Origin: Tistrella mobilis KA081020-065
Lineage (GTDB): Bacteria > Pseudomonadota > Alphaproteobacteria > Tistrellales > Tistrellaceae
Reading direction: 5' to 3'
Length of the DNA stretch: 64,000 nucleotides
Assembly: GCF_000264455.2 (NCBI RefSeq)
Contig: NC_017957.2
Span: 248,001-312,000 of the forward strand
The notes below the pieces were generated by a model. The model searched no databases. It saw nothing but the letters and a program-made list of their open reading frames with translations, and had not been told where the DNA came from. Every line of letters starts with the position of its first letter. The first letter of the stretch is position 1. Both the position numbers and the translations under genes were made by a program. Below, in pieces: positions 1 to 64,000 of this stretch.

Positions 1-840
1 GAACAGCTCGCCTCGCTTGTCCTTGGCGCCTGCATGGTGCGTCATGGCCTCAAATCCGACCATCTGGGCCATGCCGGCGGCCTCCTGTCGCTGGCGGCCG
101 GCGGCCTGCTGATTCAGCGCGGCCTGCAGGGCCGCTGCATGCTCTATGAACGCCTCGGCATCGACACCAGGGGCGAGCAGGAGGTGAACGGCCGCAACAC
201 CTCTGAAATCCATGCCTCGGTGACCATCGACCGCCCGGCGGCGGAGCTGTACCGCGAATGGCGCGATCTGGAGCATCTGTCGCGCATCCTCTCTCATGTC
301 CACAGCATCCGCGAGATCGACGACACCACCTCGCGCTGGATCATCGACGGCCCGGCGGGCGAGAGCATCGGTTTCGTGTCGCGCATCACCCAGGACATTC
401 CCGACCGCCGCATCGCCTGGAGCACGACCGAAGAGGCCGATTTCCAGAATGCCGGCATGGTCGAATTCATCCCCGATACCGAAACCGGCGACGGCCGCAA
501 CCGCACCGAGGTGGCGGTGACGCTGCGCTACGAGGTGCCGGCCGGGCTGCTGGGCCGCATCGGCCAGTGGCTGATGCCGCGCCACCCCAAGCGCCAGCTG
601 ATGGACGATCTGCGCCGCTTCCGCCGGCGGATGGAAGAGAACGGCTCCGCCACCGGCGGTGCTGCCGCCGGATCGTCGGGCGGCTTCGGCACCGAGGTCG
701 GCGGCGGAGCGCCCGGAACCACGGGATCGGGCACCACGGGATCGGGCACCACGGGATCGGGCACGGCCCAGGCCTCGGCGCCCTTCACCCCCGGCAGGCA
801 GCCGGGCGGCAACGGCAAGTCGACCGGCCCGGGCCAGTGA
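1..840 (+). CDS. SRPBCC-family protein with N-terminal membrane segment, 5' end outside window
   Basis: The reading frame is open from base 1, so the true start lies upstream; the first internal ATG is at 34. The visible N-terminus is a glycine/leucine-rich hydrophobic stretch (about residues 13-31 from that ATG) like the DUF2892-type inner-membrane segment often found before this domain. Residues about 60-205 form an SRPBCC (START-like, coenzyme Q-binding/cyclase) domain, with the usual opening of a beta strand then IDRPAAELYREWRD. The C-terminus is a Gly/Ser/Thr tail containing three tandem copies of a 15-bp unit near 721-765. The family binds hydrophobic ligands; the ligand here is unknown. 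The stop overlaps the otsB start (GTGA), so the genes are probably cotranscribed. Confidence 0.75.
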   Translation, partial: EQLASLVLGACMVRHGLKSDHLGHAGGLLSLAAGGLLIQRGLQGRCMLYERLGIDTRGEQEVNGRNTSEIHASVTIDRPAAELYREWRDLEHLSRILSHVHSIREIDDTTSRWIIDGPAGESIGFVSRITQDIPDRRIAWSTTEEADFQNAGMVEFIPDTETGDGRNRTEVAVTLRYEVPAGLLGRIGQWLMPRHPKRQLMDDLRRFRRRMEENGSATGGAAAGSSGGFGTEVGGGAPGTTGSGTTGSGTTGSGTAQASAPFTPGRQPGGNGKSTGPGQ

Positions 841-1631
841 CCGTGGCGGCGCTGCGGCTGCCCGACCCCAGGCCCGACTGGGCGCTGTTTCTGGATGTGG
901 ATGGCTGCCTGGTCGACATCGCCCCAACCCCCGATGCGGTGGTGGTGGAACCGGGGTTGCCGGCGCTGCTCGACCGCCTGGCGGTCCGGTTCGGCGGTGC
1001 GCTCGCCCTGGTCAGCGGCCGGCCGCTGGCGGAACTGGAGCAGCTGTTCCACCCCGCCCGTCCGGCCGCCGCCGGCCAGCACGGGCTGGAATGGCGCGGA
1101 CGGCCGCCGCTGCCCCGGCCTGAGGGCTTCGAGGCGCTGGACGCGCCCCTTCAGGCCTTTGCCGAGGCCCATCCGGGCGTGCTGCTGGAGCGGAAATCCC
1201 ACGGGTTCGCCCTGCATTATCGCGCGGCCCCGGCCGCGGGGGCCGGCGCGCTGGCGCTGGCCCGCCGGCTGGCGGCGACGACGGCGCCGGAATTGCGGGT
1301 GATGCCGGGCAAGATGGTGGTGGAGCTTCGGATGGCGGGTGCCGACAAGGGTACCGCCATCCGCGCCTTCATGGAGGCGCCGCCGTTTCGTGGCCGGGTG
1401 CCGGTCTTCGCGGGCGACGACGTCACCGACGAGGACGGTTTCGCCATGGTCAATGCCATGGGCGGCCACTCGATCCGGGTCGGACCCGATATCGGGTCCG
1501 GACACGGGGCTCCACCTGCCAGCGCCGCACGCTGGACGGTGCCTGATGCGCCCGGTTTCCGCCGCTGGCTGGCCGGGCTTGTGGTGATGGACGAGCCGGC
1601 GGGTGAGGGAGCCGGCGGCCCCGGAACCTAA
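837..1631 (+). CDS. otsB: Trehalose-6-phosphate phosphatase
   Basis: A 264-residue HAD-superfamily phosphatase that removes the phosphate from trehalose 6-phosphate, the second step of trehalose synthesis in the cytoplasm. Motif I is FLDVDGCL, with the nucleophile and acid aspartates at about residues 20 and 22. Motif II is LVSGRP, the catalytic lysine lies in ADKGTAI, and motif IV is FAGDDVTDEDGF, which binds magnesium. I chose GTG 837 because it overlaps the preceding TGA and keeps a few residues before motif I; GTG 843 is possible. otsA follows after 90 bp, so the pair makes trehalose, most likely for osmotic or desiccation stress. Confidence 0.92.
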   Translation: MTVAALRLPDPRPDWALFLDVDGCLVDIAPTPDAVVVEPGLPALLDRLAVRFGGALALVSGRPLAELEQLFHPARPAAAGQHGLEWRGRPPLPRPEGFEALDAPLQAFAEAHPGVLLERKSHGFALHYRAAPAAGAGALALARRLAATTAPELRVMPGKMVVELRMAGADKGTAIRAFMEAPPFRGRVPVFAGDDVTDEDGFAMVNAMGGHSIRVGPDIGSGHGAPPASAARWTVPDAPGFRRWLAGLVVMDEPAGEGAGGPGT

Positions 1632-1721
1632 CCCCCCCTCTGCGGGTTATCGCGATGAATGAGTGTCGCGACGACGGCGCCGGCCAGGGCCGGCCCCGAT
1701 CGGAGCCTGGAGGGACGGATC

Positions 1722-3275
1722 TTGAAGCGACTTGTGGTGATTTCCAACCGCGTGGCCCGCGCAGATCCGCGGACCACCGAGGATGCGGGGGCGAGCGGCG
1801 GACTGGCCGTGGCCGTCCGCGAGGCCCTGAGCGAAACCGCCGGCCTGTGGTTCGGCTGGAGCGGCCAGTTGTCGGAGACGCCGGCCCTGCACGGACCCGA
1901 GATGCAGCCCGGCGGCTACCGCATCGCCACCGTCGACCTGACGCCGGCCGATCATCGCGGCTATTACAACGGCTATGCGAACGAGGCGCTGTGGCCGGTG
2001 CTGCACAGCGCACCGCATCTGATGCACCACGATGCCGACCGCTACACGGCCTATCGCTCGGTGAACCGCCAGTTCGTCGACCGGCTGCTGCCGCTGCTGC
2101 ATCCCGACGACATGATCTGGATCCACGATTATCACCTGCTGCCGGCGGCCGAAGAACTCAGGCGCCGGGGCCTGCGCAACCCGATCGGCTTCTTCCTGCA
2201 CACGCCCTTTCCGGCCGCGGATGCCTTCGCGGCCCTGCCCGAACACCGCGCCCTGGTGGAGGGGCTGGTCCATGCCGACCTGATCGGCTTCCAGACCGCA
2301 TCGGACCTGCGGGCCTTCCAGGACTATATCCGCTGGGAGGCGGGGGGCAGCGTCTCGATGGACGGGCGGATGGAGGCCTTCGGCCGCCATTTCCGGGCCT
2401 CGGTTTTCCCGATCTCGATCGATCCGGCCGCCTTTGCCCTGACGGCCGAACGCAATGCCGACAGCGACTATTGCCTGAAGCTTGCCCGCGGCACGGGGCG
2501 CGGCGCGCTGCTGCTGGGCGTCGACCGGCTGGACTATACCAAGGGCCTGCCGCACCGGATGCTGGCCTATGAACGCCTGCTGGAGCTGCAGCCGGATCTG
2601 CGCCGCCGGATGGCTTTCGTGCAGATCGCCTCGCAATCGCGCAGCAAGCTGCCGGAATATGTCGCCATCCGGCGCGAGCTGGAAGAGATCAGCGGCCGGA
2701 TCAACGGCCGCTTCTCGGAACCCGACTGGACGCCGCTGCGCTACATCAATCGCGGCATCCCGCGCGAAACGCTGGCAGGCGTGCTGCGCATGGCCCGGAT
2801 GGCGGTGGTGACACCGCTGCATGACGGCATGAACCTGGTTGCGAAGGAATATGTCGCGGCCCAGAACCCCGAAGATCCGGGCGTGCTGATGCTGTCGCGC
2901 TTCGCAGGTGCCGCGCAGGAACTGGACGCCGCCCTGATCGTGAACCCGCTCGACCACGACGAAACCGCGCGCCGCATGCATCAGGGCCTGACCATGAGCC
3001 TTGAAGAACGCCGCGAGCGCTGGGAGGCGATGATGGCGGTGCTCTCGGCCAACGATGTCAGCCGCTGGTGGCGCAGCTTCGTCCGCGCGCTGGCCGACGC
3101 CGCCAACCCCACCGCCCAACCCCCCACCGGCCGCCTGCTCCGCCGCGACCACCCGCGCCTCGCCGCCGAGGGCAGCGCTGTGGCGAAGCGCGAAGGCTTC
3201 GTGCGGGAAACGGGGGCCGCAACCTCCGGACGGGCGCATAACGGGTTGTTGATGCGGGCAAGTGGCGACGCCTGA
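1722..3275 (+). CDS. otsA: Trehalose-6-phosphate synthase (GT20)
   Basis: A GT20 glycosyltransferase that joins UDP-glucose and glucose 6-phosphate into trehalose 6-phosphate. Family motifs appear in order: VVISNRVA at the start, GGLAVAV (glycine loop), DYHLLP, FFLHTPFP, GVDRLDYTKGLPHR, QIASQSRS, and TPLHDGMNLVAKEY near the end. I chose TTG 1722 because a strong Shine-Dalgarno (GGAGGG, 1709-1714) sits seven bases upstream and the product then begins just before VVISNR as in relatives. ATG 1659 in the same frame would add 21 residues with no family counterpart. The product is 517 residues. It acts immediately upstream of OtsB in the pathway. Confidence 0.92.
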   Translation: MKRLVVISNRVARADPRTTEDAGASGGLAVAVREALSETAGLWFGWSGQLSETPALHGPEMQPGGYRIATVDLTPADHRGYYNGYANEALWPVLHSAPHLMHHDADRYTAYRSVNRQFVDRLLPLLHPDDMIWIHDYHLLPAAEELRRRGLRNPIGFFLHTPFPAADAFAALPEHRALVEGLVHADLIGFQTASDLRAFQDYIRWEAGGSVSMDGRMEAFGRHFRASVFPISIDPAAFALTAERNADSDYCLKLARGTGRGALLLGVDRLDYTKGLPHRMLAYERLLELQPDLRRRMAFVQIASQSRSKLPEYVAIRRELEEISGRINGRFSEPDWTPLRYINRGIPRETLAGVLRMARMAVVTPLHDGMNLVAKEYVAAQNPEDPGVLMLSRFAGAAQELDAALIVNPLDHDETARRMHQGLTMSLEERRERWEAMMAVLSANDVSRWWRSFVRALADAANPTAQPPTGRLLRRDHPRLAAEGSAVAKREGFVRETGAATSGRAHNGLLMRASGDA

Positions 3276-3307
3276 CCTGTCCGCGACCCCTGCCACCTGC
3301 AGAAAGC

Positions 3308-3335
3308 CCCGCCCTGCCCGAAGGGCAGCGGCGGG
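3308..3335. terminator. Candidate bidirectional hairpin between convergent genes
   Basis: A GC-rich hairpin lies in the 91-bp gap between the convergent otsA and TRAP permease genes. CTGCCC (3314-3319) pairs with GGGCAG (3323-3328) across a GAA loop. The stem continues with CCCGCC (3308-3313) against GGCGGG (3330-3335) past one bulged C. There is no clear U tract, so it may only be a 3'-end stabiliser. Confidence 0.4.
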
Positions 3336-3366
3336 CGGGATGAGGCCTGCGTGTGGTGGCGGCGCG

Positions 3367-4686
3367 CTACCCCGCCACCATCAGCTTCGGTAGCCACAGC
3401 ACCAGTTCGGGGAAGGCCGCGCAGAGGCCCAACCCCACCAGCTGAAGCAGGACGAAGGGGATGATGCCGCGATAGACCGTGCCCATGCCGATGTCCGGTG
3501 GCAGCGTGCCCTTCAGATAGAACAGGGTGTAGCCGAAGGGCGGGCTGATATAGGCGGTCTGGGCCGAGACCATGAACAGGATGCCGAACCAGAGCGGGTC
3601 GAAATCCAGGAGCTGGATCACCGGCAGGAAGACCGGCACGCAGAGCAGGATGATGCCGATCTCGTCGAGGAACAGGCCGAGGAAGACCAGCACGCCCATC
3701 ATCGCTGCCAGGACCAGCCAGCGGTTGGCGTCCAGGTCGCGGATGAACTCCAGCAGGAAATCGGCGCCGCCGGTGCCGGTGAAGATCGCCACGAACGCCT
3801 TGGCGCCCATGGTGATCCACAGGATCATCGCGGTGACCTTGATCGTGTCCATGCCGGCGCCGGACAGCATGGCGAGGCTGAGCCGGCGCTCCACCGCGGC
3901 CGAGATGACCGCACCGGCCACCCCCACCGCCGCCGCCTCGGTCGGCGTGGCAATGCCGGCATAGATGCTGCCGAGCACGCCGATGATGATCAGGAAGGGC
4001 AGGATCAGCGCGCGCAGCGAGCGGATGCGCGCGCCCCAGGCGACGGGGGAGGGGTCGCGTGGCGCGATCGACGGGTCGATCAGGCTGCGGATGATGATGT
4101 AGGCGACATAGAGCCCGGCCAGCAGCAGGCCCGGAATGATGCCGCCGATGAACATCTGGCCGATCGAGACCTGGGCGGTGACGGCATAGACGATGGTCAC
4201 CACCGATGGCGGGATCAGGATGCCGAGCGTGCCGCCGGCGCAGATCGTGCCCAGCGCCAGGCGCTGGTCGTAGCCGCGCTTCAGCATCGAGGGCAGGGCC
4301 AGGATGCCCATGGCCGCGACCGCGGCACCCACGATGCCGGTCATCGCCGCCATGATCGTGCAGATAATCACCGTGCCGATCGCAAGCCCGCCGGGCAGGC
4401 GGTTGAACCACAGCTCCATCGCCTTGTAGAGCGATTCGATGATGCCCGAGCGCTGCAGCACGCTCGCCATCATCACATAGAGCGGGATCGACATCAGCGA
4501 GTCCGAGCGCATGGTGTCGAAGATCTGCAGCACGGTGATGGTCAGCGCCGCCGGATCCCAGAGCAGCACCGTGAACAGGATCGCAAGCCCGCCCAGCACG
4601 AAGGCGAGCGGCAGACCGGTCAGCATCAGCCCGACCAGGCCCGCAAACATCCAGATCAGGACGCCTTCCGACGCGATGCCGGTCAT
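3367..4686 (-). CDS. TRAP transporter large permease (DctM family)
   Basis: A 439-residue polytopic inner-membrane protein of the DctM family, the ion-coupled channel subunit of a TRAP uptake system. It is hydrophobic throughout with about 12 predicted helices. Typical family stretches include the N-terminal LTGLPLAFVLGG, ICAGGTLGILIPPSVV, and ATPTEAAAVGVAGA. Its ATG overlaps the stop of the small permease gene (ATGA at 4683-4686), indicating translational coupling. It is last in a minus-strand series of HMG-CoA reductase, binding protein, small permease and large permease. That context suggests mevalonate or a related hydroxy acid as cargo; the substrate is inferred. Confidence 0.9.
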   Translation of the reverse strand: MTGIASEGVLIWMFAGLVGLMLTGLPLAFVLGGLAILFTVLLWDPAALTITVLQIFDTMRSDSLMSIPLYVMMASVLQRSGIIESLYKAMELWFNRLPGGLAIGTVIICTIMAAMTGIVGAAVAAMGILALPSMLKRGYDQRLALGTICAGGTLGILIPPSVVTIVYAVTAQVSIGQMFIGGIIPGLLLAGLYVAYIIIRSLIDPSIAPRDPSPVAWGARIRSLRALILPFLIIIGVLGSIYAGIATPTEAAAVGVAGAVISAAVERRLSLAMLSGAGMDTIKVTAMILWITMGAKAFVAIFTGTGGADFLLEFIRDLDANRWLVLAAMMGVLVFLGLFLDEIGIILLCVPVFLPVIQLLDFDPLWFGILFMVSAQTAYISPPFGYTLFYLKGTLPPDIGMGTVYRGIIPFVLLQLVGLGLCAAFPELVLWLPKLMVAG

Positions 4687-5240
4687 GCCACACCTGCCCG
4701 GGGCCGGCCGGCACCGTTCATCGGGTCGTCACCGCCGCAGAGCTGGATGGCGGCGCGCAGGAATTCCGCCACGGCCTGCAGGAACAGCAGAGCGAGTGCG
4801 CCGGGCAGGAAGAATTTGGTCCACCAGATCTCGGGGTTCCAGGACGAGAAGCTGGTCTCGCCCAGCTCCCAGGAATTGACCGCAAGCGGCCAGGACAACT
4901 CGATCAGCACCCAGGAGAAGCCCATGATCACCAGCTGGCCGAAGGCATCGAAGACGAGCTGAAGCCGCCGGCCGACCGATTTGTGGAGGATGTCGATATT
5001 CACATGGCCGTGGATGTGCAGCAGCCAGGGCCCGGCGGTCAGGAAATAGGGGCCGAAGACCAGCGTGGCGGATTCCATCGCCCAGTTGGTCGGCGCATCG
5101 AAGAAATAGCGCGAGACCACCTCGAACAGGATCACCGGCACGACCACGAACATGACGAGCGCGGCCAGCCGGGCGAGAAGATGGTTGAAGGCGGTGACGG
5201 CCGTGCAATAGCCGCGGACCACCCCGACAAGGGCGGACAT
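4683..5240 (-). CDS. TRAP transporter small permease (DctQ family)
   Basis: A 185-residue membrane protein with four predicted helices, the small permease subunit that pairs with DctM. A typical family stretch is VVSRYFFDAPTNWAME followed by FGPYFLTAGPWLLHIHGHVNIDI. I chose ATG 5240 because GGAGGAT precedes it on the minus strand. The frame stays open further upstream only because it runs through the 66-bp repeat array. It is separated from the binding-protein gene by 344 bp of hairpin repeats and is coupled to the large permease by a 4-bp overlap. Confidence 0.88.
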   Translation of the reverse strand: MSALVGVVRGYCTAVTAFNHLLARLAALVMFVVVPVILFEVVSRYFFDAPTNWAMESATLVFGPYFLTAGPWLLHIHGHVNIDILHKSVGRRLQLVFDAFGQLVIMGFSWVLIELSWPLAVNSWELGETSFSSWNPEIWWTKFFLPGALALLFLQAVAEFLRAAIQLCGGDDPMNGAGRPRAGVA

Positions 5241-5355
5241 CAGGATCCTCCGCACCGGAACCGGACGAAGGCGGCGGGACAAAGGCCCCGCCGCCCGGCG
5301 ATGTTGTGTTGTGGGGGCAGGCCGCCCCGATCGCCGCCGCCGCCGGGACATCATA

Positions 5356-5380
5356 CAGCCGCACCTTGTCGGTGCGGCTG
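5356..5380. other. Perfect 10-bp hairpin beside the repeat array
   Basis: CAGCCGCACC (5356-5365) and GGTGCGGCTG (5371-5380) form a perfect ten-pair stem with a five-base loop. It directly abuts the first 66-bp repeat and lies 116 bp before the small permease start in the direction of transcription. There is no T run, so RNA processing or 3'-end stabilisation is as likely as termination. Confidence 0.55.
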
Positions 5381-5578
5381 CAAGCCGCCATTGAGGCGGC
5401 GGCCAAGGGCACGGGAGTGCCCGCCCGGCGAGGGACTGACAAACCCCAAGCCGCCATTGAGGCGGCGGCCAAGGGCACGGGAGTGCCCGCCCGGCGAGGG
5501 ACTGACAAACCCCAAGCCGCCATTGAGGCGGCGGCCAAGGGTGCGGCAGCACCCGCCCGGCGAGGGGCTAAAAAAAAC
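5381..5578. repeat. Three tandem 66-bp hairpin repeats between TRAP binding-protein and permease genes
   Basis: Three copies start at 5381, 5447 and 5513, with a period of exactly 66 bp. Copies 1 and 2 are identical apart from the joints; copy 3 has diverged. Each unit holds two inverted repeats: GCCGCC-N5-GGCGGC, and a GGGCAC/GTGCCC stem. In copy 3 the second stem is GGGTGC/GCACCC, so both sides changed together and pairing is kept. The array fills most of the 344-bp gap between the binding-protein and permease genes. By analogy with hairpins in other binding-protein transport operons, it could protect the upstream mRNA from 3' decay and lower permease expression. Confidence 0.85.
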
Positions 5579-5584
5579 CTCCCC

Positions 5585-6661
5585 TCAACCCAGCAGGCCC
5601 AGTTCCTTCATGAACCCGACCTGGCTGTCCAGGATGCGGGTGGCGAGCGCATCGTCCTTGGTGGCGACGCGCCACTGGGCCTCGGCCTTCGGGCGATTGG
5701 CGCGGATGTCGGCCGGGTCGAGTTCGACGATCTCCACGCCCGCCTCGCGGTATTTGGCCAGCGAGGCCACGTCCTGCACCACGATATGCTGGCGCAGCGC
5801 CGCCGAAGTCTCGCGGGCCGCCACCGCCAGCACCGCCTTGTATTCCGCCGGCAGGGCCTCGTAGGCGGCCTTGTTCGCCACATAGCTGGTGGCGGTGGTC
5901 GGCTGGTGGACGCCGGGCAGGATGATGAATTTGGCAACCTCGGCCAGGCCGGCCTGGAGGTTGGCGGTCAGGTCGCCGCGGTCGGCGATGTCGATCACGC
6001 CCTTTTCCAGCGCCGAATAGACTTCGGCCGTCGGCAGCGGCGTCACCGCGACACCCATGGCGCCCATCACGCTGGAGGCGAGGCCGACGAAACGGCCCTT
6101 CTTGCCCTGGAACTCTTCGATCGACGAGATCTTCACCTTCGAATGGATCGGCTCCTGGCCATAGACGGTGGGGGCGATATACATCAGCCCGGCCTTGCCA
6201 TAGGCCTCGCGCGCCATGTCGAGACCGCCCTTTTCATAGAACCAGGCTTCGTACTGGTCGCTTTCGGGGAAGCCGAAGGGCACGGTGGAGGTGAAGGCGA
6301 AGGCCGGGATCTTGCCGGCCTCGTAGCCGTCGAAGGTCTTCATCATCTGGAAGGCACCGGCGCGGACCGCGTCGAAAGCCTGGTTGGCCGGCACCAGCTG
6401 ACCGGCGGTGAAGGTCTGGATTTCGAAGCCGCCGCCGGTCAACTCCTTCACCCGGTCGGCGAAGAGCTGCTCGAACTTCATCGGCGTGGTGTTGGCGTCC
6501 CACAGCGCCTGCATGCGCCACTTGACCGGCTGGCCGGCGGCGCGGGCGACATGGGGTGCGGCAAAGGTGCCGGCACCGGCGGCCACGGCGGCACCGGCGG
6601 CGGCGATGCCGCCGGCGCGCTTCAGCAGGCCGCGGCGGGTGGTCTGGTCATGGCTGGTCAT
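5585..6661 (-). CDS. TRAP transporter substrate-binding protein (DctP family)
   Basis: A 358-residue periplasmic binding protein of the DctP family, which captures the ligand for the small and large permeases. The N-terminus carries a twin-arginine signal: TTRRGLLKRAGG, an alanine-rich hydrophobic core, then a likely cut after APHVARA. ATG 6661 is the first start in frame with this signal; a second ATG lies nine bases downstream. It follows the HMG-CoA reductase gene by 61 bp. Cotranscription with that enzyme makes mevalonate the leading ligand candidate, which is an inference from context only. Confidence 0.9.
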   Translation of the reverse strand: MTSHDQTTRRGLLKRAGGIAAAGAAVAAGAGTFAAPHVARAAGQPVKWRMQALWDANTTPMKFEQLFADRVKELTGGGFEIQTFTAGQLVPANQAFDAVRAGAFQMMKTFDGYEAGKIPAFAFTSTVPFGFPESDQYEAWFYEKGGLDMAREAYGKAGLMYIAPTVYGQEPIHSKVKISSIEEFQGKKGRFVGLASSVMGAMGVAVTPLPTAEVYSALEKGVIDIADRGDLTANLQAGLAEVAKFIILPGVHQPTTATSYVANKAAYEALPAEYKAVLAVAARETSAALRQHIVVQDVASLAKYREAGVEIVELDPADIRANRPKAEAQWRVATKDDALATRILDSQVGFMKELGLLG

Positions 6662-6722
6662 CGGTTTTCTCCCCAGGATCGTCAGCCGGATGTGACTGGC
6701 TGCTTGTGATTGGCGCCGGGGA

Positions 6723-8027
6723 TCAACCCCGGCGCAGCGCGTCGAGAAGTTCGCGGGCGCGGTCGACGCGCACGTCATGGGCGGCGGCCAGCTGCTTCGC
6801 CACGGCCTCGATCTCGGCCCCTTCGGCTCCGGCCAGGATGGCGATGTTGCGGGCGTGCAGCGCCATATGGCCGCGCTGGATGCCCTCGGTCGCAAGTGCG
6901 CGCAGGGCGGCCATGTTCTGGGCCAGGCCCACCGCCACCGTCACCTCGGCCAGTTCCTGCGCGGTTTCGACCTTCAGAATGCGCAGGGCGGCCTGGGCGA
7001 GCGGATGGGTCTTGGTGGCACCGCCCACCAGGCCCAGTGCCATCGGCATTTCCAGCGTGCCGACCAGATTGCCGTCGCGGTCGCGCTCCCAGGTGGTGAG
7101 CGAGGTATAGCGCCCGTCCTTCACCGCGAAGGCATGGGCGCCGGCCTCGATCGCCCGCCAGTCATTGCCGGTGGCGACCACGACCGGGTCGATGCCGTTC
7201 ATGATGCCCTTGTTGTGGGTGGCGGCCCGGTAGGGGTCGATCGCGGCGAATTCCGCCGCCTCGACGATGCCGGTCACCATGTCCTCGCCCGAGACGGTTT
7301 TCGTTGCGAGTGCGGCGGGCGAGACCCGCACACTGGCGCGGGCCAGGCGCAGATCGGCCAGGTTCGACAGGATGCGCAGCCGCACCCGGCCGCCGGCCGC
7401 CTGCTCCACCAGCGGTGCCACCGCTTCGGCCATGGTGTTGACCGTGTTGGCGCCCATGGCGTCGCGGACATCGACCAGCAGGTGCATCACCACCATCGGC
7501 CCGACCCGGCTTTCCGGGAAGACATGGACCTCGATGTCGCGGCAGCCGCCGCCCAGGCTGACCAGCTTGGCATCCTTGGCATTGGCGGCGGCGATGATCG
7601 CCTCGCGTGCCGCCAGGATGCGCAGCCGCGCGCCCCAGGGGTCGGTCACGTCCAGGACCTGGACCTGCGCGCGCATGATCGGGGCGGTGCTGGAGGTCTC
7701 GAAGCCGATGTCGTTGCTGCGGGCGATGCGCGCCATATACGACGCCGCCGCCACCACCGACGGCTCTTCGACCACCATCGGGATCAGGTAGTCGCGGCCG
7801 TTGATGCGGAAATTGGTCGCCACGCCCATCGGCAGCTGGAAGGTGCCGATCACGTTCTCGATCATGCCGTTGGCACGATCGACGGCAAGCGCCGCGGGGT
7901 CGGCCAGCAGGGCCTGGTCGGCGGCATCGAGGCCGGCCGCGCGGGCGAGTTCGGCCAGCCGCTCGGCCGGGGTGAGGTTGCGATAGTTTTCGAGGCGCGA
8001 ATTGAGCGCGCTGCCGCAGGCCTGCAT
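6723..8027 (-). CDS. mvaA: Degradative (class II) hydroxymethylglutaryl-CoA reductase
   Basis: A 434-residue enzyme that oxidises mevalonate plus CoA to HMG-CoA with NAD+, the entry step of mevalonate catabolism. It resembles the Pseudomonas mevalonii enzyme over its whole length. Landmarks are MIENVIGTF (Glu57), the catalytic glutamate in VEEPSVVAA (about Glu88), [21 protein letters not shown] with the catalytic lysine, [11 protein letters not shown], and [16 protein letters not shown] with the C-terminal histidine. It is first in the minus-strand unit with the TRAP genes and divergent from the MocR regulator. No HMG-CoA lyase, the next enzyme of the pathway, is present in the window. Confidence 0.93.
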
Positions 8028-8100
8028 GTTTCCTCCGTGTGTCCGGCGTCCCGGCCTTCGCCGGCCCCGGAAGCATGGCGCATCGCAGGGCGGGGAAGGA

Positions 8101-8130
8101 TTGTGACTTGGGCAATGATTGTCCTATGAT
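8101..8130 (+). promoter_or_regulatory. Candidate promoter of the MocR gene
   Basis: TTGTGA (8101-8106) and TATGAT (8125-8130) are separated by 18 bp and point toward the MocR gene. The distance to the ATG at 8219 leaves room for the operator at 8173-8200. This is sequence resemblance only. Confidence 0.4.
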
Positions 8131-8172
8131 CCGGGGGACGGACAAGGGACGGTCGGACGGTTCATCACCATG

Positions 8173-8200
8173 ACTGTCCCAGTCGTCTTCATGGGACAGT
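8173..8200. promoter_or_regulatory. Perfect 9-bp inverted repeat, probable MocR operator
   Basis: ACTGTCCCA (8173-8181) and TGGGACAGT (8192-8200) are perfect inverted copies separated by 10 bp, so the half sites are 19 bp apart, about two helical turns. The repeat lies in the 191-bp gap between the divergent HMG-CoA reductase and MocR genes and ends 18 bp before the regulator's ATG. Related half sites (ATTGTCC near 8118, GGACAAG near 8140) lie upstream. Position and symmetry fit autoregulation and control of the catabolic unit by the adjacent regulator. Confidence 0.6.
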
Positions 8201-8218
8201 TTGGCGGACGGCTTCAAT

Positions 8219-9616
8219 ATGGCAGACACACCCCCGCGTCAACCCGGTCGTATCGACCAGCTGGTCGAGCTGATTACCGGGCAGATCACCGGCGGCCTGC
8301 TGAAAACCGGCGAGCGCCTGGCCTCGGTCAGGGCGGCGGCGGGAGATCACGGGGTGTCGAAGAACACGATGGCCGAGGCCTATGACCGGCTGGTCGCGGC
8401 CGGGCTGCTGGAATCGCGGCCGGGATCGGGCTTCTATGTCACGGGCGGCAACCGCCGGCCGCTGCCGCGGCAGAACCCGGATGTGGAGGCGGCGGTGGAT
8501 GTGGTCTCGCTGCTGCGCGAACAGCTGGACCAGCATTACGAGGTCCGGCCCGGCGACGGCCGCCCGCCTCAGGCCTGGATGGAAGGCTCTGAAATCGGGC
8601 GTTTTTTCGGCCGGTTCAAATGGCCGAAGGGCGAGGCGATCGACCATGGCTATGGCAGTTCCTGGGGCTTCCTGCCGCTGCGCGAACGCATCGCCATGCT
8701 GCTGGCGGAACGCGGCATCAAGGCCGGGGTGGGACAGGTGCTGCTCACCTACGGTGCCAATCACGCGCTCGACCTGATCATCCGCCATCATCTGGAGCCG
8801 GGCGATACGGTCTTCGTCGACGACCCCGGCTACTATCCGCTGTTCGGCAAGCTGACCCTCGCCAAGGTGCGGATCGTCGGCATCCGTCGCGGGGCCGAGG
8901 GGCCGGATCTGGAGGATCTGGCGGCGAAGCTTGCCCATCACCGGCCGAAACTGTTCTTCACTCAGTCCCAGGGCCACAATCCCACCGGCCATGGCCTGAC
9001 CATGGGCACGGCCTACGGTCTGCTGCAGGCGGCGGAGCGCCACGGTTTCCAGCTGGTGGAGGACGACGCCTTCGCCGATGTGATGCCGGCCTCCGCACCC
9101 AGGCTGGCGGCGCTCGATCAGCTGAACCGGGTGCTCTATGTCGGCACCTTCTCCAAGACCTTCTCGGCAAGCCTGCGCTCGGGCTATGTCGCGGCCTCGG
9201 CACCGGTGGCGGCGGCGCTGCAGGGCATCAAGATGCTGACGGTGGTCGCGACCTCGGATTATGTCGAGCGCTTCATCTACAATTTCATCGCCGACGGCCA
9301 TTACGTCCGCCATCTGCGCCGGCTGCGCGCGCGGGTGGGGGAGGCGGCGAGCACGGCGGCCGGCGCGCTTTCCGAGATGGGGCTGGACGTAGCGACGCCG
9401 GCCCATGCCGGCTTCTATCTCTGGGTCGGCCTGCCGTCCGGCACCGACGAACTGGCGCTGGCCCGTGCCGCGGCAGAACGCAGCATCTTCCTGGCCCCGG
9501 GCCAGGTTTTCGCCCCCGACCGCGCCCCCCGGGCACCCGCCATCCGGGTGAACGTCGCCCATGCCGCGGATCCGCGGTTCCTGGCGTTCATGCGCGAGGT
9601 GGCGGCCGGTCGGTGA
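8219..9616 (+). CDS. MocR-type (GntR/aminotransferase) transcriptional regulator
   Basis: A 465-residue PLP-dependent regulator. The N-terminus is a GntR winged helix (ITGGLLKTGERLASVRAAA, then VSKNTMAEAYDRL and SRPGSGFYV). After a linker comes a fold-type I aminotransferase domain, with DDPGYYPLFGK and the PLP-binding lysine in GTFSKTFSASLR. I chose ATG 8219; TTG 8201 in the same frame would add six residues. MocR proteins sense amino compounds or PLP-related ligands in known cases, so the ligand here is open. Divergence from the HMG-CoA reductase/TRAP unit and the shared operator suggest it controls that unit. Confidence 0.88.
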   Translation: MADTPPRQPGRIDQLVELITGQITGGLLKTGERLASVRAAAGDHGVSKNTMAEAYDRLVAAGLLESRPGSGFYVTGGNRRPLPRQNPDVEAAVDVVSLLREQLDQHYEVRPGDGRPPQAWMEGSEIGRFFGRFKWPKGEAIDHGYGSSWGFLPLRERIAMLLAERGIKAGVGQVLLTYGANHALDLIIRHHLEPGDTVFVDDPGYYPLFGKLTLAKVRIVGIRRGAEGPDLEDLAAKLAHHRPKLFFTQSQGHNPTGHGLTMGTAYGLLQAAERHGFQLVEDDAFADVMPASAPRLAALDQLNRVLYVGTFSKTFSASLRSGYVAASAPVAAALQGIKMLTVVATSDYVERFIYNFIADGHYVRHLRRLRARVGEAASTAAGALSEMGLDVATPAHAGFYLWVGLPSGTDELALARAAAERSIFLAPGQVFAPDRAPRAPAIRVNVAHAADPRFLAFMREVAAGR

Positions 9617-9674
9617 CAGCGCTCCGGCCTTGTCCGGCCTTGTTCATGACAGTCTGGCAGGGGCTGTCACCGGC

Positions 9675-9737
9675 GTACGGACAATGTCTATATTGGTTCA
9701 GCACGGAAGTTCTCGGGAGAAACGTACCGTGTCTAAG
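9675..9737 (+). pseudogene. Relic of a toxin-antitoxin leader and antitoxin start codon
   Basis: This stretch aligns with the leader of the intact antitoxin at 22843, at roughly 75 percent identity over about 60 bp by eye. Shared parts are the operator-like palindrome GTAnnGACnnnGTCnnTA, the -10-like TATA, TTCAGCAC, a GGGAGA Shine-Dalgarno and a GTG start (9729) followed by TCT AAG, against CCT AAA in the intact copy. Similarity ends abruptly after the third codon, where sequence attributed to an IS5-like element begins. No antitoxin body remains. Confidence 0.6.
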
Positions 9738-9756
9738 TGTCCGTGCGGGACGTTAT

Positions 9757-9858
9757 CTATGATGTCCGGCTCCTTGCGATTCTGCGCATCATGATCCGGA
9801 TCATGGCGAGGCGGAGGAATGTCAGAGCCACCAGATGACGCGAAAATCGCTCTAACTC
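9757..9858 (-). mobile_element. 3' remnant of an IS5-like transposase
   Basis: On the minus strand the frame ending with TAG at 9757-9759 reads LERFSRHLVALTFLRLAMIR and continues with further basic residues (MRRIARS). That resembles the last 30 or so residues of IS5-family transposases, where LAFLRLASIR-like segments are common. The frame is cut off at the 3' end of the AraC gene and no upstream transposase sequence is present. It touches the toxin-antitoxin relic on its other side. A 16-bp perfect palindrome at 9790-9805 lies inside it. The family assignment is from memory of IS5 termini and is tentative. Confidence 0.5.
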
Positions 9859-10898
9859 GACGCGGCGACGATGCGCAGACCGTTCTTGCGATAGTTCGAG
9901 GGTGGCACCCCGGCGACCCGGCGGAAGAACCTTGAGAAGCTGGCCATTTCGGCGAAGCCCAAGCGGTCGCTGATTTCCGACATCGGCAGATCCGTGGTGT
10001 CGAGCAGTTCGCGCGCGCGGCGCAGCCGGACATTGTCGAGCGCCTGACGATAGCTGGTGCCGGTCTCGGCCAGTTTGCGGTGCAGCGAACGTTCCGAGAC
10101 GTTCAGCGCCTGTGCCGCCTCCAAGGCATTCGGAAAAGCGCCGCGAGACTGCATCAGCAACTGATAGACCGATTTCACGATGCCGGCATGCGTCGGGCTG
10201 GTGTCGAGCATGTTCTGGCAGAGCCGGCGATAGTTCTGGGCCAGCGACGGGTTCGCGAGCGGCAGCGGCAGGGCACCGACGCCGTCGGCAAAATGAAAGC
10301 AGCTCCGCGGCGCGCCGTAGACGATATCGGCCTGCCAGCGGTCTTCCAGGCCCATCCAGCCCCTGGGCCGGTCGAGCCGGCTTTCGATCAGGCGAATCGG
10401 CAGATGTGCCTGTCGCATGTCGCGAAAGAAGGTCAGCGCCGAGCCGAGCAGGCGTTCGTGCAGGAATTCCGTCAGCCCGGCGGGCACATAGTCGTCATTG
10501 GCCACGAAGGCGACGGCGATATCGTCCTGTGTCACGATGTCGTATTCGAACAGCGCATATCCCAACCCCTGCATCGCGGCGAAAGTGCACAAGCCCTCGG
10601 TGACATCGCGTGACACCAGCACGGCCAACCCGAGCGGGCCATAGGCGAGCAGGCTGTAGCGCAGGCCGGTCAGGAAGCCGATGCCCGGAATCTGTTGCGT
10701 CGCACGCCAGAACAGCCGCTGAAACGCCAGCTCCTGATAGCCGTTGAGGGTACCCCAGGGGTCGTGCAGGATGTCACGGGCAAGCCCCGCCTCGCTCAGC
10801 AGCGGCACCGGGTCGATGCCGTGTTCGGTCAGCATTCCGGCCATGATCTGAATACTCTGGCTCGGCAGGCGTATGCTCTGGATCAGACCGACCTTCAT
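9852..10898 (-). CDS. AraC-family transcriptional regulator
   Basis: A 348-residue regulator with an N-terminal ligand-sensing region of the Arabinose_bd type (res about 15-200) and a C-terminal double helix-turn-helix: LEAAQALNVSERSLHRKLAE, then MSEISDRLGFAEMASFSRFF and the family close GVPPSNYRK. I chose ATG 10898, preceded by GGAG nine bases away; an in-frame TTG at 10931 is less likely. Related proteins with this domain order often activate catabolic operons for acids or lipids. It is divergent from the Liv/thiolase operon and probably activates it in response to the imported substrate. Confidence 0.87.
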   Translation of the reverse strand: MKVGLIQSIRLPSQSIQIMAGMLTEHGIDPVPLLSEAGLARDILHDPWGTLNGYQELAFQRLFWRATQQIPGIGFLTGLRYSLLAYGPLGLAVLVSRDVTEGLCTFAAMQGLGYALFEYDIVTQDDIAVAFVANDDYVPAGLTEFLHERLLGSALTFFRDMRQAHLPIRLIESRLDRPRGWMGLEDRWQADIVYGAPRSCFHFADGVGALPLPLANPSLAQNYRRLCQNMLDTSPTHAGIVKSVYQLLMQSRGAFPNALEAAQALNVSERSLHRKLAETGTSYRQALDNVRLRRARELLDTTDLPMSEISDRLGFAEMASFSRFFRRVAGVPPSNYRKNGLRIVAASS

Positions 10899-11238
10899 GG
10901 CATGCTCCGACCATGTCACACCGGTGCCCAAGATGACGGACTGGCAGTAAAAGTCAAATTATTGGCATGCCCGAACATTCTCAATCGGGCGGAAGCCCGT
11001 CATCCTGTCTTCTGGGAGACAAGATGTCGGAAGGCTCATCTCGTTGAAAAACGGATGGTTTGACGCACACGGCGCCAGCCGGGAGACCGGGTTGCACGGG
11101 TGACGATCAATTGGCCGAAACTGACAACTCCTATCATGCCTGCGCAGAGATCGACGCGGACGCCCGAGGATGACCCCGGGCGCCGGCTCTCGCTCATGCC
11201 TGGCGGATCGTTCGAGGGTTACATCCCTGGGAGGAAAC
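10899..11238. promoter_or_regulatory. Divergent control region between AraC regulator and Liv/thiolase operon
   Basis: This 340-bp gap holds no gene. Two similar sites occur at 10898-10914 and 10963-10979, sharing TGGCATGC then CCGA and CAT, in the same orientation and 65 bp apart, which would suit AraC-type binding to direct repeats. Possible promoter elements are TTGACT near 10950 on the minus strand and TTGGCC followed by TATCAT on the plus strand, both with imperfect spacing. A good Shine-Dalgarno (GGGAGGAA) ends the region before the binding-protein gene. Confidence 0.4.
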
Positions 11239-12420
11239 ATGAAACGTCGAGACTTTCTGCGCATGGCCGGTGCGGCGGCTCTTGCGAGCACACTGCCTGT
11301 GCCGATGCTGCGCGCCAAGACGATGGACGAGTTCCATATCGCCGCCATTCTCGCCTTTTCGGGGGCCTATGGTCTGATCGGCAACGACATGCGCAAAGGC
11401 GCCGAACTGGCCGTTGCGCAGCGCGGCGGCAAGGTGCTGGGCAAACCCATCCGCTTCACCTGGGAGGATGACGAAACCAAGCCGCAGCCGGCGGTGCAGA
11501 AGGCCAGCCGCCTGTTGGCGGAAGGCGCGCAGATGATGTTCGGCGCGGTCGGCTCGGCCTCGACATTGGCGCTGCAAAGCCTGTCGACCCAGCGCAAGGT
11601 GCCCCATCTCGTCACCATCTCGGCCGACGACGCGATCACCAAGCCGGGCGGCGCGCCCTATTCCTTCCGCACGTCGAATACGCTCGGCATGGAAATCAAG
11701 ATGACGATGGAGTTCGTCAAGTCGCGCGGGCTGAAGAAGATCTATGCGGTGACCGCCGACTATCAGGCGACGCGTACCGGCTTTGAGCAGTTCGCCGAGA
11801 TGGCCAAGGCCGCCGGTGTCGAGATCGTCGGCAACGACTATGCGCCGCTGGGCAATCGCGACTTCTCGGTGATCATCGACAAGATGGCGCGATCCGACGC
11901 GGACGGCATCGCGGTCATGGCCACCGGCAATGACGGGATCACCTTCGTCAAGCAGGCCGGCCAGGTCGCATTGGGCAAGGACAAGGTGATCTTCGGCCCC
12001 GTGTTGCAGGACGATGTCTTTGCCGCCGCGACCGGGCCCGCCGCGCTGGGCGTGAATTCCGGCGTGCGCTATCACTACAGCCTCGACAACCCGGCGAACA
12101 AGGCCTTCGTCGAGGCCTATCGCGACGCGTATGGCGTGTTTCCGTCGAGCTTCGCGGGTGAGGCCTATGACGGGCTGCGCTGGTGGCTGGACGTGGTGGA
12201 GCAGACCGACAGCTGGGATGCCGATGCCTGGGTCAAGGCCTTCGCGAACAGCGTCTATGAGACCTCGATCGAGGGCCGCAAGGAGATGCGCGCCTGCGAT
12301 CATCAGGCGTCGCAGGTCGGGCTCTGGGGCGAGGTGGTCAAGGGCGAGGCGCCGATGCCGGAACTGACCATGAAGATCACCGAAATCTTCCCGGCGGACC
12401 GTCTGTTCGACGCCTGTTGA
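11239..12420 (+). CDS. Liv-type ABC transporter substrate-binding protein
   Basis: A 393-residue periplasmic binding protein of the branched-chain amino acid/amide (type I, LivK-like) family. It begins with a twin-arginine-like signal (MKRRDFLRMAGAAALA) and a likely cut after PMLRA. The mature part opens with FHIAAILAFSGAYGLIGNDM, as in the Peripla_BP_6 family, and has GAVGSASTLA and FAGEAYDGLR segments. ATG 11239 is preceded by GGGAGGAA. It is first in a ten-gene operon with both permeases, both ATPases and CoA-thioester enzymes, so the ligand is probably an organic acid rather than an amino acid. Confidence 0.9.
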   Translation: MKRRDFLRMAGAAALASTLPVPMLRAKTMDEFHIAAILAFSGAYGLIGNDMRKGAELAVAQRGGKVLGKPIRFTWEDDETKPQPAVQKASRLLAEGAQMMFGAVGSASTLALQSLSTQRKVPHLVTISADDAITKPGGAPYSFRTSNTLGMEIKMTMEFVKSRGLKKIYAVTADYQATRTGFEQFAEMAKAAGVEIVGNDYAPLGNRDFSVIIDKMARSDADGIAVMATGNDGITFVKQAGQVALGKDKVIFGPVLQDDVFAAATGPAALGVNSGVRYHYSLDNPANKAFVEAYRDAYGVFPSSFAGEAYDGLRWWLDVVEQTDSWDADAWVKAFANSVYETSIEGRKEMRACDHQASQVGLWGEVVKGEAPMPELTMKITEIFPADRLFDAC

Positions 12421-12506
12421 ACGGATGGGCGCATCTGTACGGCGGCGGACTCAAGGTCCGTCGCCTGCCGGCTGTTTCGGGCCGGCTGTTTCGGGATGGT
12501 GCGGAT

Positions 12507-13364
12507 ATGTCCACGATCATTATCGGGTTGAGCCTGAGCTTTCTTCTGTTTCTGCTGTCGGCGGGGCTGACGCTGATCTTCGGCATGCTGGGCGTGATCA
12601 ACTTCGCCCATGGCGCGCTGTACATGCTGGGCGCCTATGCCAGCTTTCAGATCGTCCAGACCACCGGATCGTTCTGGCTGGGGCTGCTGATCGCGCCGGT
12701 GGTTGTCGCGGGGTTGGGCGCGCTGATCGAGATGTCGACGCTCAAGCGGGTCTATTCCCGCGACCACATCTTCCAATTGTTGCTGACCTTCGGCCTGATC
12801 CTGGTGATCGACGACGCGACCAAGCTGATCTGGGGCCTGGACTACAAGCAGGTGCCGGCGCCCGATCTGCTGTCGGTGCCGGTCGCGCTGTTCGGCAGCC
12901 AGATCCCGGCCTACCGGCTGTTCGTCATCGTCTTCGGCGCCGTGGTGTCGCTGGGGCTGTTCCTTCTGCTGGACCGCAGCAAGTGGGGCATGATCATCCG
13001 CGCGGCCAGCGCCGACCCCGACATGGCGCGCACACTGGGCATCGACGTGAACCGGGTTCGCACCGGCGTCTTCGCGCTCGGATCCTATCTCGCGGCGCTT
13101 GGGGGGGTGATCACAGCACCTCTGGTGCCGATCGAGCTGGGCATGGGGTTCAGCGTGATCATCGACTGCTTCGTGGTCGTCATCATCGGCGGGCTGGGTA
13201 ATATCCGGGGCGCGATCTTTGCCTCGCTGCTGCTGGGGATGACCCGGGCCGCCGGCTATACCTATGCCACCGAATGGGTCGAACTTCTGACCTTCGCTCT
13301 GCTGATCGGAACGCTGATGTTCCGCCCCGCGGGCCTGTTCAGCTATAAGGGGCGCGCGGCATGA
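12507..13364 (+). CDS. Liv-type ABC transporter permease (LivH family)
   Basis: A 285-residue inner-membrane permease with about eight helices. The family pattern is clear: GLTLIFGMLGVINFAHGALYMLGAY near the N-terminus and GGLGNIRGAIFASLLLG near the C-terminus. I chose ATG 12507, which places the first helix directly after the start; the frame is open upstream to 12417 but that part is not family-like. The stop overlaps the next permease start (ATGA). With the second permease and the two ATPases it forms the importer that feeds the downstream thiolases and ligases. Confidence 0.9.
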   Translation: MSTIIIGLSLSFLLFLLSAGLTLIFGMLGVINFAHGALYMLGAYASFQIVQTTGSFWLGLLIAPVVVAGLGALIEMSTLKRVYSRDHIFQLLLTFGLILVIDDATKLIWGLDYKQVPAPDLLSVPVALFGSQIPAYRLFVIVFGAVVSLGLFLLLDRSKWGMIIRAASADPDMARTLGIDVNRVRTGVFALGSYLAALGGVITAPLVPIELGMGFSVIIDCFVVVIIGGLGNIRGAIFASLLLGMTRAAGYTYATEWVELLTFALLIGTLMFRPAGLFSYKGRAA

Positions 13365-14317
13365 CACGCAGAGCCATGGGCCGCATGCTGATGGCCCTGA
13401 TCATCGCGGCGATGATCGCCGTGCCGTTGGTTCTGCCCGGCGAGCAATGGGTGAACCTGGTCAGCCTGATCCTGATCTGGGCGCTGTTCGCCATCGGCTT
13501 CGATCTGGTCTTCGGCGTGACCGGGATGCTGTCGTTCGGACATGCGGCGCTGCTTGGAACCGGCGGCTATACGATGACCGTGCTGATGCTGAGCTATCAG
13601 GTCAGCTTCCTGCCCGCGCTGGCCGCCGCCGCCCTGGGCGGCGCGCTGCTGGCCTTCGCCATGGGGTTGTTCGCGCTTCGGGTATCGGGCCTGTTCTTCG
13701 CGCTGCTGACGCTGGCGCTGGCGCAGATGATGTACATCCTGGCCTCGAACAAACTGCGCGCCATCACCGGCGGGCTGGACGGGATCGCCGGGGTGCCGCG
13801 ACCCGATCTGTTCGGCATCGATTTCTACGACAACCGCAACTATTACGGCTTCATCGTCGTGGTCTTCCTGATCGGCCTTGCGATCATGGCCCTGCTGCGG
13901 GCCGCGCCCTTCGGCCGGGCGCTGCGGGCGGTGCAGGCCAACGACACCCGCGCGGCACAGCTTGGCTATAACGTGCACGCCCTGCGGCAGCAGGCCTTCG
14001 TGGTGTCGGGCGCCTATGCCGGTGTGTCGGGCGCGCTGCTGGCCTCGCTGATGTTCTATATCAGCCCGCAGATGCTGCATTGGAGCACGTCCGGCGACGT
14101 GCTGATCATGACCGTTCTGGGTGGCAAGGGCACTCTGCTGGGGCCGATCCTGGGTGTTGCGGTATTCGAGCTGCTGAAGGAGGAACTGAGCCAGGCCACG
14201 CAATACTGGTACGGCATCCTGGGGGTGATCTTCATCCTGGCGACGATCTTCCTGCGCAATGGCATCGCCGGGCTGTTCGACGGCGCCCGCGACCACGACG
14301 AGGGGGGCGCGCCATGA
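13361..14317 (+). CDS. Liv-type ABC transporter permease (LivM family)
   Basis: A 318-residue inner-membrane permease and partner of the preceding LivH-like protein. Family signatures include IWALFAIGFDLVFGVTGMLSFG, then HAALLGTGGY, the GRALRAVQANDTRAAQLGYN cytoplasmic loop that contacts the ATPases, and GGKGTLLGPILGVAVFELL. It is coupled to its neighbours by 4-bp ATGA overlaps at both ends, so the five transport genes are read as one unit. Confidence 0.9.
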   Translation: MTRRAMGRMLMALIIAAMIAVPLVLPGEQWVNLVSLILIWALFAIGFDLVFGVTGMLSFGHAALLGTGGYTMTVLMLSYQVSFLPALAAAALGGALLAFAMGLFALRVSGLFFALLTLALAQMMYILASNKLRAITGGLDGIAGVPRPDLFGIDFYDNRNYYGFIVVVFLIGLAIMALLRAAPFGRALRAVQANDTRAAQLGYNVHALRQQAFVVSGAYAGVSGALLASLMFYISPQMLHWSTSGDVLIMTVLGGKGTLLGPILGVAVFELLKEELSQATQYWYGILGVIFILATIFLRNGIAGLFDGARDHDEGGAP

Positions 14318-15063
14318 CCGGGGGGGCGCTGAGCTGCGAGAATATCCAGGTGTCCTTCGGCGGGCTGAAGGCGGTCAACGACGTCACGTATGATTTCGAG
14401 CCGGGGCGGCTGTACGGGCTGATCGGGCCGAACGGCGCGGGCAAGACCACGCTGATGAACGCGCTCTCGGGCCATGCCGCCTTGAGCGGCGGACGTGTCC
14501 GGCTCGACGGCCGGGACGTGACCCACCTGTCGGTGCATCGGCGCACGCGCAGCGGGCTGGGGCGCAGTTTCCAGATCACCAAGATCTTCGCGGGGATGTC
14601 GGTGCTGGAAAACCTTCAGATCGCGGCCTTTGCCCATCGCTATCGGTTGCAGCCCTTCTGGCTGCCGGCCAGCCGTTTTGCGGCGGTGCGTCAACAGGCC
14701 GAACGGGTGCTGGAAGAGGTGGGGCTGACTGCGCTGGCGCATCGGCCGGCCGAATATCTGTCGCATGGCGACCAGCGCGCGCTGGAAGTGGGCCTGTCGC
14801 TGTTGAGCGAGCCGCGGGTGCTGCTGCTGGACGAACCGCTGGCGGGGGTTGGGCATGATCAGCTCGACCGGGCGATCGACCTGATCAGGCAGATCGTGAA
14901 GGGCCGCACGGTGCTGCTGATCGAGCACAACATGGATGTGGTGATGCAGGTCTCGGACGAGATCGTCGTGATGGTGCAGGGGCAGTTGCTGGCCTCGGGC
15001 AGCCCCGGGGATATCCGGGCCAATGCGGCGGTGCGGGCGGCTTATCTGGGAGACGAGGCATGA
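14314..15063 (+). CDS. Liv-type ABC transporter ATPase (LivG family)
   Basis: A 249-residue cytoplasmic ATPase. Walker A is GPNGAGKTT (about residue 40), the Q loop lies in GRSFQITKIF, Walker B is VLLLDEPLAG, and the switch histidine is in LIEHNMDVV. The ABC signature reads LSHGDQR; the usual glycine-rich form is altered but LivG proteins vary here (LAYGQQR is common). The start overlaps the permease stop and the stop overlaps the second ATPase start, both as ATGA. It powers import together with the next gene. Confidence 0.9.
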   Translation: MTGGALSCENIQVSFGGLKAVNDVTYDFEPGRLYGLIGPNGAGKTTLMNALSGHAALSGGRVRLDGRDVTHLSVHRRTRSGLGRSFQITKIFAGMSVLENLQIAAFAHRYRLQPFWLPASRFAAVRQQAERVLEEVGLTALAHRPAEYLSHGDQRALEVGLSLLSEPRVLLLDEPLAGVGHDQLDRAIDLIRQIVKGRTVLLIEHNMDVVMQVSDEIVVMVQGQLLASGSPGDIRANAAVRAAYLGDEA

Positions 15064-15761
15064 CGCTGCTGGCACTGGAAGACTGCGATGTCTTCTATGG
15101 CAAGGCGCAGGCCCTGCACCGGGTGTCGCTGGAGATCGGGCCGGGCGAGGTGGTGTCGCTGATTGGCCGCAACGGCGCGGGCAAGAGCACCATCCTGAAA
15201 ACCATGATCGGCCTCAACCGCGCGACCGGAGGGCGGCGGCTGTGGAAGGGCGGCGACGTGACCGCGCTGCGCCCGGACCAGCTCGGCCGGTTGGGCATCG
15301 CCTATGTGCCCGAGGACCGGCGGATCTTCTCGAATCTGTCGGTGGACGAGAACCTGCGCATCGCCACGGTGATGGGCCGGAAGGGCGGCTGGGACGCGGC
15401 CCGGGTCCACAAGCTGTTTCCGGTCCTGCGTGAGCGGGCCACCCAGCCCGGCGACACGCTGTCGGGCGGCGAGCAGCAGATGCTCGCCATCGCGCGCGGG
15501 CTGTTGACCAACCCCGAGGTGCTGCTGCTGGACGAGCCCACCGAAGGGCTGGCGCCGCTGATCGTCGATCAACTGGTCGAGGCGATGCGGCTGATCAACG
15601 CCGAGGGCATGGCGCTGTTGCTGGTTGAACAGAACCTGCGTGTGCCGATGAAGCTGGCCCACCGGCAATATGTGATCGATCACGGCGCCATCCGGTGGAC
15701 CGGGACGACGGCCGAGTTGCAGGCCAGCCGGGACGAGATCGAAAAACTGATCAGCCTTTGA
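15060..15761 (+). CDS. Liv-type ABC transporter ATPase (LivF family)
   Basis: A 233-residue cytoplasmic ATPase with canonical motifs: Walker A GRNGAGKST, signature LSGGEQQMLAIARGL, Walker B VLLLDEPTEGLAP, and switch histidine region replaced by LLVEQNLRV, where glutamine is normal for LivF. It starts inside the LivG stop codon (ATGA) and ends 9 bp before the first thiolase gene. It is the fifth and last transport gene, and the tight spacing to the catabolic genes links transport with CoA-dependent metabolism. Confidence 0.9.
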   Translation: MTLLALEDCDVFYGKAQALHRVSLEIGPGEVVSLIGRNGAGKSTILKTMIGLNRATGGRRLWKGGDVTALRPDQLGRLGIAYVPEDRRIFSNLSVDENLRIATVMGRKGGWDAARVHKLFPVLRERATQPGDTLSGGEQQMLAIARGLLTNPEVLLLDEPTEGLAPLIVDQLVEAMRLINAEGMALLLVEQNLRVPMKLAHRQYVIDHGAIRWTGTTAELQASRDEIEKLISL

Positions 15762-15770
15762 GGGAACGAT

Positions 15771-17003
15771 ATGGAAAAGACGTATATCGTCGGGATCGGG
15801 ATGTCGCATTTCGGGCGTTTCCTGAACCGCGGCCTGGCCGATCTTACCGGTGAGGCGGTGACCGAGGCGCTGGCCGATAGCGGTCTTGCGGCCCACGACA
15901 TCGGGGCAGCCTATTTCGCCAACGCCTCGCAAGGCGTGGTCGAGGGCCAGCATCTTGTGCGTGGCCAGCTTGCCCTGCGCAGGCTGGGGTTTCAGAACCT
16001 GTCGATCACCAATGTCGAGAATGCCTGCGCCAGCGGCAGCACCGCGCTGAACGCGGCGGTCGCCTATATCGCCTCAGGGCAAGGTGATGTGGCGCTGGCC
16101 GTGGGCGCCGACAAGATGAACGCCCCCGATCGTGCCCTGTCCTTCGCCATCTTCGACGGTGCCTGGGATGTCGGCGATGTCGAGGGCCAGATCGCGCGGC
16201 TGGAGCGGCTGGGGCAGGCGATGCAGCCGCCGGAACGCGCGGTGGAGCCGGGCCAGCGCAGCGTGTTCATGGATGTCTATGCCGCACTCGCGCGGTTCCA
16301 TATGGGCACCTTCGGCACCACCCAGGCGGATATCGCGCAGGTCGCGGCCAAGAACCACAGCCATTCGGTGCTGAACCCCAAGGCGCAGTACCGCCATGCG
16401 ATGACGGCGGACGAGGTGCTGGCCGCGCGCGAGATTTCCTGGCCGCTGACCCTGCCGATGTGCGCGCCGATCAGCGATGGCGCGGCGGCGGCGATCGTGG
16501 TGTCCGAGAAGAAGGCGCGGCGGATGGGTCTGACCCGGGCGGTGCGGATCGCGGCCAGCGTGCAGGCCGCCGGATCGGACCGGGCAGCTGAGGATCTGGA
16601 CCGCCATATCTGCCGGCGGGCGGTGGATCGGGCCTATGAGCTGTCGGGGATCGGGCCGGAGGATGTCTCGGTGGTCGAGGTGCATGACGCGACCGCCTTC
16701 GCCGAGTTGCAACAGGCCGAGCTTCTGCGGCTTTGCCCGATGGGCGAGGGCGGGCGGCTCGCCACTTCGGGCGCGACCACGCTTGGGGGGCGGATCCCGA
16801 TCAACGTGTCGGGCGGGCTTGAGTCGCGTGGCCATCCGATCGGGGCGACCGGGCTGGCGCAGATCTATGAACTGGTCACGCAGCTGCGGGGCGAGGCCGG
16901 GCCGCGCCAGGTGGAGGGCGCGCGCGTCGGGCTCGCCGAGAACGGCGGCGGCTTCCACGGATACGAGGAAGCCGTGGCCGTGATCACACTGTTGCAGCGA
17001 TAG
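15771..17003 (+). CDS. SCP-x/lipid-transfer-type thiolase (first of two)
   Basis: A 410-residue thiolase-fold protein. The nucleophilic cysteine sits in ENACASGST (Cys86). The C-terminal region has VVEVHDATAFAEL and SRGHPIGATGLAQ, so the key histidines are present, but the usual SCP-x HDC motif is HDA here. Members of this group cleave or condense 3-oxoacyl-CoA, and some relatives (Ltp type) act as retro-aldolases with a DUF35 partner; no DUF35 gene is adjacent. The substrate is unknown. It lies 9 bp after the transporter genes and 9 bp before an acyl-CoA ligase. Sequence differs strongly from the second thiolase, so they are not recent duplicates. Confidence 0.82.
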   Translation: MEKTYIVGIGMSHFGRFLNRGLADLTGEAVTEALADSGLAAHDIGAAYFANASQGVVEGQHLVRGQLALRRLGFQNLSITNVENACASGSTALNAAVAYIASGQGDVALAVGADKMNAPDRALSFAIFDGAWDVGDVEGQIARLERLGQAMQPPERAVEPGQRSVFMDVYAALARFHMGTFGTTQADIAQVAAKNHSHSVLNPKAQYRHAMTADEVLAAREISWPLTLPMCAPISDGAAAAIVVSEKKARRMGLTRAVRIAASVQAAGSDRAAEDLDRHICRRAVDRAYELSGIGPEDVSVVEVHDATAFAELQQAELLRLCPMGEGGRLATSGATTLGGRIPINVSGGLESRGHPIGATGLAQIYELVTQLRGEAGPRQVEGARVGLAENGGGFHGYEEAVAVITLLQR

Positions 17004-17012
17004 GAGGGCCTC

Positions 17013-18563
17013 ATGCGCCTGATCGACTTTTTCGACCGGGGTGCCGCGATCAACCCTGACGGCGTCTGTCTGGAGGATGACGAGGTCAGCCGAAGCTATC
17101 GCTGCGTGCAGACGCGCAGCTTTCGCTTTGCAAATGCCATCGCGGCCGAGGGGTTCGGCCCCGGGCGGATGGCCGGCATCTACAGCCCGAACTGTGTGAG
17201 CGGTTTCGAGGCGATGCTCGGCCTGTTCCGCTCCGGCACCGCCTGGGTGCCGGTGAACGCCAAGAACGGCGTCGACGAGAACGCCTATATCCTCGATCAC
17301 AACGACGTCGAAATTCTGTTCTATCACAGCAGCTTCGAAGCTGCCCTGGACCGGATCAAGGCGCTGTGCCCGAAGATCCGGCGGTTCATCTGCCTCGATC
17401 GGGCGGGGTCGGATGGCCCCTGGCTGGAAGACTGGCTGGCCGATGCCGCCGACACCGATCCGGATGTGACGCTGGGGCCGGACGATCTGGTCGGCATTCT
17501 CTCGTCGGGCGGCACCACGGGGCGCCCCAAGGGGATCATGCTGACCCAGCTCAACTGGGGCACGATGATCGCCAATTTCTATGCCGGTGTGGATCCCGGC
17601 CCCGCGCCGGTGCACCTGCTGGTCACGCCGATGACCCATGCCGCCGGGGTGATGGCGATCGTTCTGATGGCCGCCGGCGCGCGCAACATCATCCTGCCGG
17701 GGTTCGACGCGGCACGGGTGCTCGACACGATCGCGCGCGAGGAGGTCACCCATCTTTTCCTGCCGCCGACGGCTATCTACATGCTGCTCTCGGAGCCGGG
17801 GATCGAGGATCGCGGCTTTCCGTCGCTGCGCGGCTTCATCTATGCGGCGGCGCCGATGGCCGTCGACAAGCTGCGGCAATGCCTGAAGATCTTCGGCCCG
17901 GTGATGATGCAGAGCTTCGGCCAGGCCGAATCGCCGATGTTCTGCACGCTGTTGATGCCCGAGGATCATCTGGTGCTGGGCGATCCGGCGCGCGAACACC
18001 GCCTCGCCAGCTGCGGACGGCCGACATTGCTGACGCCGGTGGCGATCATGGGCGATGACGGCAAGTTGATGCCCAGGGGCGAGCGCGGTGAGATCGTGGT
18101 ACGCGGCAATCTGGTGATGAAGGGGTATTACAAGAACCCCGAGGCGACGGCCGATGTCTCGCAGCATGGCTGGCATCATACCGGCGACGTCGGATATCTC
18201 GACGCGGACGGCTATCTCTACATCGTCGATCGCAAGAAGGACATGATCATCTCGGGCGGGTTCAACGTCTATCCGTCGGAGGTCGAGCAGGTGATCTGGG
18301 CGCATCCCGCCGTGCAGGACTGCGCGGTGATCGGCGTGCCCGACGAGAAATGGGGTGAGGCGGTCAAGGCTGTGATCGAACTCAAGCCTGGTGCCCGGCT
18401 CGACCCCGACGAGATCATCCGCATCTGCAAGCAGCAACTCGGCAGCGTGAAGGCACCGAAATCGGTGGCGATCTGGGACGAGCTGCCGCGCAGTCCCGTG
18501 GGCAAGGTGCGCAAGAAGGACATCCGGGATGTCTTCTGGCAAGGCCAGACGCGGAAGATCTGA
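17013..18563 (+). CDS. Class I adenylate-forming acyl-CoA ligase (first of two)
   Basis: A 516-residue AMP-dependent synthetase/ligase that would activate a carboxylic acid to its CoA thioester through an acyl-adenylate. Motifs in order: the P loop SSGGTTGRPKG (about residues 164-174), QSFGQAE in the acyl pocket region, HTGDVGYLDADGYLYI, the hinge DRKKDMIISGGFNVYPSEVE, and the C-terminal lysine in SPVGKVRKKDI. Length is normal for the family. Substrate cannot be read from the sequence. The Shine-Dalgarno AGGAGG lies just before ATG 17013. Its place between two thiolase genes suggests it activates the imported acid. Confidence 0.85.
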   Translation: MRLIDFFDRGAAINPDGVCLEDDEVSRSYRCVQTRSFRFANAIAAEGFGPGRMAGIYSPNCVSGFEAMLGLFRSGTAWVPVNAKNGVDENAYILDHNDVEILFYHSSFEAALDRIKALCPKIRRFICLDRAGSDGPWLEDWLADAADTDPDVTLGPDDLVGILSSGGTTGRPKGIMLTQLNWGTMIANFYAGVDPGPAPVHLLVTPMTHAAGVMAIVLMAAGARNIILPGFDAARVLDTIAREEVTHLFLPPTAIYMLLSEPGIEDRGFPSLRGFIYAAAPMAVDKLRQCLKIFGPVMMQSFGQAESPMFCTLLMPEDHLVLGDPAREHRLASCGRPTLLTPVAIMGDDGKLMPRGERGEIVVRGNLVMKGYYKNPEATADVSQHGWHHTGDVGYLDADGYLYIVDRKKDMIISGGFNVYPSEVEQVIWAHPAVQDCAVIGVPDEKWGEAVKAVIELKPGARLDPDEIIRICKQQLGSVKAPKSVAIWDELPRSPVGKVRKKDIRDVFWQGQTRKI

Positions 18564-18572
18564 GGGTGCGAC

Positions 18573-20081
18573 ATGAATATCTCCGAGCTTCTGGCGCAAT
18601 CCGCCCGAACCTTCCACGACCGGCCCGCCGTCTGCCTGGGCGATGCCACCGTCCTTACCTATGCCGGGCTGCGTGATCGCGGCGCGGCGCTGGCCGCCGG
18701 TCTCCGCGCGCGCGGTGTGCCCCGGGGCGGGCGTGTCGTCATCTACATGGGCAATCGGCCGGAATACTTCGAGATGCTGTTCGGCATCTGGGCGGCGGGT
18801 TGCGTTGCGGTGCCGGTCAACGCCAAGCTGCATCCGGCCGAGGTGGACTATGTCCTGTCGAACAGCGGCGCCAGCCTGCTGTTCACCGACAGGGCCGGGG
18901 AGATGGCCGGCTTCGCCGGAACGGTCGCGGTGGATGGCCCGGCCTATGCGGCATTGATGGCCGGGCCGGCGGCCCTGGTTCCGGCGCGGGTCGCGCCGGA
19001 GGATCCCGCCTGGATCTTCTATACCTCCGGCACCACCGGCCGGCCCAAGGGGGCGGTGCTGAGCCACCGCAATCTCTGGGCGATGACGGCAAGTTTTCTC
19101 GCCGATATCGGCCCGGTCACGGAAGGCTCGGCAGCCCTGCATCCGGCGCCGCTGTCGCATGCGGCGGGCCTGTTCGCGCTGCCCTTCGTGCGGCGCGGTG
19201 CCGCCAACGTGGTTCCGGAAAGCGGCGGGTTCGACCCTGACGAACTGGTGGCGCTGCTGCACCGCTTTCCGCGCTCGTCCTTCTTTGCCGCGCCGACGAT
19301 GCTCAATCGCTTCATCGCCTGTCCGGCGCTGGACGCGCGCGCGATCGCCGGTCTCGATCTGATCTTCTGCGGCGGCGCACCGATCTATGTCGAGGATCTG
19401 CGCCAGGCGCTCGGCCTGTTGGGGTCGCGCATCTGGATCGGCTATGGCCAGGGTGAGGTGCCCTGCACGATCAGCTATCTGCCGCCGCATGTTCTGGGGC
19501 TGAACACGCCCGAGAGCTGGCTCGGCTCGGTCGGCATCGCCCGCACCGGTGTGACCGTCCGCGTGGTCGACGACGCCGGCGCCGACTGCGCGCCCGATAT
19601 GCCGGGCGAGGTGATCGTGTCGGGCGACGTGGTGATGACCGGCTATTGGCGGAACCCTGAAGCCACCGCCTCGGCGCTGCGCGACGGATGGCTCCATACC
19701 GGCGATATCGGCAGCCTCGACGCACACGGCGTGCTGACGCTCAAGGACCGGTCGAAGGACGTGATCATCTCGGGCGGATCGAACATCTATCCCCGCGAGG
19801 TCGAGGAGGTGCTGCTGCGTTATCCCGGCGTCAGCGAGGCCAACGTGACCGGCCGGCCGCATGCCGATTGGGGCGAAGAGGTCGTGGCCTTCGTCGTCGC
19901 CGAGGACGGGGTGACCGCCGAGGCGCTGGACCGGTTCTGCCTGGACCATATCGCCCGGTTCAAACGGCCGAAATCCTATCGTTTCGTCCCGTCGCTGCCG
20001 AAGAGCAGCTACGGCAAGATCCTGAAGACCGAACTGCGCCGCATGCTGGTCGAGAGCGAGCCGGCCCCGAAGACGTTTTGA
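18573..20081 (+). CDS. Class I adenylate-forming acyl-CoA ligase (second of two)
   Basis: A 502-residue AMP-dependent ligase of the same superfamily as its upstream neighbour but clearly distinct. It has YTSGTTGRPKGAVLSH (P loop), YGQGEVPCTISYL where the A5 motif is expected, HTGDIGSLDAHG, DRSKDVIISGGSNIYPREVE (hinge), and the catalytic lysine in KSSYGKILKTELR. Two ligases in one operon suggest two acids: perhaps the imported compound and a product released by ring or chain cleavage. It starts 9 bp after the first ligase stops and ends 16 bp before the second thiolase. Confidence 0.85.
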   Translation: MNISELLAQSARTFHDRPAVCLGDATVLTYAGLRDRGAALAAGLRARGVPRGGRVVIYMGNRPEYFEMLFGIWAAGCVAVPVNAKLHPAEVDYVLSNSGASLLFTDRAGEMAGFAGTVAVDGPAYAALMAGPAALVPARVAPEDPAWIFYTSGTTGRPKGAVLSHRNLWAMTASFLADIGPVTEGSAALHPAPLSHAAGLFALPFVRRGAANVVPESGGFDPDELVALLHRFPRSSFFAAPTMLNRFIACPALDARAIAGLDLIFCGGAPIYVEDLRQALGLLGSRIWIGYGQGEVPCTISYLPPHVLGLNTPESWLGSVGIARTGVTVRVVDDAGADCAPDMPGEVIVSGDVVMTGYWRNPEATASALRDGWLHTGDIGSLDAHGVLTLKDRSKDVIISGGSNIYPREVEEVLLRYPGVSEANVTGRPHADWGEEVVAFVVAEDGVTAEALDRFCLDHIARFKRPKSYRFVPSLPKSSYGKILKTELRRMLVESEPAPKTF

Positions 20082-20097
20082 CCCAAGGAGGCGTGAC

Positions 20098-21279
20098 ATG
20101 ACCACACTCATTGCCGGCGTCGGCATGATTCCCTTCGCGAAGCCCGGCGCCTCGGCGCCCTATGATGCCATGGGCGAGGCGGCGATCCGTCTGGCGCTCG
20201 ACGATGCCGGGATCGGCTTCGAGGCCGTGGAGCAGGCCTATGCCGGATATGTCTATGGCGACAGCACCAGCGGCCAGCGGGTGATCTATCGCGTCGGCAT
20301 GACCGGCATTCCCATCGTGAACGTGAACAACAACTGTTCCAGCGGCTCGACCGCGCTGTTCCTGGCGCGGCAGGCGGTGGAAAGCGGCGTGGCCGACTGC
20401 GTGCTGGCGGTGGGGTTCGAACAGATGACGCCGGGCGCGCTCGGCGCGGTGTTCACCGACCGGCCCTCGCCGCTGGGTGAATTCGACGCGGTGACCGATG
20501 CGTTGATCGGCGCGTCGGATCTGCCGATGACGCTGAAATATTTCGGCGGCGCGGGCAAGGCGCATATGGACCGCCATGGCACCCGGCTTGAAACCTTCGC
20601 GGCCATCCGCGCCAAGGCCAGCCGCCACGGCGCGCGCAACCCGCTCTCGGTGTTCCGCCGGGAGATGAGCGTCGAGGAGGTGATGAACGCCCAGACCATC
20701 TGGCCCGGCGTCATGACCCGCCCCATGGCCTGCCCGCCGACCTGCGGCGCCGCGGCGGCGCTGGTGGTGTCTGAAGACTTCGCCCGGCGCAACGGGCTGG
20801 ACGCGACGGTGCGCATCCGGGCGCAGGCGATGACCACCGACCGCCCCGGCAGCTTCGACAGCCGCGACATGATCGAGGTGGTCGGCGCCGATCTGACGCG
20901 CAAGGCGGCGCGGAAGGTCTATGAGGCGGCGGGTATCGGCCCCGAGGATATCGACGTGATCGAACTGCACGACTGTTTCGCCCAGAACGAGCTGATCACC
21001 TATGAGGGGCTGGGCCTTTGCGGAGAGGGCGCGGGCGAGGCATTGGTCATGGACGGCGACAACACCTATGGCGGCCGATATGTCACCAACCCCTCGGGCG
21101 GGCTGCTGTCGAAAGGCCATCCGCTGGGCGCGACGGGCCTGGCCCAGTGCTATGAACTGACGCAGCAATTGCGCGGCCGCGCCGGGGACCGGCAGGTCGA
21201 GGGCGCGCGGCTGGCGTTGCAGCACAATCTGGGGCTCGGCGGCGCGGCGGTCGTGACCCTCTATGAGGCCGGCGCATGA
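20098..21279 (+). CDS. SCP-x-type thiolase (second of two)
   Basis: A 393-residue thiolase that resembles the thiolase half of animal peroxisomal SCP-x, which cleaves branched 3-oxoacyl-CoAs and bile-acid side chains. Landmarks are the nucleophile in NNNCSSGSTALF (Cys80), IELHDCFAQNELITYEGLGL, GDNTYGGRYVTNPSGG, and KGHPLGATGLAQCYEL. All residues expected for thiolysis are present, including HDC and GHP. An AAGGAGG Shine-Dalgarno precedes ATG 20098. Its SCP-x similarity is from memory of the family. It hints that the operon handles a branched, isoprenoid or steroid-like acyl chain; the actual substrate is unproven. Confidence 0.87.
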   Translation: MTTLIAGVGMIPFAKPGASAPYDAMGEAAIRLALDDAGIGFEAVEQAYAGYVYGDSTSGQRVIYRVGMTGIPIVNVNNNCSSGSTALFLARQAVESGVADCVLAVGFEQMTPGALGAVFTDRPSPLGEFDAVTDALIGASDLPMTLKYFGGAGKAHMDRHGTRLETFAAIRAKASRHGARNPLSVFRREMSVEEVMNAQTIWPGVMTRPMACPPTCGAAAALVVSEDFARRNGLDATVRIRAQAMTTDRPGSFDSRDMIEVVGADLTRKAARKVYEAAGIGPEDIDVIELHDCFAQNELITYEGLGLCGEGAGEALVMDGDNTYGGRYVTNPSGGLLSKGHPLGATGLAQCYELTQQLRGRAGDRQVEGARLALQHNLGLGGAAVVTLYEAGA

Positions 21280-21299
21280 TGGCGGGGGGAGGCGGGATC

Positions 21300-22085
21300 A
21301 TGGAATATGGCGTTGCCCTGGTGACGGGGGCCGGCTCAGGGATCGGGCGGGGGGTGGCGATACGGCTGGCCCGGCTTGGCGCCCGGGTCGCCGTCACCGA
21401 TGTTTCCGAGGCCGGCATCGACGAGACCCTGGGTCTGATCGCCGCGGAGGGCGGCAAGGCGATGGGCCAGCGGCTCGACGTCGCCGACGCGGCCTCGGTC
21501 GAGGCGGCCTTCGCCGCCGCCGAGGCCTGGGACAAGCCCGTCGACGTGCTGGTCAACAATGCGGGCATCGCGTCGCTGCATGCGTTCCTCGATTTCCCGA
21601 CCGAGGACTGGACCCGGGTGATGGCGGTGAACGTCACCGGCACTTTGCTTTGCGCGCAACGCGCCGGGCGCGCGATGGTGCGGCAGGGCTATGGCCGGAT
21701 CGTCAACATCGCCTCGGTCAGCGGTATCCGGGCCGGGGTGGGGCGGACGGCCTATGGCACCTCGAAGGCGGCGATGATCGGGCTGACCCGCCAGATGGCG
21801 CTGGAGCTTGGGCCTTACGGGGTCACCGCCAATGCCGTAGCACCCGGCCCGATCGTGACCCCGCTGACGCAGGCGAATTATACCGAAGCGACGGTCGCGG
21901 CGTTTCTGCCGATGATCCCGGCGCGACGCATGGGTCAACCCACGGATATCGCCGCCGCGGTCGCCTATCTCGCCAGTCCCGAAGCCGGCTATGTCAATGG
22001 TGACGTGCTGGTGGTCGATGGCGGCTATGTCGCTGCCGGGGTGAGCCAGACCGGGCATTTGGACATGGCCGGCGGCGGCGGATGA
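21300..22085 (+). CDS. SDR-family NAD(P)-dependent oxidoreductase
   Basis: A 261-residue classical short-chain dehydrogenase/reductase. It has the cofactor motif TGAGSGIGRG, the NNAG motif (VNNAGIAS), the catalytic serine in IASVSGI, YGTSK (Tyr and Lys), and the C-terminal NGDVLVVDGGY. I chose ATG 21300 because a GGAGG Shine-Dalgarno lies seven bases upstream; ATG 21276 overlaps the thiolase stop and would add eight residues. It is last in the Liv/thiolase operon. The likely role is oxidation of a 3-hydroxyacyl-CoA to the 3-oxo form for the thiolases, or of an alcohol group on the substrate. Confidence 0.85.
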   Translation: MEYGVALVTGAGSGIGRGVAIRLARLGARVAVTDVSEAGIDETLGLIAAEGGKAMGQRLDVADAASVEAAFAAAEAWDKPVDVLVNNAGIASLHAFLDFPTEDWTRVMAVNVTGTLLCAQRAGRAMVRQGYGRIVNIASVSGIRAGVGRTAYGTSKAAMIGLTRQMALELGPYGVTANAVAPGPIVTPLTQANYTEATVAAFLPMIPARRMGQPTDIAAAVAYLASPEAGYVNGDVLVVDGGYVAAGVSQTGHLDMAGGGG

Positions 22086-22215
22086 CAAGCGGCCATGCGC
22101 CGCGAACCGCCTGGGGATTTCCTGTGTCCACAGGCGTTCGCGGAGCGGGCGGGGCCGGCGTTACCGCGCCTCCGGATCCTCGACCGGTGCCGCCGGCAAG
22201 CAGGGCCGCCGGGTC
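22086..22215. other. Short non-coding stretch after the Liv/thiolase operon
   Basis: No gene is supported here. A perfect 14-bp hairpin, CCTGTG and CACAGG around two bases near 22119-22132, might mark the operon 3' end, but there is no T tract. Confidence 0.3.
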
Positions 22216-22575
22216 GTGTCGGCTTTCATTGCCACGGCATTCGCCCGGAATGATGCCGGCGCCACCATCCACCTCTTTTTCGGTTTCGAGACGGCCTCTA
22301 AGGAAGCCGTCTTTACGATGAAGCTGGATGCCGAGCTGCCCGCAGCATTCATGGCCGAGGCTGCGGCAGAAGATCGCCCGGCATCTCAGGTCGTTCGCGA
22401 ATTGATGCGCGACTATATCGAACGGCGTCGTCAGAGCCGTGACGACGACACCTATCTGCACCGAAAGGTTGAAGCCGGACGCGCGTCGATACGTGCCGGA
22501 CAAGGTCGGTCCAATGACGAGGTCAAAGCTGATTTCGCGGCGCGTCGGGCGGGGCTGGCAGGGTCTGACGCGTGA
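22216..22575 (+). CDS. Ribbon-helix-helix antitoxin, copy 1 (no native leader)
   Basis: From about 22303 this frame is almost identical to the antitoxin at 22843: about six differences in 270 bp by eye. The RHH part reads AVFTMKLDAELPAAFMAE then DRPASQVVRELMRDYIE. The upstream part is unrelated to the intact copy: the leader, palindrome and GTG start are missing, and the frame runs up to a GTG at 22216. The true start may instead be ATG 22318. Its toxin partner is deleted. It could still be translated and, being nearly identical, might cross-neutralise the intact toxin. Expression is doubtful because the promoter is lost. Confidence 0.6.
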   Translation: MSAFIATAFARNDAGATIHLFFGFETASKEAVFTMKLDAELPAAFMAEAAAEDRPASQVVRELMRDYIERRRQSRDDDTYLHRKVEAGRASIRAGQGRSNDEVKADFAARRAGLAGSDA

Positions 22576-22662
22576 TCGTGCTCTGGTACTACCCCCCCCC
22601 CCGCCCTGCACACCTCTCGCCAATGGCCCCCGCTGATCACCCCACCCCGAACCGATCGATGA
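22572..22662 (+). pseudogene. Toxin copy 1 with internal deletion
   Basis: The frame begins like the intact toxin (GTG ATC GTG CTC TGG, overlapping the antitoxin stop). It then jumps through an 11-base C run (22583-22593) to CACACCTCTCGCCAATGG, which matches the last part of the intact toxin, out of frame. About 215 bp of toxin are missing. The C tract sits exactly at the deletion joint. The product cannot be a working toxin. Confidence 0.8.
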
Positions 22663-22766
22663 TCGTCACCCCGGTGCCGGGGAAGCGGTCCATCATGGTC
22701 AGCAGGCGGGTGCCTTCGTCCAGGTCGACGCGGGCGCCGATCAGCTTTTCCGGCTGAAGCCGGCCG
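22648..22766 (-). pseudogene. 119-bp fragment of the alcohol dehydrogenase 3' end (copy 1)
   Basis: This matches the last part of the intact zinc alcohol dehydrogenase gene (start of match at 28721) with a few substitutions. It follows the broken toxin in the same arrangement as fragment 2 follows the intact toxin. It breaks off 23 bp before the leader of antitoxin copy 2. Confidence 0.85.
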
Positions 22767-22789
22767 ACGTCGAATGCGATGGCACCAGG

Positions 22790-22835
22790 GTACTGACAAC
22801 GTCTATACTTTTTCAGCACAGAGATCCTGGGGGAG
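22790..22835 (+). promoter_or_regulatory. Leader of the intact toxin-antitoxin pair: operator, -10 and Shine-Dalgarno
   Basis: An imperfect 19-bp palindrome of form GTAnnGACnnnGTCnnTAC spans 22790-22808 and overlaps a -10-like TATACT (22804-22809), the usual place for RHH antitoxin autorepression. No good -35 is seen. A strong Shine-Dalgarno (GGGGGAG, 22829-22835) precedes GTG 22843 by seven bases. The same palindrome survives in the relic at 9675-9693 with one change in the outer arm. Confidence 0.55.
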
Positions 22836-22842
22836 ACGTTCC

Positions 22843-23124
22843 GTGCCTAAAGAAGCCGTCTTTACGATGAAGCTGGATGCCGAGCTGCGCGCAGCATTCA
22901 TGGCCGAGGCTGCGGCAGAAGATCGCCCGGCATCTCAGGTCGTTCGCGAATTGATGCGCGGCTATATCGAACAACGTCGTCAGAGCCGTGACTACGACAC
23001 CTATCTGCACCGAAAGGTTGAAGCCGGACGCGCGTCGATACGTGCCGGACAAGGTCGGCCCAATGACGAGGTCAAAGCTGATTTCGCGGCGCGTCGGGCG
23101 GGGCTGGCAGGGTCTGACGCGTGA
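22843..23124 (+). CDS. Ribbon-helix-helix antitoxin, copy 2 (intact pair)
   Basis: A 93-residue antitoxin. The N-terminal 45 residues form a CopG/ParD-like RHH domain (VFTMKLDAELRAAFMAE, then SQVVRELMRGYIEQRR), which would dimerise on the operator at 22790-22808. The charged C-terminal half (HRKVEAGRASIRAGQ, then DEVKADFAARRAGL) would wrap the toxin. I chose GTG 22843 because of the GGGGGAG Shine-Dalgarno and because the leader relic at 9675 shares this GTG. The stop overlaps the toxin start (GTGA), giving coupled translation. Confidence 0.82.
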   Translation: MPKEAVFTMKLDAELRAAFMAEAAAEDRPASQVVRELMRGYIEQRRQSRDYDTYLHRKVEAGRASIRAGQGRPNDEVKADFAARRAGLAGSDA

Positions 23125-23423
23125 TCGTGCTCTGGACGCCCGAGGCGGAGCAGGACCGGGCATCGATCTGGGAGTACATCGCGACGGGCGACCCGCATGC
23201 CGCCCGACGTCTCGACGAACTGTTCGACCGTGCAGCAGACCACCTGACAGCATATCCCGAGATGGGCAAAGCCGGCATCATTCCCGGCACGCGTGAGTTG
23301 ATCCCACATGAAAGTTACCGCCTGATCTACGAGATCCACGGCGGCGCCGTCTGGATCATCGCCCTGGTGCACACCTCTCGCCAATGGCCCCCGTTGATCA
23401 CCCCGCCCCGAACCGATCGATGA
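23121..23423 (+). CDS. ParE/RelE-superfamily toxin
   Basis: A 100-residue toxin of the ParE/RelE superfamily. Typical parts are the opening [47 protein letters not shown], and [15 protein letters not shown] at the end. Relatives either poison gyrase or cut mRNA on ribosomes; which applies here cannot be told. It begins with GTG inside the antitoxin stop. The last residues (about RTDR) and the stop codon come from the antisense strand of the adjoining dehydrogenase fragment, so the original C-terminus may have been replaced just beyond the family core. Confidence 0.82.
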
Positions 23424-23755
23424 TCGTCACGCCGGTGCCGGGGAAGCGGTCCATCATGGTCAGCAGGCGGGTGCCTTCGTCCAGATCGACGCGGGCGCCG
23501 ATCAGCCTTTCCGGCTGAAGCCGGCCGCGGCGGATCATCTCCAGCATCGCCGGGTAGCGATGGGCCTGCATGCCGTGGCTGCCCAGCAGTTCCAGCTCCC
23601 AGGCGATGACGCGGTCCATGGGGATGGCGGGGCGGGCCTGGTCGGCGAGCAGCAGGCCGATCTGGACATGCCGTCCCCGGCGGCGGAGCGACAGCACGGA
23701 ATTCACGCAGGTCATCGGGTGGCCCAGCGCGTCGATCGACAGCTGCACGCCGCCG
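23409..23755 (-). pseudogene. 347-bp fragment of the alcohol dehydrogenase 3' end (copy 2)
   Basis: This is a copy of 28721-29067, the C-terminal third of the intact zinc alcohol dehydrogenase, with one base different by eye (A for G in a CCAGATCG/CCAGGTCG context). Both lie in the same orientation, 5312 bp apart, and flank the histidine kinase gene. The fragment overlaps the toxin 3' end. It has no start and no dehydrogenase N-terminus. Confidence 0.92.
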
Positions 23756-24011
23756 GCACCGCGGTGCTGATGGGGTCTCTGGTCCGTGATCATGGGCTTG
23801 ATTATCTGTTGGCGGCCAGCGTGCCCGCCGGCCTGCTTGAAAGCCTGACGACCGCGCGGATCGTCGACGGGATGACCGTCTCGCGCTCCACGACAAGCCG
23901 GGTGCGGCGGAGCGGCCGGCGGGGCATCGAGTGGGACACCGTTAACCCTTCGACCATAACTCCGGCTATACTGTTCTCCGATTCCGTTCGTACCGGCCAG
24001 AGGGCAAGCCG
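23756..24011. other. Unassigned stretch before the kinase gene, with a translatable imperfect palindrome
   Basis: No known gene is recognised. Between about 23849 and 23961 the two halves are imperfect inverted copies. Outer arms match at 21 of 30 positions, and seven of the nine mismatches fall at third codon positions of one frame, so both strands read a similar peptide (VDGMTVSRS on plus, VEGLTVSHS on minus). A -10-like TATACT lies at 23967-23972 and may serve the kinase gene. Confidence 0.4.
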
Positions 24012-28670
<4,659 letters not shown>

Positions 28671-28709
28671 CGGCGCCGATTCCGGCGTCGTCAGCCTGCC
28701 CGGCCTCCG

Positions 28710-29765
<1,056 letters not shown>

Positions 29766-29864
29766 GGGGGCTCCCTCGGGAACGGTGTGGTTGCCCGGGG
29801 TTTTAGCACGGCCGGGAGATGGTGTAGCCCGCAATCGACCAGGCGGGCGATCAGCCCGGGCGGT

Positions 29865-30908
29865 CTATTGACCCTGTACGCCGGGCACCCGTGCCGGTTC
29901 CCGCACGGTCTTCGGCGGGTCGACCACCGGTGTTGTGGCGGCGTGGCCGCCGCTGGCCGCGCGCGTGGCCAGATGGGTCAGCAGCTGCTGCAGGACGATG
30001 AACAGGAACAGCAGGATGCCGGTCACAATCTTGATCCACCAGCTGGACAGGCTGCCGTCGAAGGTGATGTAGGTCTGGATCAGCCCCTGGATCAGAATGC
30101 CGATGAAGGTGCCGAACATGCTGCCGGCGCCGCCTGAGAGCAGGGTGCCGCCGATCACCACTGCGGCGATGGTGTCCAGCTCCACCCCCACACCGGTCAG
30201 GGAATAGCCGGAGGCGGTATAGAACGAGAAGACGATGCCGGCCAGCCCCGCCAGCAGGCTGGACAGCGTGTAGATGGCGATCGTCGTCCGGCCGGTGCGG
30301 ATGCCCATGAGGGCGGTGGTGTCGCGGCCGCCGCCCAGCGCGAAGACATTGGTGCCGAAGCGGGTGTAGTGGAGCAGGATCCCGCCCAGGACGAAGGTCG
30401 CCAGCATGATGATGCCGATGATCCGCAACCGGCCGCCCCCGGGCAGGCGGAGGGAGAAGGCCGCCACTTCCTGATAAAGGGCGTCATCGATCGGCAGGCT
30501 GTCGGTGGACAGCAGGAAGGCCACGCCCCGGGCCAGGAACATGCCCGCCAGGGTGACGATGAAGGGCGGCACGTCGAAATGATGGATGATGGCGCCCATG
30601 GCCGCGCCGAACAGGGCACAGATGGCCAGCACCAGGCAGAAGGCGAGAAGCGGCGGCAGGCCCCAGCTGCCGATGCCGAGCGCCAGGAAGACCGTGGTGA
30701 AGGCGACCACCGATCCGACCGAGAGGTCGATGCCGCCCGAGATGATCACGAAGGTCATGCCCACCGCCAGGATGCCGAGGAAGGCATTGTCGGTGATGAG
30801 GTTCATCACCACCCGGGTGGAGGCGATATTGGGGTATTGCAGGGCGCAGAACAGGAAGCCGAGCAGGAAGACGGCGGTGGTGACGATGACGGGCAGGTGG
30901 CGGCGCAT
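29865..30908 (-). CDS. yjfF: Sugar ABC transporter permease, YjfF type
   Basis: A 347-residue inner-membrane permease of the ribose/galactofuranose importer family (BPD_transp_2), about nine or ten helices. It has [20 protein letters not shown] and the cytoplasmic loop TALMGIRTGRTTIAIYTLSS. The order binding protein, ATPase, YtfT-like permease, YjfF-like permease matches the E. coli ytfQRT-yjfF galactofuranose system. Its ATG overlaps the stop of the preceding permease gene (TGATG). The C-terminal 30 residues form a proline/glycine-rich tail beyond the usual family end. Confidence 0.85.
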   Translation of the reverse strand: MRRHLPVIVTTAVFLLGFLFCALQYPNIASTRVVMNLITDNAFLGILAVGMTFVIISGGIDLSVGSVVAFTTVFLALGIGSWGLPPLLAFCLVLAICALFGAAMGAIIHHFDVPPFIVTLAGMFLARGVAFLLSTDSLPIDDALYQEVAAFSLRLPGGGRLRIIGIIMLATFVLGGILLHYTRFGTNVFALGGGRDTTALMGIRTGRTTIAIYTLSSLLAGLAGIVFSFYTASGYSLTGVGVELDTIAAVVIGGTLLSGGAGSMFGTFIGILIQGLIQTYITFDGSLSSWWIKIVTGILLFLFIVLQQLLTHLATRAASGGHAATTPVVDPPKTVREPARVPGVQGQ

Positions 30909-31921
30909 CAACGCGTCTCCCGAAGCAGGCGGTTCCGGGGGTGGCGTCCCCGAAGCAGGCGATCCCGGGCCGCGGCGAGGCGCGGGGTCTGAAGCAGCAG
31001 CACGGCCAGAACCACTGTCGCCTTGATCACCAGGTTCAGCTCCGGCTGATAACCGCTGAGCAGGATGCCGGTGTTCATGGCCTGGATGATCAGCCCGCCG
31101 ACGGCGGCCAGCACCAGGCTGAACCGCCCGCCGAACAGCGAGGTACCGCCGATCACCACCGCGAGGATCGCGTCCAGTTCCAGCCAGAGACCGGCATTGT
31201 TGGCATCCGCGCCGCGGATGTCGGCGGCGGCGATCACGCCGGCAAGGGCGGCGCAGAAGCCGCACCACATATAGACCGCCAGGATCATCAGCCGGGTGTC
31301 GATGCCGGCCAGGCGGCTGGCCCGGGCATTGGCGCCGGTGGCCTCGATCATCAGGCCGAGTGCTGTGCCGCGGGCGAGCAGCACGGCGACCAGCAGGGTC
31401 GCCGCCGCCAGCACCACCGGGGCCGGAATGCCCAGCAGCGCGCCGCTGCCGAGCCAGGCGAGATCGGGCGAGGAGAAGGTGACGATCCGCCCTTCGGTGA
31501 TCAGCTGGGCGATGCCGCGGCCGGCGACCATCAGGATCAGGGTGGCGACGATCGGCTGGATGCGGAGCACGGCCACCAGCAGCCCGTTCCACAGCCCGCA
31601 GAGCAGCCCGGTGCCGAGCGCCGCGGCCAGGCAGACGGCCAGCGACTGGCTGTCGGCGAGGCTGGCGGCCACCGCGCCCGAGATGGCCATGACCGCGCCG
31701 ACCGACAGGTCGATGCCGCGGGTGGCGATGACCAGAACCATGCCGGTCGCCAGCAGCACCACCGGCGCGCCGCGATTGAAGACGTCGACCAGGCTGCCGA
31801 ACAGGCGCCCGTCCTGAAGGCGCAGGTCGAAGAACTGGGGCGACACCATCCAGTTGATCAGCAGGATCAGGATCAGGGCGCCGATCTGGGCGCCGCCTTT
31901 CCTGGGATAGGCGATGGACAC
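30908..31921 (-). CDS. ytfT: Sugar ABC transporter permease, YtfT type
   Basis: A 337-residue inner-membrane permease and partner of YjfF. Family markers are GMVLVIATRGIDLSVGAVMA, ATGANARASRLAGID (ATPase contact loop) and the end segment YQPELNLVIKATVVLAVLLLQ. It is translated before yjfF with overlapping stop and start. A gap of 73 bp separates it from the ATPase gene. Assignment to the galactofuranose subgroup rests mainly on the binding protein in the same operon. Confidence 0.86.
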   Translation of the reverse strand: MSIAYPRKGGAQIGALILILLINWMVSPQFFDLRLQDGRLFGSLVDVFNRGAPVVLLATGMVLVIATRGIDLSVGAVMAISGAVAASLADSQSLAVCLAAALGTGLLCGLWNGLLVAVLRIQPIVATLILMVAGRGIAQLITEGRIVTFSSPDLAWLGSGALLGIPAPVVLAAATLLVAVLLARGTALGLMIEATGANARASRLAGIDTRLMILAVYMWCGFCAALAGVIAAADIRGADANNAGLWLELDAILAVVIGGTSLFGGRFSLVLAAVGGLIIQAMNTGILLSGYQPELNLVIKATVVLAVLLLQTPRLAAARDRLLRGRHPRNRLLRETR

Positions 31922-31994
31922 TGTCTTGCTCCCCCCGTCCTTGTGCCGGATACCGTGTTCTTGTTCTGAAGTGGCCCGTCTCTGGATTGGCCGC

Positions 31995-33503
31995 TCAGTC
32001 TGCGGCGATGGCGGCCAGCACCCGCTGTTCGTTGACCGCCGCGCCGGTCAGATGGGCGACATGGCTGCCGTCGCGCAGCACGGTCACCCGGTCGGAATAG
32101 GACACGATCTCCTCCACCTCGGACGAGATGACCAGCATGGCCAGCCCGCTGTCGCACAGGCTGCGGATCAGGCGGATGATCTCGGCATGGGCGCCGACAT
32201 CGATGCCGCGGGTCGGCTCGTCCAGGATCAGGATCCGGGGTTCGGTGGCCAGCCAGCGAGCCAGGATCGCCTTCTGCTGGTTGCCGCCCGACAACAGGCC
32301 GATGGGCTTGTCCGGATCGGCCGGACGGATGTCGAGCGCCTTGATGAAATGGTCGGCGATCTCTTTCTGGCGTTTGCGCGACAGGGGCCGCGTCCACCCC
32401 ATACGGGCCTGCAGGGCAAGGATGATGTTCTCGCGCACCGACAATTCGGCGACGATGCCCTCGGTCTTGCGTTCCTCGGGGCAGAAGCCCAGCCCCTGTT
32501 TCAGGGCATCGCGCGGCCCCAGGATCCGCGCCGGGCGGCCGTCCAGATGCAGCCTGCCGCCATCGGCCCGGTCTGCGCCGAAGATCAGGCGCGCGGTTTC
32601 CGTCCGCCCCGAACCCAGCAGGCCCGAAAGCCCCAGAACCTCGCCGCGCCGGAGCGTCAGATCGAAGGGCGCCACGGCCCCCTTGCGGCCGAGCCCTTCG
32701 GCGCGGAGCAGCGGCGGGGTGTCGTCCTGGTCCTGGGTGGCGCGCGCGCGTTCCTCTTCCACGCCCTGAAGCTCGCGCCCCAGCATCATGCCGACCAGCT
32801 CCATGCGCGGCAGCCCGGCGACCGGCCGTTCGCCGACCAGACAGCCATTGCGCAGAACCGTCAGCCGGTCGCAGATCTCCTGCACCTGATCCAGGAAGTG
32901 GGTGACGAACAGGATGCCCATGCCCTGGTCGCGCAGCTGGCGCATCACCCTGAACAGCACCTCCACCTCGCGGCCGTCCAGGCTGGCGGTGGGTTCGTCC
33001 AGGATCAGCACCTTCGCCGACATGTCGACGGCCCGGGCGATGGCGACGATGTGCTGAACCGCCACCGGAAAGTCGCCCAAGGGCGCGCCGACATCGATCC
33101 GGAGGCCGAAGCCCTGCAGAAGATCGCGGGACCGGCGGCGCATCTCGCGGTCGCGGACCAGGCCGAAACGGGTGGGCTGGCGACCGAGGAACAGGTTCTG
33201 CGCCACGGTCAGATTGGGCAGCAGCGCCACCTCCTGATAGACCGTGGCGATGCCCGCGGCCAGGGCCTCGTCGCCCGATCGGGGGCGGATCTCAGCACCC
33301 GACAGCCGCACCTCGCCGGCATCGCGGGGCGTGATGCCGGTGACCGTCTTGATCAGGGTCGACTTGCCGGCGCCGTTTTCCCCCAGCAGGGCATGGATCT
33401 CGCCCGCGCGCAGGGTCAGATCCACCGATTTCAGGGCCTGGAACCCGCCCGGAAAGGTCTTGGACAGGCCGCGCACGCACAGCAGTTCCGGCGCCTCGTT
33501 CAT
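31995..33503 (-). CDS. ytfR: Sugar ABC transporter duplicated ATPase, YtfR type
   Basis: A 502-residue ATPase with two fused nucleotide-binding domains, as in ribose-type sugar importers. Domain 1 has Walker [10 protein letters not shown] and Walker B VLILDEPTASLD. Domain 2 has a degenerate P loop (GLLGSGRTETARLI), signature [15 protein letters not shown], and Walker [15 protein letters not shown]. The degenerate second site is normal for the family. ATG 33503 follows GGGAGGGAGAGAC on the minus strand. It drives uptake through YtfT/YjfF. Confidence 0.9.
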   Translation of the reverse strand: MNEAPELLCVRGLSKTFPGGFQALKSVDLTLRAGEIHALLGENGAGKSTLIKTVTGITPRDAGEVRLSGAEIRPRSGDEALAAGIATVYQEVALLPNLTVAQNLFLGRQPTRFGLVRDREMRRRSRDLLQGFGLRIDVGAPLGDFPVAVQHIVAIARAVDMSAKVLILDEPTASLDGREVEVLFRVMRQLRDQGMGILFVTHFLDQVQEICDRLTVLRNGCLVGERPVAGLPRMELVGMMLGRELQGVEEERARATQDQDDTPPLLRAEGLGRKGAVAPFDLTLRRGEVLGLSGLLGSGRTETARLIFGADRADGGRLHLDGRPARILGPRDALKQGLGFCPEERKTEGIVAELSVRENIILALQARMGWTRPLSRKRQKEIADHFIKALDIRPADPDKPIGLLSGGNQQKAILARWLATEPRILILDEPTRGIDVGAHAEIIRLIRSLCDSGLAMLVISSEVEEIVSYSDRVTVLRDGSHVAHLTGAAVNEQRVLAAIAAD

Positions 33504-33585
33504 GAGTCTCTCCCTCCCAGGCATCAGGGATCGTATCGCCCGCCGGGCCCCGGGAAGCCGGTTCCCGGGGCCGGCGGGCCGGCGG

Positions 33586-34545
33586 TCAGTAGCCGAGCGA
33601 CTTGCGCGCGTCGTACTGGCCCATCGGATCATCGGCCTTGGTATAGAGCTTCGATTCGGTCTGGATCCATTTCGGCGGCGCCTTGCCGTCCTTGTAGGCG
33701 GCGAGCGCGTCGAAGGCCGGGCCGGCCATGTTCGGGGTCAGCTCCACCGTCGCATTGGCCTCGCCCTCGGCGATCGCCTTGAAGATGTCGGGCACCGCGT
33801 CGATGGAGACGACCAGGATGTCGGTGCCCGGCTTCAGCCCGGCTTCCTTCATCGCCTGGATCGCACCCAGCGCCATGTCGTCGTTATGGGCATAGAGCGC
33901 GCAGATCGTCTTGCCGCCGCCTTCGGCCTTGATGAAGCTCTCCATCACCTCCTTGCCCTTGGCGCGGGTGAACTCGCCGGTCTGGCTGCGGATGATCTTC
34001 ACATTGTCGGCCCCGGCGATGCCCTTCGCGAAGCCTTCCTTGCGGTTGGTGGCGACCGAGGCGCCGACCGTGCCCTGAAGCTCCACGACATTGCAGCTCT
34101 TGCCGGCGACGGTGTCGACCAGCCATTTCCCGGCCACCTCGCCCTCGTGCACGCTGTCGGAGGTGACGGCGGTCAGATAGAGCGAGGGATCTTTGGTCTC
34201 GATGCTCCGGTCCAGAAGCACGACCGGGATTTCGGCATCCTTGGCCTCTTCAAGGACGGCATCCCAGCCGGTGGCCACGACCGGGGCCAGGAAGATCGCG
34301 TCCACGCCCTGGGCGATGAACGACCGGATCGCCTTGATCTGGTTTTCCTGCTTCTGCTGGGCATCGGCGATCTTCAGCGTGATGCCCCGCTTTTCGGCCT
34401 CGACCTTGGAGACCGAGGTCTCCGCGGCGCGCCAGCCGGATTCCGAACCGATCTGCGAAAAGCCGACGGTCATGTCCGCCGCGATGGCGGGTGTGGCGAG
34501 GGCGGTGAACAGAACGCCTGCCAGCAGCCGGGTTTTCAATGTCAT
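33586..34545 (-). CDS. ytfQ: Galactofuranose-type sugar-binding protein
   Basis: A 319-residue periplasmic binding protein with a Sec signal ending near ATPAIAA. The mature part matches E. coli YtfQ closely in remembered segments: VGFSQIGSESGWRAAET, IADAQQKQENQIKAIRSFIA, QGVDAIFLAPVVATGWDAVL, VELQGTVGASVATNRKEGFA, SQTGEFTRAKGKEVMESFIK and VELTPNMAGPAFDAL. YtfQ binds galactofuranose and, more weakly, galactopyranose. ATG 34545 starts the signal peptide. It is first in ytfQRT-yjfF and lies 128 bp after the mutarotase stop, so it may have its own promoter. Mutarotase and galactose/arabinose oxidation genes upstream fit a hexose/pentose role. Confidence 0.92.
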   Translation of the reverse strand: MTLKTRLLAGVLFTALATPAIAADMTVGFSQIGSESGWRAAETSVSKVEAEKRGITLKIADAQQKQENQIKAIRSFIAQGVDAIFLAPVVATGWDAVLEEAKDAEIPVVLLDRSIETKDPSLYLTAVTSDSVHEGEVAGKWLVDTVAGKSCNVVELQGTVGASVATNRKEGFAKGIAGADNVKIIRSQTGEFTRAKGKEVMESFIKAEGGGKTICALYAHNDDMALGAIQAMKEAGLKPGTDILVVSIDAVPDIFKAIAEGEANATVELTPNMAGPAFDALAAYKDGKAPPKWIQTESKLYTKADDPMGQYDARKSLGY

Positions 34546-34673
34546 CTCCGTGATCTCCCTAGATGCCGCCCCGTCTGATCGGGGGCGGTCATGCCGTGAT
34601 GAGCGAGCGGTGCCGATGCGCAACCGGCAGAGGGGGGCCGCCCGCGCACCCCCGCCGGTTCAACCCTGTCCGT

Positions 34674-35693
34674 TCACCGCATATCGGTGAAGGCCAGGGC
34701 CGTATGCTGTTCATAGACCTCTCCCGGCCGCAGCAGGGCCGGGGGAAAGCCCGGGTGATTGGGGGCATCCGGCCAGAGCTGGGGTTCCAGCGCCAGGCCG
34801 GCATGGGGGGCGAGGGGACGGCCGTCGAGGCCGGGCATGCCGGCGGCGATCATCGCCCCGTCATAGACCTGCAGCCCCGGCTCGGTCGTCTCCACGGTCA
34901 GGGTGAGCCTGCCCTCGGGCGCCGTCAGCCAGGCCACGGGCCGGATCGGGCCCCGGGCGTCGGCGAGGCAGAAATTGTGGTCGAAGCCGCCGGCCGGTGC
35001 CCCTGGGATCAATGCCTCCTGCATCAACGTTACACCCCGGCGCAGATCGAAGGGGGTGCCTGTCACGGGGCGGCGTTCGCCGGTCGGGATCAGGTCGTCG
35101 TCCACCGGCAGATAGCTGTCCGCCGCGACCTTGAGGCGATGGCCGGCGATGGTCGGGCGGCCTGACAGGTTGAGGTAGGAATGATGGGCGAAGTTGCAGA
35201 GGGTTTCGGCATCGCTGGTGGCCCGGACATCGATCCGGAGCACCGGGCCGGGGGCGATGCTGAAACCGACCTCCACCTCCAGATTGCCCGGAAAGCCCAT
35301 ATGGCCGTCGGGCAGGCGGTCGGTCAGGCTGACCCGGTCGGCCGCCACCGCCCGGATGCGCCAGTTCCGGCGGGAGGATCCGTCCGCTCCGCCATGCAGC
35401 AGGTGCCGGCCCCGGAAATTGGCATCCAGCTGCACGATCTGCCCGCCGACCGGCGCCCGGGCGTGGCCGATCCGGTTGGCATAGCGCCCGACCATGGCGC
35501 CGAAATAGAGGTCGGGATGGGCCAGATAGCCCTCAAGACGATCGAAGCCCAGCACCAGCGGGTGCTGCACGCCGTCGAGCCGCAGATCCTGGAGGATGGC
35601 GCCGAGGGTCAGGAAGCGGGCCGTCAGCCCGTGGGCCGCGATTTCGACCCGCTCCACGATCTCGCCGGTGGGCAGTGCTCCGAAACCGCTCAA
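34674..35693 (-). CDS. galM: Aldose 1-epimerase (galactose mutarotase)
   Basis: A 339-residue mutarotase interconverting alpha and beta anomers of imported aldoses. Family features are GRYANRIGHARA, HLLHGGADG with the first histidine, FAHHSYLNLSG with the second, and the catalytic glutamate in LALEPQLWPDAPNHPGF. I chose TTG 35693, which overlaps the TGA of the preceding lactonase gene (TTGA) and gives the usual family length. A longer frame upstream is only the antisense-independent read-through of that gene in another frame. It supplies the anomer needed by the aldose dehydrogenase. Confidence 0.87.
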   Translation of the reverse strand: MSGFGALPTGEIVERVEIAAHGLTARFLTLGAILQDLRLDGVQHPLVLGFDRLEGYLAHPDLYFGAMVGRYANRIGHARAPVGGQIVQLDANFRGRHLLHGGADGSSRRNWRIRAVAADRVSLTDRLPDGHMGFPGNLEVEVGFSIAPGPVLRIDVRATSDAETLCNFAHHSYLNLSGRPTIAGHRLKVAADSYLPVDDDLIPTGERRPVTGTPFDLRRGVTLMQEALIPGAPAGGFDHNFCLADARGPIRPVAWLTAPEGRLTLTVETTEPGLQVYDGAMIAAGMPGLDGRPLAPHAGLALEPQLWPDAPNHPGFPPALLRPGEVYEQHTALAFTDMR

Positions 35694-36568
35694 CAGACAT
35701 CCTCCGTCAGGATCACCCGGGGTTCGGGCAGGCCGGGCACGGCCGTCTCCGCCGCCAGCCAGGTCAGGCCGGCATCGGGGGAGGGGTCGCCATCGGCGGC
35801 GCTGGTGACATAAAGGCTGCGGAAGTCGGGCCCGCCGAAGGCCGGGCAGGTGGTCTGGGCGACCGGCAGGGTGATGGTTGCGATCACGTCGCCCGCGGGC
35901 GAATACCGCACCACCTGGCCCGTACCCCATCGGGCATTCCACAGGCAGCCTTCGGCATCGATCACCGCACCATCGGGGTGGATGCCGTCCGGCCGCAGAT
36001 CAAGGAAGACCTCGGGCGCGCCCCTGGGCCAGCCCTCGGCATCGAGCGGCTGGCGCCAGATGATGCCCTCGCGGGTGTCGGCGTAACAGGCGACGGAACG
36101 GTCGGGTGCGAAGCAGATCGCATTGGGGATGCCTATGCCGCCGCGCAGCCGTGCCAGCCGGCCCCTGTACCATCGATAGATGGAGCCATGCCCCGGCGCA
36201 CCGGTTTTGGCCATGGTGCCGATCCAGAACCCGCCCCAGGGATCGGCCCGGCCGTCATTGGAGCGGGTGAGCGGGTTGTCCGCCTCCAGCGCCGCCAGAT
36301 CCGTCCGCGTACTGGTCTGAAGGTCGAAGACGAAAAGCGCCCGTTCCGAGGCGATGAGCAGGCGGTCGTCATCCACCCATCCCGCCGCCGAGACCATGTC
36401 CGGAAACAGCCAGGACAGGCCGTCTCCCGCCGGGCTCCGCGACAGCAGGCGGCGGTCCAGGATATCGAACCAGAACAGCTGGCCGCGGCGCGGATGCCAG
36501 AGCGGCCCCTCGCCGAGCCGGCAGATCCGGGCGTCGTAGATACGTGCGTCCTGGCTGGGCGCGGTCAT
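35690..36568 (-). CDS. SMP-30/gluconolactonase-family sugar lactonase
   Basis: A 292-residue six-bladed beta-propeller of the SMP-30 family that opens sugar lactones to aldonates. Metal-ligand regions are LGEGPLWH near the N-terminus, NDGRADPWGGFWIGTM, GIPNAICFAPD, and HPDGAVIDAEGCLWNARW with the conserved aspartate. It fits the second step of the oxidative pathway, arabinono- or galactonolactone to arabinonate or galactonate. I chose ATG 36568; an ATG eight codons upstream overlaps the dehydrogenase stop and is possible. The stop overlaps the mutarotase start. Confidence 0.88.
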   Translation of the reverse strand: MTAPSQDARIYDARICRLGEGPLWHPRRGQLFWFDILDRRLLSRSPAGDGLSWLFPDMVSAAGWVDDDRLLIASERALFVFDLQTSTRTDLAALEADNPLTRSNDGRADPWGGFWIGTMAKTGAPGHGSIYRWYRGRLARLRGGIGIPNAICFAPDRSVACYADTREGIIWRQPLDAEGWPRGAPEVFLDLRPDGIHPDGAVIDAEGCLWNARWGTGQVVRYSPAGDVIATITLPVAQTTCPAFGGPDFRSLYVTSAADGDPSPDAGLTWLAAETAVPGLPEPRVILTEDVC

Positions 36569-36581
36569 GATGGAGACCCCG

Positions 36582-38131
36582 TCATCTGGCATCGGGCGGC
36601 AGAAGATCAACCGGAAGGTTCTGATAGCACACCGGCCGCAGGAAGCGCCGGATGGCCAGCGTGCCGACCGAGGTGGCGCCGAAATTGGTGCTGGCCGGGT
36701 AGGGGCCGCCATGGACCATGGCATCGGCCACCTCCACCCCGGTGGGGAAGCCGTTGGCCAGGATCCGGCCGGCCTTGCGCTCCAGCACCGGCAGCAGCGC
36801 GGCCGCGAGCCCGGCATCCTCTGCGTCCATCTGCAGGGTGCAGGTCAGCTGCCCGGCCAGGCCCCGGGCCAGCCTGAGCATCTCGTCGGCATCCGCCACC
36901 CGCACCAGCAGCCCGGCCGGCCCGAAGACCTCGTCCGCCAGCTCCGGACGCGCGAACCAGGTGGCGGCGTCGACCTCGAAGAAGCCGGGTGCCGCCTGGC
37001 GCGTGGCGTTGTCGCCCAGGACATGGGTCGTCACCCCCGCGATGCCGGCGATCCGCGCGCGTCCACGCGCATAGGCGGCGCCGATGCCGGCGGTCAGGGT
37101 GGTCTGCGGCCCGGTGGCGGTCAGCGCTTCGGTGGCCCTGGCGACGAAGCCGTCGGCATCCGGCCCGTCGATCGCCACGACCACGCCCGGATTGGTGCAG
37201 AACTGCCCCGCACCCATGGTGAGCGAGGCCGCCCAGCCCCGGGCGATCTCCGCGCCCCGTGCGGCGAGCGCATTGGGCAGCAGGAAGACCGGGTTGATCG
37301 AGCCCAGCTCGCCGAAGAAGGGGATCGGCTCCGGCCGCGCGGCGCAGAGGTCGAAGAGCGCCCGGCCGGCGCCGAGAGAGCCGGTGAAGCCCACGGCGCG
37401 CACGGTCGGATGGGTCACCAGCGCCGCGCCCAGATCATGGGTATTGCCCTGGATCAGCGCGAAGACGCCCGGGTCGATGCCGCCGGCGGTGATCGCCTCC
37501 AGGATCGCTTCGGCGACGATCTCGCCCGTGCCGGGATGGGCGGGGTGGCCCTTCACGATCACCGGGCAGCCGGCGGCGAGCGCCGCGGCCGTGTCCCCGC
37601 CGGCGGTGGAGAAGGCGAGCGGGAAGTTGGAGGCGCCGAACACGGCCAGGCCACGGGACCCAGAGGACGCTGGATCATGCGCAGTTCGGGCCGCGGCAGC
37701 GGCGCGCGGTCGGGCAGGGCGGCATCCTGGCGGCGGTCCAGATAGTCGCCCGCGCGGATATGTCCGGCAAACAGGCGCAGCTGGCCGACCGTCCGGCCCC
37801 GCTCGCCCTCCAGCCGCGCCGCGGGCAGGCCGGTTTCCCGGCTGCCGATCGCGGTGATGGCGGGGCCGCGGGCCTCGATCGCCGTGGCGATGGCCTCAAG
37901 AAAGCGGGCGCGCTCGTCCCGTGTGCTGGCGCCATAGCTCTCGAAAGCCCGCTCGGCCGCAGCGGCGGCGCGGTCGACCTCGGCCCTGCCGCCGATGGCG
38001 AAAGCCTGGGCGGCACCCTCGGTCGGCTCGGACAGGAACGTCCCGGAACCGGCCAGCCAGGCGCCGTCGATGAGGTGCTGTCCCCGGGGTGTAAAACCGG
38101 GGGATGAAACGGTGGATGCGGTCGAGGTCAC
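36582..38131 (-). pseudogene. Frameshifted NADP-type aldehyde dehydrogenase (2-oxoglutarate semialdehyde dehydrogenase type)
   Basis: Two frames together make one dehydrogenase of about 515 residues. The N-terminal part (GTG 38131) runs to RPLGPVA. The family continuation FGASNFPLAFSTAGGD is in another frame. At the joint a 5-bp unit (GGCCA on plus, 37644-37648 and 37649-37653) is present twice; removing one copy restores RPLGPVAVFGASNF. The C-terminal part has FFGELGSINPVF (glutamate) and GAGQFCTNPG (cysteine codon at 37197-37199). The enzyme type oxidises 2-oxoglutarate semialdehyde to 2-oxoglutarate, the last step of the pentose pathway encoded here. Either a real mutation or an assembly error. 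Confidence 0.85.
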
Positions 38132-38162
38132 GCCGGACGATCCTTTGCCATGAAGGGGCCCC

Positions 38163-39110
38163 TCACTCGATGAAGGGATCGGTGGTCAGGCGGCGGCCCA
38201 GCATGAAGGCATCGGCCACATGTTTCAGCGGCGACAGGTCCACCTCGCTGGTGCGGGTTGCGATCAGCCGGGCGAAGCGGGCATAGAGCCCGTCATATTC
38301 CGATCCGAGCGCCTCGCCCTGCGACAGGTTCTGCCCGCCGGCCGATACGGTGGCGCCGCCATCGGCAAGCGACAGCACGCCGTCATCGGTTTCGAATTCC
38401 ATGGCCCAGCTTTGCGGGCCTTCCTGGCGGAAGTCGAAATCGGCGGCGATGGGGGCGGCACCGGTCAGGTAGGACAAGCGCGCGGCGATGGGGGTTTCCT
38501 GGTTTTCGGGAAATTCCAGCTCGGCACCGGTCAGACGAAGCGGCGCGGGCAGGATCTCGGTCAGGATCGAGAGGGCGTTGATCCCCGGGTCGAAGACCCC
38601 GAGCCCGCCGGCCTGCCAGATCCAGCGCTGCCCCGGATGCCAGCGGCGCACATCCTCGCGCCAGGTGATCGTCCCGCGGAGGATCTGCCGCCCGGCGAGC
38701 CAGGCCTTCGCCGCCGGCACGCCAGCGGCGAAGCGGGAATGCCAGGTTGCGAACAGCACCCGTCCCCGCGCCGCCGCCAGGTCGGTCAGGGCTTCGACCT
38801 CGGCGATCGTCGCCCCGGGCGGCTTTTCCAGCATCACATCCAGCCCCGCCTCCAGCGCCTCGCGCGCCATGGCATGGCGCACCTGGGGCGGTGTGCACAG
38901 CGAGACCGCGGTGACCTCGGGCTGGTTGTCGAGCAGTGCGGCGAGGCTGGTGTAAGCCGGGATGCCGTCCAGCCCGGCATTGCGGCTGACGGTCGCGGCC
39001 AGCCGGAAGGCCCCGGATTTCAGGATCGAGGGATGGTGCTGGTCGATGGCGATCTTGCCGAGCCCGACCAGGGCGATCGGCGTTCCGGTCAGGGTGTCAG
39101 TGGCTGTCAC
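38163..39110 (-). CDS. Gfo/Idh-family L-arabinose/D-galactose 1-dehydrogenase
   Basis: A 315-residue Gfo/Idh/MocA oxidoreductase that oxidises the C1 hydroxyl of L-arabinose or D-galactose to the lactone. It matches the Azospirillum L-arabinose 1-dehydrogenase in remembered segments: ALVGLGKIAIDQHHPSI, AVSLCTPPQVRHAMAREAL, LEKPPGATIAEVEAL with the catalytic lysine, FATWHSRFA, EDVRRWHPGQRWIWQ and GGLGVFDPGINALSILTEI. Its start lies 14 bp inside the end of the upstream dehydratase gene. It is the first committed step for the aldoses brought in by ChvE/GguAB or YtfQRT-YjfF. Confidence 0.88.
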   Translation of the reverse strand: MTATDTLTGTPIALVGLGKIAIDQHHPSILKSGAFRLAATVSRNAGLDGIPAYTSLAALLDNQPEVTAVSLCTPPQVRHAMAREALEAGLDVMLEKPPGATIAEVEALTDLAAARGRVLFATWHSRFAAGVPAAKAWLAGRQILRGTITWREDVRRWHPGQRWIWQAGGLGVFDPGINALSILTEILPAPLRLTGAELEFPENQETPIAARLSYLTGAAPIAADFDFRQEGPQSWAMEFETDDGVLSLADGGATVSAGGQNLSQGEALGSEYDGLYARFARLIATRTSEVDLSPLKHVADAFMLGRRLTTDPFIE

Positions 39111-40839
39111 GGGGCACCTCCTTGCCGCGGCAGCCGCGCAGGAAATCGAAGTCGACGCCGGTATCCGCCCCCATCACATGCTCGTGGAACAGGCGCACAT
39201 AGCCGCCCTCTGGCGGGGAGACGGGGCTGGTCCAGGCGGCCAGGCGCCGGGCGATCTCGGCTTCGGGCACGTCCAGATGCAGGGTGCGGGCCTCGACATC
39301 CAGCTCGATCATGTCGCCGTCGCGCACGATCGCCAGCGGCCCGCCCACCGCCGCTTCGGGCGAGGTGTGGAGCACCACCGTGCCATAGGCCGTGCCCGAC
39401 ATGCGGGCGTCGGAAATCCGCACCATGTCGGTGATGCCCTTGCGCAGCACCTTGGGCGGCAGCCCCATATTGCCCACCTCCGCCATGCCCGGATAGCCGC
39501 GGGGGCCGCAATTCTTCAGCACCATCACGCAGCTCTCGTCGATATCCAGGCTCTCGTCATTGATCCTGGCCTTGTAGTGCTCGATGGTTTCGAACACCAC
39601 CGCCCGGCCCCGATGCTTCATCAGATGCGGGCTGGCGGCCGAGGGTTTGATCACGGCGCCCAAGGGCGCCAGATTGCCGCGCAGCACGGCGATGCCGCCA
39701 TGGGGGGTGAGCGCCTTGTCCGCCGGCCGGATCACATCCTCGTTCCAGTTCCGGGCGTCCTTGACCTCGTCCCAGAGCGTCTCGCCCGAGACGGTCAGGA
39801 CATCGCCCTGCAACAGGCCATCCTCGCAGAGCCGCTTGATCACCACCGGCAGGCCGCCGGCATAGAAGAATTCTTCCATCAGGTATTTGCCCGACGGCAT
39901 CAGATTGACGATGGTCGGCACGTCGCGCCCCAGCCGGTCCCAGTCGTCGAGCGTCAAGTCGACACCCACCCGGCCGGCGATGGCCAGAAGATGCACCACC
40001 GCATTGGTGGACCCGCCGATGGCGCCGTTGACCCGGATGGCATTCTCGAAGGCCGGCCGGGTCAGGATGTCCGACGGCTTCAGATCGTCCTTGACCATCT
40101 CGACGATGCGCCGGCCGGTCAGATGCGCCATGACCCGGCGCCGGGCATCCACGGCCGGGATGGCGGCATTGCCGGACAGCGCCATGCCAAGCGCCTCGGC
40201 CATGCTGGCCATGGAACTGGCGGTGCCCATGGTGTTGCAGGATCCGGCGCTGCGCGACATGGCCTGCTCGGCCTCCAGGAAGTCTTCCCGGGTCAGCTTC
40301 CCGGCCTTGATGTCTTCCGACATCTGCCAGAGCGCCGTGCCCGAGCCGACCCGCTCGCCCCGGAACCAGCCGTTCAGCATCGGGCCGCCGCTGACCACGA
40401 TCGCGGGCAGGTCGACGCTGCAGGCCCCCATCAGCAAAGCGGGGGTGGTCTTGTCGCAGCCGGCCATCAGCACCACGCCGTCGATCGGCTGGGCGCGCAG
40501 CGCCTCTTCCACATCCATGGCCGCCAGATTGCGGTAGAGCATGGCCGTGGGCCGCAGGCTGCTTTCGGCCGCCGAGAAGACCGGAAATTCCACCGGCAGC
40601 CCGCCCGCCTCGTAGACGCCGCGCTTCACCCGCTCGGCCAGATCACGCAGATGGGCGTTGCAGGGGGTCAGCTCCGACCAGGTGTTGCAGATGCCGATCA
40701 CCGGCCGTCCGTCGAACAGATCGTAGGGCAGGCCCTGATTGCGCATCCATCCGCGGTGATAGATGTTGTCCCGGCTGGTGCCGCCATACCACTCCTGGGA
40801 ACGGAGCCGGCGCGGCCATGGTGCCTTGGTGAATGCCAT
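39097..40839 (-). CDS. IlvD/Edd-family aldonate dehydratase (probably L-arabinonate)
   Basis: A 580-residue iron-sulfur dehydratase converting an aldonate to its 2-keto-3-deoxy acid. The cluster cysteines are in ICNTWSELTPCNAH, LMAGCDKTTPA and SAGSCNTMGTASSM. NGAIGGSTNAVVHLLA and RISDARMSGTAYGTVVLH are also typical. The opening RSQEWYGGTSRDNIYHRGWM is characteristic of the sugar-acid branch rather than of dihydroxyacid dehydratase of valine synthesis. Flanking arabinose/galactose dehydrogenase and GguC genes point to L-arabinonate, possibly with D-fuconate or galactonate as side substrates. Confidence 0.9.
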   Translation of the reverse strand: MAFTKAPWPRRLRSQEWYGGTSRDNIYHRGWMRNQGLPYDLFDGRPVIGICNTWSELTPCNAHLRDLAERVKRGVYEAGGLPVEFPVFSAAESSLRPTAMLYRNLAAMDVEEALRAQPIDGVVLMAGCDKTTPALLMGACSVDLPAIVVSGGPMLNGWFRGERVGSGTALWQMSEDIKAGKLTREDFLEAEQAMSRSAGSCNTMGTASSMASMAEALGMALSGNAAIPAVDARRRVMAHLTGRRIVEMVKDDLKPSDILTRPAFENAIRVNGAIGGSTNAVVHLLAIAGRVGVDLTLDDWDRLGRDVPTIVNLMPSGKYLMEEFFYAGGLPVVIKRLCEDGLLQGDVLTVSGETLWDEVKDARNWNEDVIRPADKALTPHGGIAVLRGNLAPLGAVIKPSAASPHLMKHRGRAVVFETIEHYKARINDESLDIDESCVMVLKNCGPRGYPGMAEVGNMGLPPKVLRKGITDMVRISDARMSGTAYGTVVLHTSPEAAVGGPLAIVRDGDMIELDVEARTLHLDVPEAEIARRLAAWTSPVSPPEGGYVRLFHEHVMGADTGVDFDFLRGCRGKEVPRDSH

Positions 40840-40857
40840 GAGCGATGGCCTTTCCCG

Positions 40858-41859
40858 TCAGAGTGATGCCACGCGAAGCGCGCCGCCACCGGCGACGGGA
40901 TCCGGGGCGATGGCCAGGCGGTTGCGCAGCGGCAGGCCGAAACCGGGCACCTCGATCTCGAACACATCGCCGGGTTCCGTGCGCAGCCCGGCCGCAAAGG
41001 AGAGCGTGGCGGTCCCGAACATGTGGACATGCACATCGCCCGGATGGCGGAACAGCTCGTATTTGAAGTGGTGGTGCTCCAGATTGGCGAAGCTGTGGGA
41101 CATGTTCTCTTCGCCCGACAGGAAGGGGGCATCGAACAGCACCTCGTCGCCGCGCAGCACCCGGGACCGGCCCTCGATGCTCGCGGGCGGCGGGCCGATC
41201 CGCAATTCGGGGCCGAAGGCGCAGCGGCGCAGCTTGGAATGGGCCAGGAACAGGTAATTGGTCCGTTCCGTCACATGGTCGGAGAATTCATTGGCCACCG
41301 CGAAGCCCAGCCGCCAGGGCGTGCCGTCGGGCCCGATCACATAGAGCCCGGCGATCTCGGGCTCCTCGCCGCCGTCCAGCGCGAAGGCGGGTGACAGCAG
41401 CTCGGCCTCGGGTGCGGCCACGCTCTCGCCATTGCCCTTGTAGAACCATTCGGGCTGGACACCCACCTGACCCGCGGCCGGCTTGCCGCCCTTCAGCCCC
41501 ATGCGGAACATCTTCATGGAATCGGTCATGCCGGCCTCATCGTCGCCGCCGCCATGCATGCTGTTCCGTGTGGAGGCCGAGCCCAGATGGGTCAGCCCGG
41601 TGCCGGTGACGTAAAGATGGGCCGGGTCGGGATGGTCGATCGGCGGCAGGATCCGCCCTTCGCGGCCGGCCTGCTCCAGATCCACCGCCCGGCCGGGGGT
41701 GATCTGGCCAAGCGCCTCGGCCAGTGTCCGCCCCCGGTCCAGGCAGTGCATCGCCAGGGCATAGGTGGTGTCGAAGCCGGTGACCTCGTGGGCCTCGGTG
41801 CCGTCGCGCACCACCACCGCCCGTGTGCCGTCTGTCCGCACGATCTGGGAAAGCAACAT
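40858..41859 (-). CDS. gguC: GguC/AraD1-family protein (FAH superfamily)
   Basis: A 333-residue protein of the fumarylacetoacetate hydrolase superfamily, GguC/AraD1 branch. Recognisable parts are GLTHLGSASTRNSMH, MGLKGGKPAAGQVGVQPEWFYKG split over two stretches, GFAVANEFSDHVTERTNYLF, and GDVHVHMFGTATLSF. gguC lies beside gguAB and chvE in Agrobacterium. In this operon no DapA-type 2-keto-3-deoxyarabonate dehydratase is present, so this protein is the best candidate for dehydrating that acid to 2-oxoglutarate semialdehyde. That role is inferred from gene content. Confidence 0.85.
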   Translation of the reverse strand: MLLSQIVRTDGTRAVVVRDGTEAHEVTGFDTTYALAMHCLDRGRTLAEALGQITPGRAVDLEQAGREGRILPPIDHPDPAHLYVTGTGLTHLGSASTRNSMHGGGDDEAGMTDSMKMFRMGLKGGKPAAGQVGVQPEWFYKGNGESVAAPEAELLSPAFALDGGEEPEIAGLYVIGPDGTPWRLGFAVANEFSDHVTERTNYLFLAHSKLRRCAFGPELRIGPPPASIEGRSRVLRGDEVLFDAPFLSGEENMSHSFANLEHHHFKYELFRHPGDVHVHMFGTATLSFAAGLRTEPGDVFEIEVPGFGLPLRNRLAIAPDPVAGGGALRVASL

Positions 41860-41863
41860 GGCC

Positions 41864-43069
41864 TCAGCCTTTCTTCTTGTTGTAGACGTCGAACACCACC
41901 GCGGCCAGCAGCACCAGGCCCTTGATGACCTGCTGCCAGTCGATGCCGATGCCGAGAATGGACATGCCGTTGTTCATCACGCCCATGATGAAGGCGCCGA
42001 CCACGGCACCGACCACGGTGCCGACACCGCCGGCCATGGACGCGCCGCCGATGAAGACCGCGGCGATCACGTCCAGTTCGAAGGACACGCCGGCTTTGGG
42101 TGTCGCGGTGTTCAGCCGGGCGGCGAAGACCAGGCCGGCAAGGGCGGCCAGCATGCCCATATTGGCGAAGGTCAGGAACACCAGCTTCTCCGCCGGAATG
42201 CCCGACAGCTTGGCCGCCTTCTCGTTGCCGCCGATGGCATAGATCCGCCGCCCGATGACCGTGCGGTTGGTGATGAAGGAATAGACCGCGATCAGCAGCG
42301 CCATCACGATGAACACGTTCGGCAGGCCCCGGAAGGTCGCCATCAGATAGCTCATATAGACAAGTGCGATGGTGATCAGGGCGTATTTGCCGGCGAAGAA
42401 GGCGAAGGGTTCTTCCACAAGCCCGGTCGCGGCCTGTTTGCGGCGGCTGCGCACCGCCATCACCAGGATGCCCGCCGCCACGACGATGCCCGTCACCAGC
42501 GACAGGGTGTTGAAGCGTCCGCTGCCGAAGATGTCGGGCACGAAGCCCGAGGCGATCAGCTGGAAATTGGCGGGGAACGGACCCACGGACTGGCCGGCCA
42601 GCAGCCAGAGCGTCAGCCCCTTGAAGACCAGCATGCCGGCCAGCGTCACGATGAAGGACGGGATCTTGAAGAAGGCGACCCAGAAGCCCTGGGCCATGCC
42701 GATCAGCGCGCCCACGGCCAGACAGATCAGCCCGGCCAGGACATAGGGCACCTCCCACTGGACGATCATCACCGCGGCCAGCGCGCCCACGAAGCCCAGC
42801 ACCGATCCGACCGACAGGTCGATATGGCCCGAGACGATCACCAGCAGCATGCCGACCGCCATGATGACGATATAGCTGTTCTGCAGGATCAGATTGGTCA
42901 GGTTGACCGGCTTCAGCAGGATGCCGTCGGTGGCGACCTGGAAGAACACCATGATGACGATCAGCGCCAGCAGGATGCCGTATTCCCGCATGTGCTTGCG
43001 CAGATAGGCGCCCATGGTGAGCCCGGACGCGGGGGCGGTCTCACGCTCGGATGGTTTCGCCAGGTCCAT
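41864..43069 (-). CDS. gguB: Multiple-sugar ABC transporter permease
   Basis: A 401-residue permease of the xylose/multiple-sugar class (MmsB/GguB/XylH), longer than ribose-type permeases, with about 11-14 helices. It includes [38 protein letters not shown] and [19 protein letters not shown] in the ATPase-contact loop. It may start at ATG 43069, overlapping the gguA end by 29 bp, or at the later ATG 43015 just before the first helix. It forms the channel for ligands delivered by ChvE. Confidence 0.9.
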
Positions 43070-44603
43070 GGGTCTGGTCTCCGGAAGTGACGATCATCGC
43101 CATGATCTTTTCCTGGGTGGCATCGGCCGTCGGCAGCTCGCCCACGAAACGCCCCTCGTTCATGACGTAGAGACGGTCGGTGATGCCCAGCAGCTCGGGC
43201 ATTTCCGAGGAAATCACGATGATCGATTTCCCCTGGGCCGCGAGCGCGGCGATGATCGAATAGATCTCGAACTTCGCGCCCACATCGATGCCGCGGGTCG
43301 GCTCGTCGAGGATGAGGATGTCGGGGTCGGCGAAGAGCCATTTGGACAGCACCACCTTCTGCTGGTTGCCGCCCGACAGGTTCACCGTCTCCTGCTCGAT
43401 CGAGGCGCATTTGATGTTGACCCGCGCCCGGTAGTCCTCGGCCACGCCGGCTTCGCGGTGCTCGTCGACCACGCCGGCACGGGCCACCGCATCCAGGTTC
43501 GCCAGCGGCACGTTGCGGCGGATGCTGTCGGCCAGCACCAGCCCCAGACCCTTGCGATCCTCGGTCGCATAGGCGAGCCCCGCCCTGATGGCGCGGGGGA
43601 TGGTCGACAGATCGGCGGGCCGGCCGTGGATCCTGACCGTGCCGGAAATGCCCTGGCCATAGCTGCGGCCGAACAGGCTCATCGCCAGTTCCGTGCGGCC
43701 GGCGCCCATCAGCCCGGCAATGCCCAGAACCTCGCCCTGCCGCAGGTGGAAGTTCACACCCTTGACCACCAGCCGGTCCCGATGGGTGGGGTGGTGAACC
43801 CGCCAGTCGGCAACCTCCATCACCGTGTCGCCGATGCGGGGCGTGCGCGGTGGATAGCGGTCGGACATCGACCGTCCCACCATGTCGCGGATGATTTCGC
43901 CCTCGCCGTAAGAGCTGTCGGACATGTCGCGGCTGGCGACGGTGGTGCCGTCGCGCAGCACCGTCAGACTGTCGGCCACCCGCGAGACCTCGTTCAGCTT
44001 GTGAGAAATCAGGATCGCGGTCAGGCCCTCGCGCGTCTTCAGCTCCACCAGCAGGTCGAGCAGGGCCTCGCTGTCGCGTTCGTTGAGCGAGGATGTCGGC
44101 TCGTCCAGGATCAGCAGCCGGACTTTTTTGGACAGCGCCTTGGCGATCTCCACCAACTGCTGCTTGCCAAGGCCCAGATCCTCGACCCGGGTGTCCGGGT
44201 TTTCCCGCAGCCCCACCTTGGCGAGCAGCGATGCGGTGCGGCGGCGGGTCTCCGGCCAGTCGATGACCCCGTATCGGGCGATCTCGTTGCCGAGGAAGAT
44301 GTTCTCGGCGATCGACAGTTCGGGCACCAGGGCCAGTTCCTGATGGATGATGATGATGCCCCGGGCCTCGCTGTCGGCGATGCCCCGGAAGGCCATGGGC
44401 TGGCCTTCATACAGGATCTCGCCCTCATACGACCCGGCCGGGTAGACCCCGCTCAACACCTTCATCAGGGTGGATTTTCCCGCCCCGTTCTCGCCCACCA
44501 GCGCCCGGATTTCCCCGCGCCGCACGGCGAGATTGACGCGGTCCAGCGCCTTCACCCCAGGAAATTCCTTGGTGATCCCGCGCATCTCAAGGATGGCGTC
44601 CAT
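43041..44603 (-). CDS. gguA: Multiple-sugar ABC transporter duplicated ATPase
   Basis: A 520-residue fused double ATPase of the MmsA/GguA type. Domain 1: Walker [23 protein letters not shown], Walker [12 protein letters not shown]. Domain 2: [16 protein letters not shown] as degenerate P loop, [30 protein letters not shown]. The opening [19 protein letters not shown] is typical. ATG 44603 is preceded by GGGAGGAACGG on the minus strand. It lies 62 bp after chvE in the direction of transcription. Confidence 0.92.
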
Positions 44604-44665
44604 CCGTTCCTCCCAAGGGGTCTCGCCCGAAGCCGTCCTTTGCCCCGGGCGAGGGATCCCGCCGG

Positions 44666-45736
44666 TTACTCGATCTCGGACGCCTTGTAATAGCCGCTGT
44701 CGATCAGCACCGACCGCCAGTTGGCCGCGGTGACCGGAACCGGCTCCAGCAGGTAGGAGGGAACGACCTTCTTGCCGTTGTCATAGGTGGTGGTGTCGTT
44801 GATTTCGGGCTCGCCGCCGCCCATCACGGCATCGACCATGCCGACCGTCACCCGGGCGAGTTCGCGGGTGTCCTTGAAGATGGTCGAATACTGGTCGCCG
44901 CGCAGGATGGCCTTGACCGAAGGGACTTCGGCATCCTGGCCGGTGACGATGGGCATGGCCATGTCGCCCGAGCCGTAGCCCACCCCTTTGAGCGACGAGA
45001 TGATGCCGATCGACAGGCCGTCATAGGGGGAGAGCACCCCATGGACCTTCTTGCCCGTGTAGTTGGCCGAGAGCAGATTGTCCATGCGCGCCTGGGCGAC
45101 CGCGCCGTCCCAGCGCAGCGTGCCCACCTTGTCCATGCCCATCTGGCCCGAGGGGATCACCACCGAGCCGTCCTTGATCAGCGGGTCGAGCACCGACATC
45201 GCGCCGTTGTAGAAGAAATAGGCGTTGTTGTCGTCGGGCGAGCCGCCGAAGAGTTCCACGTTCCAGGGCTTCTGGTCGGGGAAGCGTTCCTTAAGGCCCT
45301 CGACCAGGGTGGTGGCCTGCTGGACGCCGACCTTGAAATTGTCGAAGGTGGCGTAATAGTTCACATGCTCGCTGTCGCGGATCAGCCGGTCATAGGCGAT
45401 CACCTTGATGCCGGCGGCATCGGCGTTGGCGAGCACGTTCGACAAAGTGGTGCCGTCGATCGCGGCGATGACCAGGACGTTCACGCCCTTGGTCACCATG
45501 TTTTCGATCTGCGCCAGCTGGTTGGGAATGTCGTCTTCGGCATATTGCAGATCGGTCTCGTAGCCGGCGGCCTTGAACTGCTCGACCATCGAGCTGCCGT
45601 CGGAGATCCAGCGGGCGGAGGATTTGGTGGGCATGGAGATGCCCACATATCCCTCGCCGGCCGATGCCAGGTCCGCGCCCCCCATGGCGATCACGGACAG
45701 GCCGGCCGCAAGCGCGACCGTCTTCAATGCCCTCAT
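44666..45736 (-). CDS. chvE: ChvE-type multiple sugar-binding periplasmic protein
   Basis: A 356-residue periplasmic binding protein with a Sec signal (about residues 1-26, ending GADLASAG). It matches ChvE in remembered parts: [24 protein letters not shown]-like [36 protein letters not shown], and [20 protein letters not shown]. ChvE binds galactose, arabinose, glucose and related sugars for GguAB uptake and, in some bacteria, for chemotaxis or virulence sensing. ATG 45736 follows GGGAGGAAAAG. First gene of the 16-kb minus-strand sugar block and divergent from a GbpR-like regulator. Confidence 0.93.
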
Positions 45737-45877
45737 CTTTTCCTCCCTTCGCGGCGCCCCCTGGTTCAGCCCCGCTTCTGCGGAGTCCGCCGGGACGGCC
45801 CTTGCTTTTGTGGCGCAACTCATCGGCGGACGGTCCGGCCGGTGATTGCCGCTGGGTCTATTGGTAAGAGGATTGGA

Positions 45878-45898
45878 TATGCCGGTCAAATCGGCATA
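45878..45898. promoter_or_regulatory. Perfect 7-bp inverted repeat, probable GbpR/LysR operator
   Basis: TATGCCG (45878-45884) and CGGCATA (45892-45898) are perfect inverted copies around seven bases, a T-N-A LysR-type box. It lies in the 224-bp gap between divergent chvE and the LysR gene, 83-63 bp before the LysR start. A/T-rich sequence follows (about 45899-45935), suited to promoters on both strands. Confidence 0.6.
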
Positions 45899-45960
45899 AT
45901 CATGTTCAATATATCATTATCCGAATATCACACGCGTCGGCAGGACGGGAGGTTGCCATC

Positions 45961-46938
45961 ATGGAGAGCGGCCCGAACAAGGTGGGGCGACGCGACCGGC
46001 TGATCGGCCGCGGCATCAAGTTCCGTCATCTGCGGGTGCTGGCAGAGCTGCTGGACACCCCGCAGGTCAGTGCTGCCGCGGCACGGCTGAACATGACCCA
46101 GCCCACCGCCTCGCGCCTGCTGGCCGAGGCGGAGACCATCGTCGGCGTGCCCCTGTATGAACGGCATCCGCGGGGCATCCGCCTGACCGTGATGGGGGCA
46201 ACCCTGGCCGAACGCGCCCGGCGCCTGCTGCGGGATCTGGACCAGACCGATCGCGAGATCGAGGATATGGGCCGCGGCACCCGGGGCACCGTCAATATCG
46301 GCGCGGTGACCGGGCCGGCGCTGGAGATCATCCTGCCGGTGATCCGCCAGCTGCGCGTGACCCATCCCGACATCCGCGTCAACGTATCGGTCGACCTGTC
46401 GGACAAGCTGGCCGGCGAGCTTCTGGCGGGGGCGGTGGATTTCTACATCGGCCGCCTACCGGCCGACCGGGATCCGCGCAGTTTCGTGATCCGCACCATC
46501 GGCGAGGAACCCTTGAGCCTGGTGGTCCGCAAGGGCCATCCGCTGACCCGCAAACCCGCCCCGACGCTGGAAGACTGCGTCGCCTATGACTGGATCCTGC
46601 AGCCCCAGGGCGGGCTGATGCGGACCACGGTAGAGGCTTATCTGCTCGGCCGCGGATGCACCCTGCCGGACCGGGTGCTGGGGACGTCGTCGATCCTGCT
46701 GACGCTGGCCTTGATCGCCAGTTCGAACGGCATCGGCACACTGGCACGCACCGTGGCGCGGTTCTATGCCGATCACGAAGGCATGGGCATGGGCATCGTG
46801 ACCCTGCCCGTCGCCGAGGATATGCGGGTGACGCCTTATGCCCTGATCCGCCCCCGCGATGTCGACCCCACGCCGGCGGCAGAGACCGTGTTCGCCATGA
46901 TCCACGAGCGTATCGACAATCTGGCCCCGACCATCTGA
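45961..46938 (+). CDS. gbpR: LysR-family regulator, GbpR type
   Basis: A 325-residue LysR regulator with N-terminal HTH (about residues 20-80: KFRHLRVLAELLDTPQVSAA, then MTQPTASRLLAEAE and YERHPRGIRLT). A substrate-binding effector domain follows from about residue 105 (GTVNIGAVTGPALEIILPVI). In Agrobacterium and Azospirillum a GbpR regulator is divergent from chvE (sbpA) and controls it in response to arabinose, galactose or fucose. Here the position and the perfect palindrome between the genes support the same role. Confidence 0.86.
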   Translation: MESGPNKVGRRDRLIGRGIKFRHLRVLAELLDTPQVSAAAARLNMTQPTASRLLAEAETIVGVPLYERHPRGIRLTVMGATLAERARRLLRDLDQTDREIEDMGRGTRGTVNIGAVTGPALEIILPVIRQLRVTHPDIRVNVSVDLSDKLAGELLAGAVDFYIGRLPADRDPRSFVIRTIGEEPLSLVVRKGHPLTRKPAPTLEDCVAYDWILQPQGGLMRTTVEAYLLGRGCTLPDRVLGTSSILLTLALIASSNGIGTLARTVARFYADHEGMGMGIVTLPVAEDMRVTPYALIRPRDVDPTPAAETVFAMIHERIDNLAPTI

Positions 46939-47015
46939 ATGGGGCGGAATGTCACGGCGGGCCATAATATTCTTCTGATATACATATATTCTCTGCCCTG
47001 TCGGAGCCTCATCCC

Positions 47016-47489
47016 ATGGACGACGTCACCATCGCCCGCGTCATTCACGTCCTGGCGGTCCTGCACTGGATCGGCGGGCTATGGCTGGTCACCTTCGTGC
47101 TGCTGCCGGCCGTCGGCCGGATGGCCGAACCCACCCGGCGGCTGGAGGTGTTCGAGGCGATCGAGGGGCGGTTTTCAGTGCAGGCGCGGGTGTCGGTGGT
47201 GCTGGCCGGGCTGTCGGGCTTCTGGATGACCTGGCGGATGGATGCCTGGTGGCGCTTCGCCGAGCCCGGCTATTGGTGGATGCATGCCATGGTCGTGCTG
47301 TGGGCGATCTTTGCCGTGATCCTGCTGATCGCCGAGCCGCTGGTGCTGCATGCCTGGTTCCACCGGGCCGCCGCCAGCCGGCCCGAGGCGGTGTACCGGC
47401 TGGTGTTGCGCGCCCATCGGGTGCTGTCGGCGGTGGCCGCGGTCACGGTGGCGGGGGCCGTGGCCGGGGCGCATGGCATGCTGTTCTGA
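47016..47489 (+). CDS. CopD-like four-helix membrane protein
   Basis: A 157-residue inner-membrane protein with four predicted helices (about residues 7-28, 54-72, 84-108 and 130-152). Histidines at the membrane face in IHVLAVLHWIGGLW and the last helix HRVLSAVAAVTVAGAVAGAHG resemble the CopD/DUF2269 group of small haem- or copper-related membrane proteins. The function is not established. It stands alone between the gbpR-like gene and the convergent quinone oxidoreductase gene. Confidence 0.6.
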   Translation: MDDVTIARVIHVLAVLHWIGGLWLVTFVLLPAVGRMAEPTRRLEVFEAIEGRFSVQARVSVVLAGLSGFWMTWRMDAWWRFAEPGYWWMHAMVVLWAIFAVILLIAEPLVLHAWFHRAAASRPEAVYRLVLRAHRVLSAVAAVTVAGAVAGAHGMLF

Positions 47490-47507
47490 TCGGCGCGGGG
47501 GCGCCGG

Positions 47508-48536
47508 TCAATCCATCTCGATCACCAGCTTGCCGAAGGGGCCGCGGTCGAGATGGGCGAAGGCCTCGCGCACCTCATGGGCGCGATAGCGCCGGGCGAT
47601 GACCGGCTGAAGGCCCAGCATGTCCACCGCGCGGACGAAATCTTCCAGCCCTCGCCGGTGGCCGACGGCGATGCCCTGGATCACCGGCGCCTTGGTCAGC
47701 AGCGGTTTGACATTGGCCGAGATTTCGGCGCCGTCGAGCACGCCGATCACCGAGATCCGCCCGCCGGGGGCGAGTGCGCGGAGCGAGGTGCCGAGGCCGG
47801 CGCCGCCTGCCACTTCCAGCAGATGATCGACACCGCGGCCGCCGGTCGCCGCCACCGCCGCCTCTGCCCAGTCGCCGGCCGTCCGGTCGATGCCGTGATC
47901 GGCGCCGAGCGCGCGTGCCTGCGCCAGCTTGTCGGCCGAGCCCGAAGTGACCAGCACACGTGCGCCATGCGCCCGCGCGATCTGCAACCCGAACAGCGCC
48001 ACCCCGCCGGTGCCCTGGACCAGCACGGTGTCGCCTGCCCGGATACGGCCGTATTCCACCAGCGCCATCCAGGCGGTCAGCCCGGCCACCGGCAGGGTCG
48101 CGGCGCCGGCATCGTCGAGGGTGCGGGGGGCCGCCACCAGCCAGTCTTCGGGCAGCACCGCGTGGGTGGCGAGCAGGCCGGGCAGGGTGCCGGCCAGGGT
48201 ATCGAGCGGCAGCGGCCACGCGCCGCCCGGTCTGCGGCCGTCGATCCAGTCGGGGATGAACTGCGCGATCACCCGGTCGCCGGTTCTGAAGCGCGAGACG
48301 CCGGCACCGGTCGCCAGCACCCGCCCGGCCATGTCGGAGGCGGGCGAGACCGGCAGGCTGAGCGGCAGGCCCATACCGGTTTCCACCACCATCTTGTCGC
48401 GATAATTCAGCGCCACCGCGCCGATCTTCACCAGCACCTCTCCCGGGCCGGGCGTGGGGATGGGCAGGGTTTCGGGCTGGAGGGTCGCGATGTCATGGGC
48501 GGTGATCGTCCAGCGGGTCATGGTGCCGTCGGTCAT
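47508..48536 (-). CDS. Zinc-lacking quinone oxidoreductase-type dehydrogenase (MDR family)
   Basis: A 342-residue medium-chain dehydrogenase/reductase. It has LNYRDKMVVETG, ASDMAGRVLATGAGVSRFRTGD, the nucleotide motif VQGTGGVALFGLQIA, and GADHGIDRTAGDWAEAA. Structural-zinc cysteines are absent, so it belongs with quinone oxidoreductase and related NADPH enoyl reductases. I chose ATG 48536; MTRW five codons later is possible. It is divergent from a LysR gene 126 bp away, which probably controls it. Confidence 0.86.
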   Translation of the reverse strand: MTDGTMTRWTITAHDIATLQPETLPIPTPGPGEVLVKIGAVALNYRDKMVVETGMGLPLSLPVSPASDMAGRVLATGAGVSRFRTGDRVIAQFIPDWIDGRRPGGAWPLPLDTLAGTLPGLLATHAVLPEDWLVAAPRTLDDAGAATLPVAGLTAWMALVEYGRIRAGDTVLVQGTGGVALFGLQIARAHGARVLVTSGSADKLAQARALGADHGIDRTAGDWAEAAVAATGGRGVDHLLEVAGGAGLGTSLRALAPGGRISVIGVLDGAEISANVKPLLTKAPVIQGIAVGHRRGLEDFVRAVDMLGLQPVIARRYRAHEVREAFAHLDRGPFGKLVIEMD

Positions 48537-48662
48537 GGGGCCTCTCTCCGGCGGGGGATGATGGAGCCCGCAGGCTAGCCTGGAATTTCTGTCGCCAGTT
48601 GCGCCGATATGTCGGAAGATTGGCGCCTGGCATGCAACAAAAGACGGATCATACGGCGGATC

Positions 48663-49565
48663 ATGGACCGGTTGAGCGGCATCGGCGTGTTCGTGGAGGC
48701 GGCGGAGGCCGGCAGTTTCTCGGCGGCGGCCGAGCGTCTGGCCCTGTCGCGCTCGGCGGTCGCCAAGACGGTGGGCCGGCTGGAGGCGCGGCTGGGCGTG
48801 CGGCTGTTCCACCGCACCACCCGCGCCCAGGCGCTGACCGAAGAGGGCCAGGCCTTCCTGGAGCACTGCCAGCGGGGGCTGGCCGACATCCGCGCGGGGG
48901 AGGCGATGCTCGCCCATGGTCGTCGTGCCGTGGCGGGCCGGCTCAGGGTCTCCCTGCCGGTGCTGTTCGGCCGGCGCTGCGTCGCGCCGGTTCTGACCGG
49001 GCTGGCCCGCGAGCATCCGGGGCTGGAGCTGGACCTGCATTTCACCGACCGGCTGGTCGATCTGGTCGAGGACGGCATCGATCTCGCCATCCGCAACGGC
49101 CCCCTCGACGATCAGGCCGGGCTGATGGCGCGGCTGGTCGCCCGCCAGCGGATGACGGTGGTGGCCTCGCCCGACTATCTGGCCCGGCGGGGGGCACCCG
49201 CCGATCTGGCGGCGCTGGCCGGTCACGACTGCCTGGTCTATCTGCGCGGCGGCCGGGTGCGCGGCTGGCTGTTCCCGATGCCGGACGGCCGCGATGCCGT
49301 GATCCGGCCGGCGGCCCGGCTGCGCTTCGACGATCTGGAGGCGCTGGCCGATGCGGCGGCGGCCGGGCTCGGCCTCACCTGGCTGCCCTGCTGGCTGGTC
49401 CGCGACCGGATCCGCGCCGGCACGCTGGCGGAAGTGCTGACCGACCAGCCGGCCACCGTCTTCACCAGCCACGCGATCTGGCCGCGCAGCCCGCACCCCG
49501 ACCTGAAGCTGCGGCTGGCCGTCGACCGCCTGGCCGAGCGGCTGCCCGGCGCGGCGGAGCTTTGA
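48663..49565 (+). CDS. LysR-family transcriptional regulator
   Basis: A 300-residue LysR regulator: HTH at about residues 1-60 (GIGVFVEAAEAGSFSAAAER, LALSRSAVAKTVGRLEARLG, LFHRTTRAQALTEEG) and an effector domain from about residue 90. I chose ATG 48663, where the family normally begins; an upstream in-frame ATG at 48609 would add 18 non-family residues. Divergent from the quinone oxidoreductase gene, as is usual for regulators of this class. Confidence 0.87.
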   Translation: MDRLSGIGVFVEAAEAGSFSAAAERLALSRSAVAKTVGRLEARLGVRLFHRTTRAQALTEEGQAFLEHCQRGLADIRAGEAMLAHGRRAVAGRLRVSLPVLFGRRCVAPVLTGLAREHPGLELDLHFTDRLVDLVEDGIDLAIRNGPLDDQAGLMARLVARQRMTVVASPDYLARRGAPADLAALAGHDCLVYLRGGRVRGWLFPMPDGRDAVIRPAARLRFDDLEALADAAAAGLGLTWLPCWLVRDRIRAGTLAEVLTDQPATVFTSHAIWPRSPHPDLKLRLAVDRLAERLPGAAEL

Positions 49566-49618
49566 TGGGGGAACGGTGCGGCGTGCCCTTGTCGGGGCCT
49601 TAGCGCTTGTCTGGGGCC

Positions 49619-49850
49619 TTAGCGCTTTTCCGGGGTGATAGTGAGGCGCGTCTTCATGTCCGCGGCCGTCAGAATGGGAATCGGAACGTCATCTGCGAGC
49701 ACCAGCAGATCACGGTCCCCGGTGAGGAGTGCATTGGCGTGGCCGGCAAGCGCCAGCACCAGGAAGGGCTGGTCGAACGGATCGCGGCAATCCGGGACCG
49801 CAGGCGGTGGGACGGGGATCAGCACTGTCTCGCACCAGGGCAGATAGTCA
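49619..49850 (-). pseudogene. 5'-truncated PIN-domain toxin
   Basis: The readable product matches only the C-terminal half of a VapC-like PIN nuclease: the segment VPDCRDPFDQPFLVLALAG carries an acidic active-site pair, and LLTGDRDLLVL the last acidic residues. The N-terminal 60-70 residues, with the first catalytic aspartate (DTNVL-type motif), are missing. The frame stays open into the upstream antitoxin gene up to an ATG at 49888, but that part is antitoxin sequence in another frame. It directly follows the antitoxin stop, so a deletion seems to have removed the toxin start. Confidence 0.7.
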
Positions 49851-50075
49851 GCCAGCAGGTCCTCGTGCCCAGGCAACGGCATCGGCAATATCTGCTTCCG
49901 ACAGGTTCACTTCTTCCAGCTTGGCCCGGACAGCATCAGCGCGGTTGATGCGAACCGGGGTGAGTATGATGCGGCCGTTCTCTTCGACCACATCGAAATA
50001 CTCCGCGCCCTCTACCGCAGCGACCACCGCCTTTGGCAGAGTGAGTTGGTTTTTCGATGTCAGTTTTGCGAGCAT
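49848..50075 (-). CDS. AbrB/MazE-type antitoxin, orphan
   Basis: A 75-residue protein with a SpoVT/AbrB swapped-hairpin DNA-binding domain: LAKLTSKNQLTLPKAVVAAV and YFDVVEENGRIILTPV. The C-terminal part (ADAVRAKLEEVNLSEADI) is the usual toxin-binding tail of antitoxins paired with PIN toxins. ATG 50075 begins directly before the domain. Its partner downstream lacks the first half, so the antitoxin now probably acts alone. Confidence 0.8.
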   Translation of the reverse strand: MLAKLTSKNQLTLPKAVVAAVEGAEYFDVVEENGRIILTPVRINRADAVRAKLEEVNLSEADIADAVAWARGPAG

Positions 50076-50173
50076 GTAGATGTTCCTGGGGCGTAAGGAA
50101 ATGCTGACATCATGATTTCCAGGATTCAAGGGGACATGAGGCTGCCGGACACGGTTGGAGCCCGGCGCCATCG

Positions 50174-50803
50174 TCACCCCCGGCACCGGTCCAGATACCC
50201 CACCAGCATCTCCCCCAGCGCCTGACCGAAGGCCTCGACCGCGGCCGGTGATTGCGGGGTTTCCGAGTAGTCCTTTCCGACCGATTTCAGCGTGCGCATG
50301 ATCACCTCGCCGGTGAGCGCGCGGCGGGCGTCGTCGGCCTCGGGCAGGGCTTCGCGCATGAAGGCGGCGAGGGCGTCGTCGACCCGGGCGCGGGCCGCTT
50401 TGGCTTCGGGGGCGTCGCGATAGAGCGGGGCGGCGTCGTCGAGGGCGCGGCGGATGGCGGCCTCTTCGCATTCCGAGCGGAGGAAGGTCGTCGCCAGATC
50501 GCGCAGCCGGTCGGCGGGCGCGCGGGTGGTATCCGACAGGATCGCATGCATCTGGCGGCTGGTCTGCTGCCATTCATCGCTTTGCAGGCGGAACAGGATC
50601 GCCGCCTTGTTGGGGAAGTACTGGTAGAGCGAGCCCACGGCCACGCCCGCCCGTTCCGCCACCCGCGCGGTGGTGAAACGCTGCGCGCCTTCGGTCGTCA
50701 GAACCTGAACCGCCGCTTCCAGGATCGCCGCCACCAGCCCCTCGGACCGGGCCTGTTGCGGGCGTTTTCGCAAGGAAATCCGCGGGGTCTGGGCAGGGGG
50801 CAT
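50174..50803 (-). CDS. TetR-family transcriptional regulator
   Basis: A 209-residue TetR regulator with N-terminal HTH (about residues 14-60: ARSEGLVAAILEAAVQVLTT, FTTARVAERAGVAVGSLYQY, FPNKAAILF) and a C-terminal ligand domain. I chose ATG 50803, preceded by GGAG; a TTG at 50818 is also in frame. It is divergent from an O-methyltransferase gene with a 127-bp gap, so it may repress that gene and the MFS gene behind it. Confidence 0.87.
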   Translation of the reverse strand: MPPAQTPRISLRKRPQQARSEGLVAAILEAAVQVLTTEGAQRFTTARVAERAGVAVGSLYQYFPNKAAILFRLQSDEWQQTSRQMHAILSDTTRAPADRLRDLATTFLRSECEEAAIRRALDDAAPLYRDAPEAKAARARVDDALAAFMREALPEADDARRALTGEVIMRTLKSVGKDYSETPQSPAAVEAFGQALGEMLVGYLDRCRG

Positions 50804-50930
50804 CAGGGGCTCCGCCAATGCGATTAGCGCGAATGCGACGATCTCGTCATATTTTTAGGGCGAGGCGGCGCCCCTCTCAATCCGAAACGACCGATACCCG
50901 AAATCCTGTCTGTCGAGAGGGAGTTTCCCC

Positions 50931-51602
50931 ATGTCTACGCTCACCCAAGGGCCGGTCGCCGACCTGTTGGACCGCCTGTTCGCCGAGGCCGCCGCGGCGG
51001 AAATCCCGCCGGCCCTGGCCCGGCTCTCCGCCGAAGAGCGCGATCGGCTGATGCGCAGCCGAAGCCTCTATCGGGATCTCTATCATGGTCTGGCCGAGGT
51101 CGCGCTGCCGGTCTCGCCCACAACCGGGCGGCTGCTTTACATGCTTGCATGCAGCCTGAAGGCGCGGACGATCGTCGAATTCGGCACCTCCTTCGGCATC
51201 TCGACCCTGCATCTGGCGGCGGCGCTGCGCGATACGGCCGGTGCGGATGGTGCCGGCCGGATCATCACCACCGAATTCGAGCCCGCCAAGGCCAACCGCG
51301 CCCGCGACAACCTGCGGGTCGCCGGTCTTGCCGATCTGGTCGAACTGCGCGAGGGCGATGCGCTGGAAACGCTGGCCCGCGATCTGCCGCCGGCGATCGA
51401 TCTGGTGCTGCTCGACGGCGCCAAGGTGCTCTATGCCGAGATCCTGGCGCTGATCGAGCCGCATCTCCGCCCCGGCGCCCTGGTGGTGGCCGACAATGCC
51501 GAACACGCCCCCGACTATCTGGCCCGGGTCCGCGACCCGGCCAATGGCTGGCTGTCGGTGCCCTTTGCCGGCGATGTCGAACTGTCGATGCGGCTCGGCT
51601 GA
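50931..51602 (+). CDS. SAM-dependent O-methyltransferase (class I, caffeoyl-CoA type)
   Basis: A 223-residue methyltransferase of the Methyltransf_3/24 group. The SAM motif is VEFGTSFGISTLHLAAAL, followed by ITTEFEPAKANRARDNL and the metal/SAM region IDLVLLDGAKVLYAEIL and LVVADNAEH. Relatives methylate catechol-like hydroxyls. GAGAGGGAGTTTCCCC precedes ATG 50931. It is divergent from TetR and followed by an MFS transporter, a layout common for modification plus export of a phenolic compound. Confidence 0.85.
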   Translation: MSTLTQGPVADLLDRLFAEAAAAEIPPALARLSAEERDRLMRSRSLYRDLYHGLAEVALPVSPTTGRLLYMLACSLKARTIVEFGTSFGISTLHLAAALRDTAGADGAGRIITTEFEPAKANRARDNLRVAGLADLVELREGDALETLARDLPPAIDLVLLDGAKVLYAEILALIEPHLRPGALVVADNAEHAPDYLARVRDPANGWLSVPFAGDVELSMRLG

Positions 51603-51654
51603 CCATTGGCGGCCCCCCCCCCTTTACCGCCCTTATCTTGTGGTGGAGCGTTCC

Positions 51655-52839
51655 ATGACGACCTCTTCAGCCGGTGCGCAGGCACGGCTTCTGCTGCTGG
51701 TTGCCGTTCTTTTCCTCTCCTATCTCTGCGTCGCCATCCCGCTGCCGGTGGTGCCGGTGCAGGTCACCGACGGGCTGGGGCTCGGTAATCTTCAGGCGGG
51801 GCTGGCGGTGGGCATCGCTTTCCTCGCCACCATCCTCACCCGCGGCCCGGCCGGGCGGATATCGGACCGCGCGGGCGCGAAGATCGCGGTTGCGCGCGGC
51901 CTGGCGCTTTATGCCGCGGGCGCCCTGGTCTCGCTGCTCGCCGGGCTGACATCACTCGCGCCGATAACTGCATTTGCGGTTCTGATCGCCGGTCGGTTGC
52001 TGGTCGGCCTGGGCGAGAGCCTGGTCGGCGTCGGCGTGGTCGCCTGGGGCATCGGCATCACCGGCCCGGCGCGGGCCGGCCGGGTGCTGGCGCTGGTGGG
52101 GGCCGCGATCTATGGCGCGCTGGGCCTGGGCGGCCCGCTCGGCCTGCTGCTGATGGAGCATGCGGGCTTCATGGGGGCCATGGCCGTGGCGGCGCTGCTG
52201 CCCTGCCTCGGCCTGATCGCCGTCGCGGCCATGCCGGGGGTGGCCCCGCATCCCGATGCCGCGCGCCCATCCTTCCTGTCGGTGATGGGCCAGATCTGGC
52301 GGCACGGGCTGATCGTCTGCCTGCAGGGCATCGGCTTTGCCGCGATCGGCGCCTTCTTCGTGCTGCTGTTCCTGAACCGGGGTTGGGCCCATGCCGGGCT
52401 GGGGCTCGCCGCCTTCGGCGCCGGTTTCGTGCTGGTGCGCATCCTGTTCGGCCATCTGCCCGACCGGCTGGGCGGGCTGCCGGTCGCCACGGCGTCACTG
52501 GCGGTCGAGGCGGCAGGTCAGGTCCTGATCTGGGCGGCACCGATGCCGGAGCTGGCGCTGGCCGGCGCCTTCCTCACCGGGCTCGGCTGCTCGATGGTGT
52601 TTCCCGCCATGGGGCGCGAGGTGGTGCATCTGGTGCCGCCGCATCTGCGGGGCACGGCGCTGGGCGGCTTTTCGGCCTTCCAGGATCTCGCCTATGGCCT
52701 GACCGGCCCGCTGGCCGGGCTGCTCGCCGATCGCGCCGGCTATGGCCCGGTCTTCCTGATCGGCGGCTGTGCGGCGGGGGCGGGGGTGCTGATCGCCCTG
52801 TGGCTGCGCCGGGCGCGTCACCGAACGGTCGCAGCATGA
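51655..52839 (+). CDS. MFS transporter (YhhS-like)
   Basis: A 394-residue 12-helix major facilitator. The loop 2-3 motif is GRISDRAGAKIAVARG, and GRLLVGLGESLVGVGVVAWG resembles the YhhS group of drug or sugar exporters. ATG 51655 follows TGGTGGAGCG. A run of ten C bases (51613-51622) lies about 33 bp upstream between this gene and the methyltransferase. It probably exports a small molecule under the same TetR control. Confidence 0.85.
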   Translation: MTTSSAGAQARLLLLVAVLFLSYLCVAIPLPVVPVQVTDGLGLGNLQAGLAVGIAFLATILTRGPAGRISDRAGAKIAVARGLALYAAGALVSLLAGLTSLAPITAFAVLIAGRLLVGLGESLVGVGVVAWGIGITGPARAGRVLALVGAAIYGALGLGGPLGLLLMEHAGFMGAMAVAALLPCLGLIAVAAMPGVAPHPDAARPSFLSVMGQIWRHGLIVCLQGIGFAAIGAFFVLLFLNRGWAHAGLGLAAFGAGFVLVRILFGHLPDRLGGLPVATASLAVEAAGQVLIWAAPMPELALAGAFLTGLGCSMVFPAMGREVVHLVPPHLRGTALGGFSAFQDLAYGLTGPLAGLLADRAGYGPVFLIGGCAAGAGVLIALWLRRARHRTVAA

Positions 52840-52896
52840 CCCCAGAGATGCCACGATGTCGTATCCAGCTCAGTTTCAGGCAGAAGGAGTGGAGTC

Positions 52897-53634
52897 ATGC
52901 CCATCCGTCTTCCCCGACGCACGCGTCTGCAGCTGGCCGGCCGCCTGCAACTGCTCGTCCTGGGCGCGCTGGTCGCAGCTGTGCCCGCCCGCGCCGATCA
53001 TGGGCCGGCGAAGCTGGCGGCCCTGACCAACCGGCCGTCGCAGGCGCCGGTCACGCCGCGTGCCCTGGCGCCCAGGCTGGACGGCAGCCTGCCGCCCGGC
53101 CGGCTGCCGGCCCCGGACGAGGTGCTGACCTATCGCCCCGATCCGGCGCTGCGCCGGCGCAATTTCGATATCTTCGTCGACCGGCTGCGGGCCCATGACG
53201 CCGGGGCCGCCGACAATCTCGACCGCCTGTTGACCGACAACGACGTGATCGGCGCCGCCCGCGACTGGCTGAAACCCTATGGCATGCGACCGGAGAACGT
53301 GGCCGATGCCATGGCGGTCTATCTTTCCACCGCCTGGGGCGCCGTGCGCGGCAGCGAGGCCGACCCGGCGCCCGAGGTGATGCGCGGCCTCAGCGACCAG
53401 CTGGCGGCGGCGATCGGCGCCACCCCCGGCTTCACCCGGGCGAGCGATGCCGAGAAACAGGAACTGGCCGAATCGATGATCGTCCAGGCGGTGATCATCT
53501 CCCGCCATGCCAGCGCCGCCCGCGACCGCCCCGACCTGCAAAGGCGGGTCAGCGAGGCGGTGGCGCGGGGTGCGCAGGCGACCTTCGGGGTGGATCTGAC
53601 GGCGCTGGATCTGACGGCGGACGGGTTGAGGTGA
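52897..53634 (+). CDS. Secreted protein of unknown function, DUF6683-like
   Basis: A 245-residue protein with a long N-terminal signal (basic start, hydrophobic 18-30, cut near PARAD). The rest is mostly helical and charged. The pattern of YRPDPALRRRNFDIFVDRLR, then NDVIGAARDWLKPYGMRPEN and VADAMAVYLSTAWGAVRG recalls the DUF6683 family, from memory only. No catalytic motif is seen. An AGGAGTGGAG Shine-Dalgarno precedes ATG 52897. Its last 86 bp overlap the convergent TetR gene. Confidence 0.7.
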   Translation: MPIRLPRRTRLQLAGRLQLLVLGALVAAVPARADHGPAKLAALTNRPSQAPVTPRALAPRLDGSLPPGRLPAPDEVLTYRPDPALRRRNFDIFVDRLRAHDAGAADNLDRLLTDNDVIGAARDWLKPYGMRPENVADAMAVYLSTAWGAVRGSEADPAPEVMRGLSDQLAAAIGATPGFTRASDAEKQELAESMIVQAVIISRHASAARDRPDLQRRVSEAVARGAQATFGVDLTALDLTADGLR

Positions 53635-54292
53635 GGACCGCCGGCAGGAGGGCCGGCAGAACGATGCGAAGGCGCTCCCGCAGCGTGACGTCGCTGTCCG
53701 GATCGTAGCGCAGGCAATGCTCGATCAGGGCCGGGTCGAGGAAGATGGCAAAGGATCCGTTGAGGGCCCGCGCCGCCTGTGCGGGACATGCCCTTTCGAC
53801 ATCTCCGGCTTCGACATCTCCGGCTTCGATCCCCTGCCGGATGATGTATTCGAACAGTTTCTCCATCCGGTCGAGATGGACCGCAAGGATGGCGGTATTG
53901 GCCCGGCTGGCGGCGATGATCATGTCGTGCATGCGTCGGTCGTTGAAAAAGCGTGCCCGATTGTACCGATGAACCGCGGTCAGAAGCCGTTCGATCTTCA
54001 GGGCCGCCGGCATGTCCATCAGGGCGATCGCGAAGGCGATGTCGGCGATCTCCTTCACGGCACGATGGCAGATCGCGTCGGAAATGGCCTGCCTGGCCGG
54101 AAAGAAGCGGTAGAGATTGGCCGGGCTCATGTCGAGTTCGGCGGCGATGTCGGCCATCGAGGTCTTGAGATGGCCGACGCGGCGAAACCTCTCCTCCGCC
54201 ACCTGCAGGATGCGGACGCGGATCTCGTTGGCGCTGGCGCGCGGCGGTTTGGTGCGCGGCGGGCGGGGAGAGGTCACCGATATCTCCGTCAT
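53549..54292 (-). CDS. TetR-family regulator in the RND operon
   Basis: A 247-residue TetR regulator. HTH lies at about residues 24-70 (RILQVAEERFRRVGHLKTSM, ADIAAELDMSPANLYRFFPA). The C-terminal domain includes IRQGIEAGDVEAGDVERA, where a 15-bp tandem duplication (53795-53824) repeats five residues in frame. The last 25 residues are a proline/serine tail encoded opposite the 3' end of the DUF6683-like gene. Its ATG overlaps the RND pump stop (ATGA), so pump and regulator are cotranscribed. Confidence 0.85.
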   Translation of the reverse strand: MTEISVTSPRPPRTKPPRASANEIRVRILQVAEERFRRVGHLKTSMADIAAELDMSPANLYRFFPARQAISDAICHRAVKEIADIAFAIALMDMPAALKIERLLTAVHRYNRARFFNDRRMHDMIIAASRANTAILAVHLDRMEKLFEYIIRQGIEAGDVEAGDVERACPAQAARALNGSFAIFLDPALIEHCLRYDPDSDVTLRERLRIVLPALLPAVLTSTRPPSDPAPSDPPRRSPAHPAPPPR

Positions 54293-57200
54293 GTCGCCCT
54301 GATCCGGAACCAGACGGCGTAGAGCGCCGGCAGGAACAGGAGGATCAGCAGCGTGCCGCAGGCCGTGCCGCCGATCAGCGTATAGGCCATCGATCCCCAG
54401 AACACCGAATGGGTCAGCGGGATGAAGGCGAGCACCGCGGCAAGGGCCGTGAGGATCACCGGCCGCGCCCGCTGCACCGTCGCTTCGATGACGGCGTGAT
54501 AGGCGTCGAGCCCGGCGGCGCGGTTCTCCTTGATCTGCTCGGTCAGGATCAGCGTGTTGCGCATCAGGATGCCGGCCAGGCCGATCAGGCCCAGGATGGC
54601 GTTGAAGCCGAAGGGCTGGTTGAAGGCGAGCAGAGCCGGCACCACGCCGACCAGGCCGAGCGGGGCGGTCAGCATCACCATGGCCAGCATCGGGAAGGAT
54701 CGCACCTGCAGCATGATGATGATCAGCGTGGCCGCGATCATGACCGGGAAGATGGTGACCAGCGCGGCATTGGCCTTGCCGGCCTCTTCGATCGACCCGC
54801 CCATTTCGATGCGATAGCCGGGCGGCAGGGTGGCGATCAGCGGCTGAAGGGCCGTCATGACCTGTTTCGAGACCTCGGGCGGCTGGGTGGCCTCGTCGAT
54901 CTCGGACCGCACGGTGATGACGGGGATGCGATCGCGGCGCTTCAGAATCGGCTCTTCCAGGCGGATTTCGGCATGACCGATCTGGTCGAGCGGGATCTGC
55001 CGGCCGTCCCGGCTGGTCAGGGAGAAATCGGCGAGGCGTGTGGGATCCAGCCGCTCTCCGCCGGCGCTGCGTGCGACCACGGCGACGTTGCGGATGTCCT
55101 CGCGAAGCTCCGTGACGGTGATGCCCGACAGCAGAAGCTGCAATTGCTGGCTGACCTCGGCCGGCGACAGGCCGATCAGGTTCAGCCGGTCCTGGTCGGG
55201 CACGAAGCGCAGCACCGGGGTGCGATTGCCCCAGTCGCGATTGGCCTCTCGCACCTCGGGAATGCCGCGCATGACGGCGAGCACCTGTTCCGAGAGGCTG
55301 TAGAGTGTTGCGGGATCGGGGCCCATGATCCGGAATTCGACCGGAAAGACCGAGGGCGGGCCGAAGACGAACTGTGTGGCGCGCACATAGGCCTCGGGTG
55401 CCAGACCCTGGGCCACGGCCGCCCGCAGCCGGTGCTTCAGGGCGTCGCGCGCCTCGGCATCGGGTGTCAGCACCACGATCTTGGCGAAGGCCGGGTCGGG
55501 CAGCTCCGGCGACATGGCCAGGAAGAAGCGCGGCGCCCCCTGGCCGATATAGCTGGTGACGATCCGGGCCTCGGGCTGGCCGTCCAGCCAGTGTTCAAGC
55601 TTGCGGACGGCGCCGGTCGTGGTCTCGATGCTGCTGCCTTCGGGCAGGCGGACCTCCACCAGCACTTCCGGGCGGTCGGAGGTGGGGAAGAACTGCTGCT
55701 TGACCCCGCCCATCCCCATGCCCGCCAGGACGAAGGCGATGACGACGATGCCGCAGGTCAGGAATTTGTGGCGCACGGCCAGCGCGATGAAGCGGCGCAG
55801 ACGCCGGTAATTGGGCGTGTCGTAGATGGCGTGATGGCCGCCCTCGACCGGCCTGATCGCGGGCAGCAGCTTCACGCCCAGATAGGGGGTGAAGACCACG
55901 GCGACGATCCACGAGACGATCAGGGCGAAGCCCACCACCCAGAAGATGTTGCCGGCATATTCGCCGGCTGTGGAGGGGGCGAAGCCGACCGGCAGGAAGC
56001 CGGCGATGGTGACGAGCGTGCCCGAGAGCATCGGTGCCGCGGTATGGCTCCAGGCATAGGCCGCCGCCCTGATCCGGTCCATGCCCTCTTCCATCTTCAC
56101 TACCATGACTTCGATGGCGATGATGGCATCGTCGACCAGAAGCCCCAGCGCCAGGATCAGCGCGCCCAGGGTGATGCGGTCGAAGAACCGGCCGGTCTCC
56201 AGCATGATCAGGAACACGACCGCGAGCGTCAGCGGGATGGCCGCCGCCACCACGATACCGACCCGCCAGCCGAGGCTGAGCAGGCTGACCAGCAGCACCA
56301 CGCCCAGCGCCATCGCGAACTTCAGCATGAATTCGTCGACCGCCGAGGTGATGTTGACGGCCTGGTCGGTCACCTTGTCGAGCGTCATGCCGAGCGGCAG
56401 GCCGCCGGCGATGGCCGCCGTCTTCTCTTCCAGCGCCCGGCCGAGGTCCAGCCCGTTCCAGCCCTGCTTCATCACCGCGGCGAGCATGATGGCGGGCTTG
56501 CCGTCATGGCGGATCAGATAGCCGGGCGGATCCTCGTAGCCGCGGCGGATCCGGGCGATGTCCGAGAGCTTCAGCACGCGCCCGCCGGCGACGATCGGCG
56601 TGTCGGCGATCGCCTGAACCCCGTCATAGGCGCCATCGATCCGGATGAAGACCTGCGGGCCCCGGGTCTCGATCGATCCGGCCGGGGTCAGGGTGTTCTG
56701 ACGCTGCAGCGCGGCGATGATCGCCTGCGCCGGAATGCCGAGCGTCGCCAGCCGGTCATGGGAAAATTCGACGAAGATCCGCTCGGGGCGCTCGCCCAGG
56801 ATGTTGATCTTCTCCACCCCCGGCACATGCAGCAGATCCTGGCGGACGATTTCCGCCTGCCGGACCAGCTGGCGCATCGGCATGTCTTCGGCCTTCAGCG
56901 CATAGAGCGCGAAGCTCACATCGGCGTATTCATCGTCGACGAAGGGCCCGTAGACGCCGGGCGGCAGGTTGCCGGCCTCGTCTCCCAGCTTCTTGCGGGC
57001 CTGATAGAATTCGTCCTGAACGGCCGAAGGCGGGGTGGTGTCCTTCAGCGTGACGGTCATATAGGCATAGCCCGGCCGCGCGGTGGTCTCCACCCGGTCG
57101 TACCAGGCCAGTTCCTGGAGGCGCTTTTCCAGCGGTTCGGCCACCAGATCCTGCATCTCGCGCGCGGTTGCGCCCGGCCAGGCGGCCGTAACCGTCAGGG

Positions 57201-57339
57201 TCTTGATGGTGAAGCTGGGGTCCTCTGCCCGGCCGAGTTTCAGGAAGGCATAGGCGCCGGCCGCCATCAGCAGAAGAATGAAGAACAGCGTGACCGCGCG
57301 TTCGCGCACGGCGAGCGCGGAAAGATTGAAGCGCATCAC
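54289..57339 (-). CDS. RND efflux pump inner-membrane transporter
   Basis: A 1016-residue RND transporter of the AcrB/hydrophobe-amphiphile superfamily. There is one helix near the N-terminus, a large periplasmic loop (from DPSFTIKTLTVTAAWPGA), helices 2-6, a second large loop, and the last helix group. Helix 4 carries the proton-relay pair in GLLVDDAIIAIEVMVV. FNAILGLIGLAGILMRN matches the second-half equivalent. It overlaps its adaptor gene at the start and its TetR gene at the stop by four bases each. No outer-membrane channel gene is adjacent, so a TolC supplied elsewhere is expected. Confidence 0.92.
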   Translation of the reverse strand: MMRFNLSALAVRERAVTLFFILLLMAAGAYAFLKLGRAEDPSFTIKTLTVTAAWPGATAREMQDLVAEPLEKRLQELAWYDRVETTARPGYAYMTVTLKDTTPPSAVQDEFYQARKKLGDEAGNLPPGVYGPFVDDEYADVSFALYALKAEDMPMRQLVRQAEIVRQDLLHVPGVEKINILGERPERIFVEFSHDRLATLGIPAQAIIAALQRQNTLTPAGSIETRGPQVFIRIDGAYDGVQAIADTPIVAGGRVLKLSDIARIRRGYEDPPGYLIRHDGKPAIMLAAVMKQGWNGLDLGRALEEKTAAIAGGLPLGMTLDKVTDQAVNITSAVDEFMLKFAMALGVVLLVSLLSLGWRVGIVVAAAIPLTLAVVFLIMLETGRFFDRITLGALILALGLLVDDAIIAIEVMVVKMEEGMDRIRAAAYAWSHTAAPMLSGTLVTIAGFLPVGFAPSTAGEYAGNIFWVVGFALIVSWIVAVVFTPYLGVKLLPAIRPVEGGHHAIYDTPNYRRLRRFIALAVRHKFLTCGIVVIAFVLAGMGMGGVKQQFFPTSDRPEVLVEVRLPEGSSIETTTGAVRKLEHWLDGQPEARIVTSYIGQGAPRFFLAMSPELPDPAFAKIVVLTPDAEARDALKHRLRAAVAQGLAPEAYVRATQFVFGPPSVFPVEFRIMGPDPATLYSLSEQVLAVMRGIPEVREANRDWGNRTPVLRFVPDQDRLNLIGLSPAEVSQQLQLLLSGITVTELREDIRNVAVVARSAGGERLDPTRLADFSLTSRDGRQIPLDQIGHAEIRLEEPILKRRDRIPVITVRSEIDEATQPPEVSKQVMTALQPLIATLPPGYRIEMGGSIEEAGKANAALVTIFPVMIAATLIIIMLQVRSFPMLAMVMLTAPLGLVGVVPALLAFNQPFGFNAILGLIGLAGILMRNTLILTEQIKENRAAGLDAYHAVIEATVQRARPVILTALAAVLAFIPLTHSVFWGSMAYTLIGGTACGTLLILLFLPALYAVWFRIRAT

Positions 57340-58451
57340 TGCCCCCCACCGACTGCGGCGGCAGCCCTGACCTCGGCGCCGTCGCGCAGAAGATGGGCAC
57401 CGAGGGAGACCACGGCGTCGCCCGGCTGCACCCCTGCAAGCACCGCGGTTTCGCTGCCCAGCCGCACCAGGCGGACGGGGCGGAACTGCACGGTGGAGGC
57501 GGCGGGATCGAAGACCCAGACGCCGGTTTTCCGCCCGTCGTCGAGCACGGCGCCGAGTGGTACTTCGACCTCTGCTTCGGCCGGGCGGCCGGCGATGCGG
57601 ATGGTCACCGTCGCACCCAGCGGTGCCGCCGCGGCCTCGCCCTCCAGCACATAGCGTGCCTCATAAGTGCGGGTCAGGGGATCGGCGGCGTTGGAGAGCT
57701 GACGGAGCTGCGCCCGATAGCGATGTGCCCCGTCGCCGTAGAGCGTGGCCTCCGCCACCGAGCCGATCGCGGGGCGGACCGTTTCCGGCAGGGCGACCAC
57801 GGCTTCGCGCGGCCCCGACCAGGCAAGGCGGATCACCGTCTGGCCGGCCGGGACCACCTGTCCCGGCTCGCCCAGCGTTTCGACCACGGTTCCGTCGGCT
57901 TCGGCGACCAGCACGGCATAGGCTGCTTCGTTTTCGGCCACACGGGCCTCGGCTTCTGCCGCGGCAAGCCGGGCGGCCGCGCTGTCCAGGGCGGCTTTGG
58001 CCTGGTCATAGCGCTGCGGGCTGGCGGCCAGGCCGTTCTTCACCAGGTTGGCATAGCGCCGCTCGTCGGCCTTCGCCTGAACGAAGACCGCGCGGGCCGC
58101 CGCCGCGGCATTGCGCCGGGCGGCCAGGGCAAGCTGAAGATCGCTGTCGTCGATCCGCATCAGCGGCTGGCCGGCCGTCACCGCCTCGCCGGTATTCACC
58201 AGGCGTTCGATGATCTTGCCGGGCACGCGAAAGCCCGGATTGCTCTGCACCCGCGCGCCGATCACGCCGGTGAAGCCACGCTCGGATCCGCCGACCACCC
58301 GGGCCGTCGCCAGCCTGACGGTCGGCGGATCCTGCCGCGGGTCGTTCACGGCCGCGGCCTCGTCTGCGCGCAGGGACAGGGCCGCGAAGCCGGCCACCCC
58401 TGCCCCTGCAACCGCCAGCCCCCAAAGTGCAGCCCGGAATTTTGCCGTCAT
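57336..58451 (-). CDS. RND periplasmic adaptor subunit (membrane fusion protein)
   Basis: A 371-residue adaptor. An N-terminal hydrophobic segment (about residues 6-25) precedes a barrel-sandwich domain with FRVPGKIIERLVNTGEAVTAGQ split over two stretches and PLMRIDDSDLQLALA. A coiled-coil hairpin (about 110-175) and ADGTVVETLGEPGQVV then follow. I chose ATG 58451; ATG 58481 is possible. A GTG at 58514 in the same frame is unlikely because it would lie across the palindrome at 58484-58508. The stop overlaps the RND start (ATGA). Confidence 0.88.
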   Translation of the reverse strand: MTAKFRAALWGLAVAGAGVAGFAALSLRADEAAAVNDPRQDPPTVRLATARVVGGSERGFTGVIGARVQSNPGFRVPGKIIERLVNTGEAVTAGQPLMRIDDSDLQLALAARRNAAAAARAVFVQAKADERRYANLVKNGLAASPQRYDQAKAALDSAAARLAAAEAEARVAENEAAYAVLVAEADGTVVETLGEPGQVVPAGQTVIRLAWSGPREAVVALPETVRPAIGSVAEATLYGDGAHRYRAQLRQLSNAADPLTRTYEARYVLEGEAAAAPLGATVTIRIAGRPAEAEVEVPLGAVLDDGRKTGVWVFDPAASTVQFRPVRLVRLGSETAVLAGVQPGDAVVSLGAHLLRDGAEVRAAAAVGGGQ

Positions 58452-58483
58452 GCCCGGTGTCCCCGTCCGAATAGATTGCATAC

Positions 58484-58508
58484 GACCGCTATATAGGTTA
58501 TAGATGTC
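58484..58508. promoter_or_regulatory. 25-bp imperfect palindrome, probable TetR operator
   Basis: GACnnCTATA (58484-58493) and TATAGnnGTC (58499-58508) are inverted copies around five bases; only two positions in each arm fail to match. It lies between the divergent adaptor and TetR genes and contains several TATA-like -10 candidates. A bound repressor would block both directions. Confidence 0.6.
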
Positions 58509-58539
58509 GAACACAATCTAAAAAAGACGGAGAATGGCA

Positions 58540-59115
58540 ATGCGCGTCAGCCGGGCTCAGGCCGTGGAAAACCGGGAAAACGTCATCAATGTCGCCAGCC
58601 GCCTGTTCCGCGAACACGGTTTCGACGGCATCGGTCTCAAGGATCTGATGAAGGGCGCCGGGCTGACCCAGGGCGCCTTCTACAAGCAGTTTGCCTCGAA
58701 AGAGGACCTGGCGGCCCAGGCCTCCCGGCGGGCGTTCGAGAGCGTCTCCCACCGCTGGTCGGATGCCCTGGCGGCAGCGCCGGAGGATCCCTTCACGGCG
58801 GCCGTCGCCTTCTACCTGAGTGCGGAGCATTGCGACGAGACCCCGGACGGCTGTCCGATCGCGGCCTTGGGCACCGATGCCGCCAGACAGGGCAGCACCG
58901 TCAGGGCATCGTTCGAGGAGGGGATCAGAGAGCGTCTCGACAACCTTCGCCGCCTGATGGGCGCGGATGAGAGCGCGGGCGCGGAAGACGCGGCGATGGC
59001 CGCGCTGTCGACCATGGTGGGCGCGCTGATCCTGTCGCGCGTCGTGAATGACCCCGATCTGTCGAAGCGTTTCCTGGATGCCGCCGCCGCCAGCCTGACC
59101 CGCGATCGCGGATGA
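58540..59115 (+). CDS. TetR/AcrR-family repressor divergent from the RND pump
   Basis: A 191-residue TetR regulator. HTH: NRENVINVASRLFREHGFDG, then IGLKDLMKGAGLTQGAFYKQ and FASKEDL (about residues 10-55). The C-terminal domain contains CDETPDGCPIAALG, typical of the AcrR/NemR-like group with conserved cysteines that may sense electrophiles or oxidants. I chose ATG 58540 because GGAG stands at the right distance; ATG 58534 is two codons upstream. It is followed after 46 bp by an SDR gene. Confidence 0.86.
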   Translation: MRVSRAQAVENRENVINVASRLFREHGFDGIGLKDLMKGAGLTQGAFYKQFASKEDLAAQASRRAFESVSHRWSDALAAAPEDPFTAAVAFYLSAEHCDETPDGCPIAALGTDAARQGSTVRASFEEGIRERLDNLRRLMGADESAGAEDAAMAALSTMVGALILSRVVNDPDLSKRFLDAAAASLTRDRG

Positions 59116-59161
59116 CCCCGCCCGGCGTCGGTCGCCGGGCCAGCAGAAAGATGTCGTACCC

Positions 59162-59977
59162 ATGAACAAAGTCAGTGCCGGCGTCGCCCTGGTGACGGGG
59201 GCATCCTCGGGCATCGGCTATGCGACGGCCGCCGCCCTGCTGCAGGCGGGATACCGTGTCTACGGCACCAGCCGCAGGACCCCCGCCGCCGGCCCGGCGG
59301 GGGTTGCCATGCGCACCGCCGATGTCCGGGATGATGCCTCGGTGGCGCGGCTGATCGGGGATGTGCTGGCAGAGGCCGGCCGGATCGATCTGCTGGTCAA
59401 CAATGCCGGCATCGGCGTGACCGGCGGGGCGGAAGAATCGTCGGTCGCCCAGGCCCAGGCCCTGTTCGACGTGAATGTCTTCGGGCCCATGCGGGTGATC
59501 CGGGCGGCGCTGCCGGCGATGCGCCAGCAGGGGGCCGGGCGGATCGTCAACATCAGCTCCATCCTGGGCGTGATCCCCGCCCCCTACAACGCCATCTATG
59601 CGGCGAGCAAGCACGCCATCGAGGGCTATTCCGAATCGCTCGATCACGAGCTGCGCGGCTTCGGCATCCGGGTGGTGCTGATCGAACCCGCCTATACCAG
59701 CACCGGCTTCGATGCCCATGGCATGACCCCGGATCAGCCGCTTGCGATCTATGACGAGGTGCGGGCGCAGGCCGAACGGCTGATGCAGAGGGGCGTGACG
59801 GCGGGCGATGCCCCCGAGATCGTGGCGCAGACCGTGCTGAAGGCCGCCCGGGCCGCCACCCCGAAGCTGCGCTACACCGCCGGAAAGATGGCGGGCCGGG
59901 TGCGGCTGCTCCGCCGGTTCGTGCCGGAATCAGCCTTCGACAAAAGCCTGCGCAAACAGGCGGGCCTGCCGGCCTGA
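59162..59977 (+). CDS. SDR-family oxidoreductase
   Basis: A 271-residue classical SDR with TGASSGIGYATA (cofactor), LLVNNAGIGVTGG, ISSILGV (serine), YAASKHAIEGYSE (Tyr and Lys). The NADP-favouring arginines are in GTSRRTP. The longer C-terminus (KLRYTAGKMAGRVRLLRRFV) is typical of the retinol dehydrogenase/DltE-like group. It is on the same strand as the preceding TetR and probably cotranscribed; the substrate is unknown. Confidence 0.86.
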   Translation: MNKVSAGVALVTGASSGIGYATAAALLQAGYRVYGTSRRTPAAGPAGVAMRTADVRDDASVARLIGDVLAEAGRIDLLVNNAGIGVTGGAEESSVAQAQALFDVNVFGPMRVIRAALPAMRQQGAGRIVNISSILGVIPAPYNAIYAASKHAIEGYSESLDHELRGFGIRVVLIEPAYTSTGFDAHGMTPDQPLAIYDEVRAQAERLMQRGVTAGDAPEIVAQTVLKAARAATPKLRYTAGKMAGRVRLLRRFVPESAFDKSLRKQAGLPA

Positions 59978-59994
59978 CCGCGCCTGCCCCACCG

Positions 59995-60915
59995 TCAGAC
60001 GCCGAAGACCAGCGATCGATGCGCGCCCACCCCCGCCCGCACGCCCGAGGCGAGGGCCAGACTGGCATTGTGCATGGGAAAGGCGATGTCGCCCGCGGCA
60101 TAGACGCCCGGCACCGAGGTGAGGCCCCAGTCGTCGGTCGCGATCCAGGGGCCGGTCGGGCCGGTTTCGGTGCGGCAGCCCAGCATGCCGGGCAGGGGGG
60201 TGGTGAAGGCGGGTTCGGGGGCGACGAACAGGCCGGTCATCGGCAGCTCGCGGCCGTCGGCAAGGCGGATGCCGGCAAGGCCGGGGGCCGGGCCCAGCAG
60301 CTCCGCCACCGGCACCGTCTCGATCGTCACCCCGGCCGCGGCCAGGCGGGCGGCGGTTTCGGCATCGGGGGCGGGGATGGCGTCCAGCAGCAGCGTCGTC
60401 GGCCCCCAATCGGTGAAGAGCAGCGCATGCGCCGCCATGTCGGGGCGGGTGGCGAGCACGCCGAGCGGCCCGCCCGCCGTTTCATAGCCATGGCAATAGG
60501 GGCAGTGCAGCACGCCATGGCCCCAGCGGTCGGCCAGCGCCGCGGCCAGCTTGCGGCCGGTCCCGGCGCCGGGCATGGCGTCGGCCAGGCCATGGGCCAG
60601 GATCAGCCGGGCGGCGGTCATCTCGCGGCCATCGGCCAGCTGCACCAGAAAGCCGTCGCTGGTGGCCGCCGCTGTCGCTACCTCGCCGCCGATCAGCGTC
60701 GCCGCCGGATAGGTGGCAAGCTGGGCGCGGGCCTCGCCCAGAATCGCGGCAGGGCTGCGGCCATCCTGCCCGGGCATGCCGTGCAGCGCGGGCGAGAACC
60801 GGTTGCGCGGCTGGCCGGCATCGATCACCGCCACCTGTCGCCGCGCCCGGGCCAGCTGCATCGCCGCCGCCAGCCCCGCAAAGCTGCCACCGACCACGAT
60901 TGCGTCGAAGTGCAT
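59995..60915 (-). CDS. Thioredoxin-reductase-like FAD/NAD(P)-dependent oxidoreductase
   Basis: A 306-residue two-domain flavoprotein. FAD-binding GGSFAGLAAAMQLARAR starts the protein, a redox pair lies in HCPYCHGYE, and the late FAD motif is GVYAAGDIAFPMHNASLA. The central NAD(P) segment is degenerate (GPLGVLATRPDMAAHALLF without a clear GxGxxA). The length matches thioredoxin reductase-like oxidases and the TRi/DTi group rather than classical TrxB. It is divergent from an Rrf2 regulator with a palindrome in the gap. Confidence 0.85.
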   Translation of the reverse strand: MHFDAIVVGGSFAGLAAAMQLARARRQVAVIDAGQPRNRFSPALHGMPGQDGRSPAAILGEARAQLATYPAATLIGGEVATAAATSDGFLVQLADGREMTAARLILAHGLADAMPGAGTGRKLAAALADRWGHGVLHCPYCHGYETAGGPLGVLATRPDMAAHALLFTDWGPTTLLLDAIPAPDAETAARLAAAGVTIETVPVAELLGPAPGLAGIRLADGRELPMTGLFVAPEPAFTTPLPGMLGCRTETGPTGPWIATDDWGLTSVPGVYAAGDIAFPMHNASLALASGVRAGVGAHRSLVFGV

Positions 60916-60928
60916 GGATCTCTCCTGA

Positions 60929-60953
60929 TTACGTATCGTTCGAAGTTACGTAA
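60929..60953. promoter_or_regulatory. Inverted repeat between flavoprotein and Rrf2 genes
   Basis: TTACGTA (60929-60935) and TACGTAA (60947-60953) are perfect inverted seven-base arms around 11 bases that include a TTCGAA palindrome. It lies 14 bp upstream of the flavoprotein ATG on the minus strand and 125 bp before the Rrf2 start. This would suit repression of the flavoprotein gene by the Rrf2 protein. Confidence 0.6.
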
Positions 60954-61077
60954 CTTTAGGAGTGGCGTGTCCAGCCCGTCAAGACTCATGTCGCTTCCGC
61001 TCTTGCGTGACGGGGCTGCATGATGGGATGAAGGGATCGGAGCCTGCCTGCCACCCTTGACCACCCGGACCCACGCG

Positions 61078-61569
61078 ATGAGATCCGACAGCCGCCTGTC
61101 GCGCATGCTGCATGTGCTGATCCACATGAACCGCCATGACGGCCCGATGACCTCGGACGCCATCGCGGCGATGCTGTCGACCAATCCGGTGGTGGTGCGC
61201 CGGACCATGGCGGGCCTGCGCGAAGCCGGCCATGTGCGCTCGGAAAAGGGCCATGGCGGCGGCTGGACCCTGGCCCGGCCGCTGGCCGACATCACGCTTC
61301 TGGATGTGCACCGGGCGGTGGGCGACCCTGCCATCTTCGCGATCGGCCTTGCCCACGACAACCCGGACTGTCTGGTGGAGCAGGCGGTGGATGCGGCGCT
61401 GGCGGGCGCGCTGGCCGAGGCCGAGGCGGTGCTGCGCGCCCGGCTGGCGGCGGTGACGCTTCAGGATCTGGCGCAGGATTTCGAGCGGCGGCTGGCGGAT
61501 ATCGGGCTGGCGGGGCCGGCCTGCCCCGTAGAAACCTCTCCGGTAGAAATCTCCCCGGTCGAGGGCTGA
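61078..61569 (+). CDS. Rrf2-family transcriptional regulator
   Basis: A 163-residue Rrf2 winged-helix regulator: SRLSRMLHVLIHMNRHDGPM, then MTSDAIAAMLSTNPVVVRRTM and KGHGGGWTLARPLADITLLD. The three-cysteine iron-sulfur cluster site of IscR/NsrR is missing; one cysteine remains in NPDCLVEQAV, as in YwnA/CymR-like members that sense by thiol oxidation or partners. I chose ATG 61078, where the family begins; TTG 61057 is in frame. The C-terminus ends in short imperfect repeats (VETSPVEISPVE). Confidence 0.86.
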   Translation: MRSDSRLSRMLHVLIHMNRHDGPMTSDAIAAMLSTNPVVVRRTMAGLREAGHVRSEKGHGGGWTLARPLADITLLDVHRAVGDPAIFAIGLAHDNPDCLVEQAVDAALAGALAEAEAVLRARLAAVTLQDLAQDFERRLADIGLAGPACPVETSPVEISPVEG

Positions 61570-61582
61570 GGCCGGGCCGCGG

Positions 61583-62317
61583 TCAGAGCAGCGGGATCAC
61601 CATCAGCGTCGTGCAGACCGCATTCGCCAGCATGCCGGCCGCCGCCATCGCCGCCATGTCGCCGCCGCGGGGGGCGGCATGGGCCACGCCGATCGCATGG
61701 CTGGTGAGGCCGAGGGTGAAGCCGGTGACGCGGTCGTCGTCGCGCAGGCCCGCCAGACGGGTCAGCGCCAGCCGCGCCAGCAGCGGGGTGACCATCGCCC
61801 CGAACAGCCCGTTGCCCAGAATGCCGAGCATGGTGACGTCCATGGTGCTGCCCAGGCTTTGTGCCAGCGGGATCGCGACCGGCGCCGTGACCGCGCGCAG
61901 GCCCAGCCCCAACTGGTCGGGCAGGGGCAGGCCCAGCAGCGGGCCGATCAGGAAGATGCCGAGGAACGAGGTGGCGCCGCCGGCGATCGTGCCCGCCACC
62001 AGCGGCCGCCAGACCGCGCGCAGATAGACCCGCATCCGCCAGAGCGGCACGGCCATGGCCGCGGTCGCCGGCAGCAGGGCGGCCGATAGCGGCGTGGTCG
62101 CACGGCCGTAATCCCCGATCGGAAGATCGATCGCCGTCAGCACGCCGATGATCAGCACCGCCGCGGTCAGCACCGGGGTCAGAAAGGCCGAGCCCCGCGC
62201 CGCCGCCCATAACCGCCGCGCCGCGGCCCAGGCCGCGAAGGTGAGCGCCAGCAGCGCCACCCCCTGCCAGGAGAGCGCCCGCGCCCAGGCCAGAAGCTCG
62301 GTGACGGGATCAGTCAT
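61583..62317 (-). CDS. lrgB: LrgB-family membrane protein
   Basis: A 244-residue inner-membrane protein with about seven helices, LrgB/CidB family. Typical parts are TPLSAALLPATAAMAVPL, SVTAPVAIP-like AVTAPVAIPLAQSLG, and GLTSHAIGVAHAA near the end. LrgAB has been linked to murein hydrolase control and, in other organisms, to pyruvate or glycolate transport. The start overlaps the lrgA-like gene by 8 bp, so the two are coupled. Confidence 0.88.
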   Translation of the reverse strand: MTDPVTELLAWARALSWQGVALLALTFAAWAAARRLWAAARGSAFLTPVLTAAVLIIGVLTAIDLPIGDYGRATTPLSAALLPATAAMAVPLWRMRVYLRAVWRPLVAGTIAGGATSFLGIFLIGPLLGLPLPDQLGLGLRAVTAPVAIPLAQSLGSTMDVTMLGILGNGLFGAMVTPLLARLALTRLAGLRDDDRVTGFTLGLTSHAIGVAHAAPRGGDMAAMAAAGMLANAVCTTLMVIPLL

Positions 62318-62717
62318 GGCCGCGCGCCCCGCGCTCCGCCGCCGGGATCGGCGGCTGCCGCCTCAGGCGGGTGAACACCACGACCGTCACCGCCACCGTG
62401 ACCGGCAAGGTCAGGGCGATCGCGGCCACCAGCCCCGGCAGCCGCCCGGGATCGTCCACCATCGCCTGCAGGGCCCGGGTGGCGGGCGGGATCAGGAACA
62501 GCCCCAGCAGCGGCAGCAGAACATCCCCGGCGGCTTCTATTGGCCGCCGCGCGACGGGCACCCAGGCCAGCACCGCCAGCACGATCGGCACCGCCAGAAT
62601 CTGCCCCGGCAGCCCGATCCCGGTTACCGCCGACAGCCAGCTGCCGGCCATGCAGGCCAGAACGAACCCGACCATTCCGACGCAGACCGCGCCGGCCTTC
62701 TTCCACCCCGTCGCCAT
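62310..62717 (-). CDS. lrgA: LrgA/CidA-family membrane protein
   Basis: A 135-residue inner-membrane protein with four predicted helices in the LrgA/CidA holin-like family. The pattern GIGLPGQILAVPIVLAVLAW followed by GDVLLPLLGLFLIPPATRAL is characteristic. I chose ATG 62717 with AAGG before it; ATG 62729 is four codons upstream. It is transcribed before lrgB. Together they form an LrgAB pair, acting in glycolate/pyruvate movement or in cell-lysis control; the sequence does not decide which. Confidence 0.82.
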   Translation of the reverse strand: MATGWKKAGAVCVGMVGFVLACMAGSWLSAVTGIGLPGQILAVPIVLAVLAWVPVARRPIEAAGDVLLPLLGLFLIPPATRALQAMVDDPGRLPGLVAAIALTLPVTVAVTVVVFTRLRRQPPIPAAERGARGHD

Positions 62718-62789
62718 GGAACCCTTCACGATGCTGTGCGTGGCGGCGGGCAGTATGCATCAGGGGTGGGGGAAGGGGTAATGCGGTTG

Positions 62790-64000
62790 TCATCTCCCGG
62801 CCCTTGCGGCAGAGAGGCTGCGCCCCGTGCCGGGCATGAAGACCGTTCCCGAGAAACAGAGGGTGGCGATGACGACGCAGAACCAGCCGGGCGACAGGTA
62901 CGGTGTCATGACGGCATACAGGCCCGAAACCGCAAAGATGCCCAGATTGAGCAGGCTGGCGTGATAGGAATTGATCGTGCTGCGCCACCGTTCGGAGAGA
63001 TGGTTCAGACGTGCGTGATGAAGCGGCCCCGCGGCCCCGTAGCCGAAGGCCCAGGGTGTCCCCGCAACTGCCAGAAGACAGGGTGAGCCCGCGGGCAGGG
63101 CGAAGAGGGCGATGCCGATGGCCGAGGCGGCAGCAAGGGCCGGCAGCGCCCGGCCTGGCCAGCGCCGTTCAAGGGTATGGCCGCAGAGATTGCCGATGAT
63201 GACGACAAACCCGAACCATGCCGCGATGAGACCCGCCCCCGCGGTCGTGATCGGCAGGCTGCGGGCCGCGACATTGGCCACGATGGCGCCGAAGCCGGCG
63301 GCACATCCCAGCCACAGAAAGCTGGTCGCAAGACCGGACCGCACGCCTGGCGTTCGCAGCGCGGCGCCATGCGTGGCGAAGAAGGATGCCGGACGCCCCC
63401 GCTTGCCCGGCGGGCACAGGGCGACCACCCCGATGGCGCAGAGAAACGCCGTCGCGCCAAGGGCATGGTAGGCATGTTGCCAGCCTATGCCGCTCGCCAT
63501 CCAGCCCGCCACGACCGGTGTGATCACGAAAGACGCCATCAGCCCGACAAAGACCCTGGCGAGCCGCCGGCCGATCTCATCGGGCGGTGCCTGGTCGGCG
63601 ACGATGGTCAAGGCGTTCGGCTGGATGATCGCGGCGCTGCACCCCGCCAGTCCCGACAGCCAGACCGCGATGGTGAGGCTGCCGCAATGCGGCAGGACCG
63701 AGAGCGTGACGGCCTGACCGAGAAGGCCGGCCGTCAGCATCCGTTTCCGCCCCAGGCGGTCGGCGAGGGGGCCTGCGGCAAGTGCGACCGCCGCGTAGAC
63801 CAGACCATAGGCGGCGGGAAGAAGCGCGATGCGGCTGGACGGCACGCCGAAATGGGCGCCCATCACGGTCATCATCGGCCCGGCGACGACTTCCGCCGAG
63901 CCGATGATGAACAGGCAGACCCACAGAACCGCGAACCAGGCGCCTGTGCCGCTGCTTCCCTGGCCTCTGCTTCCCTGGCCGCCTTTCAAGGCACTGGTCG
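62790..64000 (-). CDS. MFS transporter, start at or beyond the right edge
   Basis: A major facilitator of about 400 residues with 12 helices. The loop 2-3 motif is GPLADRLGRKRMLTAGLLG, and helix 4-5 has NALTIVADQAPPDEIGRRLA. Relatives include drug exporters and the YtbD/AraJ type. A TTG at 63989 could start the protein, but the frame is open to the window edge, so the 5' end is uncertain. The N-terminal 16 residues are a Gly/Ser/Gln-rich low-complexity stretch. It is 72 bp from the lrgA start region and on the same strand. Confidence 0.82.
   Translation of the reverse strand, partial: TSALKGGQGSRGQGSSGTGAWFAVLWVCLFIIGSAEVVAGPMMTVMGAHFGVPSSRIALLPAAYGLVYAAVALAAGPLADRLGRKRMLTAGLLGQAVTLSVLPHCGSLTIAVWLSGLAGCSAAIIQPNALTIVADQAPPDEIGRRLARVFVGLMASFVITPVVAGWMASGIGWQHAYHALGATAFLCAIGVVALCPPGKRGRPASFFATHGAALRTPGVRSGLATSFLWLGCAAGFGAIVANVAARSLPITTAGAGLIAAWFGFVVIIGNLCGHTLERRWPGRALPALAAASAIGIALFALPAGSPCLLAVAGTPWAFGYGAAGPLHHARLNHLSERWRSTINSYHASLLNLGIFAVSGLYAVMTPYLSPGWFCVVIATLCFSGTVFMPGTGRSLSAARAGR

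Follow-up and report, generated by a model that had tools for sequence, protein, structure and literature searches.

The window analysed here, a stretch of 64,000 nucleotides from Tistrella mobilis KA081020-065 (NC_017957.2, positions 248,001 to 312,000), contains between positions 11239 and 22085 ten intact, co-directional genes (Table 1). Reading frames and Pfam and NCBIfam profiles agree with the gene order and families that a sequence-only reading had proposed for them. The first five code for a Liv/HAAT-type ABC importer (one Peripla_BP_6, two BPD_transp_2 and two ATPase proteins, all above the Pfam cut-offs) and the last five for two thiolases, two AMP-forming acyl-CoA ligases and a short-chain dehydrogenase/reductase (SDR). 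The nine junctions measure, from 5' to 3', 86, -4, -4, -4, 9, 9, 9, 16 and -4 bases; the genes had been described as a few bases apart, which is true of eight junctions but not of the 86 bases that follow the binding-protein gene. As anticipated, a divergent gene with the HTH_18 and Arabinose_bd domains of the AraC family lies upstream, 340 bases from the binding-protein gene. Also as noted earlier, the frames and Pfam matches of the operon include no acyl-CoA dehydrogenase, enoyl-CoA hydratase or DUF35 gene; without the first two, it is incomplete as a beta-oxidation operon.

Table 1. Genes and other features at the locus (positions in the window)
Feature	Position	Strand	Basis
AraC-family regulator (Arabinose_bd + HTH_18), divergent	9852..10898	-	Pfam
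Conserved tandem site, two TGGC(A/G) boxes 21 bases apart, proposed AraC operator	10942..10967	+	
Substrate-binding protein (Peripla_BP_6)	11239..12420	+	Pfam, sequence and model comparison
LivH-type permease	12507..13364	+	BPD_transp_2
LivM-type permease	13361..14317	+	BPD_transp_2
LivG-type ATPase	14314..15063	+	ABC_tran + BCA_ABC_TP_C
LivF-type ATPase	15060..15761	+	ABC_tran; LivF model 208 bits vs cut-off 441
Thiolase 1 (SCP2-thiolase superfamily, HDAT type)	15771..17003	+	Thiolase_C_1, motifs
Ligase 1 (AMP-forming acyl-CoA ligase)	17013..18563	+	AMP-binding
Ligase 2 (AMP-forming acyl-CoA ligase)	18573..20081	+	AMP-binding
Thiolase 2, SCP-x-type (HDCF, GHPLGATG, HNLG)	20098..21279	+	PRK08256, SCP2-thiolase type-1, motifs
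Short-chain dehydrogenase/reductase (SDR)	21276..22085	+	adh_short_C2, SDR motifs
Stretch absent between flanking genes in same-species strain G058	9618..28720	.	Window flanks compared

The ten-gene order was found again on a plasmid of Pseudosulfitobacter pseudonitzschiae and in a Bradyrhizobium metagenome-assembled genome (L043), where the binding-protein gene is cut by the contig end and the SDR is only 38% identical. P. pseudonitzschiae is an algae-associated marine bacterium that carries the unit on small plasmids; 12 plasmid records have thiolase 1 at ~90% and the binding protein at 91% identity, the gene order being taken from one whole record and part of a second. The 12 Pearl River plasmids were counted as one lineage, as were three D7-type plasmids. 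When the eleven genes of the window were compared with the plasmid copies, dN/dS was ~0.04 to 0.11 (with dS of 0.9 to 1.7, hence partly saturated), and by this measure all eleven are under strong purifying selection. The operon is not a chance assembly, as different genera share both its gene order and its proteins and dN/dS is low. Of 80 loci selected through thiolase 1, 15 contain a ligase, the complete set of four pump genes and the binding protein (a count that leaves out L067, whose contig ends before the binding-protein gene). Selection through the binding protein gave five foreign genomes, and in all five the 20 kb examined include an AMP ligase and an SCP2-type thiolase, although one of them (G341/L144) is probably the same genome as L047. 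The earlier view of a unit fitting acid uptake, CoA activation and thiolytic cleavage is supported, and the unit is conserved across genera.

The importer genes carry generic permease annotations in the database records, as would suit an ordinary branched-chain amino acid importer placed by chance upstream of unrelated lipid genes. We find this explanation scarcely credible. The residues of LivK at positions 102, 150, 202 and 226 (Thr, Tyr, Tyr and Glu), which we take to be those that hold the amino group in the leucine/valine receptor, are replaced in 16/16 binding-protein orthologues; the protein is thus not of the LivJ/LivK amino-acid type, and branched-chain amino acid transport was rejected. 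Besides, pump and ligase/thiolase genes stay linked in alpha- and betaproteobacterial loci, and the junctions in the window are overlapping or short. LivK Ser79, presumably a carboxylate contact, is kept in all 16 orthologues, which fits any carboxylate, amino acids too.

Comparison of the predicted binding-protein model with solved structures placed 4maa, whose title names no ligand, at the top (Z 43.6), and 4evq and 4evs (4-hydroxybenzoate), 4f06, 4eyg (vanillic acid) and 4ey3 (p-hydroxybenzoic acid) were among the top eight with Z of 41.4 to 42.2, differences within 1 being read as ties. Five of these eight are Rhodopseudomonas palustris proteins, and the titles of four of them name a benzoate-type ligand. 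Structures titled with a bound amino acid (pyroglutamate included) gave Z of 34.1 to 37.9, while proteins titled as amino-acid binders but with no ligand named also scored high (4maa, 3n0w at 41.0, and 3td9 at 40.6); the 3-hydroxybenzoate binder 4q6w was lower (Z 35.8) and p-coumarate binders were near 35. At the sequence level, four of the best five matches are R. palustris benzoate-type proteins. The binding protein therefore appears, by sequence and model comparison, to fall among benzoate-type binders, with an identity to them of 25 to 27%, too low to fix the ligand. RPA0668 (HbaE), RPA0985 and their relatives (4evq, 4evs, 4eyg, 4ey3, 4f06) share its fold and family, but the protein in the window adjoins ligases and SCP2-type thiolases instead; RPA0668 itself sits between benzoate operons according to an excerpt of PMC3223731.

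Both thiolases had been described as SCP-x-like, which holds for thiolase 2 but not for thiolase 1. The former reached 668 bits with PRK08256 (cut-off 436), was aligned nearly full-length with the solved SCP2-thiolase type-1 6hsj (E 1e-132) and shares its HDCF and GHP motifs, with HN in place of CxG, although it differs from SCP-x in that no SCP2 lipid-transfer domain appears among its Pfam matches. Thiolase 1 gave only 306 bits with PRK08256, fell below every NCBIfam cut-off among the 25 of its 57 matches that were listed, has HDAT at the position of HDCF, together with ENGG, and yielded a predicted model with a pLDDT of 69.5. It resembles BbsB of the benzoylsuccinyl-CoA thiolase BbsAB in the HDA and GHPIGA motifs, but it differs in its score with the BbsB NCBIfam model (221 against a cut-off of 750) and has no DUF35 (BbsA-like) partner. 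A DUF35-dependent thiolase complex of the BbsAB or Ltp2 type was rejected, as the genome has three DUF35 (PF01796) matches, one of them below the cut-off, and each adjoins another thiolase.

The match of thiolase 2 to the SCP2-thiolase would also suit the degradation of isoprenoid, sterol or bile-acid side chains, as in the peroxisomal system of SCP-x and MFE-2. So would one Sneathiella locus (L048), where two MaoC-type (MaoC/FAS1_DH-like) genes, an SDR and an ECH gene come after thiolase 2 (in the locus L047 an SDR does), and the HMG-CoA reductase and TRAP genes that adjoin the operon in the window. However, both ligases stay far below the cut-off of the steroid-24-oyl-CoA synthetase model (210 and 267 against 750 bits), the importer is of the small-acid type judging by its solved relatives, and no steroid genes were seen in the loci examined. 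We do not count the HMG-CoA reductase/TRAP block as belonging to the unit, since genome G001 has the reductase gene at 98% without the operon; strain G058 likewise has the HMG-CoA reductase block in the part compared. We regard side-chain degradation as very unlikely, and the steroid-like or bile-acid substrates suggested at first found no backing beyond the thiolase family.

In G058, a strain of the same species, the counterparts of window positions 7427-9617 and 28721-30502 are only 14 bases apart. The stretch missing between them (Table 1) holds the operon, pieces of ParDE, 3'-end pieces of an ADH gene and a sensor kinase, and would shrink to 9618-23402 with the junction placed at the ADH piece 23403-23755. 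These comparisons suggest that the operon is a strain-specific, portable block, found on plasmids and in an island. The GC content of the operon in the window is 0.668, whereas the Roseobacter plasmid copy has 0.559 from araC to ligase 1. Because of this and of dS near 1, a recent transfer from the Roseobacter plasmid was rejected in favour of an exchange that was old or went through a third source.

The AraC protein keeps its position in the plasmid relatives, with amino acid identities of 77% and 64-65%, and next to its gene all five AraC-type copies seen have a 26-base tandem site. Its alignment has 20 identical columns out of 25 in three clusters, and none of 20000 column permutations was equally good. 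The exact pattern occurs once in the genome. Allowing up to two mismatches gave 29 places (one exact, one with a single mismatch), whereas the reversed control gave 35, and weight was therefore given to the exact site alone. Promoter and terminator scans gave only chance-level results. We propose that the regulator may act through one dedicated tandem operator adjoining its own gene.

The sequence-only reading had taken the lack of a dehydrogenase and a hydratase as a sign that the substrate is imported already oxidised. This is not supported, since three Roseobacter plasmids (L123-L125) carry both genes immediately after the unit, along with a thiolase, a CoA-transferase and a second SDR. Given such neighbours and 38 acyl-CoA dehydrogenase domain matches in the T. 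mobilis genome (none within the window), the missing genes do not imply an oxidised substrate. In the same three plasmids thiolase 1 is absent from its place. On these plasmids the beta-oxidation genes come with an importer of their own, and they may form a distinct operon that is no more than a neighbour of the unit.

An acid imported in the 3-hydroxy or 3-oxo form, for which ligase, SDR and thiolase would suffice, while the second ligase would re-activate the released acid, nevertheless deserves consideration. It would match the gene content of the window (ligases, SDR and thiolases, with neither dehydrogenase nor hydratase) and that of seven loci (L050, L053-L056, L059, L063) in which pump, thiolase 1 and a ligase are present and the gene after them belongs to a single family in 7/7, its L056 member being a GntR/FCD regulator. 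There is also a chemical precedent, as an excerpt of PMC4729919 describes benzoylacetate as activated by a ligase and then cleaved by "a so far unknown thiolase". Against it, some relatives add dehydrogenase and hydratase or MaoC/ECH genes, and the host genome has its own dehydrogenases; on balance we think this rather unlikely, a role of the second ligase in handling a released acid being possible. Less likely still is that thiolase 1, with its partner ligase, is the as yet unassigned thiolase type that cleaves aryl 3-oxoacyl-CoAs of the benzoylacetyl-CoA type. If so, the island would be a compact system, carried on plasmids, for scavenging aryl acids in the 3-oxo or 3-hydroxy form, and it would have passed between distant proteobacteria, algae-associated ones too.

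Other neighbours in the relatives (amidase, aminotransferase, FGase, CMD, PhzF, proline racemase and other families) do not converge on one substrate; the CMD-family gene recurs in L146, L158 and L159. Paracoccus-type clusters such as L032 (Liv genes, a ~660 aa ligase, ECH, thiolase and ACAD) have a thiolase ~56% identical to thiolase 1, and this ligase type is found in 31/80 loci, L043 included. However, the L032 binding protein and ligase are unlike those of the window, dehydrogenase and hydratase are included, and no thiolase 2 lies within the stretch examined.

A further alternative is that the unit imports and beta-oxidises medium-chain dicarboxylic or fatty acids, with the thiolases shortening the chain, in which case the idea of a ring would be wrong. 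It has functional precedents. In the portion of PMC12543098 available, dicarboxylic-acid phenotypes are given for Ralstonia CL21 genes of a predicted ABC importer (RS12600-20, five genes by their tags) and, at neighbouring locus numbers, a pimeloyl-CoA ligase (RS12625) and a thiolase (RS12575), and an extract of PMC3223731 has two R. palustris binding proteins beside pimFABCDE binding fatty and dicarboxylic acids. The Ralstonia pimelate system and RPA3723-3725 likewise have importer genes near a CoA ligase and beta-oxidation genes, a likeness drawn from their description; the dicarboxylate role belongs to those systems. On the other side, most of the solved proteins closest to the binding protein by sequence are binders of the benzoate type. 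SCP-x-type thiolases, moreover, are not the usual straight-chain thiolases, and dicarboxylic or fatty acids seem to us fairly improbable substrates.

We favour, at somewhat less than even confidence, a catabolic unit that moves horizontally and acts on a carboxylic acid, the acid being most likely aromatic or carrying a ring of another kind. The periplasmic protein would bind the acid and the LivHMGF-type pump import it (the families are evident, the ligand is our suggestion), and ligase 1, ligase 2 or both, given their family, would form the CoA thioester. Where needed, general acyl-CoA dehydrogenases and hydratases encoded elsewhere in the genome might provide the 3-hydroxyacyl-CoA, which the SDR would oxidise to 3-oxoacyl-CoA. 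Thiolase 1 and the SCP-x-type thiolase 2 may then release acetyl- or propionyl-CoA from substrates that are poor for ordinary thiolases, and the ring would be degraded afterwards at other sites; no ring-cleavage gene was seen linked to the unit in the loci examined.

Importer-ligase-thiolase units for acids are already known, and judging by the literature searched this is a further, apparently undescribed one; we recognised no published description of the operon in that literature, which consisted mostly of papers outside subscription. The finding is sound but of an ordinary kind. It recasts what are annotated as amino-acid transport and lipid-transfer genes as one candidate catabolic unit with its own regulator and a proposed operator, portable on plasmid and island and found in Roseobacters isolated with algae. 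Once its acid is named, many automatic annotations would be put right, and a thiolase acting on aromatic side chains might be gained.

The genes for the importer, ligases, thiolases and short-chain dehydrogenase (SDR), together with their own regulator gene, form a conserved, selected and mobile unit. The ten intact reading frames and the divergent AraC-family gene (domains Arabinose_bd and HTH_18) described in the sequence-only reading were confirmed, and Pfam and NCBIfam searches upheld the assigned families: a periplasmic binding protein, two BPD_transp_2 permeases, two ABC ATPases, a thiolase, two AMP-forming acyl-CoA ligases, a second thiolase and the SDR. The successive junctions measure 86, -4, -4, -4, 9, 9, 9, 16 and -4 bases.

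A tblastn search of 72,556 plasmid records matched thiolase 1 in 571 (12 at 80-90% identity, the other 559 below 60%) and the binding protein in 25 (12 at 90-95%, 3 at 79%, 10 below 60%). One 37.7-kb plasmid record, seen whole, carries AraC and all ten genes in the order of the window, ligase 2 spanning the record start. Ligase 2 of the Pseudosulfitobacter pseudonitzschiae plasmid locus (L031) seems broken once the ends of the circular record NZ_CP086939 are joined, but NZ_CP086935 has it intact; the strains may differ, or the break may come from the assembly at the record start or from the joining. Between the window and plasmid copies, dN of the eleven genes is 0.04-0.14 and dS 0.9-1.7 (partly saturated), and this low ratio (about 0.04-0.11) indicates purifying selection on all eleven. 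Genome contigs scanned with thiolase 1 gave at least 593 stretches with the pattern and at least 577 relatives, of which the best 80 were used (flanks of up to 10 kb, many contigs being shorter). Of these 80 loci, 15 combine a ligase with the four pump genes and the binding protein (59-71%); 5 of the 15 have thiolase 2 as well, and 7 an SDR that is 30% or more identical. The ten-gene order recurs in a Bradyrhizobium MAG (L043), where the contig ends within the binding-protein gene and the SDR is only 38% identical. In 31 of the 80 loci (e.g., the Paracoccus-type L032) there is another widespread importer unit, which has a ligase of about 660 aa amid its pump genes; most of these loci also have a thiolase with 55-59% identity to thiolase 1, and in many Roseobacter loci the proteins of the unit are 83-100% alike.

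The binding protein, a query independent of the thiolase, was searched in 385 alphaproteobacterial genomes (E 1e-60) and 398 genomes of the phylum (E 1e-80). Only four and three matches were found, respectively, own genome included, so the protein is rare in both sets. In all five foreign matches, the 20 kb retrieved include an AMP ligase and a thiolase of the SCP2 type. The thiolase is of the thiolase 1 type in L145 (46%) and of the thiolase 2 type in L146, L158 and L159 (59-66%), and both are present only in L144, probably the same genome as the locus L047. Since the accompanying thiolase varies, the pump is tied to thiolase chemistry and not to one particular thiolase. A carboxymuconolactone-decarboxylase-family gene recurs beside the importer in L146, L158 and L159.

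The two flanking segments (both about 95%) are separated by only 14 bases in G058, which is a strain of the same species. The missing stretch measures 19.1 kb (13.8 kb if counted to the second alcohol dehydrogenase piece) and holds AraC, the operon, ParDE pieces, extra alcohol dehydrogenase 3' ends and a sensor kinase. The unit is also missing from G001, of the same genus, where the best thiolase 1 match is 45%, and the binding protein had no match in either genome at E 1e-60. GC content is 0.668 in the operon against 0.679-0.686 in its flanks, and 0.559 in the plasmid copy against 0.571 in its plasmid; each copy thus resembles its own surroundings, which argues that the exchange was not recent. 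Downstream, pieces of a ParDE-like toxin-antitoxin pair and of the alcohol dehydrogenase 3' end recur as direct repeats, one of 289 bases (98%) and one of 160 (97%), probably recombination scars. The sensor kinase-like frame (1552 aa, with an H-box in translation) has its best G001 relative at 68% at the DNA level. Among the best 40 candidates per genome, the intergenic repeat left of araC has at least 12 copies in G058 (90-92%) and at least 3 in G001 (87-92%). The region further left holds HMG-CoA reductase (98% in G001), a DctP/DctQ/DctM TRAP transporter and a divergent GntR-aminotransferase (MocR-type) regulator.

Features of the window and their positions
Feature	Position	Strand
Presumed mevalonate catabolism locus	3367-9616	
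HMG-CoA reductase	6723-8027	
Left segment shared with G058	7427-9617	
End of left synteny with G001	9605	
Intergenic repeat, about 97 bases	9733-9830	
AraC-family gene	9852-10898	
Conserved block, putative operator	10942-10967	
Ten-gene operon	11239-22085	+
ParDE-like and alcohol dehydrogenase repeats	22298-23755	
Extra alcohol dehydrogenase 3' ends	22642-22766, 23403-23755	
Hybrid sensor kinase-like frame	24012-28670	
Alcohol dehydrogenase gene	28710	
Right segment shared with G058	28721-30502	

The regions between araC and the binding-protein gene span 340 (window), 337 (L031) and 335 bases (L124), with pairwise identities of 37-64%. They share one block, two TGGC(A/G) boxes 21 bases apart, with 20 of 25 columns identical, a level reached in 0 of 20,000 column permutations; as the Roseobacter plasmid loci L123-L125 are identical at the block, the independent copies number three. 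The own genome (6.5 Mb, 5 contigs) has exactly one match to the degenerate pattern of this block; among 171 loci, the pattern is confined to the AraC-type clusters L031, L123, L124 and L125 and to two loci that represent the window's own region. The block would thus be a dedicated putative AraC operator, with a regulon limited to this divergon. Other regulators found in sampled relatives are GntR/FCD (L056), MarR (L048) and TetR (L044).

Both thiolases had been called SCP-x-like. This holds for thiolase 2, which scores 668 bits with PRK08256 (cut-off 436), matches a solved type-1 SCP2-thiolase at E 1e-132 and has the motifs HDCF, GHPLGATG and HNLG, whereas thiolase 1 (HDAT, GHPIGATG, ENGG) can be placed at superfamily level only, reaching no NCBIfam cut-off among the matches listed (25 of 57). 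Neither has a DUF35 partner, as had been noted: the three PF01796 matches in the genome, one below cut-off, each adjoin another thiolase. The missing dehydrogenase and hydratase had been taken to mean an already oxidised (hydroxy or oxo) substrate, which was not borne out. In the plasmids of P. pseudonitzschiae SMR1, Sulfitobacter sp. D7 and Pseudosulfitobacter sp. DSM 107133, near-identical and counted once, thiolase 1 is missing from its position in the AraC unit, which is 64-84% identical. Starting 211 bases past the SDR gene is a block of ECH, a thiolase 55% identical to thiolase 1, acyl-CoA dehydrogenase, SDR, CaiB/BaiF CoA-transferase and a second Liv pump, followed in D7, the longest stretch fetched, by a ligase and a second binding protein; with its own importer, it may be a separate operon. 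L043 adjoins ECH, acyl-CoA dehydrogenase and a second pump/ligase module, and in the Sneathiella locus L048 thiolase 2 precedes two MaoC-type genes, SDR and ECH. Such a block was not seen in most of the 15 full-pump loci within the stretch available. With these enzymes next door in relatives and 38 acyl-CoA dehydrogenase matches in the own genome, none within the window, absence from the operon is no proof of an oxidised substrate.

The nearest solved relatives of the binding protein by sequence are 4ey3, 4evq, 4f06, 4zpj and 4evs, four of the five from R. palustris. When its AlphaFold model (pLDDT 84.5) was compared with Foldseek's best 1000 chains, 4maa ranked first (Z 43.6, title without ligand), followed by 4evq and 4evs with 4-hydroxybenzoate (Z 42), then 4f06, 3i09 and 4zpj, and next 4eyg with vanillic acid and 4ey3 with p-hydroxybenzoic acid (Z 41.4). 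Chains titled as amino-acid binders with no ligand named (3n0w, Z 41.0; 3td9, Z 40.6) and the Brucella leucine/isoleucine/valine-binding protein (Z 39) come close behind; entries with a bound amino acid in the title, pyroglutamate included, score 34.1-37.9, a 3-hydroxybenzoate binder 35.8 and p-coumarate binders near 35. The benzoate binders are only 25-27% identical to our protein. All 16 orthologues have other residues at the positions that would contact the amino group in LivJ/LivK, while Ser79 is kept. The ligands that one study reports for R. palustris binding proteins are other amino acids or aromatic, fatty or dicarboxylic acids (PMC3223731). These data support an organic acid as the predicted ligand; kinship favours an aromatic one, and a dicarboxylic acid is a possible alternative.

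In Ralstonia, an importer makes up the same kind of unit with a thiolase and a pimeloyl-CoA ligase whose locus numbers are close by (PMC12543098). The importer-ligase-thiolase kind is already known, and as far as our searches reach, the literature searched holds no description of this member. We tentatively propose that the unit could serve to take up an organic acid and degrade it by thiolysis, the acid probably being aromatic or having some other ring.
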